Assembly: GCA_018821985.1 (NCBI GenBank)
Contig: JAHJKP010000001.1
Span: forward strand, 1 to 49,098
DNA: 49,098 bases
Direction: 5' to 3'
Source of the DNA: Pseudomonadota bacterium
GTDB lineage: Bacteria; Desulfobacterota; Desulfobulbia; Desulfobulbales; Desulfocapsaceae
The translations under genes and the position numbers were made by a program. How positions within the stretch are numbered: position 1 is the first letter of the stretch; every line of letters begins with the position of its first letter. Positions 1 through 49,098 of this stretch are shown one piece after another. Below the pieces are notes generated by a model. It had not been told where the DNA came from. It did not search any database and was given only the letters and a program-made list of their open reading frames with translations.

Positions 1-396
1 CAATCGTCACGGCACACCGGAGATAGTCAACACCGATCAGGGGAGCCAGTTTACCGCTGAAGAATTCGTGAAAGCGGTCAAGGATAGGGGCTCCAAGATC
101 AGTATGGACGGACGAGGAGCTTGGCGGGATAATGTTTTTGTCGAACGGTTATGGAAATCGGTGAAATACGAGCGAGTCTATTTGCATGCCTATGACTCGG
201 TCAACGAAGCTCGCAAGTCGATCATGCAATATCTGGACTGGTACAACCGATCCAGGCCACATTCAAAATTAGGTAAAAAAACACCTGGCGAGGCGTATGT
301 CATGATGCTGCCGACGGTTGAACAGGCAGCGTAAAAAAAGCAGAAATTTCACTTAAAAAAACGTGTAATACTGTTCAAACGATCGGAGCCACTTCT
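1..396 (+). mobile_element. IS3-family insertion sequence, right end (partial)
   Basis: This is the 3' part of an IS3-family element: the end of the transposase frame followed by a short non-coding tail. The right terminal inverted repeat probably lies at about 381-396 (gatcggagccacttct). Its complement, agaagtggctcc, resembles the aaaagtggacac at the left end of the element at 48.8 kb. The two ends are similar but not identical, so they are related, not copies. The exact outer boundary is inferred, because the left end and target duplication lie outside the window. Confidence 0.75.
2..334 (+). CDS. IS3-family transposase OrfB, C-terminal part
   Basis: The reading frame is open from base 2 to the stop at 334, so the gene begins before the window. 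It encodes the end of an rve-type DDE integrase core. The second catalytic Asp is in NTDQGSQFT (bases 29-55) and the catalytic Glu in DNVFVERLWKSVKYE. The usual IS3 ending YNRSRPHSKLGKKTPGEAY follows. The protein cuts and joins IS ends and normally works as a fusion with OrfA made by frameshifting. No frame damage is visible in this part, so the element may be intact. GTG at 68 is internal and is not the true start. Confidence 0.9.
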   Translation, partial: NRHGTPEIVNTDQGSQFTAEEFVKAVKDRGSKISMDGRGAWRDNVFVERLWKSVKYERVYLHAYDSVNEARKSIMQYLDWYNRSRPHSKLGKKTPGEAYVMMLPTVEQAA

Positions 397-773
397 GAAG
401 TCAAAAATAAACAAGTCACAAATCGCCTCTATGACGTGCGTTCACTTATGACACTTCTTTCCAGAAGGAAGTCGGAGGAGTTTTATGGATCAGCCTGTAA
501 TTAAGGGAAGGTTGGCGATACCTTAGCTGTTTCCGGCCTGAATTTTGTTGATTTTCCAGGGGAGGGAAGTGGGTTTCACAGGAACACCGATATCTTTAGC
601 GGTGAGACAGTACGAACTCGCAGCACAACCAAAGAATGGGATGAAAGGGAACTGGAATAAACAAGCCATGGTTTGTCAAAATTCAACACATTCATAGCAA
701 AGTCGCCTGAGAATCTTGATATTTTCTCCCGCAGATAAACATAAACTCCGGGAGAGAGGCGCGACTCTTACTC
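397..773. other. non-coding interval between IS and delta-60 gene
   Basis: I see no convincing gene here. A GGAGG-like motif precedes an ATG at 485 (MDQPVIKGRLAIP), but a stop follows after 13 codons. This may be the remnant of a gene broken by the insertion. The region near 560-650 is purine-rich without a clear stem. No tRNA or terminator with a T-run was found. Confidence 0.4.
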
Positions 774-2732
774 TCACCTCTTTTGATAAAGTATGCTGGA
801 ACCAAGCATCACAGTTCCACATAGTGCAAATATAAGCACACACATACCAGGCACCCCTAGATGGAGGGCCATAGAACTGCATAAAAAAACAGGCAAGAGA
901 GAAAAACGAACCAACAAGCGCAGGACAGGTTGATCAGCAATAAACGCAGCAATCGGCGGCGAGTAGTTATAATAAAAGCGCACGAACATTCGGCCTGCCT
1001 CATGGGTCAACAGGTATCTATCCCTGAAAAGACGCAGGCTTTGAACATGGGGATCAAGAATAGAACCATACGCCGCGGTTGCGATAAAGCAGGCATCTTT
1101 GGTTTCAAAATCAAGTTGTTTACCGTAATAAACAATACTCTCAGAAGTAACCCCATACGCCCTGACATAATAGCGCGTCCCAGGAGTCAACCCACTGAGA
1201 ATACTGCCATAACGACCGACACCGGTTCCATCGCTGGTGAATCCTTCTCTGGTAACATCAGTAGTAGTGGTAGTGGTAGTGGTTTTCAATACCGGATAAG
1301 GAACAACGGAATACACGACTCCCCTGCTGGTAAAGGTCAACCCGGAACTCTCTTTAATTTCGCCTCCGGTAAAACAACCAACTCTGGATATTTCCGTAAT
1401 AGCTGTTGTGGCAATAAAGTCCGACTCTTCGCCTGCGCCCACTGCTTTACCTTCAGCTAATTCCTTCCCCGCATAGCGGGCAAGAACAAAACTACTGGTA
1501 TTACTCTCTTCACTGGAGCCAACAGCAATGAGTTTTGCATCAGCCTGCAGGGCCAATGCATACACCACACCCTCCAACTGATCCGGTGCGGATGTTACAG
1601 CAGACAACCCTGACTGAGAGTCTGGTACCAAAGGATATTGAAGGAGAACCTGTTCATGCCTGCCCTCCACAGTTGCATAACCGGCAATAAAAACAGTGGA
1701 AGCAGTAGCCAAGACACTATAAGCAACATCATCTTCACCACCGAGGTCATAACTCAGCACCCCCCCGCCACCTACGCCAAAGTCACGGTCCACTTTGCCT
1801 TCGCTGGTAAATCGAAACAAAGCAACATCCTGTTGCTGTTCGGCACCCACAGAACCTGCCACCAGAATAGCGCCATCTTCTTGCACCCACAGGCTTTTAC
1901 CAATGGCATCCCTGTTATCATCCAGAGTTTCAGCTACGCCATCAGTACCAAAACTGACATCAGGCAAGCCATCTGCAGAAAACCGTAATAATAACACACT
2001 TCTCAGATCTTTTCCTTCACGGCAGCCTGCCATAACAATGCGGCCATCTTTTTGAATTGCCATGGCCGTAATTTCAGCATTACCCTCCACATCAGCAAGG
2101 ACTACACCCGCTTTGCCAAAGGAACGATCGAAAGATCCATCCGCAAGAAAACGAACCAGAACTCCCACGTTTCTGGAACCTTCTTCAATCGCCCCCGACA
2201 CCAGAACAGCACCGTCTTCCTGGAGGGCAACCGCAGTGGCAATATCATTGCCACTGCCAACAGACAAAGTGACCATTCCATTCACCCCGAAATCAGGATC
2301 AAGATTACCATTTACAGTAAAGCGCAACAAAGCGATATCGCGATCCTGACCATTAAAGGTGTAACCGCAGGTAACGATCTTGCCATCATCCTGCAGCGCA
2401 ATCCCTAAAGCCTCGTCATCTCCACTCCCAACAACGGTCACAACCTGACCGCTCAAGTTAAAGGAAGTATCAAGACCGCCCTCTGAATTATAACGCACGA
2501 GAGCAAAATCAAGATTGGAATTATTAGACGAAGAACCGGCAACAAGAATCTTACCATCAGGCTGAATGACAACTGCATGAGCCTTGTCTTCATAGTATCC
2601 GACCTTAGTTTTGACAAGACCACCCAGGCCAAACGAAGAGTCAAGCATCACTGCAGAAACAGCATGCCAGTGTAACAAAAAAGAAAAAAATACAAAAATA
2701 CTTAAAAAGAGCTTTGCAAATCGTTTAGCCAT
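774..2732 (-). CDS. secreted delta-60 repeat protein with FN3-like region and CFI-box C-terminus
   Basis: A 652-residue exported protein. Residues 1-27 form a signal peptide, and AGGAGAG sits at good spacing before the ATG. About seven delta-60 repeats follow (LDxSFGxxGxV ... ALQxDGKIxVAG ... LxRxxxDG), which are expected to form a beta-propeller. Next come an octathreonine stretch encoded by near-repetitive ACC/ACT codons and a segment ending [14 protein letters not shown], typical of fibronectin III-like modules. The C-terminus carries [10 protein letters not shown], then FRDRYLL and YYNYSPP, then hydrophobic stretches. This is the layout of CFI-box-CTERM proteins, thought to be anchored or processed surface proteins. 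Function is unknown; a surface or adhesive role is inference. No partner genes are adjacent. Confidence 0.85.
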
Positions 2733-3013
2733 TACATCTCTCCTGATATCAAATACGTTGCTCTATGGGGAATTCAGCCATCATCTAAAATATCATACTC
2801 TTTTGATCCTGACGAAGCAAATAAATGCACGAACGATACAACCTCCGCATTCATGCCACACATGTAGATTAAGATAAAAACATTGACAACTCTCCTCGGA
2901 GATGATTATTTTTAGATAAGAATTTTAAAAATAATCAGTTTTCTTCCGGCAGAATTTACTTTTACAAAAATTTTTTTCACAAACATAAATCCAACACTGA
3001 AGAGGTTATTCCA

Positions 3014-3460
3014 ATGAATAAAATGCTTCTCAGCATCTTTCTCCTGTGTTCCATATTTACCTCATCCTGTGCCACCAAAGGTCAAACAGGAGCAGGCGCA
3101 GGAGCCGTGGGTGGCGCGCTTGTCGGACAGGCCATTGGCCACAATACAGAAGCCACCCTTATTGGCGCGGCTGTAGGCACTATGCTCGGTTATATGGTAG
3201 GAAACGAGATGGACAAATATGACCGGGAACAGCTCAATCACGCTTATGAACGAGGGGTTTCCGGGCAGCCCACAGCTTGGCGCAATCCTGACAACGGCAA
3301 CACCTATGAAGTAAGACCTCAACCCGCCTATTCTGACCCTACATCAAACAGACCATGCAGACAGGCAGAAATTATCGCCATCATTGATGGCAAGACCGAA
3401 AGAACCTATACTACGGCCTGCCGGGATGACAATGGTCACTGGCAGCTGCAGAACAAGTAA
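3014..3460 (+). CDS. glycine-zipper outer-membrane lipoprotein (17 kDa antigen-like)
   Basis: A 148-residue lipoprotein with a signal peptide and lipobox FTSSC (lipidated Cys19). A glycine-zipper segment follows (GAGAGAVGGALVGQAIG and GAAVGTMLGYMVG, about residues 26-64). The C-terminal half has the pattern WRNPDNGNTYEVRPQPAY ... CRQAEIIAIIDGKTERTYTTACR, matching the surface-antigen/SmpA-like lipoproteins of proteobacteria. The paired cysteines may form a disulfide. It likely sits in the outer membrane with a structural role; no specific function is known. It is a single gene ended by a strong hairpin at 3494. An AGAGG motif lies about 7 bases before the ATG. Confidence 0.85.
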   Translation: MNKMLLSIFLLCSIFTSSCATKGQTGAGAGAVGGALVGQAIGHNTEATLIGAAVGTMLGYMVGNEMDKYDREQLNHAYERGVSGQPTAWRNPDNGNTYEVRPQPAYSDPTSNRPCRQAEIIAIIDGKTERTYTTACRDDNGHWQLQNK

Positions 3461-3493
3461 TCAGACCATAAAAAGTTAAAAAGCAGATCAAGG

Positions 3494-3523
3494 AGCAGAC
3501 ACCAACAGTGTCTGCTTTTTTTT
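3494..3523 (+). terminator. rho-independent terminator
   Basis: A 9-bp perfect stem (agcagacac / gtgtctgct) with a 5-nt loop is followed directly by eight T residues. It ends the lipoprotein transcript and lies just before yjbQ. Confidence 0.93.
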
Positions 3524-3538
3524 ATTCTGAGGTACCCA

Positions 3539-3946
3539 ATGTCTCCAGGAAAAATCACAATTACTACCTCCAGCTCCATGCAGCTCATTGACATCACCGA
3601 CCAGATAGATCTAGAAATAAGCAGAGCAAATATCCAAGAAGGGATCTGTTATCTTTTTAATCCGCACACCACTGCTGGCCTGACCATCAACGAAGGTGCG
3701 GATCCAACTGTCAAAGATGACATCATCTCCGGTTTCCAGAAAATGATCCCCATGCACTATGCTTACAAACATCTTGAGGGAAACTCACCTGCCCACATCA
3801 TGGCATCTCTTATGGGCAGCACGCTAACTATCTTTATCGAAAATGGACAACTGGTGCTCGGCACCTGGCAGAAGATTTTTTTCTGTGAATTTGATGGCCC
3901 TCGCAGCAGAAGCATTCAATGGCGAGTTATTTCAACCAGCGCCTGA
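3539..3946 (+). CDS. yjbQ: YjbQ/UPF0047 family protein
   Basis: A 135-residue protein with the whole YjbQ signature: an N-terminal beta region, then NPHTTAGLTINEGADP with the conserved His and Glu, HYAYKHLEGNSPAHI in the middle, and GTWQKIFFCEFDGPRSR near the end. The family length is about 130-140. Members can show weak thiamine-phosphate synthase activity and are trimeric metal-binding proteins; their physiological role is not settled. GAGGT lies 5-6 bases before the ATG. It starts a plus-strand run with the small protein, ubiD and the pseudouridine synthase, all closely packed. Confidence 0.93.
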   Translation: MSPGKITITTSSSMQLIDITDQIDLEISRANIQEGICYLFNPHTTAGLTINEGADPTVKDDIISGFQKMIPMHYAYKHLEGNSPAHIMASLMGSTLTIFIENGQLVLGTWQKIFFCEFDGPRSRSIQWRVISTSA

Positions 3947-3974
3947 TTTCTTTAATCTCTTCGTTTCTCATTCC

Positions 3975-4229
3975 ATGACCCTTGATTCTCAACAGATTTG
4001 TTTTGGCCTGAACCCACAACTCGACCAGCAATCACTCTCCTGCTTTCTGCAACTTGCAGGCAGGCAGGAATTTGCTGATTTCCTGAGCCAGCGTCTCTCC
4101 GAACAGGAAATTCATGCATTTGTAGATTTTTTTACTGGTATTCTGAAGCGTAACCTCAGCGAAGAGGAATACCATCGCCTCTTTCTCCAAGACGAACACC
4201 ACCATCATCACCCAGTAGAAAAAGGATAA
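3975..4229 (+). CDS. small hypothetical protein with His-rich tail
   Basis: An 84-residue protein that I cannot assign to a named family. The frame is open upstream to 3843, but that part runs inside yjbQ. ATG 3975, 28 bases after the yjbQ stop, is the sensible start. The sequence is mainly helical and acidic, with AGRQEFADFLSQRLSEQEI and a C-terminal EHHHHHPVEKG. The five-His cluster could bind a transition metal; that is inference. Its stop lies 3 bases before the ubiD start, which suggests co-translation. Confidence 0.65.
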   Translation: MTLDSQQICFGLNPQLDQQSLSCFLQLAGRQEFADFLSQRLSEQEIHAFVDFFTGILKRNLSEEEYHRLFLQDEHHHHHPVEKG

Positions 4230-4232
4230 ATC

Positions 4233-6011
4233 ATGGCCGATCAAACCCTGGACGACCTGCGCAGCTATCTCAATCTGCTCAAGCAGGAAGGAGAACTGCT
4301 CATTATCGATCAGGAGGTTAATCCTTATCTGGAAATCGCCGAGATCCATCGCCGTGTTATTCAGAAACAGGGACCAGCCCTACTCTTCACTAAGGTGAAG
4401 GGCAGTGTTTTTCCGGTAGTGACCAATCTCTTCGGCACGAACAAACGTCTTGAGCTGGCCTTTGGCCGCAGGCCACAGCAATTTGTTCGCGATCTGGTAC
4501 ACCTGACCGAAACCATCATGCCCCTGAAGCTGAAGAAGCTATGGGACAATCGTCACCTCTTCACCGAAGGGTTAAAAATCGGTCTGAAAGAGAGCCGCAA
4601 GGGCGCGATCCTGGAGAACTGTCAGGTCCCCGCCCGCTTAAGCAGTCTGCCCATGCTCACATCCTGGCACAGCGACGGTGGCCCTTTTGTCACGCTGCCT
4701 CTTGTCTATACTGAACACCCGGACGGACGCGGTCATAATCTCGGCATGTACCGCATCCAACGCCATGACGACACCACCACCGGCATCCACTGGCAGATCC
4801 ATAAGGGGGGGGGCTACCACTACCATGAGGCAGAGAAGCTGAATCAAGCCCTGCCCCTTACCCTCTATATCGGCGGTCCGCCTGCCCTCATGCTCTCAGC
4901 CATTGCCCCCCTGCCGGAAGATATCCCCGAATTGATGCTCACCTCCCTGCTCATGGGTAAAAAACTGGCGATGGTGGCTGACCCCAGAGGTGGACATCGA
5001 CTGGTGGCGAACGCCGAATTTGCCATAAAAGGAGAAGTGCCGCCCCATATCAGACGTCCGGAAGGCCCCTTTGGCGACCATTATGGCTACAACTCTCTGC
5101 AGCATGATTATCCCGTTTTCCAGGTCAGTCACCTCTACCATCGCCATAAGGCCATTTATCCAGCAACCATCGTCGGACGGCCAAGACAGGAGGATTATTT
5201 CATTGGAGACTTTCTGCAGGAACTGCTCTCCCCACTTTTTCCCCTTGTCATGAAGGGAGTAAGAGAGCTGAAGACCTTTGGTGAGACCGGATTTCATTGT
5301 CTGGCTGCAGCCAAGGTTCAGGACCGCTATCCACGTGAGGCCTTTGCCTGCGGCCTGAGGGTCTTGGGAGAGGGCCAGCTTTCCCTGACCAAATTTCTCA
5401 TCATCACCGATGGAGATATCGACATCACCGACTTCCGCAAACTGTGGGTTCATGTCCTGGAACGCATCGAATGGGAGCGTGACCTTTTTGTTTTTGCCAA
5501 TGTCTCCCAGGACACCCTTGATTACACCGGCCCATCGGTCAACAAAGGCTCAAAGGCCATGATGATGGGACTGGGGAAAGACAAAAAACGGGTACTGCCA
5601 GGGTCATTTTCAGGTACTCTCCCCCCTTCCTGCGTACGTCCAGTCGTCTTCATGCCTGGAACTCTGGTTCTCCAGGGGAGTCCTTACCAGGAAGCGACGG
5701 AACTGGCGGCTGAGCTTTGCCAATGGGAAGGAGTGGCAGAATGGCCAGTCATTATTTTGGTTGATAATAGCACGGATGCCACCTGCTCCATGCAGGAATT
5801 TCTCTGGACCCTGTTCACCCGTTTTGAACCGGCTGCCGATATCCATGGCGCAGCCACAGCTGTCCAGCGCTTCCATGTTGGCCTCACTCCGCCCATCGTC
5901 TTTGACTGCCGGATGAAACCCTGGTACACGGACGTCCTCGAAGTAGATGAGGCCACAAAAACACTGGTAGATAAACGCATTCACACTCTGCTTCCTCCAA
6001 ATCTTCGATGA
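4233..6011 (+). CDS. ubiD: UbiD-family (prenylated-FMN) decarboxylase
   Basis: A 592-residue UbiD-type enzyme, which non-oxidatively decarboxylates an aromatic or unsaturated acid using prenyl-FMN and a metal. In quinone synthesis the substrate would be a polyprenyl-hydroxybenzoate or a menaquinone precursor. Visible family marks are DGGPFVTLPLVYT and GRGHNLGMYRIQ (cofactor and metal-side residues), and RRPEGPFGDHYGY containing the catalytic Glu and the Asp/Glu pair. The length fits the long UbiD branch. Sulfate reducers use menaquinone, so a role in menaquinone formation is the best guess, but the substrate cannot be read from sequence. It overlaps the next gene by ATGA, so the two are translationally coupled. 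No UbiX-type prenyltransferase is nearby. Confidence 0.9.
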   Translation: MADQTLDDLRSYLNLLKQEGELLIIDQEVNPYLEIAEIHRRVIQKQGPALLFTKVKGSVFPVVTNLFGTNKRLELAFGRRPQQFVRDLVHLTETIMPLKLKKLWDNRHLFTEGLKIGLKESRKGAILENCQVPARLSSLPMLTSWHSDGGPFVTLPLVYTEHPDGRGHNLGMYRIQRHDDTTTGIHWQIHKGGGYHYHEAEKLNQALPLTLYIGGPPALMLSAIAPLPEDIPELMLTSLLMGKKLAMVADPRGGHRLVANAEFAIKGEVPPHIRRPEGPFGDHYGYNSLQHDYPVFQVSHLYHRHKAIYPATIVGRPRQEDYFIGDFLQELLSPLFPLVMKGVRELKTFGETGFHCLAAAKVQDRYPREAFACGLRVLGEGQLSLTKFLIITDGDIDITDFRKLWVHVLERIEWERDLFVFANVSQDTLDYTGPSVNKGSKAMMMGLGKDKKRVLPGSFSGTLPPSCVRPVVFMPGTLVLQGSPYQEATELAAELCQWEGVAEWPVIILVDNSTDATCSMQEFLWTLFTRFEPAADIHGAATAVQRFHVGLTPPIVFDCRMKPWYTDVLEVDEATKTLVDKRIHTLLPPNLR

Positions 6012-6751
6012 GCGAAACAGTCCGTCTGCAGAAGTACCTTGCCGGATGCGGAATTGCCTCCAGACGAAAGGCAGAAGAGATAATAGCTCAAGGCAGAGTA
6101 ACTGTAGATGGCGAGATTGTCGCCGCCATGGGATCACAGATTGATCCGTCCAGCCAGGAGATCCGTCTGGACGGGAAACTTGTCACCCCCCATAATGATT
6201 TTCTCTATATCCTGCTCAACAAGCCGCAGGGCTATGTGACCACCATGTCAGATCCCCAGGGGCGCCCCATTGTCACCTCCCTGCTTCATGGAATCAACGT
6301 TCGCCTGTTTCCGGTCGGACGACTGGACCTGGACACTGAAGGGGCCCTTATTCTCACCAACGACGGGGAACTGGCCCAGAAGATTCAACACCCCAGTTAC
6401 GAGGTAACAAAGACCTATGAAGCACGGGTCCTTGGGCGCCCTGCTGAGAAAATGCTCCAGAAACTGGAGCACGGAATTCTGCTGGAAGGAAAACAAACGG
6501 CCCCTGCCAAGATTATGATTATCGCCAGAGAAACTGGGACAAGCAGCATCAGGATAACCATCCATGAAGGGAGAAAACGCCAGGTAAGAAAGATGTTCCA
6601 GGCCATTGGCCATCCTGTCGTCCACTTGAAACGTATTGCCTATGGCAATCTCTTTTTGCAGGGACTGTCGACGGGAAAATATCGTATTCTCAGCCCGGAA
6701 GATCTTAAAAAAATATTTATAAAGAAAATCCCTTTACAAAAGAAGAAATAG
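6008..6751 (+). CDS. rluB: rRNA pseudouridine synthase, RsuA/RluB family
   Basis: A 247-residue protein with an N-terminal S4 RNA-binding domain (VRLQKYLAGCGIASRRKAE, residues 5-23) and an RsuA/RluB catalytic domain. The motif GRLDLDTEGALILTNDG (104-120) contains the catalytic Asp107. KTYEARV and the downstream HEGRKRQVRKMFQAIGHPV are also conserved. It converts a uridine of large-subunit (RluB) or small-subunit (RsuA) rRNA to pseudouridine; RluB is favoured by overall similarity. It starts inside the ubiD stop (ATGA). The C-terminus is Lys-rich. Confidence 0.88.
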   Translation: MSETVRLQKYLAGCGIASRRKAEEIIAQGRVTVDGEIVAAMGSQIDPSSQEIRLDGKLVTPHNDFLYILLNKPQGYVTTMSDPQGRPIVTSLLHGINVRLFPVGRLDLDTEGALILTNDGELAQKIQHPSYEVTKTYEARVLGRPAEKMLQKLEHGILLEGKQTAPAKIMIIARETGTSSIRITIHEGRKRQVRKMFQAIGHPVVHLKRIAYGNLFLQGLSTGKYRILSPEDLKKIFIKKIPLQKKK

Positions 6752-6841
6752 TTGATTAAACTTAAGCTGTTAGGAATTCAACAATCTTAGAAGACCAGAA
6801 TAAAAGTTTCTCACTCGTTCTTTCAAACTGAAAAATGCTTG

Positions 6842-6874
6842 AAACTGCCTAAGCACTGTGCTTCAGGCAGTTTT
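6842..6874 (+). terminator. probable terminator hairpin
   Basis: The arms aaactgcct and aggcagttt, extended inward by aagca/tgctt around one bulged base, form a long stem followed by only four T. It lies between the pseudouridine synthase and the HU-like gene. Confidence 0.6.
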
Positions 6875-6933
6875 GGACTTTAACAATATTTTTTATCACA
6901 AAACGACAGCAGCTGAATTTACAGGAGTAAGGC

Positions 6934-7221
6934 ATGAACAAATCAGAACTTATTGAAACCCTGGCACAAGAAGTTGACCTTCCTCATCGCGAGGCTGCAG
7001 CCGTCACCAATACCATAATAGAAACAATGATCGAAGCCCTCGCCAAGGGTGACAACATTGAGATCCGTGGTTTCGGCAGTTTTGTGATCAAGCAGTATCG
7101 CTCGTATGAAGGACGTAATCCTAAAAGTGGCAAAAAGATTGAAGTTGCTCCCAAAAAACTTCCCTTTTTCAAAGTAGGAAAAGAGTTGCGGGAGCAGGTC
7201 AACCTGCACAGCAAGAAATAA
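6934..7221 (+). CDS. HU/IHF-family DNA-bending protein (IHF-beta-like)
   Basis: A 95-residue histone-like protein with the full HU/IHF fold: an N-terminal helical dimerisation part (MNKSELIETLAQEV), then IEIRGFGSFVIK, and the DNA-inserting arm with GRNPKSGKKIEV before PFFKVGKELRE. The Pro in GRNP is the residue that intercalates into the minor groove. It resembles IHF-beta more than HU, especially over the RGFGSF and PKSG segments, but a homodimeric HU-like role cannot be excluded. An AGGAG site lies 7-8 bases before the ATG. It stands alone between two hairpins. Confidence 0.9.
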   Translation: MNKSELIETLAQEVDLPHREAAAVTNTIIETMIEALAKGDNIEIRGFGSFVIKQYRSYEGRNPKSGKKIEVAPKKLPFFKVGKELREQVNLHSKK

Positions 7222-7224
7222 TCA

Positions 7225-7242
7225 GGGGCCAAGCAGGGCCCC
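7225..7242. terminator. GC-rich hairpin between convergent genes
   Basis: A 6-bp perfect stem (ggggcc / ggcccc) with a 6-nt loop lies between the ends of the HU-like gene and rimO. No T-run follows on either strand, so this is a weak candidate. Confidence 0.35.
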
Positions 7243-7250
7243 AAGCCACT

Positions 7251-8582
7251 TCAATAGATAATTTCTCCCACCAGATCATAGACCTGAGCTTCGTTAATTC
7301 GTACTTGGACAATATCTCCAGGGTTGGCAGTGCCATCGGATATATAAACACAGCCGTCAATATCAGGAGCCTGAAAGCGGGTCCTGCCTTCCAACAGCAG
7401 ATCTGTTTCCCGGCTTACCCCTTCCACCAGCACCGGCTCCACTCGCCCCACATATTTCTGCAAATTTGTCGCTGACACCTCTGCCTGCACCCCAAGAATA
7501 AAATCAAGGCGATCACTTTTCTCGCCCTCAGAACACTGATGAGAGAAATTTTCTGATGGACAGCCAGTCTCATTGGCATAGGCAAAGACTCCGACATGAT
7601 CCAGATGAGCCTCCCTTAAAAATTGTTCCAGCTGCCTCACATCATCATCAGTTTCACCAGGAAAACCAACCATCAGGGTGGTACGTAAGGCCACATTAGG
7701 GAGAAACGCCCGGACGCGACCAATAAGTTGATACAGGTCGTCACTTGCATAATGACGATTCATACGCTTTAGAACCGTATCACTGACATGTTGGAAAGGA
7801 ATATCCATATATGGCACAATACGCGGCTCCTCGGCCATCAACGAAAGCAGCGCGTCATTGATACCTGACGGATAAAGATACATAAGCCGGATCCATGGAA
7901 TTGAGCTCTCAGCCAGAAGGGACTTCAGCAATGCTGGCAGGTGAACGGAATCTGCCAGGTCGTCTCCGTAGGCAGTCAGATCCTGGGCTATAAGGGAGAG
8001 TTCCCGCACCCCTTTTTGTTCAAGATGTCCGGCCTCAGTGACCAGATCAGCTATGGGCCTGCTGCGCAGATCTCCCCTGATTGACGGAATCATGCAATAG
8101 GAACAACGGTTATTGCACCCTTCTGTAATCTTCAACCAGGAACGGTAAAAAGGGGTGGAAATGCGCCGAGGCATGGTACTATCCATCAGAAATCGCTCAG
8201 CGATAACAACCTTGTTCTTCAGCTCTCCTGCTATCAACGCTGCAACCAGCGACACTATTTGATGACAGCCTTCGGTACCAATAAAGAGATCAACCTCCGG
8301 CAACTCATGGAGAAGCTCTTCTCGGTATCGCTGCACCATGCACCCTGTCACCACCAGTAATTTATCTGGATCGTCCTGTTTTAGCAGAGTCAGCTCCAGA
8401 ATCTCCTCAATGGCCTCTTCCACTGCCGACTGGATAAATCCACAGGTATTGATGAGCAGCATCGACGCCTGTTCCGGATCTTCTTCAAAGGCCCAGCCGG
8501 CCTGTTCCAGAAGCCCGAACATCAACTCTGAATCCACAAGGTTTTTCGGGCAGCCAAGGCTGATCAGGTGAAAACTTGCCAT
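7251..8582 (-). CDS. rimO: ribosomal protein uS12 methylthiotransferase RimO
   Basis: A radical-SAM methylthiotransferase that adds a methylthio group to a conserved Asp of ribosomal protein uS12. The N-terminal MTTase domain begins FHLISLGCPKNLVDSE and carries three cluster cysteines (in SLGCPKN, INTCGF and VTGCMVQRY). The radical-SAM motif CNNRCSYCMIPSIRGDLRSR follows, and a C-terminal TRAM domain ends the protein (GRTRFQAPDIDG ... GDIVQVRI). The frame is open to 8606 (451 aa). The internal ATG at 8582 has AGGA about 9 bases upstream and starts MASFHLISLG, so I prefer it (443 aa). Confidence 0.95.
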   Translation of the reverse strand: MASFHLISLGCPKNLVDSELMFGLLEQAGWAFEEDPEQASMLLINTCGFIQSAVEEAIEEILELTLLKQDDPDKLLVVTGCMVQRYREELLHELPEVDLFIGTEGCHQIVSLVAALIAGELKNKVVIAERFLMDSTMPRRISTPFYRSWLKITEGCNNRCSYCMIPSIRGDLRSRPIADLVTEAGHLEQKGVRELSLIAQDLTAYGDDLADSVHLPALLKSLLAESSIPWIRLMYLYPSGINDALLSLMAEEPRIVPYMDIPFQHVSDTVLKRMNRHYASDDLYQLIGRVRAFLPNVALRTTLMVGFPGETDDDVRQLEQFLREAHLDHVGVFAYANETGCPSENFSHQCSEGEKSDRLDFILGVQAEVSATNLQKYVGRVEPVLVEGVSRETDLLLEGRTRFQAPDIDGCVYISDGTANPGDIVQVRINEAQVYDLVGEIIY

Positions 8583-8655
8583 ATCCATTTTTCCTATTCG
8601 AGACATAAAAATATTTCTCTGCGGTTTTCACAAGGGCTTCTTGGTCCGCCGCAGA

Positions 8656-9411
8656 TCAAACTCCATTAGGGATACAGGTCATACTTTGCATGGCAGCCAT
8701 TAACATCCCCGACATATCCTGACTTCGCCGTCGAAATGCCGGCGTTGAGAACCCAGGTTTCCACTCTTTCTGCCACAACTCATCAGAGACCAGCATCAGG
8801 GCCGCAAATTCAATCCCCCGGAAAAGGGCCACCGTGCAGAGCGCCGAATATTCCATATCAATGGCTACTATATCCTGTTCCTTATGCAGACGCGCAAGCA
8901 GATCCCGCGTTTCACGGTAAGGCGCATCCGTCGACCAGACCCTCCCTTCCTGCCATGCAATTTCACTTCGATCAAGGGTGTCACGTAACCAGGCCATCAG
9001 AGATGCAGAGGGTTTTGGTCCCAGATCACAACTATAATAGCGGGACGTCCCCTCTCCGCACAATGCCTGCCCCGGCAACAAGACGCTACCGACCTCCAGC
9101 CCATGTTGCAATGCACCACACCAACCAACCAGGATAAGCCGCTTGGCTCCCAGGACAATGAGTTTTTCCATGCACAGTACAGCCATAGGCGCACCAACTG
9201 CCGGCCCGGCCACAAAGAAGGTCTCGTCACCATTCACACAAAGCATGCTGTTAAAGAAAAATCGCTTCTTGCCGCCCTCGGTGACCATCTTATTCACCGC
9301 ATTCGTGGCCTCAGCGGGATTTACAAAAAAAAGTCCTGTCTCAGGAATCACCTTTTCCTTCCTGCCCCGTACCGGATGCATTACTACATCTTCTCTCTCA
9401 AGGTCACACAT
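8656..9411 (-). CDS. nucleoside phosphorylase family protein
   Basis: A 251-residue member of the PNP/UDP phosphorylase superfamily, which cleaves the glycosidic bond of nucleosides with phosphate. Marks are VAGPAVGAPMAVLCMEKLIVLGAKRLILVG (phosphate and ribose region; in full it spans the central sheet), GWCGALQ, and VAIDMEYSALCTVALFRG, with the Met-Glu that contacts ribose. The pattern is closest to uridine phosphorylase-like members, but substrate is not determined. RBS support for the first ATG is weak; a second ATG at 9381 has GAGAG upstream and is possible. It is separated from rimO by about 70 bases on the same strand. Confidence 0.8.
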   Translation of the reverse strand: MCDLEREDVVMHPVRGRKEKVIPETGLFFVNPAEATNAVNKMVTEGGKKRFFFNSMLCVNGDETFFVAGPAVGAPMAVLCMEKLIVLGAKRLILVGWCGALQHGLEVGSVLLPGQALCGEGTSRYYSCDLGPKPSASLMAWLRDTLDRSEIAWQEGRVWSTDAPYRETRDLLARLHKEQDIVAIDMEYSALCTVALFRGIEFAALMLVSDELWQKEWKPGFSTPAFRRRSQDMSGMLMAAMQSMTCIPNGV

Positions 9412-9470
9412 AGGAAAACCATCTGCTGTTACTACTCTTTGTAGAAAATCACATTACCCACTTTCCAAAC

Positions 9471-9506
9471 GCAAAAAGGCCACAGATTTCTCTGTGGCCT
9501 TTTTGC
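9471..9506. terminator. strong bidirectional terminator
   Basis: A perfect 16-bp stem (gcaaaaaggccacaga / tctgtggcctttttgc) with a 4-nt loop has a T-run in the arm on both strands. It ends the atpE transcript on the minus strand. Confidence 0.92.
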
Positions 9507-9537
9507 GCGATCAGTGACGATCACACTCTGCTGTCTA

Positions 9538-9789
9538 CTACTTGATCAATGGGTTTGCATACAGAAGGATCAGAGAGATAACAAGACCGTAAATAGCAAC
9601 AGACTCAGCAAGAGCCATACCGAGGATCATGAAGGTCATCAATTTTGGCTGTACTTCAGGATTACGGGCAAGACCCTGGGTCGCACCGTTACCAACATTA
9701 CCAATACCGATACCTGCTCCAAGACCGGCAAGACCGATTGAGAGCGCAGCGCCAATACAAACCAAACCAAGCATCAAATTACTTTCCAT
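9538..9789 (-). CDS. atpE: F-type ATP synthase Fo subunit c
   Basis: An 83-residue two-helix hairpin protein that forms the rotating c-ring of ATP synthase. The first helix has GLAGLGAGIGIGNVG, the polar loop is ARNPEVQP, and the second helix carries the ion-binding Glu in ALAESVAIYG. Na+-type rings usually have a Gln in the first helix at the place where this protein has Ile (GIGIGN). The residues after Glu (S, V, A) are only partly Na+-like, so proton coupling is more likely; this is inference. AAGGAGA lies just upstream of the start. Last gene of the Fo block. Confidence 0.97.
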   Translation of the reverse strand: MESNLMLGLVCIGAALSIGLAGLGAGIGIGNVGNGATQGLARNPEVQPKLMTFMILGMALAESVAIYGLVISLILLYANPLIK

Positions 9790-9888
9790 TGTGTTCTCCT
9801 TGTAAAATTAAAGTTTTTTTGGCCTTCTTCCTATATAAAATAAATAACTCAGGTACAACCCGAATCATTCAAAACTTATGTTGCAACA

Positions 9889-10611
9889 TCAATGCGCATG
9901 CTCATTGGACTGAGTGAAATAAACAACGGTCAACAATACAAAAACCATGGCCTGCACCAGTGAAACCAAAACGCCCAGAACCATGATCGGCAGGGGGGCA
10001 AAATATGCACCAGCCAGCATAAAGAGAATTCCCAACAGTGTCTCTTTTGCCATGATATTTCCGAAAAGACGGATAGAGAGTGACAACAGACGGGCAAAGT
10101 TACTGATAAGCTCAATGGGGAGCATCAACGGGATCAGCACCGGCATAGGTCCAAGAAAATGCTTTACATAAGCAAAACCATTGGCACGAATACCAATGAT
10201 ATGATGCGTGATCCAGACAATAATGGTCAAGGCAAGAGTAGTATTGATACTGGAAGTAGGAGACATGAAACCTGGAATCAAACCGATCAGATTGGCCACG
10301 GCAATATACAGAGCGAAAGTGGCAATCATGGGAAAAAGTTTATCCGTCAAATCCCTTCCCATATTTTCAACGAAGAAGTTATCCATACCACCAATAAGAA
10401 TCTCCCAGAAATTCTGTCCTTTTCCCGGCACCATCTCCAGATTTCCCAAGGTCAGCTTACCAACCACTACCAGAAAAAGCATGGTAAACCAAGTATAGGT
10501 CATATAGGGCGCACACAGTTGCTCAACCAAACCATGACCGACCGGGCCATGGGGAATGGGCAGTCCCAGTTTCTCCAGGATAATTGATATAAATAGTATT
10601 GGATGTTCCAT
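9889..10611 (-). CDS. atpB: F-type ATP synthase Fo subunit a
   Basis: A 240-residue polytopic membrane protein forming the ion channel against the c-ring. The essential Arg is in PIELISNFARLLSLSIRLFGN, and the C-terminus ends FVLLTVVYFTQ. The frame runs open to 10782, but that stretch overlaps atpI. The ATG at 10611 with GAGGG upstream begins MEHPILFISI and is the usual start for this family. It is preceded by atpI, with 8 bases between stop and start. Confidence 0.95.
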   Translation of the reverse strand: MEHPILFISIILEKLGLPIPHGPVGHGLVEQLCAPYMTYTWFTMLFLVVVGKLTLGNLEMVPGKGQNFWEILIGGMDNFFVENMGRDLTDKLFPMIATFALYIAVANLIGLIPGFMSPTSSINTTLALTIIVWITHHIIGIRANGFAYVKHFLGPMPVLIPLMLPIELISNFARLLSLSIRLFGNIMAKETLLGILFMLAGAYFAPLPIMVLGVLVSLVQAMVFVLLTVVYFTQSNEHAH

Positions 10612-10619
10612 AATCCCTC

Positions 10620-11042
10620 TTACCTCCTGCTGCTGATAATATAGCGTCCCGCCGCACCGACTGTCGTCAGGGTGATGGTAAACACTACCGTTGACAGCCC
10701 CACCAGCAATCCAAAGATGTTCACCTTGCCGCTCTTTATGAGCATCAGCAAGACAAGCCCGATGATTGCCAGCCGGAGCCAAAATTTAATAATATAACGT
10801 GTTTTACCGACCTTGAGCGCTTTTTTCTCCCCCTGGCCTGCCTCGGAAGAATCTAGAGATTTCATGAAGCGGGCCACATCCTGGTGTGTCAACACAAAAC
10901 TGACAATGGAAATAACCCCACCGACAGCCACCGCCCAGGCAATTTCCCAAGAGAAAAACACCCAGGAACCACCGCACAGAAGCAGTAGGCAGACCCAACT
11001 CAACACCTGCATCTTGCGCAGGGATACCAATTCATCCGACAC
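10620..11042 (-). CDS. atpI: ATP synthase subunit I (AtpI)
   Basis: A 140-residue small membrane protein with two hydrophobic pairs: about residues 13-50, and 85-130 after a charged loop (SSEAGQGEKKALKVGKTRY). The size, topology and position directly before atpB match AtpI/UncI, an assembly helper for the c-ring. Sequence conservation in the family is low, so position is the main support. Confidence 0.85.
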   Translation of the reverse strand: MSDELVSLRKMQVLSWVCLLLLCGGSWVFFSWEIAWAVAVGGVISIVSFVLTHQDVARFMKSLDSSEAGQGEKKALKVGKTRYIIKFWLRLAIIGLVLLMLIKSGKVNIFGLLVGLSTVVFTITLTTVGAAGRYIISSRR

Positions 11043-11063
11043 TCTGTTGCAACCGCCCAGACC

Positions 11064-11291
11064 TTAGTCTTTATCTTGCTGTTTGATAATATCGAACAGA
11101 CTTTTAAAACCGGCGGCTATACCAAACGCAAGCCCGATAAAAGTAAACCATGGAGTGGTTCGATCATCAAACACCTTCTGATCGAGATAAATCCCCCCCC
11201 CCATACCAATAAAGATTGCCGCAACAAAGGTAAATCCGATATGACCATAGTTGCCCAGCAGGTGGATCATCTCTTTACTCATTTTCGACAT
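11064..11291 (-). CDS. atpZ: AtpZ/AtpI-family membrane protein
   Basis: A 75-residue protein with two transmembrane helices and the AtpZ signature GGGIYLDQKVF followed by TPWFTFIGLAFGIAAG. AtpZ accompanies AtpI at the head of many Fo operons and, with it, forms a proposed ion (Mg2+/Ca2+) channel or assembly factor. A GTG at 11303 is in frame, but AAGGTGGAG lies 6 bases before the ATG at 11291, so I chose the latter. First gene of the Fo block, about 90 bases after hemL. Confidence 0.85.
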   Translation of the reverse strand: MSKMSKEMIHLLGNYGHIGFTFVAAIFIGMGGGIYLDQKVFDDRTTPWFTFIGLAFGIAAGFKSLFDIIKQQDKD

Positions 11292-11383
11292 CTTCGTCTC
11301 CACCTTCGTTCCGAGAACGACTCTTTAACAAACAATCGAATCTGTTAGCATGCCCACTTGTCAAAGTCAACGATTTTTTAATT

Positions 11384-12670
11384 TTATGCTAATTTTTTGA
11401 ATGACCATTCAGTCATTTCAAGGGCTCTTTCCAGTTGTTTTTCAGTCTGGGCTGCGGAAATAAAAGCCACCTCGAACTGAGATGGCGCCAGATAAATACC
11501 CTTCGACAGCATTTGGCGATAATGCTGGCCATAGCGACCGGCATCAGCAGTCATGGCCGATTGAAAATCAACCACTTTCTCAGTGGTAAAAAATCCGGTC
11601 ATCAACGATCCCACCCGATTCAACCGGACCGGAATCTTTGTTCGCTCGCTGATCTCTCGAAGACGGTCGGCAAAACCAGCAGCCTTGTCATTTAAGTGAG
11701 TATAGAATCCCTCCTGCTTAAGTAATTTCAAGGTGGCAATACCAGCGGCCATGGCCAGAGGATTCCCGGACAGAGTCCCAGCCTGATAGACAGGGCCGTC
11801 CGGAGCTATCCTGTCCATGATATCTGCCCGGCCACCATAGGCCCCAACAGGAAGTCCTCCACCAATAATCTTGCCCAGGCAGGTCAGATCAGGCATGATC
11901 CCGAAATATTCCTGCGCCCCGCCATAGGCGAGACGGAACCCGGTGATCACTTCATCAAAGATAAGAACGATGCCGAGCTCCGCAGTGAGCGCCCGCAACT
12001 TCTGTAAAAAACCAGGGGCAGGAGCAACACATCCCATATTGCCGGCCACCGGCTCAACAATCACACAGGCAATATCGAGGGTGGCATCACGCAATGTCTT
12101 TTCCAGGATATCCTCATTATTATATGGGATGGAAACGGTATTTTTAACAATCTCTTCCGGCACCCCAGGGCTTCCTGGAATACCAAGGGTGATCACTCCA
12201 GATCCTGCCTTCACCAGAAATGAATCGGCATGGCCATGATAACAACCATCAAATTTAACAATCACCTTTTTACCGGTATAACCTCGGGCAAGACGGACCG
12301 CGCTCATGGTTGCCTCGGTGCCGGAGCTGACAAAGCGAACCTTTTCCACCGATGGCAGGGCGTCCACCACCATAGTGGCAAGCTCTATCTCTTTTGGGGT
12401 AGGCGCCCCGAAGCTGGTTCCATGCTGCATCGCCTCAGAAATGGCTGCCAGAATCTGTGGATGGGCATGCCCCAGAATCATCGGCCCCCAGGAACAGACA
12501 AAATCTATATATTCGTTGCCATCCACATCATAGACAGATGAGCCCTGTGCCCGTTCAATAAAAAGCGGGTCACACCCCACCGATCGACAGGCCCGCACCG
12601 GACTGTTCACGCCGCCTGGAATAACCTTTCGTGCCTGTTGAAACATCTGTGCTGATGTGCTTGTTTTCAT
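11384..12670 (-). CDS. hemL: glutamate-1-semialdehyde 2,1-aminomutase
   Basis: A 428-residue PLP enzyme that turns glutamate-1-semialdehyde into 5-aminolevulinate, the first committed precursor of heme and siroheme. Visible marks are [14 protein letters not shown] at the N-terminus, [30 protein letters not shown], and the PLP lysine in [17 protein letters not shown]. The length is standard. The start has AAGGAG at 8 bases. Siroheme demand is high here because DsrAB is encoded in the same window; that link is inference. The Fo genes follow on the same strand. Confidence 0.97.
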
Positions 12671-12994
12671 TGTTCGACTCCTTCAACAATTCCTTATATT
12701 TTTTCGATTCACGACTCACAATTATTAATTTCCATTAATAAACAGCATAACCATAGCATGCCAGTAGAAAAAGTGCCAAACAAGTTCCACACCTTGACCT
12801 TTTTGCAATCATGCACAATTTATTACAATTTTACTAATATTCATCCTCATGCCTTGCTGACGCTTTTACTGTAATTTTTACTTGTCATGCAAAATCCCAG
12901 AAGGTACACTATGGACACAGTTCAATAATTACCTTTAAAATTAAAATAATACTAAATATTCATACTACAGAACAATCAACAACGGAGACAAATA
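12671..12994. other. divergent intergenic region, hemL/trxA
   Basis: An AT-rich 324-base interval between divergent hemL and trxA. It contains the putative trxA promoter listed separately. I see no ORF or stable hairpin. Confidence 0.5.
12882..12910 (+). promoter_or_regulatory. putative sigma-70 promoter of trxA
   Basis: TTGTCA (12882-12887) and TACACT (12905-12910) are separated by 17 bases, giving a leader of about 80 bases before trxA. Both hexamers are near consensus. Prediction only. Confidence 0.5.
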
Positions 12995-13321
12995 ATGGCA
13001 AGCGACAAAGTTCAAGCAATAAATGATGCTGCATTTAAGACAACTGTATCTTCAAATGTGCCCTGCCTTGTGGATTTCTGGGCACCTTGGTGTGGACCTT
13101 GTAAGGCTATCGGTCCAGTCATTGAAGACCTGGCCGAGGAATATGCCGGCAAAGTAACCATCCTGAAGATGAATGTTGATGACAACCCGGTCACGCCAGG
13201 GAAATTTGGTATCCGGGCCATTCCTACCCTGATCCTCTTTAAAAACGGTGAAGTGGTGGACCAGATTACCGGTGCCGTAGGAAAGAAACAACTTGTTGAC
13301 CTCATTAACAAGGCCCTGTAA
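12995..13321 (+). CDS. trxA: thioredoxin
   Basis: A 108-residue classical thioredoxin with the redox motif WCGPC (residues 32-36), the buried Asp in CLVDFWAPW and the cis-proline in IRAIPTLILF. It reduces protein disulfides in the cytoplasm. GGAGA lies 7 bases before the ATG. Its reductase gene trxB follows 93 bases downstream on the same strand, so both halves of the thioredoxin system are paired. Confidence 0.97.
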   Translation: MASDKVQAINDAAFKTTVSSNVPCLVDFWAPWCGPCKAIGPVIEDLAEEYAGKVTILKMNVDDNPVTPGKFGIRAIPTLILFKNGEVVDQITGAVGKKQLVDLINKAL

Positions 13322-13414
13322 GCAACGTCCGACCTCATTCCTTTGTGTGGCAAGGGTTTCTCTTGCCATTCAAGACTAACTGCCATCTCCTGAATATGAT
13401 GATCAAAAAAAGTA

Positions 13415-14347
13415 ATGAAAAAGACGCATTATGAACTGATCATTCTGGGTTCCGGTCCTGCCGGACTTGCTGCTGGTCTCTATGCGGCAAGAGCCAGGAT
13501 TGATCACCTCTTGATTGAAAAAGGGGCCACTGGCGGCCAGATCCTGCTCACCGACTGGGTTGACAACTATCCGGGCTTTCCTGACGGCCTTTCCGGCTTT
13601 GAACTTGCCGAAAAGATGGAGGCCCACGCCCGGCGCTTCGGGCTCAACACCCTGACTGCCAATGTGGTCAGCATGGATCTTCTGCAGCCCCCAAAACGGC
13701 TAACCCTGGAAGACGGAGAACAACTCACGTGCAACGCCCTGATCATCTGCAGCGGAGCCCGTCCCCAACTGCTTAACATCCCAGGGGAAGCCGAATTCGC
13801 CGGCAAGGGTGTCTCCTACTGTGCCACCTGTGATGGTCCTTTTTATCGCAACATGCATGTGGCCGTAGTAGGCGGCGGCAATACCGCAGTGCAGGAGGCC
13901 TCCCATCTCACTAAATTTGCCAGCCGGGTGACCCTAATCCATCGCCGTGACGCCCTGCGAGCCACAAAGATTATTCAGGAAAAGGCCTTTGCCAACGATA
14001 AGATTGATTTCATCTGGGACAGTCAGGTTACTGCCATTGAGGGAGAAAAAGGTGTTGAACGGATTCTCCTCAGAGATCGAGGTGGCAAAGAAACGACCCT
14101 GGCCGTTGACGGTATTTTTATCCTCATTGGCGTGATCCCCAATAATGAGATGCTCCCCCTGCAAGCCCTGAAGGCAGAGCATGGCGGATTTATCCCCACC
14201 GACAACGAAACCCGGACAGCAATCCCAGGAGTCTTTGCTGCTGGTGATATCCGCAGCAAAGAAGTGCGACAGATCGTCAACGCTGCAGGCGAAGGGGCAA
14301 CCGCCGAGCTCGCCGCTGAACATTATCTGAACAATTTGACACTATAA
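13415..14347 (+). CDS. trxB: thioredoxin reductase
   Basis: A 310-residue flavoprotein that reduces thioredoxin with NADPH. The FAD-binding motif GSGPAGLAAG is at residues 12-21, the redox-active CATC at 136-139, the second nucleotide-binding glycine motif GGGNTAVQ at about 153, and the C-terminal FAD motif GVFAAGDIRSKEVRQIV. A stop codon 13 bases upstream limits the start to this ATG; its RBS is weak. It lies six bases before bamD, suggesting one transcript trxA-trxB-bamD. Confidence 0.97.
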   Translation: MKKTHYELIILGSGPAGLAAGLYAARARIDHLLIEKGATGGQILLTDWVDNYPGFPDGLSGFELAEKMEAHARRFGLNTLTANVVSMDLLQPPKRLTLEDGEQLTCNALIICSGARPQLLNIPGEAEFAGKGVSYCATCDGPFYRNMHVAVVGGGNTAVQEASHLTKFASRVTLIHRRDALRATKIIQEKAFANDKIDFIWDSQVTAIEGEKGVERILLRDRGGKETTLAVDGIFILIGVIPNNEMLPLQALKAEHGGFIPTDNETRTAIPGVFAAGDIRSKEVRQIVNAAGEGATAELAAEHYLNNLTL

Positions 14348-14353
14348 GCTATC

Positions 14354-15148
14354 ATGCAATCACCTGCTTCTTTTTCACGTTCCTTGATCATCACCCTCCT
14401 TTCCGCAACCCTTCTAACCCTCTCGCTGAGTGGGTGCGCCACCATGAAATCCTGGTTTGGCATTGGAGGCGAAGAGATACAGATCCCAGCAGACAGTCTT
14501 GCCATTAAGGGCATGGATGCCTACGACGTCGGCGATTACTATGAAGCAGCAAAACATTTTAACGAAATTCTGGACAACTATCCTTTCAGTCCCCAGGCAA
14601 TGCTTGCTGAGCTGAAAGGCGCCGACTGTAACTATTTCATGGAAAACTATGCAGAAGCACTGGTTCTTTACAAGAGATTTGAGGAACAACATCCAACCAA
14701 CGAGGCTATTCCCTATGTCTTGTATCAAATAGCCATGTGCAGTTACCAGCAGATTGACACTATTGATCGAGACACCTCCGGAGCGACAAAAGCAATCCGG
14801 GATTTTACCAGATTAATCAAGGCCTTTCCCGAATCACCCTATACCGATGAGGCCAAGGCCAGGAGCAGGGCAGCCAAAGAGTTTCTGGTCAACCATGAAT
14901 ACCTTGTCGTCGAATTCTACCTGCGAACCGACAAATACCTTGATGCAAAAACCAGACTGAAGTATCTGGTCAGCACCTATCCTGACGCATCCATCACTCC
15001 CAAGGCCAAAGAGTTGCTCGCCAAAATCGAAACCGGTGAAAAGCTGGGATTCAACCTCTCTTCATGGTTCTCCGGCCTGGTTGAACTGCCGGACTGGCAT
15101 CTTTTCTCCTCTGAAAAGCCCACGGAACAGCCCCTGCCTTCCAAATAA
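14354..15148 (+). CDS. bamD: outer-membrane assembly lipoprotein BamD
   Basis: A 264-residue TPR lipoprotein of the BAM complex, which inserts beta-barrel proteins into the outer membrane. The lipobox LSGC gives lipidated Cys28. TPR-type units follow (GMDAYDVGDYYEAAKHFNEI, ENYAEALVLYKRF, and a C-terminal DKYLDAKTRLKYLVSTYPD) with the YfiO pattern FPESPYTDEAKAR. The length agrees with the family. Starts 6 bases after trxB. A 20-residue tail after about residue 235 is less conserved. Confidence 0.9.
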   Translation: MQSPASFSRSLIITLLSATLLTLSLSGCATMKSWFGIGGEEIQIPADSLAIKGMDAYDVGDYYEAAKHFNEILDNYPFSPQAMLAELKGADCNYFMENYAEALVLYKRFEEQHPTNEAIPYVLYQIAMCSYQQIDTIDRDTSGATKAIRDFTRLIKAFPESPYTDEAKARSRAAKEFLVNHEYLVVEFYLRTDKYLDAKTRLKYLVSTYPDASITPKAKELLAKIETGEKLGFNLSSWFSGLVELPDWHLFSSEKPTEQPLPSK

Positions 15149-15164
15149 GCCTCTTCTTCAAAGC

Positions 15165-15191
15165 AGCCGAACAGAGGTGTTCTGTTCGGCT
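15165..15191. terminator. hairpin between convergent bamD and NIL-ferredoxin genes
   Basis: An 11-bp perfect stem (agccgaacaga / tctgttcggct) with a 5-nt loop. No T-run follows, so termination is likely but not certain. Confidence 0.5.
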
Positions 15192-15217
15192 GATTGCTAT
15201 CTATAAGCCATTTATAC

Positions 15218-15658
15218 TCAGGAGTTTATATTTTCCGTCAATGCGTCTTGCCCCAGAGAGAGCTCCATAGCCCTTACCGGACAGATAGGCACGCATAAAC
15301 TGCAGCCGGTACATTTGTCCGGATCAAAAAGTACTGCCATATCAGGTCGATGCAGAGACAGGGCACCCACCGGACAGACGCCCGTACAGACCCCGCACTG
15401 AAAACATTTTTCATCATCCCGGCGGACGCTGGCCGCAAGACGCTCGACCTTGACCCCACGCTCTTCAAGATACTCAAGCCCTTTGACCACATTGGCCTTG
15501 CTTCCTTTCAACTCAAGGATCATAAGCCCATCCCTCTGCGGCAGGATATCCGCCTTCAGGATATTAAACTCAACATCATACTGTTTAACCAACTGATAAA
15601 TAATCGGTTCGTTGCTGGTATCCTTAAAAAAGCGTAAGATATATATACGGTTATACAC
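15218..15658 (-). CDS. NIL domain-ferredoxin protein
   Basis: A 146-residue protein with an N-terminal NIL domain (about residues 1-75, the ligand-sensing fold known from methionine ABC transporters). A bacterial-type 2[4Fe-4S] ferredoxin follows: CFQCGVCTGVCPVGAL (about 86-101) and CTGCSLCVPICPVRAM. Such proteins are common in anaerobes, and some are linked to sulfur or homocysteine assimilation; the role here is not known. The start is GTG with AGAGAGG 7 bases upstream. Confidence 0.9.
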   Translation of the reverse strand: MYNRIYILRFFKDTSNEPIIYQLVKQYDVEFNILKADILPQRDGLMILELKGSKANVVKGLEYLEERGVKVERLAASVRRDDEKCFQCGVCTGVCPVGALSLHRPDMAVLFDPDKCTGCSLCVPICPVRAMELSLGQDALTENINS

Positions 15659-15689
15659 GATAAAACCTCTCTTTTGTCTATTACAGGCG

Positions 15690-16304
15690 CTATGCGACCG
15701 CCTGCGGGTCCACCACTCTGACTATCCACTCCTCAAGCAAGCCTAAGAGTGCGTCAAGGGGTTGATTCGTATCTATGATTAACAACTGCTCCGGGCCAAG
15801 CTCACTAGGCATCTCAAACCTTTTCTTCTGTTGGAGATAAATCTCCCAGCGCCCATCGGACACCGCCTGCGGATCGTTCTGCCGTTGCTCCATCCGCTCT
15901 CGCATCACCTCTTCGGGACAGATGCAGTGTACAAAAAAAACTTTAGCTTTTGGTGCCAACTTCTCCTGCACCAGCTCCCGCTCACAACGGGCCTGATACG
16001 ATCCATCAAGAACCACACAAACCCCAGGTCCTGCATCCAGATCCTGCTCTGCCAGAATCAACAATTGATCATAGGTCTTGCGGGAGAATTCGTGGCTGTA
16101 AATCCCCTGATCCGCCGGGCCTGACTGCCTGCTCTCAGGGGCTAGACCTGCGATCTCTTTACGCACCCTGTCCGAATTATAATAGCCACAAGCATGCTGT
16201 CTGGCCCAAGCAGCAGCCAGATAACTTTTTCCAGTGGCAATCATCCCAAAAAAAACCAATACCTTTCCTGCAGCTGCCACTTCAGCCACCCACCTTGACC
16301 GCAT
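15690..16304 (-). CDS. P-loop kinase-like protein (AAA_33 type), possibly half of a split gene
   Basis: A P-loop NTPase with Walker A FFGMIATGKSYLA and a downstream Asp in VVLDGSYQ, followed by a lid-like RERMEQRQND. It matches the kinase half usually fused behind an aminoglycoside-phosphotransferase-like domain. The frame is open to 16382, but ATG 16304 begins directly before the P-loop strand. Its start overlaps the end of the phosphotransferase-like gene by 23 bases in a different frame, so the two either are coupled genes or arose by frameshift from one bifunctional protein. Substrate unknown. Confidence 0.75.
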   Translation of the reverse strand: MRSRWVAEVAAAGKVLVFFGMIATGKSYLAAAWARQHACGYYNSDRVRKEIAGLAPESRQSGPADQGIYSHEFSRKTYDQLLILAEQDLDAGPGVCVVLDGSYQARCERELVQEKLAPKAKVFFVHCICPEEVMRERMEQRQNDPQAVSDGRWEIYLQQKKRFEMPSELGPEQLLIIDTNQPLDALLGLLEEWIVRVVDPQAVA

Positions 16305-17304
16305 ATTTCTGGGCCAGGACAAAATAGCGGGCAGCCTGCTCTCTGCACCGCGCTCCAACGGATATATCAACCGCCGGATCACTGGCCGTAAAAAGATTTA
16401 TCTTGCCGCGAACCATGGCCCGGTAACATTTATAAAAATCAAGCATCTCGACAAGGCCGGGATCTGCCGATTCTTCCACAAAACGCTCAACAAAATAGGT
16501 CGAAAGTTCCTCCAGTCCATGGAAATCGAGATCCATGGCCAGAAATGCCACATCAGCCGCCACATCCGAATAGCGGAAACGCTCATTAAATTCGATACAA
16601 TCAAAGATGTGCACAGGGGTTGTCAAACAGATATTGGCAGAATAAAGATCTCCGTGGCAATCACGAATCTTCCCTGCCGCCCGGCGTCGCTCAAATCGTA
16701 GTTCATCTTTCAGGAACGCACGGGCATAGTGACCAATCTGATCAAACTGGTCACGACTGAATGCCCCTTGATCGATAAAGACCTCCGTCTGATCAAAATT
16801 CTCCAGAACATTGACGGCAACAGAGGTGGCACGACCAAACTCACTTATGGCCTCCGTCCCCTCAGCCCGCTGATAAAAAGGAACCAGGACCTCAATGATC
16901 CGGTCAATCTGCCCATGATCCAACTGACCGGCACCAATCACATGGGGCATCATCAGCTCTTCCGGCATACGGACCATCTTCACCCCATATTCGACCACCT
17001 CACCCTTCCCGTTCAGACTATACTGATTACCCTCACGAGTAACCGTAACCACATCCAAGTAGAGATCAGGGCAGAGACGACGATTGAGAATCAACTCCTG
17101 CTCACAATAATATTTTCTTTTTTCCAGAGTTGAAAAATCGAGAAAACCAAAGTTCACCTGTTTTTTCCATTTATAGACAAAATCCCCAGCCAGCAAGACA
17201 AAAGAGATATGGGTCTGCAGCAGCTGAATGCCCTCCACTGGATGGGGATAACTACTGCTCTGCTGCAGATATTGGATATATTGGGGGAGGATATCTTCAC
17301 TCAT
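16282..17304 (-). CDS. aminoglycoside phosphotransferase-like kinase
   Basis: A 340-residue protein with the APH/choline-kinase fold. The lysine-bearing strand is FVYKWKKQVNFGFLDFST, the catalytic loop is IRDCHGDLYSANICL (His-Gly-Asp and Asn), and the metal-binding Asp is in IFDCIEFNERFRYSDVAADVAFLAMDL. AAGGAG lies 6 bases before the ATG. Homologues carry a C-terminal P-loop kinase domain that here is encoded by the next, overlapping frame. Despite its name the family need not give antibiotic resistance; the substrate is unknown. Confidence 0.82.
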   Translation of the reverse strand: MSEDILPQYIQYLQQSSSYPHPVEGIQLLQTHISFVLLAGDFVYKWKKQVNFGFLDFSTLEKRKYYCEQELILNRRLCPDLYLDVVTVTREGNQYSLNGKGEVVEYGVKMVRMPEELMMPHVIGAGQLDHGQIDRIIEVLVPFYQRAEGTEAISEFGRATSVAVNVLENFDQTEVFIDQGAFSRDQFDQIGHYARAFLKDELRFERRRAAGKIRDCHGDLYSANICLTTPVHIFDCIEFNERFRYSDVAADVAFLAMDLDFHGLEELSTYFVERFVEESADPGLVEMLDFYKCYRAMVRGKINLFTASDPAVDISVGARCREQAARYFVLAQKYAVKVGG

Positions 17305-17467
17305 GTGTAACTCCTTGCCTACCAGCTTGCTTCAGAAAATAATTTTTCTCTCATCGACTGACGCCTCAGCAATCAAGCACGACAAAACCTTTACCTTATT
17401 TTAGTATCATGATAAACATCCTTTTACAAAAATGGAGTCATTCATGCAAGACGACGACTCTCTTTTT

Positions 17468-17520
17468 AGGTGCCGTTATGAAATAAACAGCGTTTTTTTG
17501 CTTATTTTATTACGGCACCT
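17468..17520. repeat. inverted repeat 1 (19-bp arms) before larB
   Basis: Arms 17468-17486 and 17502-17520 pair over 19 positions with 17 Watson-Crick pairs, one G-U and one mismatch, around a 15-nt loop containing seven T. It lies in a divergent region, so it is not at the end of any gene. It could be a leader RNA structure, a regulatory stem or a short mobile palindrome. Confidence 0.8.
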
Positions 17521-17523
17521 TAT

Positions 17524-17572
17524 GCCGCTTCAAAGAAACAGCCAATCTTTTCAGGCGGTTTCTTTGAGTGGC
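17524..17572. repeat. inverted repeat 2 before larB
   Basis: The arms tcaaagaaac and gtttctttga pair perfectly over 10 bp and extend outward through gcc/ggc with a wobble and a bulge. The loop is 18 nt. It starts 3 bases after inverted repeat 1, giving a tandem of two stems ending 57 bases before larB. Confidence 0.7.
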
Positions 17573-17629
17573 GTCTGGCAAATTACCAAGAAACCATAAC
17601 AAAATAGCCCGTGTTAAGCCCCATAAGCC

Positions 17630-18385
17630 ATGAATCAAGATCAACTGACCCGACTTCTCCAAGAAGTTCAGACCGGACAATGCAGCGTCGACAATGCCAT
17701 CACCAGACTTAAGCATCTGCCATCAGAGGCTATTCAGGATGCTTGCCTGGACCACCATCGCTGCCTACGCACCGGTATCCCGGAGGTTATTTACGGGGCA
17801 TCCAAGACCCCTGAACAGATCAGTGCCATTGCCGCCACCCTCCTGAAGCAATCATCTCTGCTGATGGCAACTCGAGTGGATGCTGACAAGGCAGCTGCTG
17901 TGCAGCGCTTGCTACCCCAGGTTCACTATCATCCCCAGGCCAGGATGCTGACCGCAAATGAGCTCAAACCAGCCCCGGAGAGTTCCTGCGACACCATTCT
18001 TATCATCTGCGCCGGCACCTCTGACATCCCGGTCGCAGAAGAGGCCAAGGTCACGGCAGAGACCCTGGGCCATGCAGTGCAGACCCTCTATGATGTCGGG
18101 ATCGCCGGTCTGCATCGTCTCCTGAGCCATCAGCACCTACTGCACACAGCCGCCGTCATTATTGTGGTGGCGGGAATGGAAGGAGCGCTTCCCAGTGTCA
18201 TCAGTGGCCTTACGGCCTGTCCGGTCATTGCGGTTCCAACGTCCGTGGGATACGGAACAAGTTTTGGCGGGCTTGCCGCCCTGCTTGGTATGCTCAACAG
18301 TTGTGCACCGGGACTTGGTGTGGTCAACATCGACAATGGCTTTGGCGCTGCCTGCCTTGCCGCCGCAATTAACAGAAAGACATAA
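17630..18385 (+). CDS. larB: LarB, nickel-pincer cofactor biosynthesis carboxylase
   Basis: A 251-residue protein of the LarB family, which carboxylates and hydrolyses nicotinic acid adenine dinucleotide on the way to the nickel-pincer nucleotide cofactor of lactate racemase-type enzymes. The C-terminal half is PurE-like, with CAGTSDIPVAEEA, YDVGIAGLHRLL, VVAGMEGALPSVISGL and PVIAVPTSVGYG. No larC, larE or larA is in the window, so the pathway partners must be elsewhere. RBS is weak. The unusual double stem lies upstream. Confidence 0.93.
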   Translation: MNQDQLTRLLQEVQTGQCSVDNAITRLKHLPSEAIQDACLDHHRCLRTGIPEVIYGASKTPEQISAIAATLLKQSSLLMATRVDADKAAAVQRLLPQVHYHPQARMLTANELKPAPESSCDTILIICAGTSDIPVAEEAKVTAETLGHAVQTLYDVGIAGLHRLLSHQHLLHTAAVIIVVAGMEGALPSVISGLTACPVIAVPTSVGYGTSFGGLAALLGMLNSCAPGLGVVNIDNGFGAACLAAAINRKT

Positions 18386-18517
18386 AACACAAGCAAAACT
18401 TGCAAGATTCAGGCAGTGCTGTATAATCGCCGCACTAACTGTTCAGGTTACAAACCTGCAACCTTCGAGTTCACTTCATCATCTATCATTTTCATAGACG
18501 AAATCCCCGGGACATCA

Positions 18518-21091
18518 ATGAACACATCACTCAAGCTCAAAATCGCCACTCTTCTGTCTCTCATCGTCCTTTCCATCGTCACCATTGTGCCCTCATTTTA
18601 TTCGGCAACGCCGGACTGGTGGAAAAAATATATGGCACCGGAAGGTTTACGCCTTGGTCTTGATCTGCAGGGAGGAATGCATCTGGTACTGAAGGTTGAC
18701 CTGAAAAAGGCGGAAGCAGATTCCTTGGAACTGGCCGCGACCGATCTGAAAGACAGCCTCAAAGAAAAATCGATCACCGCGGTGCGCAGCGACAGTAAAC
18801 CCGGGACCATTATCTTTACCCTCCCTAATACCGGGGCGGTGGAGACAGTCAATAACCTGATCAAAGATGACTTTCCCAATATTGATGTGCAGGTGGAGGC
18901 CAAAGAGGGTTCATTCCCCCGAATCACCCTTAATCTGAAAGATTCAGAGATCACCTTTATCCGCACCCATGCCGTTGATCAATCTCTGGAGATTATCAGA
19001 AACAGGATTGACCAGTTTGGTGTTGCCGAACCGGTGATTATCCGTCAAGGCACTGACGAGATTGTCGTCCAGCTTCCCGGGGTGAAGGACCCAAAACGGG
19101 CCATGAAGCTTCTGGGGGAAACCGCCCAACTTGAATTCAAACTGGTGGCGGACACAGCAGGCATCAACCTGCAGGAGTTGATTGATCAGGCCAAAAGCAA
19201 TGGCCAATGGGCCGATGGTCAAGATCGGAAAAAACTCAACCGGGCCCTGCAGAATCGACTGCCAGCGGACACGGAGATTTATTTCGAAAAAGATAAAGAC
19301 AAGCAGACCGGCCGGGAGATCATCCGGCCCCTACTCGTGGAAAACCAGACCCTGATGACCGGCGACATGGTCAAAAACGCCCAGGTGCGTATCGGCGGCC
19401 AGTTCAACGAGCCCTATGTCAGCATTGACCTCACCGGCCGGGGGGGAAAGATATTTGCCCATATCACCGAAAATAACGTTAACCGGCGACTGGCCATTGT
19501 ACTCGATGAAGTTATCCGCTCGGCCCCATCCATCAGGGAAAAAATCATGGGGGGATCAGCCCAGATATCCGGCAGTTTCAGCCATGAGGAAGCGGCCGAC
19601 CTGGCCATTGTCCTGAGAGTTGGCGCCCTACCGGCGCCGGTTGACATTATCCAAAACTTGACCGTAGGTGCCAGCCTTGGCGCCGACTCCATCAACAAGG
19701 GTCTGACTGCAGGTATATTCGGCTCGCTCTTGGTTATCACCTTCATGATGATTTTTTATCGCCTCTCAGGCGTCATTGCCAATGCGGCCCTGGCACTCAA
19801 TATCCTCTTTCTCTTTGCCGGACTTGCCATCCTTAATGCCACCCTGACCCTGCCGGGTATTGCCGGCATTGTCCTCTCTATCGGCATGGCCGTGGACTCA
19901 AACATCCTGATCTTCGAACGGATGCGCGAGAGTTATGATCTGGGAAAATCGGTCAGATCCAGCGTCGACAGCGGTTTCAGCCAGGCACTCTCCACCGTTG
20001 TTGACTCACAGGTGACAACATTGATCACCTCTATGGCCCTGTTTCTCTTTGGGACCGGCCCGATCAAGGGATTTGCCATCACTCTTTCCCTGGGCATCAT
20101 CTTCAACCTGTTTACCGCCCTCTACTGCTCCCGTTTCATGTTTGACGTCCTCCGCTCCTTCAATCTTCTGAAAAAACTAAGCTTCCTTCGCTTTACCAGA
20201 AAGCCCAACCTCGATTATATGAAGTTACGCCACATCACCTATGCTATTTCAGCAGTCCTCGTCGGTATTGGCCTCATCGCCTCCATCCAGATTGCCAGGG
20301 GCAAGGCCAATATGGGAGTTGATTTTTCCGGCGGCACCCTGTTGCAATATAAGGCAACTCAGGCCTTTACCATGAGCGAGGTTCGTCAGGCCTTTAACAA
20401 ACACAAAATGGAGGGACTTGATCTGCAGGAGGTGGAAAATGAACACAGCCTGATTGTCAAGATCAAGAAATCAGAAGAGATCATTGGCAATCTCAGTGAA
20501 CAGATCAGCTCCATTCTGGCCACAGAGTTTAGCGACAAACACTTTACCCTGGAGAGTCAGTCCGAGATCGGCTCTTCCGTGAGTTCTGTCCTGCGGGACA
20601 AGGCCAGTATGGCCATCCTGATCTCCCTGATCGGTGTAATTATCTATCTGGCCCTGCGTTTTGATATCCGTTTTGGAGTGGCGGCCGCCATTGCCACCCT
20701 TCATGATGTCTTTATCATTATCGGACTCTGCTGGGTGATGGATATTGAGATAACCCTGCTCATTGTTACGGCCCTGCTTACCCTTGGCGGCTACTCCCTC
20801 AACGACTCGGTTGTGGTCTTTGACCGTATCCGGGAAAATATGGCCAAGGACAGAACACACACCCTCATCAGCCAGATCAACGACAGTGTCAATCAAGTTG
20901 TAGGAAGAACGATTGTCACCGGACTCACCACCTGTATGACCTTATTTGCCCTGCTGCTCCTCGGCGGATCTGTGATCCATGACTTTGCCTTTGTTCTCTT
21001 GGCCGGTATCATCGTGGGGACCTTTTCCTCCGTATTCGTGGCCAGTCCCGTGCTGTTACTCTGGCCTGAAAAACGGGAACAACCCCAATGA
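18518..21091 (+). CDS. secDF: fused protein-export membrane protein SecDF
   Basis: A single 857-residue chain carries both SecD (residues 1 to about 540) and SecF (about 560-857). They use the proton gradient to help pull proteins through SecYEG. The SecD part has LGLDLQGGMHLVLKV near the N-terminus, a P1 periplasmic domain, and GIVLSIGMAVDSNILIFERMRE. The SecF part has GVDFSGGTLLQYKA and GGYSLNDSVVVFDRIREN. The frame is open from 18416, but the ATG at 18518 begins the first transmembrane segment. No yajC precedes it. It overlaps the next gene by ATGA. Confidence 0.95.
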   Translation: MNTSLKLKIATLLSLIVLSIVTIVPSFYSATPDWWKKYMAPEGLRLGLDLQGGMHLVLKVDLKKAEADSLELAATDLKDSLKEKSITAVRSDSKPGTIIFTLPNTGAVETVNNLIKDDFPNIDVQVEAKEGSFPRITLNLKDSEITFIRTHAVDQSLEIIRNRIDQFGVAEPVIIRQGTDEIVVQLPGVKDPKRAMKLLGETAQLEFKLVADTAGINLQELIDQAKSNGQWADGQDRKKLNRALQNRLPADTEIYFEKDKDKQTGREIIRPLLVENQTLMTGDMVKNAQVRIGGQFNEPYVSIDLTGRGGKIFAHITENNVNRRLAIVLDEVIRSAPSIREKIMGGSAQISGSFSHEEAADLAIVLRVGALPAPVDIIQNLTVGASLGADSINKGLTAGIFGSLLVITFMMIFYRLSGVIANAALALNILFLFAGLAILNATLTLPGIAGIVLSIGMAVDSNILIFERMRESYDLGKSVRSSVDSGFSQALSTVVDSQVTTLITSMALFLFGTGPIKGFAITLSLGIIFNLFTALYCSRFMFDVLRSFNLLKKLSFLRFTRKPNLDYMKLRHITYAISAVLVGIGLIASIQIARGKANMGVDFSGGTLLQYKATQAFTMSEVRQAFNKHKMEGLDLQEVENEHSLIVKIKKSEEIIGNLSEQISSILATEFSDKHFTLESQSEIGSSVSSVLRDKASMAILISLIGVIIYLALRFDIRFGVAAAIATLHDVFIIIGLCWVMDIEITLLIVTALLTLGGYSLNDSVVVFDRIRENMAKDRTHTLISQINDSVNQVVGRTIVTGLTTCMTLFALLLLGGSVIHDFAFVLLAGIIVGTFSSVFVASPVLLLWPEKREQPQ

Positions 21092-21822
21092 ACCAGCCCC
21101 TGCTCCCCAGAAATGTCACAAGGATAGAAAAAGGGGAAACATTCCATTTCTCCTGCCATCCATCTGTCGGCTGTTTTACCGACTGCTGCCGCCAGCTGGA
21201 ACTGGCTCTGACTCCTTACGATGTCCTGCGCCTGAAAAAAGGTTGCGGCCTGCACTCTGAGGAATTTCTCGACCGCTATGTGATCATGGAGCAGGAAGAT
21301 CACGAAACCTTCCCCCGCTTTTATCTCACCATGGTGGACGATGGCCGGGCGAGCTGTGTCTTTGTCTCAGATATCGGCTGCACCCAGTACCAGGATCGCC
21401 CTGGAGCCTGCCGGGCCTATCCCATGGGCAGGGCATCCATTCGTCAAACTGACAACAGCATGGATGTGTTCTTCGTTCTTCTGCGAGAAAGCCATTGCCA
21501 TGGATTCAAGGAGCAACAAGAGCACAACGCACTCACCTACAGCACAGAGCAGGAACTTCCGACCTACAACCGCTTTAATGATGCAGTGGCAACCCTCCTG
21601 CAACATGAGCAGATACGACAGGGAAAACAGCTTTCTGAACAACAGAGAGAACAATTTATCCTGGCCCTCTATAATCTTGACCAATTCCGGCTCCTGCTTC
21701 TGGCGGGAGAGCTTCCACAAACAAACCCATTAGATGATACCAGCAGAGAACGTCTGGCCGATGACGAGGCCCTGCTTCTCTACGCTATTGACTGGCTACA
21801 GAAGATATTGTTTAAGAACTGA
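21088..21822 (+). CDS. YkgJ-family cysteine-cluster protein
   Basis: A 244-residue protein with the CxCxxCC-like cluster of the YkgJ/UPF0153 family. Cysteines 23, 29, 33 and 34 are in FSCHPSVGCFTDCCRQ, and a second group appears in GCTQYQDRPGACRAYPMG. These cysteines probably bind zinc or an Fe-S centre. The family has no firm function. Its ATG overlaps the secDF stop (ATGA), so it is co-translated. The region after about residue 150 is helical and not conserved. Confidence 0.85.
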   Translation: MNQPLLPRNVTRIEKGETFHFSCHPSVGCFTDCCRQLELALTPYDVLRLKKGCGLHSEEFLDRYVIMEQEDHETFPRFYLTMVDDGRASCVFVSDIGCTQYQDRPGACRAYPMGRASIRQTDNSMDVFFVLLRESHCHGFKEQQEHNALTYSTEQELPTYNRFNDAVATLLQHEQIRQGKQLSEQQREQFILALYNLDQFRLLLLAGELPQTNPLDDTSRERLADDEALLLYAIDWLQKILFKN

Positions 21823-21906
21823 GATCACGGCACAATAAGCAACCTGCCAGAATAGGGCCTCAAGATTTCCTCAGTCTGACTGATTTTTATTATACCTCGA
21901 TAAACT

Positions 21907-22536
21907 ATGCTCAAACTCATTATCTTCGACTGTGACGGGGTCATGTTTGACTCCAAATTTGCCAACCAGCAATATTACAATCAACTGCTTGCCCGTTTCA
22001 ATCGACCGGCAATGAGCACGGAGGAGCTTGAGCATGTCCATATCCACAATGTGACGGACTCCATCCGGCACATCTTCCGCCATTATCGCGACCAGGATCT
22101 GGCAGAAGTGAATGCCTATCGAATGAGCCTTGACTATACACCCTTTCTCAACCACATGCGGATGGAACCGGATCTTATTGAATTTCTTGAAAGGACCAAA
22201 ACTCGTTACAAGCTGGCTATCTCCACCAACCGCACCAACACTATGGTGCCAATCCTGCAGCTCTTTCAACTGGAGAGCTACTTTGAAAAGGTAATGACCG
22301 CAGATAATGCGCGTCGCCCCAAACCAGCGCCGGATGCCTTACTGGAAATCCTTGATTATTTTGACTACCAGACGGATGAAGCCATTTACATTGGTGACTC
22401 CATCATTGATCGAGAGCATAGCGCCAACTGCGGTATGCGTTTGATTGGATTCAGAAATCCAGCCCTAGCTGCCGAATATCACGTGACCAGTTTCATGGAG
22501 ATTCTGCGACTCCCCCCTTTTCTTGAATCGCTCTGA
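21907..22536 (+). CDS. HAD-superfamily phosphatase
   Basis: A 209-residue HAD hydrolase with all four motifs: the nucleophile and acid Asp8/Asp10 in FDCDGVMFDS, the Thr in motif II (AISTNRT), Lys in RRPKPAPDALLEI, and the acidic pair in YIGDSIIDREHSANCG. It resembles phosphoglycolate phosphatase/beta-phosphoglucomutase-type members with a helical cap between residues 15 and 85. Substrate not known. It is 84 bases after the YkgJ-like gene. Confidence 0.88.
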   Translation: MLKLIIFDCDGVMFDSKFANQQYYNQLLARFNRPAMSTEELEHVHIHNVTDSIRHIFRHYRDQDLAEVNAYRMSLDYTPFLNHMRMEPDLIEFLERTKTRYKLAISTNRTNTMVPILQLFQLESYFEKVMTADNARRPKPAPDALLEILDYFDYQTDEAIYIGDSIIDREHSANCGMRLIGFRNPALAAEYHVTSFMEILRLPPFLESL

Positions 22537-22585
22537 TTCCAGCCGAGCCCTATCTGAATATTTAAGAATTATTTACAAGTCTCAC

Positions 22586-23644
22586 CTACCTTCCCTCCTG
22601 CGCATCATCCACCCGCTTAACCCCCTCCATAAGAAGTCTCATAAAATCACCAACTTCTGCAGCTTTCATCTCCTGCGGAGAGAGTCCAAGGGTAAACCTA
22701 TAGGTTCCTTCATGTTCAGCCAGCATGGCGAAGATCGCCTCTTCATTCTCTCGTCCCTGATAATGGGCATTAATGATACAACCTTCCCTAAAGGAAACCT
22801 TTCCAGGCCCGCGAGGAAGGTTCAGGGCAAGAACACCTGTTTTACTGTTCATATGAAAAATCTGAAACAATTCTGCTGGGGCCATATCGTGCAATTTACC
22901 CTGCATACAGGAAGCAAAATCTTCAGCCCTGGCCCGGTTCACCCGAGTCAGGCGCTGCGCCAATAAACGGGCCATAAAAATCTGAACAGCAGGCAGCTTA
23001 TCAAGAAGAAGATTGAAATCATCACTGGAAACAGCAAGCACCTCTGTATCACATAATGCCCTGACCGAGGCCCCAGCCACATCCCCTCCCAGATAACTCA
23101 TCTCCCCACAGATCTCACCAGCCCCCAAAGTCGTGATCACAACGGGTCCATCAATCACAAGCGCTTGTCCTGAAAGGATAAGGTAAAGAGAGGATGTCGG
23201 TTCCCCTTTATGGATCAGAAGAGTCCCTTCATGAACAAGCTCCAGTTGACACCGTCCAATAAAATTCTTTAATTCATCATCAGGGATTATCTGAATCAAG
23301 GGAAACGACTGAATCCTCGCCAGAAGTTCCTGTTCCCTTGCCCCCAGGACAGGAACTGTTCCTGTTGCCATATTTTCTGGAATTGATACCGGGATAAATT
23401 TAATCAGGCCAGTACAGCCACTACAACTGAATATCTGTTTTTCAGCCACCAGATGATCACTCTTTGCCGCAAGAAGCTTGAACAACAACTGGGTCATTTC
23501 CCGGACCAAAATCAAACAGGTTGCTTTATTCCCCGGACAGGAAAGTGCCTTGTCCGACAGAACCAGCTGCTCACCAACCTTATATAATGGACAATGGTTG
23601 TCTTCAATAATTTCAAAAAAGACCTGAAAAGATTTCATACCCAA
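22586..23644 (-). CDS. cyclic nucleotide-binding/DUF4388 regulatory protein
   Basis: A 352-residue soluble protein in three parts. Residues 1-70 form a small domain (FEIIEDNHCPLYKVGEQL) with paired cysteines, and a C-x-x-C (SCSGCTG) follows at about 73. Residues 105-225 are a cyclic-nucleotide-binding domain with LLIHKGEPTSSLYLILSGQA and GEICGEMSYLGG. Residues 245-330 are DUF4388 (MQGKLHDMAPAELFQIFHMNSKTGVLAL), found in many two-component and gliding-motility regulators. There is no DNA-binding helix-turn-helix. It may link a nucleotide or redox signal to protein interaction; the function is unknown. Confidence 0.82.
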   Translation of the reverse strand: MGMKSFQVFFEIIEDNHCPLYKVGEQLVLSDKALSCPGNKATCLILVREMTQLLFKLLAAKSDHLVAEKQIFSCSGCTGLIKFIPVSIPENMATGTVPVLGAREQELLARIQSFPLIQIIPDDELKNFIGRCQLELVHEGTLLIHKGEPTSSLYLILSGQALVIDGPVVITTLGAGEICGEMSYLGGDVAGASVRALCDTEVLAVSSDDFNLLLDKLPAVQIFMARLLAQRLTRVNRARAEDFASCMQGKLHDMAPAELFQIFHMNSKTGVLALNLPRGPGKVSFREGCIINAHYQGRENEEAIFAMLAEHEGTYRFTLGLSPQEMKAAEVGDFMRLLMEGVKRVDDAQEGR

Positions 23645-24144
23645 CTTCAGTTAAGGATTGAGATTTATTTTTATGCAAAGCCGATTCTCTTTTACAACTC
23701 TTCTATCAATATCCCCTCGTTACACTTCCTGCAAAGATTTTTTTCCAGAAAATATCTACCCATTTCTGTATTCACTAAAAAATTCATTTAAAAGAGAGCC
23801 ACAAACAAGAACTTATATTTCTCTTACAAGAAATAAATAAATTCCTCTTCTTCGAAAAACCTGATACATTTATACTAATATTTTCGTCAACTGTCTGAAC
23901 TTATCGAACTAATTATGAAATCATACGCATCTGGAACCATTACAAAAGACCAATTCTATTCCTGACTATTTTATTCCGATTTTTTATGCCGTTTTACCAC
24001 CCAGATGAACATAACTTTGAGACAAAGGTTTAGAGTTTGGCATCACATCTAACTGGATACGATAAAAGACTCATTTCTCAAGTGTCATCCTCAAATAAAA
24101 GTAAAAGACACTATCATTCAACTTAAGCCGCCAAGTGAACCTTC
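23645..24144. other. long AT-rich intergenic region before the E2-like gene
   Basis: 500 bases with no supported gene; the short frames here are A/T-rich and lack RBS. It must contain the promoters for two divergent genes. A small gtgtc/gacac repeat lies at about 24080-24110. I cannot pick a clear -10/-35 pair. Confidence 0.45.
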
Positions 24145-26874
24145 ATGACCATCCTTTCTGAACAGCTGGAAGTCATTTTTCAGGAAATCAAAGTCAGATT
24201 TTCCCAGCATCAACAGATTCAAGTAACACCTATTGCTGGTACTCCACCTGAACAGTATCGTATCACCTATCATTTACAAGGCCTCTGTAAAGAAGATGAA
24301 GGAGAGGTCCGAGAATGTACTGACCATGTAGTCATTCTCACCCTTCCTTTTGGATTCCCCCACTTTCCACCAAACTGTAAGCCAGAAAGCCCTGTTTTCC
24401 ACCCTGACTTTGATCAGGCGGCCATCTGCATAGGAGACTTCTGGGAAAACAACCAATCTCTTTCCGAGCTGATCATCCATATTGGCCGCATGCTTTGCGG
24501 CGAGATCTACTCAACCAATAATGCCTTCAATGAAAAAGCCGCAATCTGGTACCAGGAGAATAAAAACAGACTGCCCTTGGACACCATCCATCAACTCTCA
24601 ACGTCCACACCACTGTTAGCTCCAGAGGAGCAGAAAGCAGCAGCCCCTGAAACGCCGCTGACAATGGATCTTGTTGATGATATCCTTTTTCCAAGCAATG
24701 AGATAGAAGAGATTGACGAAGTTGTAATACTCGAACAAGGAGAAAACTCCTTTCCTCAAATCGCGGCAGAAAGACCTCTGCATCCTCACCTGTCCCTGGA
24801 GCCCTCTTCCGAGACCCCACAAGACCCCGAGCCCGAGCCTGATGTGGATAGGCAGATGCAGCGCAACCTCAATGAAGCGCATCAAAAACACCAAGAAGGA
24901 GAGGCCCTTGAGCACCAGGGAAATCCGGCGAAGGCCCTTAAGCGATATAAAGAAGTAAAGAATTTAGTCCCGGATTTTCCTGAGATAGATAAAGATATCG
25001 ATCGGGCACAATATTCTCTGGAGATGCTTGGCGACTGGGCAGTAGAAGACGTTAGCGAAAAAGATACCGGTAATAACAAGAAAAAAACTGCCTCAAAACA
25101 CAATGAAAAACCGGTTGCTCCCACCAAAAAAAAGAGCGCCTCAGTCCAGCAACCAGAGATAAAACAGGGCAGCTCCCGTTGGCCAATCATTGTCGGCTGT
25201 GGCTGTATAGGCTTTCTGCTCATCTTGAGCTTCAGTTACCTATTTTTGAGTACTCAATTAGAACATGCACAAAGCATGTCCAGAGAGTGCCAACAGCTTC
25301 AGGAGGCAAAACAAATCCCTGAGGCCGAACAAAAATGTACCGATGCCCTAGAGTTGACCTCAAAAATTCTTTTCATCAAGCAAGAGGAGAAAAAACTTGT
25401 CATTGAAGAGATCAAGCAAGTCCAGGACTCAATAAACAGAGGCAAAGAACGTGCGCTCAGCAGAGAAGACAGCAGCTTGCCAGAATGGCAGCAATCCATG
25501 AAGTTTGCTGATCAGCATCTGGCTGATAGAAAATGGCAAGAGGCCTTAGCAGGGTATACTCGCACATTGCAACTTGCTTCCGCAATACCAACGATCGATC
25601 AAAGTATCCTTGATCAGATCCGTAGAAACATAATAAGCGCCGAATTCAACATTGCTTTACAGGCAGGTGAGCAGGCATTGGCTCGGACAGAATGGGATTC
25701 TGCACAAAAATACTTTGATAAGGCCCTGGATCTTGCCAGGAAAAATCCACAGATTCCATCTACAAACATCTCAAGGATTCAATCACTCACCGGCCAGGTC
25801 GAATTTAACAAATTAATGGCCTCAGGTGATGAATATTTTTCTCAAGAAAACTGGACGAATGCCCTAACTGCTTTTGAACAAGCCCAAAAGATAGAACAGA
25901 AGTTCTCTTTTTCTGATGCCGAGACCCTCACCTCTCTCCAGGAGATTATCGTCCGAACCAAGGTATTCAACTCGCTGGAGCAGGGGAAAAAAGCCTTTGC
26001 CGATGCCCAATGGGATCAAGCGATCAGTTTATACGAACAGGCTATTCAACTCCTTGAAGAAAACAGTGAACTTCTGCGTCGCGACAATCCCCAACAAAGC
26101 CAGCAAAAGATTTCACGACTCATGCTTCATGCCGCCGTTATCAGAGACCAGCAGAGCGTTGCCAACCACTTGAAAAACAAAGAGTTTACCCAGGCAATCA
26201 GCAAGTTGCAGGCGATCATCAAAACAACAAGCATGAGCTCTTTCGCCAGCGAAGAGGAGTTCCAGACAATTATCAAAGAGACTGAACTTTCTATCATTCA
26301 GGCGCAGGAAGATTTGCTGAAGAGCCAACATATCTCATATCTGACGAACAATTATCAAAAGCTCTTCACCCAGAACAACCCCGCCCTGAACGCTGAGAAT
26401 TTATCAAGTCCTCGCGTCACGTTTCTTAAAAAAATAGGCCACAAAATGCTCTACAGAATCCAGTGCTCTGAGCAGGGAAATAGTCGGCCGGTGCTCCTGC
26501 AGACAAGTTATATCTACGACCCAGCCACCAAACAATGGCGTTTTTTCAGCAATGAAAACTCCGCCAATGAGCAGAACACAATAAACGCAGGGCAGAAAAT
26601 ACTCTCCTCAGCATACCAGGCCCAGGAAGATCGTTTGATATCAGAACAGATATTGTATCTGACCGACAATTTCCAGACCCTTTTCATCCAGGACAATCCA
26701 TCCCTGCTCCCTGAAAGTTTATCCAGACCTCAGGCAATCTTTCTTAAGAAAATAGGTGGGAAGATGTTATTTATGCTCCAGTGTTTTGATCAAGGATCCG
26801 GAGACTCAACGCTCCTGAAAGTCAGCTATCTCTATGATCCGGCAAAGAATCAGTTGGAACCATATAATAAATAA
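24145..26874 (+). CDS. E2 ubiquitin-conjugating-like, TPR membrane protein
   Basis: A 909-residue protein of no named family that I know. Residues 1-145 resemble a ubiquitin-conjugating E2 fold. LTLPFGFPHFPP fits the E2 strand and PxxPP turn. FHPDFDQAAICIGDFW fits the HPN ... ICLD motif, making Cys95 the candidate catalytic residue, with HPD in place of HPN. SLSELIIHIGRML then NAFNEKAAIWYQENK fits the E2 C-terminal helices. A TPR-like unit (about 247-280), a Lys-rich linker and one transmembrane helix (about 346-369) follow. Beyond it lie four TPR-like units with Trp464, 517, 570 and 623, exactly 53 apart, and a C-terminal module present twice (about 719-800 and 825-907). The positive-inside rule suggests a cytoplasmic E2 and a periplasmic tail. 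Single gene, weak RBS, no E1 or ubiquitin-like partner nearby. Confidence 0.75.
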   Translation: MTILSEQLEVIFQEIKVRFSQHQQIQVTPIAGTPPEQYRITYHLQGLCKEDEGEVRECTDHVVILTLPFGFPHFPPNCKPESPVFHPDFDQAAICIGDFWENNQSLSELIIHIGRMLCGEIYSTNNAFNEKAAIWYQENKNRLPLDTIHQLSTSTPLLAPEEQKAAAPETPLTMDLVDDILFPSNEIEEIDEVVILEQGENSFPQIAAERPLHPHLSLEPSSETPQDPEPEPDVDRQMQRNLNEAHQKHQEGEALEHQGNPAKALKRYKEVKNLVPDFPEIDKDIDRAQYSLEMLGDWAVEDVSEKDTGNNKKKTASKHNEKPVAPTKKKSASVQQPEIKQGSSRWPIIVGCGCIGFLLILSFSYLFLSTQLEHAQSMSRECQQLQEAKQIPEAEQKCTDALELTSKILFIKQEEKKLVIEEIKQVQDSINRGKERALSREDSSLPEWQQSMKFADQHLADRKWQEALAGYTRTLQLASAIPTIDQSILDQIRRNIISAEFNIALQAGEQALARTEWDSAQKYFDKALDLARKNPQIPSTNISRIQSLTGQVEFNKLMASGDEYFSQENWTNALTAFEQAQKIEQKFSFSDAETLTSLQEIIVRTKVFNSLEQGKKAFADAQWDQAISLYEQAIQLLEENSELLRRDNPQQSQQKISRLMLHAAVIRDQQSVANHLKNKEFTQAISKLQAIIKTTSMSSFASEEEFQTIIKETELSIIQAQEDLLKSQHISYLTNNYQKLFTQNNPALNAENLSSPRVTFLKKIGHKMLYRIQCSEQGNSRPVLLQTSYIYDPATKQWRFFSNENSANEQNTINAGQKILSSAYQAQEDRLISEQILYLTDNFQTLFIQDNPSLLPESLSRPQAIFLKKIGGKMLFMLQCFDQGSGDSTLLKVSYLYDPAKNQLEPYNK
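26302..26868 (+). repeat. tandem duplicated C-terminal module in the E2-like gene
   Basis: Two copies of one module begin at about bases 26302 and 26620 (period 106 residues). Shared marks are QAQED, YLTxNxQxLF, NP, LSxP, FLKKIGxKML, QC and YDPA. Divergence between copies is large, so the duplication is old. Confidence 0.8.
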
Positions 26875-26918
26875 GAGAACAAGATATTCATCCCTGCCGC
26901 CCCCCTGGGTTTTCCTGA

Positions 26919-27161
26919 TCAATGATGGTGGTGATGATGGTGTTCATGCTCCGGCATCTTCCCGCCAGCCGCCAGCAAGGCTTTATCCAAAAGCTCACTT
27001 ACCTGATTCATAGCCGCGATGGCGCTCTCGAGATAAGCAGCCACAGTCTCTTCTCCAGCGTCATGGGCAAAAGAAGACCATTTCCCGCATTCTTCAGCAT
27101 GGCCCCGGTTATGTTCAATCCAATGCGGCAACAAGACCCTTAATTTTTCCATCTGCTCCAT
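26919..27161 (-). CDS. small His-tailed protein, probable metal binding
   Basis: An 80-residue protein that starts at the ATG at 27161 (GGGAG upstream); the frame open to 27221 lacks RBS support. The sequence RVLLPHWIEHNRGHAEECGKWSSFA is a recurring pattern in small anaerobe proteins. The C-terminus is EHEHHHHHHH, ten residues nearly all His. Binding of nickel or zinc is likely from composition but not proven. It faces the E2-like gene convergently and lies close to cooT, another small nickel protein. Confidence 0.75.
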   Translation of the reverse strand: MEQMEKLRVLLPHWIEHNRGHAEECGKWSSFAHDAGEETVAAYLESAIAAMNQVSELLDKALLAAGGKMPEHEHHHHHHH

Positions 27162-27348
27162 TCTACTCCCCCCTGTTGTTGATTCTCTCATCTCTCTGCT
27201 TACAAACAAAAAACAAAACACAATACAGCAAGCTGTTTTTAGTTTTATTTCCGTATAGTTTTTAATGGTTCTACATTCAACAAATCTGCTTACAGAATAA
27301 TAAGCTCCGGAGATCTTGTCATGCTTATGACATTACATGATCTTCGGC

Positions 27349-27546
27349 TCAGACCGAACTCTTTTTAAGAATGACCTTCCCACCCAGGAAGTCAATGGCC
27401 TGAATAATGACTCCTTCAACCACACGAGGTTCCTCAAAAAATGCACTCACCTCAATGGTCGCCCCTGACACCTGCAGATGGGTGACATTCTCCATGATCA
27501 TTGTTTCAACACCTTCATCTTCAACAACCACACTCATCTGACACAT
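27349..27546 (-). CDS. cooT: CooT-family nickel-binding protein
   Basis: A 65-residue protein starting MCQMSVVVEDEG with the second-position Cys typical of CooT, then MENVTHLQVSG and a C-terminal IIQAIDFLGGKVIL. CooT binds Ni2+ as a dimer through the N-terminal cysteine and helps mature carbon monoxide dehydrogenase in some bacteria. The GGAGGGG five bases before ATG 27546 fixes the start; the frame open to 27585 is not used. No CODH gene is in the window. Confidence 0.85.
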   Translation of the reverse strand: MCQMSVVVEDEGVETMIMENVTHLQVSGATIEVSAFFEEPRVVEGVIIQAIDFLGGKVILKKSSV

Positions 27547-27581
27547 TTTCGCCCCTCCATCACTTTCAAATTTCCAACCTA

Positions 27582-28598
27582 TCAAACCAGGAAACGAAAT
27601 TCGCCCTTGCCTAACAGATCATGAAGATGAAGAATCCCTGCCAGGCCTCCACCCTCTTTCACAATCGGCAACACTGTAATCTCATACCTCTGCATGATAC
27701 TCAAGGCATCGGCCGCCAGCATTGAGCCATCGATGGCCACCGGATCTGGTGTCATAATGTCTACAGCAAGTAAAGAGGCAAGCACCTTATTTTCAACGAT
27801 ACTGCGGCGGACATCGCCATCAGTGACAATACCCAGAATCTTCTCGCCAGCCCCCATGACCAAGACAGCTCCGATATTCTTTTCATTCAGCACCTCTATA
27901 GCCTTAGCAGCCGGTACTTCACCATTCACCCAGGGAACGGCATCACCCGTAAGCATCACCTCACGCACACTCACCTTCAAACGTTCTCCCAGGCTGCCGC
28001 CTGGATGATTCTTGCGAAAATCTGAAGCCAGAAAATGCTTCTTTTGCAAGAGCACGACAGCGAGGGCATCTCCCATGGCAAGGGTTGCCGTGGTCGAGGC
28101 CGTGGGGGCAAGTCCCAAGGGACAGGCCTCCATCGGCACCCCGATATCGAGGATCAGATCCGCTGCCTCGGCCAGAATTGAATGGAGACCGCCGGTCATG
28201 GCAATAATCGCCACCCCTCTCTTTTGCAGACTACCCATGAGCCCATTCAACTCTGTGGTTCCACCAGAATACGATATGGCAATCACCACGTCGGTTGGCA
28301 TAACCATACCCAAGTCACCGTGCATGGCTTCTACCGGATGAAGAAAAAATGACGGTGTTCCTGTACTGTTCAGGGTCGCAGCAATTTTCTGCCCAATGAT
28401 TCCAGACTTCCCAATTCCGGTAATAACCACACGACTGGGACAATGAAAAAGCATGTCCACTGCCTTTTCGAACTCCTCACCGATCCGCTCCCGGACAGCG
28501 GCAAGGCCCTGCTCTTCGATTAAAAAAACCTTCTGTGCTTCCTGTATCGACATTACCTCGTTTTTCTCCACTCCAAACATTTTGTGATAAAAACTCAT
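27582..28598 (-). CDS. kdsD: arabinose-5-phosphate isomerase (KdsD/KpsF)
   Basis: A 338-residue enzyme that interconverts ribulose-5-phosphate and arabinose-5-phosphate, the first step to KDO and lipopolysaccharide. A SIS domain (residues about 45-185) has VITGIGKSGIIGQKIAATLNSTG, SYSGGTTE and the HPGGSLG segment. Two CBS domains follow (about 210-335) with VREVMLTGDAVPWV and DIMTPDPVAI. Length and order agree with KdsD. It overlaps the upstream reductase by ATGA. The N-terminal 15 residues are an optional extension; a second ATG at residue 16 is possible. Confidence 0.94.
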   Translation of the reverse strand: MSFYHKMFGVEKNEVMSIQEAQKVFLIEEQGLAAVRERIGEEFEKAVDMLFHCPSRVVITGIGKSGIIGQKIAATLNSTGTPSFFLHPVEAMHGDLGMVMPTDVVIAISYSGGTTELNGLMGSLQKRGVAIIAMTGGLHSILAEAADLILDIGVPMEACPLGLAPTASTTATLAMGDALAVVLLQKKHFLASDFRKNHPGGSLGERLKVSVREVMLTGDAVPWVNGEVPAAKAIEVLNEKNIGAVLVMGAGEKILGIVTDGDVRRSIVENKVLASLLAVDIMTPDPVAIDGSMLAADALSIMQRYEITVLPIVKEGGGLAGILHLHDLLGKGEFRFLV

Positions 28599-29584
28599 AT
28601 CAACTGTACAACCACCCGACCAAGTAAACTCCCCGCAAGCATACGCTGGATCGCCCCATCAAGTTGTTCCAAGGTAATCACTGACGCCAGATGATCAAGC
28701 TGGCTGAATCTATACTCGGTTGCCAACAACTGCCAGATTCGCTCTCGGACGGCCAGAGAACACCTGGCGGAATCAATGCCGATCAACCGAACTCCACGGA
28801 TAATAAAGGGATAGACCGTAAGAGTCAGATCACCAGAGGCCGCATTGCCGCAACTGGTAACAACCCCGTCATAACGAGTCTCTTTGATAGCAGTCTCCAG
28901 ATATTCGCCACCGACGGTATCCACCACCCCTGCCCATCTTTCCGGCAGGAGCATTTTTTTACGAGACCGAAGAAATTTTCCTCTGGCCAAGACCTCACGA
29001 GCCCCCAATTCCAAAAGAAACGCCGGCTCATTTTTTCCGGTGAGGGCCGTCACTGCAAAACCCAGCTTGGCGAGCATGGCCACGCTGGTCGACCCGACAC
29101 CACCAGTAGCCCCGGTCACAAGAATATCGCCTTCCCCCGGGACACACCCCTGCCGCACAAGCATTTCTACACAACGACCAGCCGTAAAACCGGCCGTCCC
29201 CAGCATCATACTCTGCTTCAGCGTCAGAGCTTCAGGAAGCCTCACTGCCCATGCTGCCGGAACCCGTACATATTCTGCAAAGCCGCCCGGATGATTCATA
29301 CCCAGATCATATCCTGAGACGACAACCTGATCTCCCGGATGGAAAGTGGCAACAGTTGACTCCTCTACCACACCGGCCGCATCAATCCCGGGGGTATGAG
29401 GATACCGTCTTGTGACGCCACGATTACCCTTGGCAGAGAGGGCATCTTTATAGTTCAGCGACGAATAATGAACCCTGATCAGGAGTTCACCTGCCGGCAG
29501 ATCCCAAGTGTCCTTCTCTTCAATCGACCGGACAAACTCCCCTTTGCGCGGCTCTCGTACCACAAAACTTCTATACATAGCCAA
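28595..29584 (-). CDS. YhdH/AcuI-type quinone (acrylyl-CoA) reductase
   Basis: A 329-residue MDR-superfamily oxidoreductase with an N-terminal catalytic domain containing VHYSSLNYKDALSAKGN and TPGIDAAGVVEES, then a Rossmann domain with VTGATGGVGSTSVAMLAKLG and VDTVGGEYLE. This is the YhdH branch, in which acrylyl-CoA reductases (AcuI) are found; the actual substrate is not known. The start codon read here is TTG with GGAGAG 6 bases upstream; the ATG at 29578 is the alternative. Coupled to kdsD by the ATGA overlap. Confidence 0.87.
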   Translation of the reverse strand: MAMYRSFVVREPRKGEFVRSIEEKDTWDLPAGELLIRVHYSSLNYKDALSAKGNRGVTRRYPHTPGIDAAGVVEESTVATFHPGDQVVVSGYDLGMNHPGGFAEYVRVPAAWAVRLPEALTLKQSMMLGTAGFTAGRCVEMLVRQGCVPGEGDILVTGATGGVGSTSVAMLAKLGFAVTALTGKNEPAFLLELGAREVLARGKFLRSRKKMLLPERWAGVVDTVGGEYLETAIKETRYDGVVTSCGNAASGDLTLTVYPFIIRGVRLIGIDSARCSLAVRERIWQLLATEYRFSQLDHLASVITLEQLDGAIQRMLAGSLLGRVVVQLI

Positions 29585-29883
29585 AACAATCTCTCCCTGG
29601 CAAAGTTATCATTAACAACATATTCTCTAGGTTTAATCTCTCTCAAATGAGCCGGTACTTCGTACTTGACAAGTAATAAGAAGTCACTAATCTTTAGAAC
29701 ATTAAAGTAATTTTCTTACCATTTCGTCCCTTTTTTGTTGACAAAAACTCTCATTTCTCATCAATGTATAATATTTATTTATCCTAATTGATTCCATATA
29801 AATTAACAAAGCCTTAGCACTTATATACATCATTTTTTATGTTATAAATAAGTCAGCTTTCTCTCTTACTGGAGACATCTCTC

Positions 29884-31047
29884 ATGACAAATTATCTTTT
29901 CACCTCAGAATCCGTTTCAGAAGGACACCCTGACAAAGTTGCCGATCAGATCTCCGATGCCATTCTCGATGCCATCCTCGCCCAGGACCCGCTTGCCCGG
30001 GTTGGCTGTGAGACCCTGGTCACGACTGGCATGGCTGTCATTGCCGGCGAGATTACCACTAGCGCCTGGGTTGATATGCCCGATGTGGTTCGTCAAACTA
30101 TTCGCTCCATTGGCTACAACTCATCGGATATGGGTTTTGATTGGCAATCTTGCGCTGTCCTTACTTCCATTGACAAGCAATCGCCGGATATTGCTCAAGG
30201 CGTAAACGAAGGTACTGGTCTCGATCTGGACCAAGGGGCCGGAGATCAGGGGCTGATGTTTGGTTATGCATGTAACGAGACCAGAGTCCTGATGCCAATG
30301 CCTATCACCTATGCTCACCGTCTGGTCAAACGTCAATCTGAAGTACGTAAATCCGGTCGTCTTCCTTGGCTGCGTCCTGACGCCAAAAGCCAGGTAACCA
30401 TTGAATATGAAAATAATGTGCCCAAACGGGTAGAAGCGGTCGTTCTCTCCACCCAGCATGATGAGAGCGTTAATTATGAAGACCTGAAAGAAGGGGTCAT
30501 GGAAGAGATCATCAAGCCGATTCTGCCCTCAGAAATGATCGATAGCAATACAAAATACTATATCAACCCCACGGGTCGTTTCGTGATCGGCGGACCAGTT
30601 GGTGATTGTGGTGTAACCGGTCGCAAGATTATTGTTGATACTTACGGTGGCAAGGGATCGCATGGAGGCGGTGCCTTCTCCGGAAAAGATCCTTCCAAGG
30701 TTGATCGTTCTTCTTCTTACATGGGACGCTATATTGCCAAAAACATTGTAGCCGCCGGTCTGGCCTCGGAAATAGAGGTCCAGGTTGCCTACGCTATCGG
30801 GATATCCCAACCGGTTTCAATCAATGTAAATAGTTTTGGTAGCGGTGCCATCTCTGATGATAAGATCAAGGCCCTCATCCTGCGACACTTCGACCTGCGC
30901 CCCAAGGCCATTATTCAACACCTGAACCTTTTACGCCCCATCTATCAAGCCACTGCCGCTTACGGTCATTTTGGTCGAGAACGCGAGGATTTTACTTGGG
31001 AAAAAACCGATAAAGCCGAAATATTGCGTGAAGACGCCAAGCTGTAA
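29884..31047 (+). CDS. metK: S-adenosylmethionine synthase
   Basis: A 387-residue enzyme that makes SAM from methionine and ATP. Signature segments are [32 protein letters not shown], and the ATP-binding [20 protein letters not shown]. The start has TGGAGA upstream. AhcY, which clears the by-product SAH, follows after a hairpin terminator. The leader (29585-29883) is AT-rich; I looked for a SAM riboswitch and saw none. Confidence 0.98.
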
Positions 31048-31096
31048 AAGCCGTCCTTACAGAACAGAAATCTTCCCTACTGCTTTTCACATATTC

Positions 31097-31134
31097 CCCA
31101 CCTGTTTTGTATACCAAAACAGGTGGGCCTTTTT
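31097..31134 (+). terminator. terminator between metK and ahcY
   Basis: A 12-bp perfect stem (cccacctgtttt / aaaacaggtggg) with a 7-nt loop is followed by cc and a run of five T. It may separate or attenuate metK and ahcY transcripts. Confidence 0.88.
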
Positions 31135-31169
31135 ATTTTCACTTATCCATTTTACACAGAGGTATTTAA

Positions 31170-32468
31170 ATGACTGCATTAAAAAATGATTATAAGGTAG
31201 CCGACATGTCCCTTGCCGCATGGGGCAGAAAAGAAATCGAAATTGCCGAGACTGAAATGCCGGGACTTATGGCCCTCCGCAATGAATATCATGAGGCCCA
31301 GCCCCTTAAGGGCGCCCGTATCGCCGGGTGCCTGCATATGACGATTCAGACTGCTGTTCTCATGGAGACCCTGGTGGATCTTGGCGCCGAAATCCGCTGG
31401 TCATCCTGCAATATCTTTTCCACTCAGGATCATGCGGCAGCAGCCATGGCTGCTGCCGGCATTCCCACTTTTGCCTGGAAAGGGGAGAATGAAGAAGAAT
31501 TCTGGTGGTGTATAGATCAGACTATCTTCGGGCCTGATAACTGGCGGCCCAACATGATCCTTGACGATGGGGGTGATCTCACTCTTATCATGCATGATAA
31601 GTACAAAGACGATATGAAAAATATCCGTGGTATCAGTGAAGAAACCACCACCGGGGTCCATCGACTGAACGAGATGGCTAAGAGTGGTAAACTGATGTGT
31701 CCTGCTTTTAATGTGAATGACTCAGTTACCAAATCAAAATTTGACAACCTTTACGGCTGTCGCGAGTCATTAATCGACGGCATTAAACGGGCAACAGACG
31801 TGATGATTGCCGGCAAAAATGCTGTAGTGGTAGGTTTCGGCGACGTAGGTAAAGGCTGTGCACAAGCCTTGCGCGGTATGGGTGCCACCGTTTACATCAC
31901 TGAGATCGACCCCATCTGTGCCCTGCAGGCAGCAATGGAGGGATATAGAGTGGTTACCATGGAAGAGGCAGCCCCTATTGGCAATATCTTTGTCACCTGT
32001 ACCGGAAACCTGCGCGTCATCACCCGCCCCCACATGGAGTTGATGCCAGACCAGGCTATTGTCTGCAATATCGGCCACTTTGACTCAGAGATTGACATAG
32101 CCGCTATCAAAAACCTCCCTTGGGACAATATTAAGCCCCAGGTCGATCATGTGATCTTCCCGGACGGTAAGAAGATTATCATTCTGGCCGAAGGACGATT
32201 GGTTAATCTGGGATGCGCCACTGGTCATCCTAGTTTTGTCATGAGTAATTCATTCACAAATCAGGTACTGGCCCAGATCGAACTTTGGAAAAACCCCGGT
32301 CAGTACGAAAACAAGGTCTATTTCTTGCCAAAAAACCTCGATGAGATGGTTGCCCGACTGCATCTGAAAAAAATCGGAGCCAATCTCACTGTTCTGACTC
32401 AGGAACAGGCCGAATATATCGGCGTACCACTCGACGGGCCATATAAACCAGACTATTATCGCTATTAG
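31170..32468 (+). CDS. ahcY: S-adenosylhomocysteinase
   Basis: A 432-residue NAD-dependent enzyme that splits SAH into adenosine and homocysteine. Visible are the substrate-binding [16 protein letters not shown], the NAD Rossmann motif [17 protein letters not shown], the family's internal HFDSEIDI region and the C-terminal [13 protein letters not shown] with the Lys/Tyr ending. Length is standard. AGAGG lies 7 bases before the ATG. It completes the activated-methyl cycle with metK upstream. Confidence 0.98.
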
Positions 32469-32478
32469 GCTATAAAAC

Positions 32479-32527
32479 GGAGAAGGCAGGACGAAACAAG
32501 ATTCTTTCATGAGCACCTGCCTTCTCC
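32479..32527. terminator. hairpin after ahcY
   Basis: A 12-bp perfect stem (ggagaaggcagg / cctgccttctcc) with a 25-nt loop starts 10 bases after the ahcY stop. The T-run is short (tacttt). It probably acts as a terminator. Confidence 0.65.
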
Positions 32528-32625
32528 TACTTTCCACTAAAACGCTGTATAAAATTAAACAACCAACAAGATGTACAGATCGGCTTAAAGGGCTGTAACG
32601 AAATTGGTATAAAATGTCAGGTTAT

Positions 32626-33387
32626 TTAACGGCCCCTAAACTGTGGAGCCAGTGACACATCACCCGAAAGCACCTCGTAGATTTTCCCTGAACAATCCCG
32701 TACCGACATAATTCCTCTATTATCCACGCCAAGCGACTCTCCAAAAATGACCTCACCCGTGGGGGTTAACCACTGCATCCACTTCCCTTGTAACATATCC
32801 CGTTCTCGCCACTTATTCAGGATATCGGCAAAACCTTCATGCGCAAGTTGGAACACCAGTTGCAGAAGTCTGGACCGGAATGCCTCAAATAAAGTCAAGA
32901 TCTCATATTCTTTCCCACTCTCCAGGAAGAGGGAGGTTGCGCTTTTCCGTAAGTCAGAAGAAAATGAATCTTTATCAGCATTCACATTCACCCCTATGCC
33001 CACAAGGGCAAAATGCCCATCCGCTTCTCCCTGAAGAGATGAGGTCTCCACCAGGATACCACCGCACTTCCGGCCGGAGATATAGATATCGTTGGGCCAT
33101 TTCAATGCTACGTCCAGCTGACAGATCTCCTCAAGAACCTGACTGAGCGCAAGTCCTGCCGTTAACGTTATTTTGGGGTACTCCTTGACATCCAGCTTGG
33201 GTCGTAACAAAATCGTAGAGTAGAGACCTTTTCCGGGTGGAGACTGCCAAGTCTTCCCCAACCTACCCCGTCCTTTTAACTGACTACCAGCCAACACCGC
33301 ATAGCCATGTGGTTTTCCAGCAGTCCCAAGTTCTCGAGCCACCCGGTTTGTCGAATCAACTGTCTCCAAAAACAGTGTGTCTTTCAT
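32626..33387 (-). CDS. birA: biotin-[acetyl-CoA-carboxylase] ligase
   Basis: A 253-residue ligase without the DNA-binding domain found in E. coli BirA. It joins biotin to carboxyl-carrier proteins. Motifs are ETVDSTNRVAREL, the biotinyl-AMP loop GRGRLGKTWQSPPGKGLYST, ALKWPNDIYISGRKCGGILVE and a C-terminal SH3-like domain. The frame is open to 33456, but that part crosses the dsr terminator. ATG 33387, starting MKDTLFLETVDST, is the natural start. It is on the dsr strand, immediately after the dsr terminator. Confidence 0.93.
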   Translation of the reverse strand: MKDTLFLETVDSTNRVARELGTAGKPHGYAVLAGSQLKGRGRLGKTWQSPPGKGLYSTILLRPKLDVKEYPKITLTAGLALSQVLEEICQLDVALKWPNDIYISGRKCGGILVETSSLQGEADGHFALVGIGVNVNADKDSFSSDLRKSATSLFLESGKEYEILTLFEAFRSRLLQLVFQLAHEGFADILNKWRERDMLQGKWMQWLTPTGEVIFGESLGVDNRGIMSVRDCSGKIYEVLSGDVSLAPQFRGR

Positions 33388-33406
33388 TATATTCTTTAAA
33401 AAAGGC

Positions 33407-33438
33407 AAAAAAAAAGTGCCGAGTTTAAAACTCGGCAC
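33407..33438 (-). terminator. rho-independent terminator of the dsr operon
   Basis: Read on the minus strand, the stem gtgccgagtt / aactcggcac (10-bp perfect pairing, small loop) is followed by nine T (nine A on the plus strand at 33407-33415). It lies 34 bases after dsrD. Confidence 0.93.
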
Positions 33439-33471
33439 CTCATCAACTCTCAACATTCGAGAATTTAAAAA

Positions 33472-33717
33472 CTAATTCACTCCACCCGCGCCTTCTTCAT
33501 CCTTGATACGATCTTTCATGGCATACATGGTGGTAGAACCGGAAGACCAGAACATCATCTTACCTTCCTTGACCAGATCATTGGCAGCATTCTTGACTAC
33601 ACGTGGTTTTGAGTCAGGGTCACATGCATAAAAATCCTTGATATAGAGCTGTGGTTTGGGGGCTGTCTGTGCCTTCTTCAGGATAGCAGCCTTGAGCTCT
33701 TCAATACTTAATGCCAT
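33472..33717 (-). CDS. dsrD: DsrD, sulfite-reduction regulatory protein
   Basis: An 81-residue winged-helix-like protein found with DsrAB in sulfate reducers. It is known to activate the DsrAB-DsrC sulfite-reduction reaction. The sequence shows AILKKAQTAPKPQLYIKDFY and KEGKMMFWSSGSTTMYAM. AGGAG lies 8 bases before the ATG. It lies about 90 bases after dsrB, with a perfect 17-bp hairpin between. The terminator follows. Confidence 0.95.
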   Translation of the reverse strand: MALSIEELKAAILKKAQTAPKPQLYIKDFYACDPDSKPRVVKNAANDLVKEGKMMFWSSGSTTMYAMKDRIKDEEGAGGVN

Positions 33718-33761
33718 TGCACATACTCCTAAAAAAATTATGAACAGGCAAGTATCCAGCA

Positions 33762-33799
33762 GGTATGGTCGATTTTAACCATTTAAAATCGACCATACC
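33762..33799 (-). promoter_or_regulatory. perfect hairpin between dsrB and dsrD
   Basis: The arms ggtatggtcgattttaa and ttaaaatcgaccatacc are perfectly complementary over 17 bp with a 4-nt loop (ccat). No T-run follows on the minus strand, so this is not a canonical terminator. Its place between cotranscribed dsrB and dsrD suggests an RNA processing or stability element. It ends 10 bases after the dsrB stop. Confidence 0.75.
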
Positions 33800-33809
33800 A
33801 TCAAGTCAA

Positions 33810-34937
33810 TTACTTGACATGAGAGGTGTACTTGAACTGAGTAGTCGTACGCCAGGTGTCATAAGCCAAACGATAATCATCAACACTCTTAATGGTAAAT
33901 GGGATATCGCATCTCTCAAAGAACTTCTCCCAGCCAATCCGCTCTGCCCACTCGCCAACACGCTCATACTTGCGAGCGTCTTTGGCATAGGCCTCAAGGA
34001 TACCCTTGACAGCGGCAACGGTCTCAGGCCAACGTGGCGGAGTGTTGGGCAGGAAGGGAATTACCAACTTGGAGAATTTAGGAGTCGATCTTGAGTTGGA
34101 AACCTTGCCACCAACCAGAATGGCAATTCCGTCACCCTCAGGATCAGCAAGAGGCATGGCAGGACACATGGTGTAACAGTTACCGCAGAACATACAACGA
34201 TCTGCATTAACCGCTACTGTCTTAATTTCCTCACCATTTACCATAGCCTTGGCTGGTTTAACAGCGCCAAGTGGACAAGCAGAAATGGCAAGGGGCAACT
34301 CACAAACACCGGTAATACGTTTGTGATCAATCATTGGTGGCTTACGATGTACACCAAGGATTGCGATATCAGAGGCATGTACAGCACCACACATATTCAG
34401 ACAGCAGGCAAGGGCAATACGCACCTGAGCTGGCAGAGTCATGGAGGTAAAGTAATCAAAGAGCTCATCCATGACTGCCTTAACAACGCCGGAGGCGTCG
34501 GTGGCAGGGGTATGGCAATGAACCCACCCTTGAGTATGAACGATATTGGTAACACCGGCACCGGTACCACCTACTGGGAACCTGTTGCCACGGCCTGCCA
34601 GATCATCGAGAAGTGGCTGAACCTTGGCTTTGTTATCCACCATGAACTCAACGTTGTTACGGGTGGTGAAACGGAAGAAACCATCACAATGCTTGTCGGC
34701 AACATCACACATCTCACGAATAAGCTCGATGGAAATCAAGCGGGCAGCCCCAACACGGACTGTCCAGCATTCGTCACCGGTCTCTGATTTATGTACCAGA
34801 ACACCGGGTTGTGTGATCTCATGCCACAGCCATTTGCCTTTGTTGGCTTTAACAACTGGTGGATGAAATTCAGAATAATATCTGGGACCAATGTCGGAAA
34901 TTCTATCGGACATCGGGTTGGCTGGATCATAGGCCAT
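33810..34937 (-). CDS. dsrB: dissimilatory sulfite reductase subunit beta
   Basis: A 375-residue DsrB, the subunit holding the catalytic siroheme-[4Fe-4S] centre that reduces sulfite in the cytoplasm. Visible cysteines at 141, 178, 179 and 183 fit the siroheme cluster set. A ferredoxin-like insert carries [20 protein letters not shown] lies 9 bases before the ATG. It follows dsrA by 50 bases, giving dsrAB-dsrD. Confidence 0.98.
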
Positions 34938-34987
34938 TTTATCAATCTCCTTATATATACGAGATAATTACTCGATTTAACTTCTAA

Positions 34988-36268
34988 TTAGGCAGCGTGG
35001 CGAGCACGGAACTCATCAACATCACGACTAAATCCACCCTCAACCTCTTCTTCCTGCCAGAAAACATAAGGATTAGAACGAGGCTCTTTCACGTGCTGTG
35101 GAATAGGCTCCAGATCCATTACCTTGATAAAGGTCGGCAGGCCAATACGCTGCATGGTCTCACCCACGCGCTCACGGTTCTTGCCAACTTCCATCCACCA
35201 ATCCCAGATCTTCTCAATGAATTCGATCAACTCTTCAAACTCATTGTCAGCAGAGACTTTCATGAAAGGTACAATCAGTGTTGCGAACTGGGCACCATCA
35301 AGAATCGGGGCCTTGGCACCACAACAGATGGTCGCGCCTTGATCTGCACCGGGACGAAGAGCACGAGGCATAACATTGAGGCAATGCATACAACGCGTAC
35401 ACTCTGAATCATCAATCTTCAGTTCACCACCTTCCATCCACATACACTCTGTTGGACAAAGGTCAATAACCTCTTTTTTAATGTCAAACTTACCCCAATC
35501 ACGACCGGCATGGGCGCCGCCGTTTCCTGGGATATTGCCGGCGATATATTCTTTAACGGCAGCCTGGTCAATACGGATATTATCCCTCCAGGTGCCGATA
35601 ACCGCCACATCTGAACGGGCAATAGCAGCAACACAGTCATTGGGACAACCGGAAAACTTAAATTTGAACTTATAAGGGAAGGCAGGACGATGGATCTCAT
35701 CCTGATAGTGCATGGTCAGATGATGACATGCTTCTTCTGTATCATAACAGGCCCACTCGCAGCGTGACTGCCCAAGGCAGTTGGCAGGAGTCCGCAGGTT
35801 GGAACCGGAACCGCCCAGATCCTGCTGCAGGTTATGGGTCAGGTCATAAAAGAAAGGTTCAAGAGCCTCAGTACGACAACCAAGCATAATAATGTCGCCG
35901 GTCGAACCGTGCATATTGGTCATACCAGAACCATATTTCTCCCACAGATCGCAGATATCACGCAGATGCTTGGTGGAATAGTACTTGGAGGCTGGCTGGG
36001 CGAGACGAACGGTGTGAAAATGCTCAACACCTGGAAAACGTTTTGGCATGTCTGAATAGCGACCGACAATACCACCACCATATCCGAAAACACCAACAAT
36101 ACCACCATGTTTCCAATGGGTAATTCTCTCTTTGTAGGACAACTCTACCTGACCAAGGATATCCCAACAATCTGGGTTTTTCTCTGCCTGGCGCTTGATG
36201 TCGGTAACGAAGCTTGGCCATGGGCCTTTTTCAAGCTCATCCAACAGGGGCGTCTCATGCTTTGCCAT
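34988..36268 (-). CDS. dsrA: dissimilatory sulfite reductase subunit alpha
   Basis: A 426-residue DsrA. The siroheme-domain part has GYGGGIVGRYSD, RTPANCLGQSRCEWACYDTE and the cysteine pair in SGCPNDC (208, 212). The ferredoxin domain has CPTECMWMEGG and CTRCMHCLNVMPRAL. With DsrB it forms an alpha2-beta2 enzyme at the end of sulfate respiration. AAAGGAGG lies 8 bases before the ATG, a strong ribosome site fitting high expression. Confidence 0.98.
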   Translation of the reverse strand: MAKHETPLLDELEKGPWPSFVTDIKRQAEKNPDCWDILGQVELSYKERITHWKHGGIVGVFGYGGGIVGRYSDMPKRFPGVEHFHTVRLAQPASKYYSTKHLRDICDLWEKYGSGMTNMHGSTGDIIMLGCRTEALEPFFYDLTHNLQQDLGGSGSNLRTPANCLGQSRCEWACYDTEEACHHLTMHYQDEIHRPAFPYKFKFKFSGCPNDCVAAIARSDVAVIGTWRDNIRIDQAAVKEYIAGNIPGNGGAHAGRDWGKFDIKKEVIDLCPTECMWMEGGELKIDDSECTRCMHCLNVMPRALRPGADQGATICCGAKAPILDGAQFATLIVPFMKVSADNEFEELIEFIEKIWDWWMEVGKNRERVGETMQRIGLPTFIKVMDLEPIPQHVKEPRSNPYVFWQEEEVEGGFSRDVDEFRARHAA

Positions 36269-36562
36269 GAATTTTCCTCCTTTAAATTACTAGTTTAACT
36301 TCAACCTTTACCAAAATATACACACCAACACTCTTTCACTTGTCACGCTTAAAAAGTGAAGCAAAACAACGCTGGCCATTACTCCTTGAATGCTTCACCT
36401 TTTAAATACCGCCCTTCGGTCGGTATCGTGTACCAGTTCTCAAAAACTATACACCATTGAATAATCATTCAGCGACGGACAATATCTCTGAACAAATTTT
36501 TTGTCAACAAAAAACGAATGAAAATCCACTCGGAAATGAATCCTTATTCAGTTCCCCTTTTA
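36269..36562 (-). promoter_or_regulatory. dsr upstream region
   Basis: This 294-base interval carries the dsrA promoter. An inverted repeat ttcactt / aagtgaa (36335-36341, 36354-36360) and a short stem ataccg / cggtat (36406-36426) are visible and could be operator or leader structures. A near-consensus -35 GTGACA with TGTATA lies on the minus strand, at 18-bp spacing. No transcription-factor site is proven. Confidence 0.45.
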
Positions 36563-38176
36563 TCATTCTCTGCCCATCTTTACCATCTTCACCAAGGCCA
36601 TTTCCGGGGATAAATCAGCACCACCCTCTTCCTGGCCATCTCCCATCAGGGCAAGAACTCGACCGGCAAGTACCTTCCCAAGCTGCACGCCCTCCTGATC
36701 GAAGGAGTTAATATTCCAGCAGAATCCCTGAAAAACGATCTTGGCCTCATACAATGCCAGAAGCCCCCCCATAATTTTCGGGGTCAATCTGTCGGCCAAC
36801 AGAATCAGGTTTGGACGATTCCCCGGGAACCTCCGGTTGGGATTTTCGTCCTTCTGTCCCATGGCCATAGCCAAGGACTGGGCCAGAAGATTTGCCACCA
36901 GTTTCTGTTGGGAGGTGCTCCCTTCAATTTCCAGATCTTCCTCATACTGACTGTGTCGGAATCCGATAAACTCAACCGGCACAATCTCCGTGCCCTGATG
37001 CAGTAGCTGAAAGAAGGCATGCTGCCCATTTGTCCCTGGCTCACCCCAGAGAATCGGACCGGTCTTCAGGGCCACCGATTCTCCATAGCGCGACACAGAC
37101 TTGCCGTTAGATTCCATATCACACTGCTGAAGATGGGCAGAAAATCTGTGCAGAGCCTGACTGTAGGGAAGCACGGCCACAGTCGCGTTCCCAAGAAAGG
37201 TATGATTCCAGACTCCCAGCAACGCCAGCAGGAGAGGCAGATTCTGCTGAAGTTCCGACTCCTCCGCCGCCTGATCCATTAAAGAAGCACCTTCAAGAAA
37301 TTCCAGTACCGCCTCAATCCCCAGGGCAAAGCCAAGCATGACCGCCCCGACCATTGAGGTTGAACTATATCTGCCGCCAATATAATCAAACATGTAAAAA
37401 GAGCGGAGATACCCGGCCGGACTGTCCATAGGACTCCCCTCACCTGTCACCGCAATACAGTGTTGGGCCGGATCAAGACCCTGTGCTTCAAAGGCCCCTC
37501 TAATGAGGCTCTCATTGGTCAAGGTCTCGAGGGTGGTTCCGCTCTTGGACACCACATTGACCAGGGTGGTGTCCAGATTGACCCGACGCAGGACAGCAGC
37601 CGCGTCATCGGGATCAACATTGGAGACAAAAAAGACCTGCCGCCCTGGTCTGACATAGGCGCGCAGGGCCTCATAGACTGAACGGGGACCAAGATCCGAC
37701 CCTCCTATCCCCACATGGATCATAGTATCAAAGGGACGCCCATGTGCATTGGTCAGGGTATCGTTTTCCAGATCCTCAAGAAAGTCCCTCAGCTTTGCTA
37801 TCTCTCTTTCGGCTTGTCCTGTGGCAACCGGCTCTGCCGGATTTTCAGCAAAGAGATCACGACAAGCTGTATGCAGGACCTGACGCTCTTCGGAGGCGAA
37901 TCCATGGATGCGGTTCATTATTGCACCCCTTCGCATCTGTTGGAACTGTTTCACCAGTTCGCACTGATCGGCCAGCTCCTGCAGCCTTGCCAGGACCTCA
38001 TCATTCACTCGCTGGGCTGCATAGAGCAGATCAAACCCTGCCGCAGAACAGCAATATTGCTCTATCCGGGTAGGAGCCAACGCCCCTGGGGACGTGAGAT
38101 CAAAGGGTTTCTGCGCCAGCCCCACAAGATGCGGGTATACGGGGACATCTGTCAATGCCTGCCATCTATCCATCAT
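36563..38176 (-). CDS. pgi: glucose-6-phosphate isomerase
   Basis: A 537-residue PGI that interconverts glucose-6-phosphate and fructose-6-phosphate. The catalytic region GIGGSDLGPRSVYEALRAY, the SIS-type VVSKSGTTLETLTNE, a second SIS part with GGRYSSTSMVGAVMLG, and the C-terminal FQGFCWNINSFDQEGVQLGK are present. Two ATGs lie at the start; GAGG sits 6 bases before the second (38173). The next gene in order, rpe, is also a sugar-phosphate enzyme. Confidence 0.96.
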   Translation of the reverse strand: MMDRWQALTDVPVYPHLVGLAQKPFDLTSPGALAPTRIEQYCCSAAGFDLLYAAQRVNDEVLARLQELADQCELVKQFQQMRRGAIMNRIHGFASEERQVLHTACRDLFAENPAEPVATGQAEREIAKLRDFLEDLENDTLTNAHGRPFDTMIHVGIGGSDLGPRSVYEALRAYVRPGRQVFFVSNVDPDDAAAVLRRVNLDTTLVNVVSKSGTTLETLTNESLIRGAFEAQGLDPAQHCIAVTGEGSPMDSPAGYLRSFYMFDYIGGRYSSTSMVGAVMLGFALGIEAVLEFLEGASLMDQAAEESELQQNLPLLLALLGVWNHTFLGNATVAVLPYSQALHRFSAHLQQCDMESNGKSVSRYGESVALKTGPILWGEPGTNGQHAFFQLLHQGTEIVPVEFIGFRHSQYEEDLEIEGSTSQQKLVANLLAQSLAMAMGQKDENPNRRFPGNRPNLILLADRLTPKIMGGLLALYEAKIVFQGFCWNINSFDQEGVQLGKVLAGRVLALMGDGQEEGGADLSPEMALVKMVKMGRE

Positions 38177-38202
38177 TCACCTCGCTGCTAAGGAGTAAGT
38201 CA

Positions 38203-38300
38203 GTCAGTAGTGAGTAGTGGCTCCTAGTGAGACATGATTGAACACCTCATATAGAAACAGTTTTTTTACACCTGCAACTTCCTACTCACTCCTAACCACC
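38203..38300. repeat. low-complexity TAGTGAG-type repeats
   Basis: Purine-rich units (cagtagtgagtagtggctcc) appear on one side of the pgi-rpe gap, and their partial complement (cttcctactcactcctaacc) near the other side. Meaning unknown. Confidence 0.4.
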
Positions 38301-38304
38301 ATGA

Positions 38305-38985
38305 TTACTTTCTTCTTTTGCTGCCTGCCTCTGCCAGCTCCCGCATCTCCGTGATCACAGCTCGATAATCCGCTTGACCATAGATTGCTGAGCCGGCAAC
38401 GAATATATTGGCGCCGGCCTCTGCCACCTTACCGATGGTTGCCGGGCTGACTCCACCATCAATCTCTATACCGACATCAAGGCCCAACTCGTCGATACGT
38501 TTTTTGAGAAGAGTGATCTTCCGCAAGGTGGACGGGATAAAAGACTGACCGCCAAAACCTGGATTGACACTCATAAGCATAACCAGATCCACCTCTTCGA
38601 GAATAAAATCAAGGGTCTCTAAAGGGGTAGCCGGATTTAAAACGACACCTGCTTTCTTTCCCAGTTCCCGGATACGGGAAACGGTCCGATGCAGATGTGT
38701 ACAGGCCTCCACATGCACTGTGATCCAGTCAGCTCCGGCCTCAGCAAAAGACTCAAGATAGCGGTCCGCATTCTCGATCATCAGGTGCACATCAAGGACC
38801 TTGTCCGTTACCTGGCGCACAGCCTTGACCACCAATGGACCTATGGTGATGTTGGGCACAAAATGGCCATCCATGACGTCCACATGGATAAGCTCAGCCC
38901 CCGCCTGATCAACAGCCCGGATCTCATCTCCCAGACGTGAAAAATCAGCTGACAATATGGATGGCGCAAATTGAATTTCCTGCAT
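38305..38985 (-). CDS. rpe: ribulose-phosphate 3-epimerase
   Basis: A 226-residue TIM-barrel epimerase (ribulose-5-P to xylulose-5-P) of the pentose-phosphate pathway. Signatures are APSILSADFSRLGDEI, HVDVMDGHFVPNITIGP, VLDVHLMIENAD, LMSVNPGFGGQSFIP and the C-terminal IEIDGGVSPATIG. The metal-binding residues (His, Asp) are in place. GAGGAAG precedes the start. Confidence 0.97.
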   Translation of the reverse strand: MQEIQFAPSILSADFSRLGDEIRAVDQAGAELIHVDVMDGHFVPNITIGPLVVKAVRQVTDKVLDVHLMIENADRYLESFAEAGADWITVHVEACTHLHRTVSRIRELGKKAGVVLNPATPLETLDFILEEVDLVMLMSVNPGFGGQSFIPSTLRKITLLKKRIDELGLDVGIEIDGGVSPATIGKVAEAGANIFVAGSAIYGQADYRAVITEMRELAEAGSKRRK

Positions 38986-39091
38986 ATCTTCCTCTTCTGT
39001 TTGTTGTGCTTGTTGTCATTGTGAATATGAATAGAAGTATCCCAAAACAAGATAAGGGAAAAGAAAAAATAACATCAAGGGATGCAATTCT

Positions 39092-40222
39092 TCACCTTCT
39101 CTCTGCGCTTTCCCCGCCAACCCTGCGTACCTCATCACCAGGAAGCATCTCCACCAACCCTTCCAGTTCCAGAAGGAGCAGGAATTCAGCCACCCGCCCT
39201 GGACTCAGGCCAGAGTCAGCGATAAGCGCATCGCGCTTCATCGAATAGGGCTCTATCTTTCCCAGCAGGGCAAGAAGCTCAGGCTCAAGCGCCAAGTTTT
39301 TTTCATCCTCCGCCCCAGTCCCTCTTTTTTCCCCACTCTGTAACCCCGTGCAGAGATGGAGTTCCTCAAGAATATCTGCGGCTGAAAGGACCAGTTTCGC
39401 CCCCTGCTGCAACAGCCAATGTGCCCCTGCGCTTTTAAAGGAATCCACCTGACCAGGAACCGCAAAGACATCGCGACCTTCATCGAGGGCGAACTCTGCA
39501 GTGATGAGCGAACCAGACTTTTTGGCCGCCTCAACCACCACCACCCCGTAACTCATCCCGGCAATAATACGGTTCCGCGCCGGAAATCGAAAAGCCTCAG
39601 GGCGGGTTCCCAATGGATATTCAGTAACAAGGACGCCAGCGCCCTGAATCTGTTCATACAAGCCGCTATTCTGCTGCGGATAGACCACATCCAGCCCGCA
39701 TCCCAGCACCGCGACCGTGGCCCCGGACGCAGCCAAGGCCCCGGCATGGGCGCAGGCATCAATTCCCAAGGCCAAACCGGATACAACCGTCACTCCCCGG
39801 GCAGACAGATCTCTGGCCAGGGAAAAGGCAATCCGGTGGCCATAGGTGGTTGCCGCCCGAGAACCGACAATCGCCACACAGCAACTTTCAAGCAGCTCAC
39901 TCCTGCCCCGTATATATAAAACTGGTGGCGAACCATTGATCTGGCGGAGCAAGGAAGGATAGCTCTGATCCTCCAAGCTGATGGCCTGTGCCCCTAAGCC
40001 GCTAAGCCGTTCAATCTCCTGTTCACCCCGGCAACGTACCTCATCCACATTTGACAGTCCTAATAGAGCTTCCGCCCGAAGCCCGGGAACCTTTGATCGC
40101 TCTTTGGCGGAGGCGAGCAATACACGATCCGGGCCATCAAAGAAGTCCACAAGACGCCTCATTCCTGCCGCCCCCAACCCTGGAACCAGACTCAGACTCA
40201 CCCAATCAAGGAGATCAGCCAT
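39092..40222 (-). CDS. dprA: DNA-processing protein DprA
   Basis: A 376-residue DprA, which protects incoming single-stranded DNA and loads RecA in transformation. The Rossmann-like core has AIVGSRAATTYGHRIAFSLA, VVSGLALGIDACAHAGALAA, VYPQQNSGLYEQI and FRFPARNRIIAGMSYGVVVVEAA. The C-terminal winged-helix region is about residues 305-365, and the N-terminal part contains a helix-hairpin-helix-like region. RBS spacing is short. Confidence 0.94.
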   Translation of the reverse strand: MADLLDWVSLSLVPGLGAAGMRRLVDFFDGPDRVLLASAKERSKVPGLRAEALLGLSNVDEVRCRGEQEIERLSGLGAQAISLEDQSYPSLLRQINGSPPVLYIRGRSELLESCCVAIVGSRAATTYGHRIAFSLARDLSARGVTVVSGLALGIDACAHAGALAASGATVAVLGCGLDVVYPQQNSGLYEQIQGAGVLVTEYPLGTRPEAFRFPARNRIIAGMSYGVVVVEAAKKSGSLITAEFALDEGRDVFAVPGQVDSFKSAGAHWLLQQGAKLVLSAADILEELHLCTGLQSGEKRGTGAEDEKNLALEPELLALLGKIEPYSMKRDALIADSGLSPGRVAEFLLLLELEGLVEMLPGDEVRRVGGESAERR

Positions 40223-40533
40223 ACCTCACCGTTTGGCAGGAAATAAACTAAAAAGAGGAATCATCACCACGCACAAATTGCCAGAAGGAAAAGAACAGAA
40301 AAGGACAAGAGCTACAATAGCCCTTCAGGAGAAGTGTGTCGGCAATCTATGCCGCTTGAAAGGCATCGTACAAAAAAACCGTAATATCAGGACCCCGTGA
40401 CCGGCGACCGCTCTTCGACCCAAAAGCTGCAGCCTCTGGATTTCAGCCACTGGAACGAGCAGATCGGGGAAATCCCTGCAGAGAAAGCCGTAACGAAAAG
40501 GTTAGAAGTGTAGTTATTTTTTTATGGCGGCTC
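40223..40533. other. intergenic region between rpoD and dprA
   Basis: 311 bases with no supported gene. A 5-bp hairpin (cggca / tgccg, 40339-40353) and a gc-rich patch near 40395-40425 are seen. No clear terminator with T-run on the minus strand. Confidence 0.4.
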
Positions 40534-42189
40534 CTAATCGGTCATAAACACACGCAACTCATCTATCCGCGAAGGATGTTTCAGTTTTTGTATTGCCTGG
40601 GCCTCAATCTGACGAATCCTCTCCCTGGTCACCGCAAAACATTTCCCCACCTCTTCAAGGGTATGATCACAGCTCACATCAATACCGTAGCGCATCTGCA
40701 GCACCTTGGCCTCACGGGCAGAAAGAGAAGACATCACCCGGCAGAGACATTCTTTCAGACTGTCAACCATGGAGGACTCATCAGGTCCCATAGCGCCACA
40801 ATCTTCAATAAAATCAGAAAGAAACGATTCTTCATCAGCTCCCACAGGCGTATCCAGCGAGATAGCATCCTTGGCTGTTTTCAGTGCCGCCTTGATTTTT
40901 ACCACATCAAGGCCCAGCTGTTCCGCCATTTCCTCAGGGGTTGGTTCCCTGTTCTCTGTACGTACAAAATCCCTGGTCACCCGCAGCAATCGGTTGATGG
41001 TCTCTATCATGTGCACCGGCAGACGGATAGTCCGCCCCTGGTCTGCAATCCCACGGGTAATGGACTGGCGAATCCACCAGGTGGCGTAGGTGCTGAACTT
41101 ATAGCCGCGGTGGTAATCAAATTTCTCAACGGCCTTCATCAGACCGATATTGCCTTCCTGGATAAGATCAGGAAACTGCAGTCCGCGATTGATAAATTTC
41201 TTGGCAACCGAGACGACAAGACGCAAATTTGCCCGGACCAGCGATTCTTTCGCGTATTTGACCGTATCACGCGCCGCATCCAGTTCATGCAGAGTCTCAT
41301 TTAAGGCATGATACCCAAAACCAAGTTCTTCACACATCTTCCGAGCAATCCTCTTCTCAATCTCCAAAGGACTGATCTCCAGATCATCCTGACCGGCCGC
41401 TGCAAGCTTGTACTCCTGCATCACCTGGACCCGGACCAGACGAAAACGTTTTGCCAGCTCTTCCAGACTGGCAGCGATGCCATTGATACAGCGTGGGCAA
41501 ATAAGCCTGTCTTGAAAGATATCCGCTACCTCTGGCCCTATATCCAGGATCTGCTGATAAATCTCTCTATCTTCATCCGAGCCGTCAACACAGGCAAGAA
41601 AGCGCTGTCGCAAACCCTCTCGTTGCTGTTCAAGTTTTGTGGACAGCGCGACCCTGTTGATAAACTCGTCGTGCGCCTGGGCAATAAGGTCACTCTGATC
41701 ATCAGGAATACCCTTCAACGCCTGAAAGATTTTTACCCGACCGGACTGAAGCTCCTGCGCCACTGTCTCCAGGGCCTCTATTGCCAAAGGAGTTGCCAGC
41801 ACGGCCCGCTGGATGCGATACAAGCCCTCTTCCATCATCCGGGCCAGTTCCAGCTCTTCCTCATGACTAAGCAGGGTCATGGTTCCCATCTCACGCAAAT
41901 AGATATTCATGGGATCTACGGTATGACACCCTTGCCTCGCGCCTGCGCCGAGATGGCACGAAGCGTTTTCATCCAGATCGACGATGAACTCATCATCGCC
42001 CTCATCCTTCTCCGGAGTTACCTGCAAGGCATCCACCACTTCATCATCCGGCCATGCAGCAGCCACTTCATCCCCTTCAAGGGCAAGCGCACCAGTAATT
42101 TCTGTAATATCAAAAGCATCATCTTCAAGATGGTCCTCACCAATTATCGGTTCTATTTCATTCTGATCAAAATCCTTATCCCCAGCCAT
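40534..42189 (-). CDS. rpoD: RNA polymerase primary sigma factor RpoD
   Basis: A 551-residue housekeeping sigma factor. Region 1.2 is [19 protein letters not shown]. Region 2 has [37 protein letters not shown] and [15 protein letters not shown] (promoter -10 contacts). Region 3 starts [18 protein letters not shown]. Region 4.2 is [20 protein letters not shown] (-35 contacts). The N-terminal 90 residues are acidic and variable. The frame starts at a GTG at 42210; the ATG at 42189 with GGGGGGAG upstream is the better start. The dnaG gene lies upstream, in the usual dnaG-rpoD order. Confidence 0.97.
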
Positions 42190-42408
42190 AGCTCCCCCCC
42201 GAGATACCACGTCTTCGCATCAAGAAAAAACATCCTTCTCTCTCATCTTTTAACAAAATCACCTACTTTCCAGCTTATGCACTATATCAAGAAAAAAATT
42301 TAAATCAATAAGTGATTGAAAATAGAGAAAGTTAAACCTGGACCCACCAGACGACGTCTCGCAGGGGCACAGAAACTGGCTCCAGCCCTTTTACCCATTC
42401 CTTATTTT

Positions 42409-44235
42409 CTACCCCAGGGCCTGCAACTCTTTATCAATCTTCTGCTTCTCCTGAAGCAAACGGGAAAGCGTTACAAACTCATGTTCGTCCCGTTGCACCT
42501 TTCCTATCTCGGCAATCAACTGCCTGGACATTTCCTGCAATTCCTCCCTCTTCAGCCAGAGCAGCAATTCGCCCAGTTCCTCTTCTGTCCCTGAACAATA
42601 ACTGCTTCCCGAATCAGCTGATGATGCAGTTAACAATATTTCCGCAACCAGAGCCCGCTCTTCTCCCTCGGGCAAGGCGGCCAGCAACTCCTCCGGCTCC
42701 AGTTCCCTGCCTTTGGCATGCAAGGCCTTGAGCTGCAGGAACAAGACCTCCCCCACCCCGAAGGCCAGCCGTGGCCTCAAACCGACCTCTTCCATTCGCA
42801 AAAAATGGGCCGGATGCAAGACCATGTGGGCCACAAGGCGTTTCTGAGCCGCATTGAGCCTGACATTCCCTCGACCTGCCTGCACCGGACGATTCTGTTC
42901 TCTTTGCCGAGCCTCTACCGGGGACGGCACCGATGAATGGGCCGAGAGAAGATCGGTCAACTGCTGGGTCGCAATCCCCAGCTTTTCACTGAAATGAGCA
43001 ATCACCACCGAGCGCTGCAAAGGGGATGCCGCCGCCTGTACCAGCGGACGCAGCTCTTCCACAATCCTGCTTTTCCCGTCAAGGGTCAACCCATGCTCCT
43101 CGATCATCTTTGCCAGGGCAAACTCAGCCAGCGGTGTGGCGGAATCCAGCAAGCGCTCCAACTGCTCCAGACCCTTTTCACGGACAAAGGTGTCGGGATC
43201 ATGACCCGGAGGCAACAACGCCACCCTGGCGCTCATCTGCTCGGCCAGGAAAAGAGGAACGGCCCGGACCGCCGCCTTGACCCCGGCCGCATCGCCGTCA
43301 AAGAGCAGGATCGCGTTATCCGCATAATGGCGCAACAGCTTCAACTGTGGCCGGGTCAAGGCAGTACCTAACGGTGCGACCACATTGGGACAGCCATGAA
43401 CCACCAGCGAGACCATGTCAAAGTTCCCCTCCACCAGCACCACCCGCTGCCGGGAGCGGATCTCGGCAGCCTGCTGGAAAAGGCCCAGCAACAGGCGGCT
43501 CTTGTCAAAGATCGGGCTCTCAGGGGAGTTCATATACTTGGGTTGCCCGTCACCGACAATACGTCCGCCAAAACCGCTTATCCTCCCTTTAGGGTCAAAG
43601 ATGGGAAAGAGGATCCGGTCACGGAAGCGATCATAGGTGGAGCCCTTGTCATTTTTCACCAGGAGCCCCACCGCCTCGGCAGCCGCGCTCTCCTCACCCT
43701 GCAGGCTGTTGCCCAGAAAATCCCAGCCGGCGCTTTCCACGGAAGGTGCGTATCCCAGTTGAAACTTCTCCTGGATATCCGGCGGGATGCCGCGCCGTTC
43801 GAGATAGGCGCGAGCCGCAGCCGCGCCTCTGGCATGGAGCAGATATTCCCTGAACAACCGCGCCGCCTTTTCATTGATACCATACATGGCCTTGCGCTGA
43901 CGCTCTTTTTCCTGCTCTGCCTGCGAATACTGCTTTTCCGGCAGCTCAATCTGATAACGCCTGGCCATCTCTTTCAGAGCTGTAGGAAAATCAAGATTGT
44001 AATATTTCATCATGAAGGAGAAGACATCACCGGACTCGCCACAGCCAAAGCAGTGATAAAACTGCTGCCCCGGATGCACAGAAAAGGAGGGTGTCTTCTC
44101 GCCATGGAAGGGACAACATCCCAAGAAGCGCGCCCCCGATCTTTTCAGGTCAACGCACTCTCCTATGATCTGGACAATATCAGCCTGTTCCTTGACAAGG
44201 GCTGTTACTGAATCACGTGTTTCCGAATATCCCAT
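42409..44235 (-). CDS. dnaG: DNA primase DnaG
   Basis: A 608-residue primase. The N-terminal zinc-binding domain has CPFHGEKTPSFSVHPG and YHCFGCGESGDVFSF. The catalytic core has GFGGRIVGDGQPKYMNSPE and the TOPRIM motif EGNFDMVSLV with DGDAAG (metal binding). The C-terminal helicase-binding domain is about residues 455-608. It makes RNA primers at the replication fork. It precedes rpoD on the same strand, about 220 bases away. RBS weak. Confidence 0.96.
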   Translation of the reverse strand: MGYSETRDSVTALVKEQADIVQIIGECVDLKRSGARFLGCCPFHGEKTPSFSVHPGQQFYHCFGCGESGDVFSFMMKYYNLDFPTALKEMARRYQIELPEKQYSQAEQEKERQRKAMYGINEKAARLFREYLLHARGAAAARAYLERRGIPPDIQEKFQLGYAPSVESAGWDFLGNSLQGEESAAAEAVGLLVKNDKGSTYDRFRDRILFPIFDPKGRISGFGGRIVGDGQPKYMNSPESPIFDKSRLLLGLFQQAAEIRSRQRVVLVEGNFDMVSLVVHGCPNVVAPLGTALTRPQLKLLRHYADNAILLFDGDAAGVKAAVRAVPLFLAEQMSARVALLPPGHDPDTFVREKGLEQLERLLDSATPLAEFALAKMIEEHGLTLDGKSRIVEELRPLVQAAASPLQRSVVIAHFSEKLGIATQQLTDLLSAHSSVPSPVEARQREQNRPVQAGRGNVRLNAAQKRLVAHMVLHPAHFLRMEEVGLRPRLAFGVGEVLFLQLKALHAKGRELEPEELLAALPEGEERALVAEILLTASSADSGSSYCSGTEEELGELLLWLKREELQEMSRQLIAEIGKVQRDEHEFVTLSRLLQEKQKIDKELQALG

Positions 44236-44319
44236 ACTGACAGTATCTATTCATAATAGTTTTAAGAGCAACAACATAAAATACATAACCAACCTAATTC
44301 GTTAAAGCTATCACCAGCA

Positions 44320-44862
44320 TCATCCGGATTTGATTCTCGCCTGCTGCGCCTTCTCCGGTTGACCCAGTTGCATATAGGCCTTTTCCATCAGCAGCCAGTT
44401 CTGCTGGATCAAATCATAATCTTTCCCGGCCAGACTGTTCGACTTGATACAGAACTGGACCACCTGACCATAATCCTTCTGCCCATACTTCACCTGAGCC
44501 ATCTCATGCCACAGCCTGGCGTTACGAGGCTCAAGCCGGAGGGCCCGTTCAAGTACCATTTCGGCCTGACTGAACTGGCCGGCCCGCACATTCTGCCGGG
44601 CACTGGCAAGCAAGGTTCCGGCCGCCTTCCCTTCTTCCGCCACCGGTACAGATTCCCGGTTAGGAACAGGGACCAGCGTAGGGGCTGGAGTCGGGGCAGG
44701 AAGCGGAGCAGTAATTGGACTGGGACGGGAGACCGGAGCAGGTCTGGCTGGCCGCTCAACAGGATGTTTCGCCCCGCAGCCATGCAAGAGCAGAGTCACT
44801 GCCATGAGCAAGCCGACATTGCTGACCAAATGCCATAAACGGTTTTGACCTCTTTGCTTCAT
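44320..44862 (-). CDS. TPR lipoprotein
   Basis: A 180-residue lipoprotein with signal peptide and lipobox LLHGC (Cys29). A Pro/Ala-rich linker (residues 33-70) follows, then TPR-type units (AGQFSQAEMVLERALRLEP, MAQVKYGQKDYGQVVQFC, YMQLGQPEKAQQAR). It lies between dnaG and the class A PBP. A role as a PBP activator, like Lpo lipoproteins, is possible from position only. Function unknown. Confidence 0.82.
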   Translation of the reverse strand: MKQRGQNRLWHLVSNVGLLMAVTLLLHGCGAKHPVERPARPAPVSRPSPITAPLPAPTPAPTLVPVPNRESVPVAEEGKAAGTLLASARQNVRAGQFSQAEMVLERALRLEPRNARLWHEMAQVKYGQKDYGQVVQFCIKSNSLAGKDYDLIQQNWLLMEKAYMQLGQPEKAQQARIKSG

Positions 44863-45023
44863 CTCACTTTCCCTTCTTTCGTAATTTTTCAGCTTAAAAA
44901 TTCATGGCACGACATTCTCTGCATCTCTGGCCGAGATCAGCACTTCAGCCCGAGAAATGAATATAGAGAGGGGCTCCCTTTCGTTCAGTGCTCCTAGCAT
45001 TCAAAGATTCCTCAGACTCCCCT

Positions 45024-47366
45024 TTAATGAAACCAGTCGCGTATCGTGTTCAAGACCCCAGGGACATTCCATTCCTGTCCGCCATCACCCGAGGAAGAGG
45101 CGCGGACGGCCCCTCTGGGCACCGTTCCTGCCACAAAGGGCAATACCACATCGCCCCGGGAAGCACCAGACTCGTGGCCGTAGATTCGTCCATCCACCCT
45201 GGCCCACTCAAGCCCCTCGGGCTCCATCAACTCCAGAGGCTGGGGATAGAGAGACTGCATGATCTTTCCCCACACCACCATGGCGCCGCTGGAACCGGTG
45301 AGCACGGTCGGTTTGTTATCGTCGCGGCCAATCCAGACGACAGCCAGCCGATCTCCGGTAAATCCGGCAAACCAGCTATCCCTCAGTTCATCGGTGGTTC
45401 CTGTTTTGCCGGCGGCCTGCACCGTCTCAGGGATATAGTTTAAAAGCGACCTCGCGGTTCCATTGCTTATCACCCGCTTCAGAGCAGTATTGAGCAGAAA
45501 TACATCCTGAGGGGAAAAACGCTGCTCCACGGTCAGCCCGAAACGCTGGACCACCTTATTGTCCACCGTCAGCACACTGCCAATGGACCGCTGCGGCTGA
45601 TAGAAACCACCCGTGGCAAAGAGCTGATACATCTGGGCCACCTCAAGAGGCGACAGGGCAGCCGTTCCCAGCAGGAAGGAAGGATAGGGTTTAAAATCCC
45701 GGTTGATCCCCGCCCGCTTGAAATTCTGCACCACCTTTTCCACCCCTACATCCATGCCGATCTTGATTGTAGCCAGATTATAGGAATTAGCCAGCGCCTC
45801 ATGAAAGGGCACTATTCCGTGATCTTTTTTATCATAATTGGCCGGCCGCCAGTCCTTGGCCCCGGCAATGGCCAGGGTAAAGGAGGTATCCTGCACCGGA
45901 CTTGCCAGGGTGTAGCCGTTGGCAAGAGCGGTCAAATAGACCAGCGGCTTGATGAGCGAACCAATGGGACGCTGGGCATCAAGAGCCCGGTTAAAACCGG
46001 GCTGCAAGGCATCGCGGCCTCCAGCCACGGCCAGGATCTCCCCGCCCTCCCGGCTGCTGACAATCACCGCACCCTCAAACCCGCTGACGCCATGACGTTT
46101 TTCAAGGTCCGACACCGTTTCCCGCAGATTCCTTTCCACCTGCATCTGCACCTGGGGATCGAGGGTGGTAAGGATCTTCAGGCCATTGGAGGTGAGATCC
46201 TCCTCACGATAGTCCTCTCCCAGCTGGCGACGCACCAGATCGAGAAAAGCTGGATAACGGTTAAAACCGCTCTGCACCGACCCACTCTTCTCCAGTCCGG
46301 CAGCCTTGGAGGTGAGATATGCACCGTCTGAGATCACTCCTTCGTCACGCATCACCTCAAGTATCACCTGCCGGCGCTGCAGACAGCGATCCGCATAGCG
46401 GCGCGGATCATAGTAGGAGGGGCCCTTGATCATCCCCACCATCATGGCAATCTGGGCGGCGGAAAGATCCTTCAGGTCGCGCCGGAAATAAAACTGACTG
46501 GCCAGTCCGAAACCATGCACCGCCCGGCCCCGGTCCTGCCCGAGAAAGATCTCATTAGCATAGGCGGTCAGGATCTCGTCTTTACTGTAATGCCTCTCCA
46601 GGAGCAGGGCCATGATCACCTCATTGAACTTGCGCTGCAGGGTGCGCTCATTATTGAGGAAAAAATTCTTCACCAGCTGCTGGGTCAGGGTGCTGCCGCC
46701 CTGCACCGTCTTACCGGCACGGATATTGGCAAACATGGCCCGCAGGATTCCCCACGGATCAACACCCGAATGGGTGTAAAAATGTTGATCCTCCACCGCC
46801 AGAAGGGTCTTAACCAGCAGATCGGGAAGCTCCTTGCGGCTGTAGACAAGCCGGTCTTCGTTTTCCAGGGGATGAAAACTGCCGATCCGGGCCGGATCAA
46901 TGCGCGCCAGGGCAATCTCTGCCCCGCTTTCTGTCGCAGAGATCTTTTTGATCACGGGACCACCAAACTCCACCGTGATCCGAGCCGATTTTTCCACACC
47001 GTCGGCAAAGGCAAAATCCCTGGTCACCAGATGCATGACATTACCGGACAGGTCGTAGCCGCCCGGATCTTTCGCAGCCTTGTCCCGACGATAGCCGCCA
47101 AGCTGCAGCTCCTGCGCCAGCATGGAGGCCGTCAAAGGCAGCTCCGGATACAACTCCAGAGGACGCGCATACACCACGGCGGGCAGGGCCCAGCGCTTGC
47201 CGTCAAACTTCTGGCGGATCACCTTGTCCAGATAGACGACATAGAGTCCAAGAGCAACGCCAAGAACAAGGATTACCTGCACCGCAATTGTGTATCTGGT
47301 CCATCCCCGCCGTCTGCCGCTCATGCGCCCTGTCTTTTTCGGTATTATCTTTCTTTTTTGAGCCAA
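45024..47366 (-). CDS. mrcB: class A penicillin-binding protein (PBP1b-like)
   Basis: A 780-residue bifunctional cell-wall synthase. A transmembrane anchor (about 26-46) follows a basic tail. The UB2H-like part is at about 50-145. The glycosyltransferase domain has VEDQHFYTHSGVDPWGI and GGSTLTQQLVKNFFL. The transpeptidase domain has the nucleophile in RPIGSLIKPLVYL (SxxK), the SYN motif in ANSYNLATIK and the KTG motif in AAGKTGTTDELRDSWFAG. The start is TTG with ACAGGTG upstream; an ATG at 47324 is an alternative. The UB2H-type domain is the mark of PBP1b. Confidence 0.95.
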   Translation of the reverse strand: MAQKRKIIPKKTGRMSGRRRGWTRYTIAVQVILVLGVALGLYVVYLDKVIRQKFDGKRWALPAVVYARPLELYPELPLTASMLAQELQLGGYRRDKAAKDPGGYDLSGNVMHLVTRDFAFADGVEKSARITVEFGGPVIKKISATESGAEIALARIDPARIGSFHPLENEDRLVYSRKELPDLLVKTLLAVEDQHFYTHSGVDPWGILRAMFANIRAGKTVQGGSTLTQQLVKNFFLNNERTLQRKFNEVIMALLLERHYSKDEILTAYANEIFLGQDRGRAVHGFGLASQFYFRRDLKDLSAAQIAMMVGMIKGPSYYDPRRYADRCLQRRQVILEVMRDEGVISDGAYLTSKAAGLEKSGSVQSGFNRYPAFLDLVRRQLGEDYREEDLTSNGLKILTTLDPQVQMQVERNLRETVSDLEKRHGVSGFEGAVIVSSREGGEILAVAGGRDALQPGFNRALDAQRPIGSLIKPLVYLTALANGYTLASPVQDTSFTLAIAGAKDWRPANYDKKDHGIVPFHEALANSYNLATIKIGMDVGVEKVVQNFKRAGINRDFKPYPSFLLGTAALSPLEVAQMYQLFATGGFYQPQRSIGSVLTVDNKVVQRFGLTVEQRFSPQDVFLLNTALKRVISNGTARSLLNYIPETVQAAGKTGTTDELRDSWFAGFTGDRLAVVWIGRDDNKPTVLTGSSGAMVVWGKIMQSLYPQPLELMEPEGLEWARVDGRIYGHESGASRGDVVLPFVAGTVPRGAVRASSSGDGGQEWNVPGVLNTIRDWFH

Positions 47367-47496
47367 GATTCAATGCACCTGTCAAATTATTATGGTTTCA
47401 GCGGCTAAGCGAGCCCGCGAGACGCCGAAATGTTTTTTTTAATGCCTCGCCAAACTCGGCACTCTCACCGAGTAGCTGGGCAAATTGTCTTTCCGT

Positions 47497-48510
47497 TTAG
47501 CCCGGCAACATATCCAGCGGACTCTGCAGCCGCCTGATATCTCTGGACATAACATGGGTATATATCTTGGTGGTCTTCACATCCGCATGGCCAAGCAGTT
47601 CCTGGAGCACCCGGATGTTGACCCCGTTTTCCAGCATATGTGTGGCAAAACTGTGGCGCAGGGTATGACACGTGGCCTTTTTGTCAATATCGGCCTGAGC
47701 CACAGCCCGCTTTACCGCCTTCTGCAGACCAGATTCAAGCACATGATGTCGCCGTTCCCGACCCGAACGTGGATCGACAGAACGCTCCTTGGCCGGAAAC
47801 AGCCACTGCCAGCCGATCTCGCGGGCGGCAGCAGTGGGATATATTCTGGCCAGCGCCTCCGGAATATACACCTCACCAAATCCTTCCTCAAGGTCCTTCT
47901 GATGCAAGACCTTGACCATCTCAACCTGCATCCGCAATTCATCCTCAAGACTCTCTGACAGAATGGTAGTCCGGTCTTTCCCGCCTTTACCGCCACGAAC
48001 AAAGATAAGCATCTGGCCAAAATCCACATCCTGAATACGCAAACGGAGACACTCCAGCAGGCGCAGGCCGCCTCCATACAACAGTTTCGCCATAAGAGCA
48101 TTTCTGCCCATCATAACCACAAGCAGGCGCTGAACCTCTGCCTGAGTGAGGACTGTAGGCGGCCTTTGCTGGCGTTTACTGCGCACCGGGGCAATCTCCC
48201 CATCCAAGGGCTTGCCGAGCACCTCATGATAGAGAAAAACCAAAGCATTCAAGGCCTGCCGCTGGGTGGAGGCGGACACCTTGCCCTCAGTTGCCAGATG
48301 AGAAAGATACCGCTCTACATCCTTGGCACCAAGAAGATTCGGATGCGTCTTGCCGGCGAAATGATGGATATAGCGGAGTATCCACTGACAATACGTCTGC
48401 TCGGTGCGATACGCGTAATGATGATACCGAAGTACCTCGCGTACCTGATCCATAAGCCTGATATCGGGATTCGGGTGAAATTGTGGCCTGTTTTTCCTTT
48501 GACTTTCCAT
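47497..48510 (-). CDS. intI: integron-type tyrosine recombinase IntI
   Basis: A tyrosine recombinase of the integron integrase group, with 354 codons open from 48561 and a likely start at the ATG at 48510 (337 aa). Catalytic residues, numbered from 48561, are Arg167 ([19 protein letters not shown]), His299/Arg302 ([13 protein letters not shown]), His325 ([16 protein letters not shown]) and the nucleophile Tyr334. The extra segment between the Arg and His motifs ([22 protein letters not shown]) is the integron-specific domain, so it is not a phage integrase. It recombines attI and attC cassettes. Start choice is uncertain because no good RBS is visible. Confidence 0.93.
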
Positions 48511-48612
48511 AATACGCCACATAATATCGTAATATCTAGAAATCAACCAGAGAAAATGCAATAAGCGGACAAGAAACTCGTCAAGTTTCTATGTTTCATA
48601 GATCAATATAAA

Positions 48613-48672
48613 AATAAGTGGCAATTCCGTCCATCCATAAGGGGTGATATGATGGGGAAATTTCCACTTATT
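48613..48672. repeat. imperfect inverted repeat upstream of intI
   Basis: The arms aataagtggcaattcc and ggggaaatttccacttatt pair over about 14 positions with a bulge, around a 25-nt loop. It lies between intI and the interrupted gene, where attI is expected. The integron core GTTRRRY was not found within it. Confidence 0.55.
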
Positions 48673-48695
48673 ACACTGTTCTGTTTCAAAATAAT

Positions 48696-48821
48696 ATGAC
48701 AAATTCAATCCACAAAAAGTCACTATCTCATTCAGCCTTTCTTGTCGGCGTTTTTATTTTATTGTTCCCGCAAGAGAGTCAAGCGGATGCCATTAATCCC
48801 CTCTTCAATCTATTGAGGTAG
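48696..48821 (+). pseudogene. 5' fragment of a secreted-protein gene interrupted by IS
   Basis: The ATG at 48696 opens a frame of 41 codons, ending at a TAG exactly where the IS begins. The product is MTNSIHKKSLSHSAFLVG, a hydrophobic core, then QESQADAINPLFNLL, which has the form of a signal peptide and the first residues of a mature exported protein. The rest presumably lies beyond the IS, outside the window. It may be the first integron cassette or a plain chromosomal gene. Confidence 0.55.
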
Positions 48822-49098
48822 GCTGAAAAAAGTGGACACCAAATCGCAATCTTTTTAAATAGAAAGCGGAGGTGTCACAATGAAGAGAATTCCCCAAGGC
48901 AGATACTCAAAAGAGTTCAGGGAAGAGGCGGTAAAGCTGCTAGTCGTTCAAGGTCTTAGTGTCCCAGAGGTGTCAATGCGTCTCGATGTTCCAAAATCCA
49001 CTATCAGTAATTGGGTGAGAGCCAGTAAGGCCGGGAAGTTGGGCGGTATCGGAAAAAACCGTCGAGAGTTGAGCGATACTGAGCTAGAATTGGCCAGA
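48822..49098 (+). mobile_element. IS3-family element, left end (partial)
   Basis: It begins at about 48822-48824 with the terminal repeat tgaaaaaagtggacacc, followed by the OrfA gene. It runs off the window. The OrfB part and right end are not seen. Confidence 0.8.
48880..49098 (+). CDS. IS3-family transposase OrfA (partial)
   Basis: The first 73 codons of an OrfA helix-turn-helix DNA-binding protein, cut by the window end. It starts MKRIPQGRYSKEFREEAVKL and has the HTH segment LSVPEVSMRLDVPKSTISNW. GGAGG lies about 6 bases before the ATG at 48880. It recognises the IS ends and normally fuses to OrfB by frameshifting. Confidence 0.92.
   Translation, partial: MKRIPQGRYSKEFREEAVKLLVVQGLSVPEVSMRLDVPKSTISNWVRASKAGKLGGIGKNRRELSDTELELAR

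What the first reader, a model, noticed from the sequence alone, without database searches (positions are those of the whole stretch)
24145..24585. E2 ubiquitin-conjugating-like domain in a bacterial membrane protein
The first 145 residues follow the E2 order of motifs: a PxxPP turn (FPHFPP), FHPD in place of HPN, then AICIGD nine residues after the His, with Cys95 at the catalytic position, and the two C-terminal helices. Bacterial E2-like proteins are known in small operons with E1, ubiquitin-like and JAB partners. Here the domain is alone and fused to a membrane-anchored repeat protein. I do not know a described system of this architecture. The Asp in place of Asn in HPN is unusual for an active E2.
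Basis: partly seen in the sequence, partly recalled or inferred. Interest (0 to 1): 0.78.

Follow-up and report, generated by a model that had tools for sequence, protein, structure and literature searches.

The report
Membrane protein with repurposed E2 fold
Many bacteria of one sulfur-cycling order carry a membrane protein whose inside-facing part has the shape of a ubiquitin-conjugating enzyme, but whole groups of them have lost the enzyme's key residue, so the shape probably serves as a docking module rather than an enzyme.

Summary
Residues 1-147 of ORF 24145-26874 (909 aa) fold as an E2: AlphaFold pLDDT 90, best solved match UBE2S at Z 14.0; 28 of 29 aligned sequences hit Pfam UQ_con at E<=0.01. 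The protein has one membrane segment (348-366), TPRs and a C-terminal alpha/beta domain. Its E2 domain occurs in 157 of 242 genomes sampled from its order (Desulfobulbales by relatives' titles), mostly in conserved synteny.

It is Cys in 73 of 80 loci near the window, but Arg in 40 of 40 genomes drawn from another family, and Cys/Lys/Arg (6/6/2) in a third. HPD replaces HPN in all 132 distinct loci. Helix 1 is acidic where two operon E2s are basic. No JAB or Prok-RING_1 was found in the genome; E1 homologues are TcdA-like and ThiF-like.

Kin outside the order include E2s in E1/Ubl/JAB operons. Best reading: a conjugation E2 domesticated into a UEV-like cytoplasmic docking module of a trans-membrane protein, probably acting with the divergent cNMP/DUF4388 neighbour, which lacks its cNMP domain only in rows where residue 95 is basic (19 of 19; few independent events). 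Catalysis in Cys lineages is not excluded. No description was found in the library searched.

The parts
24145..26874 (+). E2-TPR membrane protein, 909 aa
   Evidence: ORF; matches that include the E2 domain in 36 of 58 relatives (my reading of the rows); E2-domain profile in 157 of 242 genomes of the order
24145..24585 (+). E2 (UBC) fold domain, residues 1-147, predicted cytoplasmic
   Evidence: AlphaFold pLDDT 90; UBE2S Z 14.0; UQ_con
24346..24372 (+). PFGFPHFPP, residues 68-76; P68, F69, G70, P72, H73, F74, P75, P76 invariant in 81 of 81
24397..24414 (+). FHPDFD, residues 85-90 (HPD in place of HPN)
   Evidence: HPD 80 of 80 and 60 of 60 further domains; eight loci are in both sets, so 132 distinct
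24427..24429 (+). codon of Cys95, the catalytic position of E2s
   Evidence: C 73 of 80; R 40 of 40 drawn from family f12, C6/K6/R2 in f3
24889..24975 (+). TPR_2 match N-terminal of the membrane segment (residues 249-277)
25186..25242 (+). single transmembrane segment, residues 348-366, basic on its N-terminal side
25444..26124 (+). TPR-rich region after the membrane segment, predicted periplasmic (about residues 434-660)
26308..26550 (+). C-terminal alpha/beta domain, copy 1 (about residues 722-802)
   Evidence: AlphaFold pLDDT 93, helices plus four strands; fold matches not significant
26614..26871 (+). second copy of the C-terminal domain (about residues 824-909), seen also in near relatives of the window
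   Evidence: sequence
22586..23644 (-). divergent neighbour and likely partner: N-terminal domain with four conserved Cys, cNMP_binding, DUF4388
   Evidence: Pfam; conserved Cys; adjacency

Best explanation
The domain is a true member of the E2 (UBC) fold superfamily that has been domesticated as a non-conjugating, UEV-like docking module. The protein spans the inner membrane once. The E2-like module faces the cytoplasm; the TPR superhelix and the C-terminal alpha/beta domain face the periplasm. Shown: the fold, the single hydrophobic segment, orthology, synteny, absence of Cys95 in whole groups, and the invariant PFGxPH/HPD/W residues. Inferred: the orientation; that periplasmic TPRs bind a protein or envelope cue; and that the conserved face around the old active site docks a cytoplasmic partner. 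The most likely partner is the divergently encoded protein with four conserved cysteines, a cNMP-type domain and DUF4388. The old catalytic position is then part of the docking face: Cys mostly where the partner has three domains, Arg or Lys where the partner has lost its cNMP domain.
For: Fold. Position 95 not conserved while the rest of the site is. HPD in all 132 distinct loci. Helix 1, the E1-binding face of E2s (recalled), has mean net charge -1.7 (range -4 to 1) in 80 orthologues versus +2 in two operon E2s. No Prok-JAB or Prok-RING_1 match in the genome; E1 homologues only TcdA-like and ThiF-like; one ThiS-family protein. JAB over cut-off in 5 of 36 relatives that have the E2 domain versus 13 of 22 that lack it. 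Partner adjacency in 65 of 76 loci counted, kept in a clade where the housekeeping synteny is not seen (L127, L129, L131-L133). Partner without its cNMP domain: 0 Cys, 14 Arg, 5 Lys; three-domain partner: 62 Cys, 3 Arg, 1 Ser (two of the 62, L080 and L106, are cut by contig ends, and two of the 3 Arg rows are one locus).
Against: Cys95 is kept in 91% of the near set and in most rows of the window's family, which a purely structural role does not explain. The link between residue 95 and partner architecture rests on one or two independent pairs (not significant), and an Arg with a three-domain partner exists (L134, L199). The partner is absent in 11 of the 76 loci counted (and in L122), 8 of those 11 still with Cys. 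No interaction was tested. The orientation rests on the positive-inside rule alone: the N-terminal flank is the more basic in 69 of 74 orthologues, not in 5.
Confidence: 0.58

Rival explanations
1. It is an active orphan E2 in the Cys-bearing lineages. A diverged E1 and ubiquitin-like protein elsewhere in the genome charge Cys95, and the membrane-bound E2 conjugates targets at the inner membrane, like the membrane-anchored UBE2J enzymes of the ER (recalled).
For: Cys95 in 73 of 80 near loci. Outside the order, a relative with Cys sits in a run with a Ubl-like ORF, ThiF, JAB, FHA and Prok-RING_1 (L046). Another relative lies in a ThiF, two small proteins, E2, Mov34 run on a Crinalium plasmid.
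Against: Arg in 40 of 40 genomes drawn from one family with the same gene, and Lys/Arg in 8 of 14 of another. HPD instead of HPN throughout. Acidic helix 1. No Prok-JAB or Prok-RING_1 match in the genome; E1 homologues only TcdA-like and ThiF-like.
Confidence: 0.2
2. Position 95 does some other chemistry or sensing: Cys as a thiol or metal switch in some lineages, and a basic residue as its constitutive replacement in others, on an otherwise non-conjugating domain.
For: The alternatives are mostly Arg and Lys. The partner's N-terminal domain carries four cysteines conserved in 63 of 63, consistent with a metal or redox theme.
Against: No co-variation of Cys95 with a second Cys of the domain was tested; Cys78 is conserved (79 of 81), but its distance to Cys95 was not measured.
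Confidence: 0.15
3. The E2 domain is a decaying remnant without function.
For: Repeated change of the catalytic residue (at least 6 Cys/non-Cys changes among 144 orthologue rows).
Against: 18 of 150 columns are invariant in 81 sequences. The gene is intact and syntenic across families, and long proteins persist without Cys95.
Confidence: 0.02

Closest known systems
Eukaryotic ubiquitin-conjugating enzymes (Pfam UQ_con; nearest solved fold UBE2S)
   Same: Fold, order of motifs, His-Pro, Cys at the catalytic position in the window
   Different: HPD not HPN, acidic helix 1, Cys not conserved in the family, fused to TM and TPRs, no conjugation partners detected
UEV (Tsg101, Mms2; recalled) and RWD domains: catalytically inactive E2 folds (RWD-like bacterial forms described in PMC1779556, passages seen)
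   Same: E2 fold kept while the catalytic Cys is lost; likely a binding module
   Different: The window protein itself keeps Cys95; it is membrane-spanning with TPRs; no Ubl gene recognised nearby
Bacterial standalone E2s of E1/Ubl/E2/JAB operons (here G392 L046, G132 L049, Crinalium plasmid L155; literature rows 6a-6e of PMC1779556, BilABCD in PMC11354881, passages seen)
   Same: Sequence relatives of these three at 24-31% identity
   Different: They have HPN; the window gene is chromosomal, among housekeeping genes, with no E1, Ubl, JAB or RING neighbour recognised
Membrane-anchored E2s UBE2J1/J2 (recalled)
   Same: Cytoplasmic E2 domain tethered by one TM segment
   Different: Here the far side of the membrane carries a large TPR region and an alpha/beta domain, and catalysis is doubtful

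Membership tests
E2 (UBC) fold superfamily | alpha / four-stranded meander / helices in E2 order | tested here: met
   (Z 14.0, rmsd 2.9, 132 aligned)
E2 (UBC) fold superfamily | UQ_con profile over its gathering score | tested here: not met
   22.9-23.1 bits against 27 for the window domain; relative L048 scores 30.4; the fold, not the cut-off, carries the superfamily claim
Active E2 conjugating enzyme | catalytic Cys conserved in orthologues | tested here: not met
   C 73 of 80 near loci; R 40 of 40 drawn from f12; f3 C6 K6 R2
Active E2 conjugating enzyme | HPN before the Cys (some active E2s differ, recalled) | tested here: not met
   HPD in 80 of 80 and 60 of 60, 132 distinct
Active E2 conjugating enzyme | basic helix 1 for E1 binding (recalled) | tested here: not met
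   mean net charge -1.7, range -4 to 1, n=80; two operon E2s +2
Active E2 conjugating enzyme | cognate E1 and ubiquitin-like protein in the genome | tested here: inconclusive
   ThiF-family: TcdA-like and ThiF-like, plus one false hit; one ThiS-family protein; a diverged pair cannot be excluded
Active E2 conjugating enzyme | thioester formation and transfer | not testable with these tools
   needs biochemistry
UEV/RWD-type inactive E2 | E2 fold without catalytic Cys | tested here: inconclusive
   window has Cys95; orthologues in other families have Arg or Lys
UEV/RWD-type inactive E2 | non-covalent binding of Ubl, peptide or E3 | not testable with these tools
   no binding assay possible
Bacterial E1/Ubl/E2/JAB (Bil-, Bub-, CBASS-like) operon | adjacent E1, Ubl and/or JAB genes | tested here: not met
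   neighbours are secDF, a CxxCxxCC protein, a HAD-like gene, cNMP/DUF4388 and a KpsF-type gene (secDF, HAD and KpsF-type are read from the sequence, not from a family search); no PADLOC hit for the E2 protein
TPR repeat proteins | TPR profiles over cut-off | tested here: met
   TPR_2 39 bits against 27; TPR_12, TPR_7 and TPR_11 also over

The most novel reading that the evidence does not exclude
A bacterial trans-membrane signalling protein has repurposed a ubiquitin-conjugating enzyme as its cytoplasmic output module. The former active site became a docking face that co-evolves with the domain make-up of a DUF4388 partner: Cys with a three-domain partner, Arg or Lys once the partner loses its cNMP domain. 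This is a bacterial counterpart of UEV evolution, independent of ubiquitin.
Probability: 0.4. Interest if true: 0.76.

Novelty: new variant of a known kind. Interest (0 to 1): 0.6.

Why it matters
In the papers of which I saw passages (PMC1779556, PMC11354881, PMC7159879), bacterial E2-like folds are described inside Ubl-conjugation or conflict operons. Here one is a chromosomal gene of most sampled genomes of an order, fused across the inner membrane to TPRs, with orthologues that carry Arg or Lys at the very catalytic position. That gives a natural experiment on how an E2 becomes a non-enzymatic binding module, with an obvious candidate partner next door. Isolates with different states exist: Desulfofustis glycolicus (Cys, L081), Desulfopila aestuarii (Ser, L117), Desulforhopalus vacuolatus (His, L126).

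Tried and rejected
Rejected or weak ideas. (1) That loss of the partner and loss of Cys go together: with truncated partners counted as present, Fisher p 0.14 (3 of 11 against 7 of 69); with truncated ones counted as broken p 1.6e-5 (8 of 16 against 2 of 64), but relatedness confounds it and only 4-5 independent supported pairs exist; in the larger set one or two pairs. I give it as a lead only. (2) Cluster cl27 as a shared neighbour: it joined FtsH-like, ClpA/B-like and other AAA ATPases, so a clustering artefact. (3) Phage or plasmid origin: nothing confirmed in IMG/VR (5 pattern stretches), none in phages, one distant plasmid E2. (4) A defence role: no PADLOC hit for the E2 protein; the partner's PADLOC hits cover only its cNMP region. 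(5) Prok-E2_A in 58 relatives: nothing, but no control rang either, so it shows nothing. (6) The C-terminal domain: no Foldseek match at E<=0.001; best Z 6.8, with cystatin-like and NTF2-like rows listed, which may be only a common arrangement. (7) Promoter-like and terminator-like sites around the gene: no clear excess over shuffles. (8) A TIGR04076 relation of the partner's N-terminal domain, recalled, was not found by NCBIfam and is not claimed. (9) Canonical cNMP binding by the partner: the Gly-Glu of the cassette is kept in 61 of 61, but at the place of CRP Arg82 (recalled numbering) the six commonest residues, 58 of 61, hold no Arg.

Results against, and rows dropped. Two f12 genomes seen before the draw do not have Arg: G172 has Ala, and in G047 the site is not alignable; G333, G057 and G143 have Arg. 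None of these five has an aligned Cys there. L047 (G047) and L048 were left out of the second tree. L069, L083, L091 and L122 were not scored for the partner as contig ends; L122 in fact shows no room for it, so the count is 65 of 77. Eight loci occur in both sets. Of 142 relatives found only the best 80 were returned, so weaker ones are under-sampled there. The 60 domains were chosen by me from the 157 genomes: 40 f12, 14 f3, 1 f6, 5 f1. The partner was looked for in 20 of those 60: 14 two-domain, 2 three-domain, 4 with no match (G482, G516, G497, G537).

Literature: the answered searches listed no paper that I recognised as describing this architecture; I judged by listings except for the three papers named. 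The library holds only open-licence papers; the Burroughs papers on prokaryotic RING and E2 domains cited there were not read.
Full report
What is there. ORF 24145-26874 codes for 909 residues. The first 147 residues were said to follow the E2 motif order, and they do. A 29-sequence alignment gave an AlphaFold model of residues 1-160 with pLDDT 90.2 and E2 topology. Foldseek against the PDB returned 332 matches at E<=0.001; the 50 rows shown are E2s or complexes or fusions containing one. VIA-align put UBE2S first at Z 14.0, rmsd 2.9, 132 aligned residues. By sequence, UQ_con scores below its cut-off for the window domain (22.9-23.1 against 27 bits), but 28 of the 29 aligned sequences, window included, hit it at E<=0.01. 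A sequence search of solved structures lists E2s first, best E 0.00085.

Rest of the protein. One hydrophobic segment lies at 348-366, with 5 Lys/Arg before and 1 after. Of 80 near orthologues, 74 gave a stretch over 480 aa; each of the 74 has exactly one such segment, and its N-terminal flank is the more basic in 69 of 74 (not in L061, L072, L075, L081, L135). The E2 domain is therefore predicted cytoplasmic and the C-terminal half periplasmic; this is inference. TPR profiles match on both sides of the segment. The C-terminal region was modelled at pLDDT 93: helices, then four strands. Its fold matches are not significant. In the window and near relatives this domain is present twice.

Distribution. 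The full protein matches in 38 of 58 relatives; in 36 of the 58 the match includes the E2 domain (my reading of the rows). An E2-domain profile matches 157 of 242 genomes drawn from the order and 13 of 395 drawn from the phylum (the same 13 of 395 by single sequence). The 80 loci kept of 142 in genome contigs bear titles such as Desulfocapsa, Desulfofustis, Desulfopila and Desulforhopalus, which NCBI places in Desulfocapsaceae, Desulfobulbales, or Desulfobulbaceae. The usual synteny is secDF, a CxxCxxCC protein, a HAD-like gene, the partner on the other strand, the E2 gene, then a KpsF-type gene on the other strand (secDF, HAD and KpsF-type are my names from the sequences; CxxCxxCC and the partner's domains are Pfam hits).

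Is Cys95 catalytic? In the 80 loci nearest the window it is Cys in 73, Arg in 3, Ser in 2, Tyr in 1, His in 1, with HPD in 80. Among 81 sequences 18 of 150 columns are invariant, including P68, F69, G70, P72, H73, F74, P75, P76, H86, P87, D88 and W100; Cys95 ranks 41st. I then drew 60 further domains: family f12 has Arg in 40 of 40; f3 has 6 Cys, 6 Lys, 2 Arg; f6 has 1 Cys; f1 has 4 Cys and 1 Arg (a short paralogue); HPD in 60 of 60. Eight of the 60 are loci already among the 80. Five f12 genomes seen earlier have Arg (3), Ala (1) and an unalignable site (1). With residue 95 masked, a tree of 149 rows needs 6 Cys/non-Cys changes among 144 orthologue rows. A residue that an enzyme of this kind needs would not behave so. 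HPD for HPN and an acidic helix 1 (mean -1.7 in 80, against +2 in L046 and in the Crinalium E2) point the same way; that the HPN Asn and a basic helix 1 matter in E2s is recalled knowledge.

Partners for conjugation. The genome (99.85% complete) has three ThiF hits: a TcdA-like protein, a 212-aa ThiF-like protein, and an MnmG-like false hit. It has no Prok-JAB match, no Prok-RING_1 match (of 14 controls only one rang, below cut-off), and one ThiS-family protein. Across 58 relatives, JAB over cut-off occurs in 5 of 36 with the E2 domain and 13 of 22 without. So no JAB-based conjugation set travels with the gene.

Where it comes from. Outside the order the profile finds G392, where the E2 (HPN, Cys) lies in a run with a small Ubl-like ORF, ThiF, JAB, FHA, Prok-RING_1, DnaJ, AAA and a subtilase (L046; the Ubl is my reading of its sequence). 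It also finds G132, with ThiF, E2, a weak JAB match, a proteasomal-type AAA and a Pup ligase (L049), and G082, a TPR-bearing relative without Cys (L048). A Crinalium plasmid encodes a relative annotated as E2 between ThiF, two small proteins that I read as Ubl-like, and a Mov34-type protein. The window family is thus kin to E2s of apparent conjugation operons.

The neighbour. Upstream and divergent is a 352-aa protein with cNMP_binding and DUF4388. It is present in 65 of 76 loci counted; one more locus, L122, has no room for it. It stays beside the E2 gene in one clade where the other neighbours are not seen (L127, L129, L131-L133). Its N-terminal domain has four cysteines conserved in 63 of 63. 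In f12 and in the Lys-type f3 genomes its cNMP domain is missing while both ends remain (14 of 20 regions; 2 three-domain; 4 without a match). Over all rows scored, two-domain partners go with 14 Arg and 5 Lys and no Cys; three-domain partners with 62 Cys, 3 Arg and 1 Ser; no partner with 8 Cys, 3 Arg, 1 Lys and 3 others. Of the 62, L080 and L106 are cut by contig ends, and two of the 3 Arg rows are one locus. This rests on one or two independent events, so it is a lead, not proof.

Mechanism. Shown: E2 fold, single membrane segment, orthology, conserved non-Cys residues, and a replaced Cys in whole groups. Inferred: TPRs and the C-terminal domain read something in the periplasm; the E2 face binds a cytoplasmic protein, most likely the DUF4388 neighbour. 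I put this at 0.58. An orphan but active E2 in the Cys lineages stands at 0.2, and another role of Cys95 (thiol, metal) at 0.15.

Known work. I saw passages of PMC1779556 (bacterial E1/E2/JAB operons and RWD-like inactive E2s), passages and one section of PMC11354881 (few bacterial homologues of human UBC domains), and passages of PMC7159879 (a Ubl-E2 protein in FtsH ternary systems). What I saw does not describe an E2 fold fused through a membrane segment to TPRs. Ten answered searches in an open-licence library listed nothing that I recognised as such; papers outside that library could hold it.

Noticed in passing
L049 (G132:C211:90000-105000), about 6087-13737: One gene run with ThiF-type E1, E2-like, weak JAB match, an AAA ATPase with proteasomal OB domains and a Pup ligase (7e-100): a possible hybrid of Ub-like and Pup-like systems.
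   Followed up: partly
L046 (G392:C35:55000-71000), about 1904-15842: Ubl-like ORF, ThiF, JAB, FHA, Prok-RING_1, E2 with a zinc-ribbon-like Cys motif, DnaJ, AAA and subtilase in a row, with a kinase-like and a trypsin-like ORF near, read from sequence.
   Followed up: partly
L040, L041, L050, L212: A short paralogue (about 530-550 aa, E2 domain, one TM in the three measured) in some genomes, with Pro or Arg at residue 95.
   Followed up: partly
window 26919-27221 (-): Small ORF whose product ends in EHEHHHHHHH, a natural run of seven histidines, between the E2 gene and the KpsF-type gene.
   Followed up: no
L137 5791-6864 and L138 6584-7684 (same genome as the window): Two paralogues of the cNMP/DUF4388 partner elsewhere in the genome, not beside an E2 gene.
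   Followed up: partly
L043 2745-5213 (G051:C12): FtsH-like protein with two AAA modules and an M41 peptidase near an E2-TPR gene.
   Followed up: no
window 777-2732 (-) and 16285-17304 (-): A 652-aa DUF5122 beta-propeller protein, and a 340-aa ORF without any Pfam match at 1e-5.
   Followed up: no
window 26308-26550: C-terminal domain of the protein with a Cys invariant in 24 of 24 sequences (A2 position 105), predicted periplasmic.
   Followed up: partly
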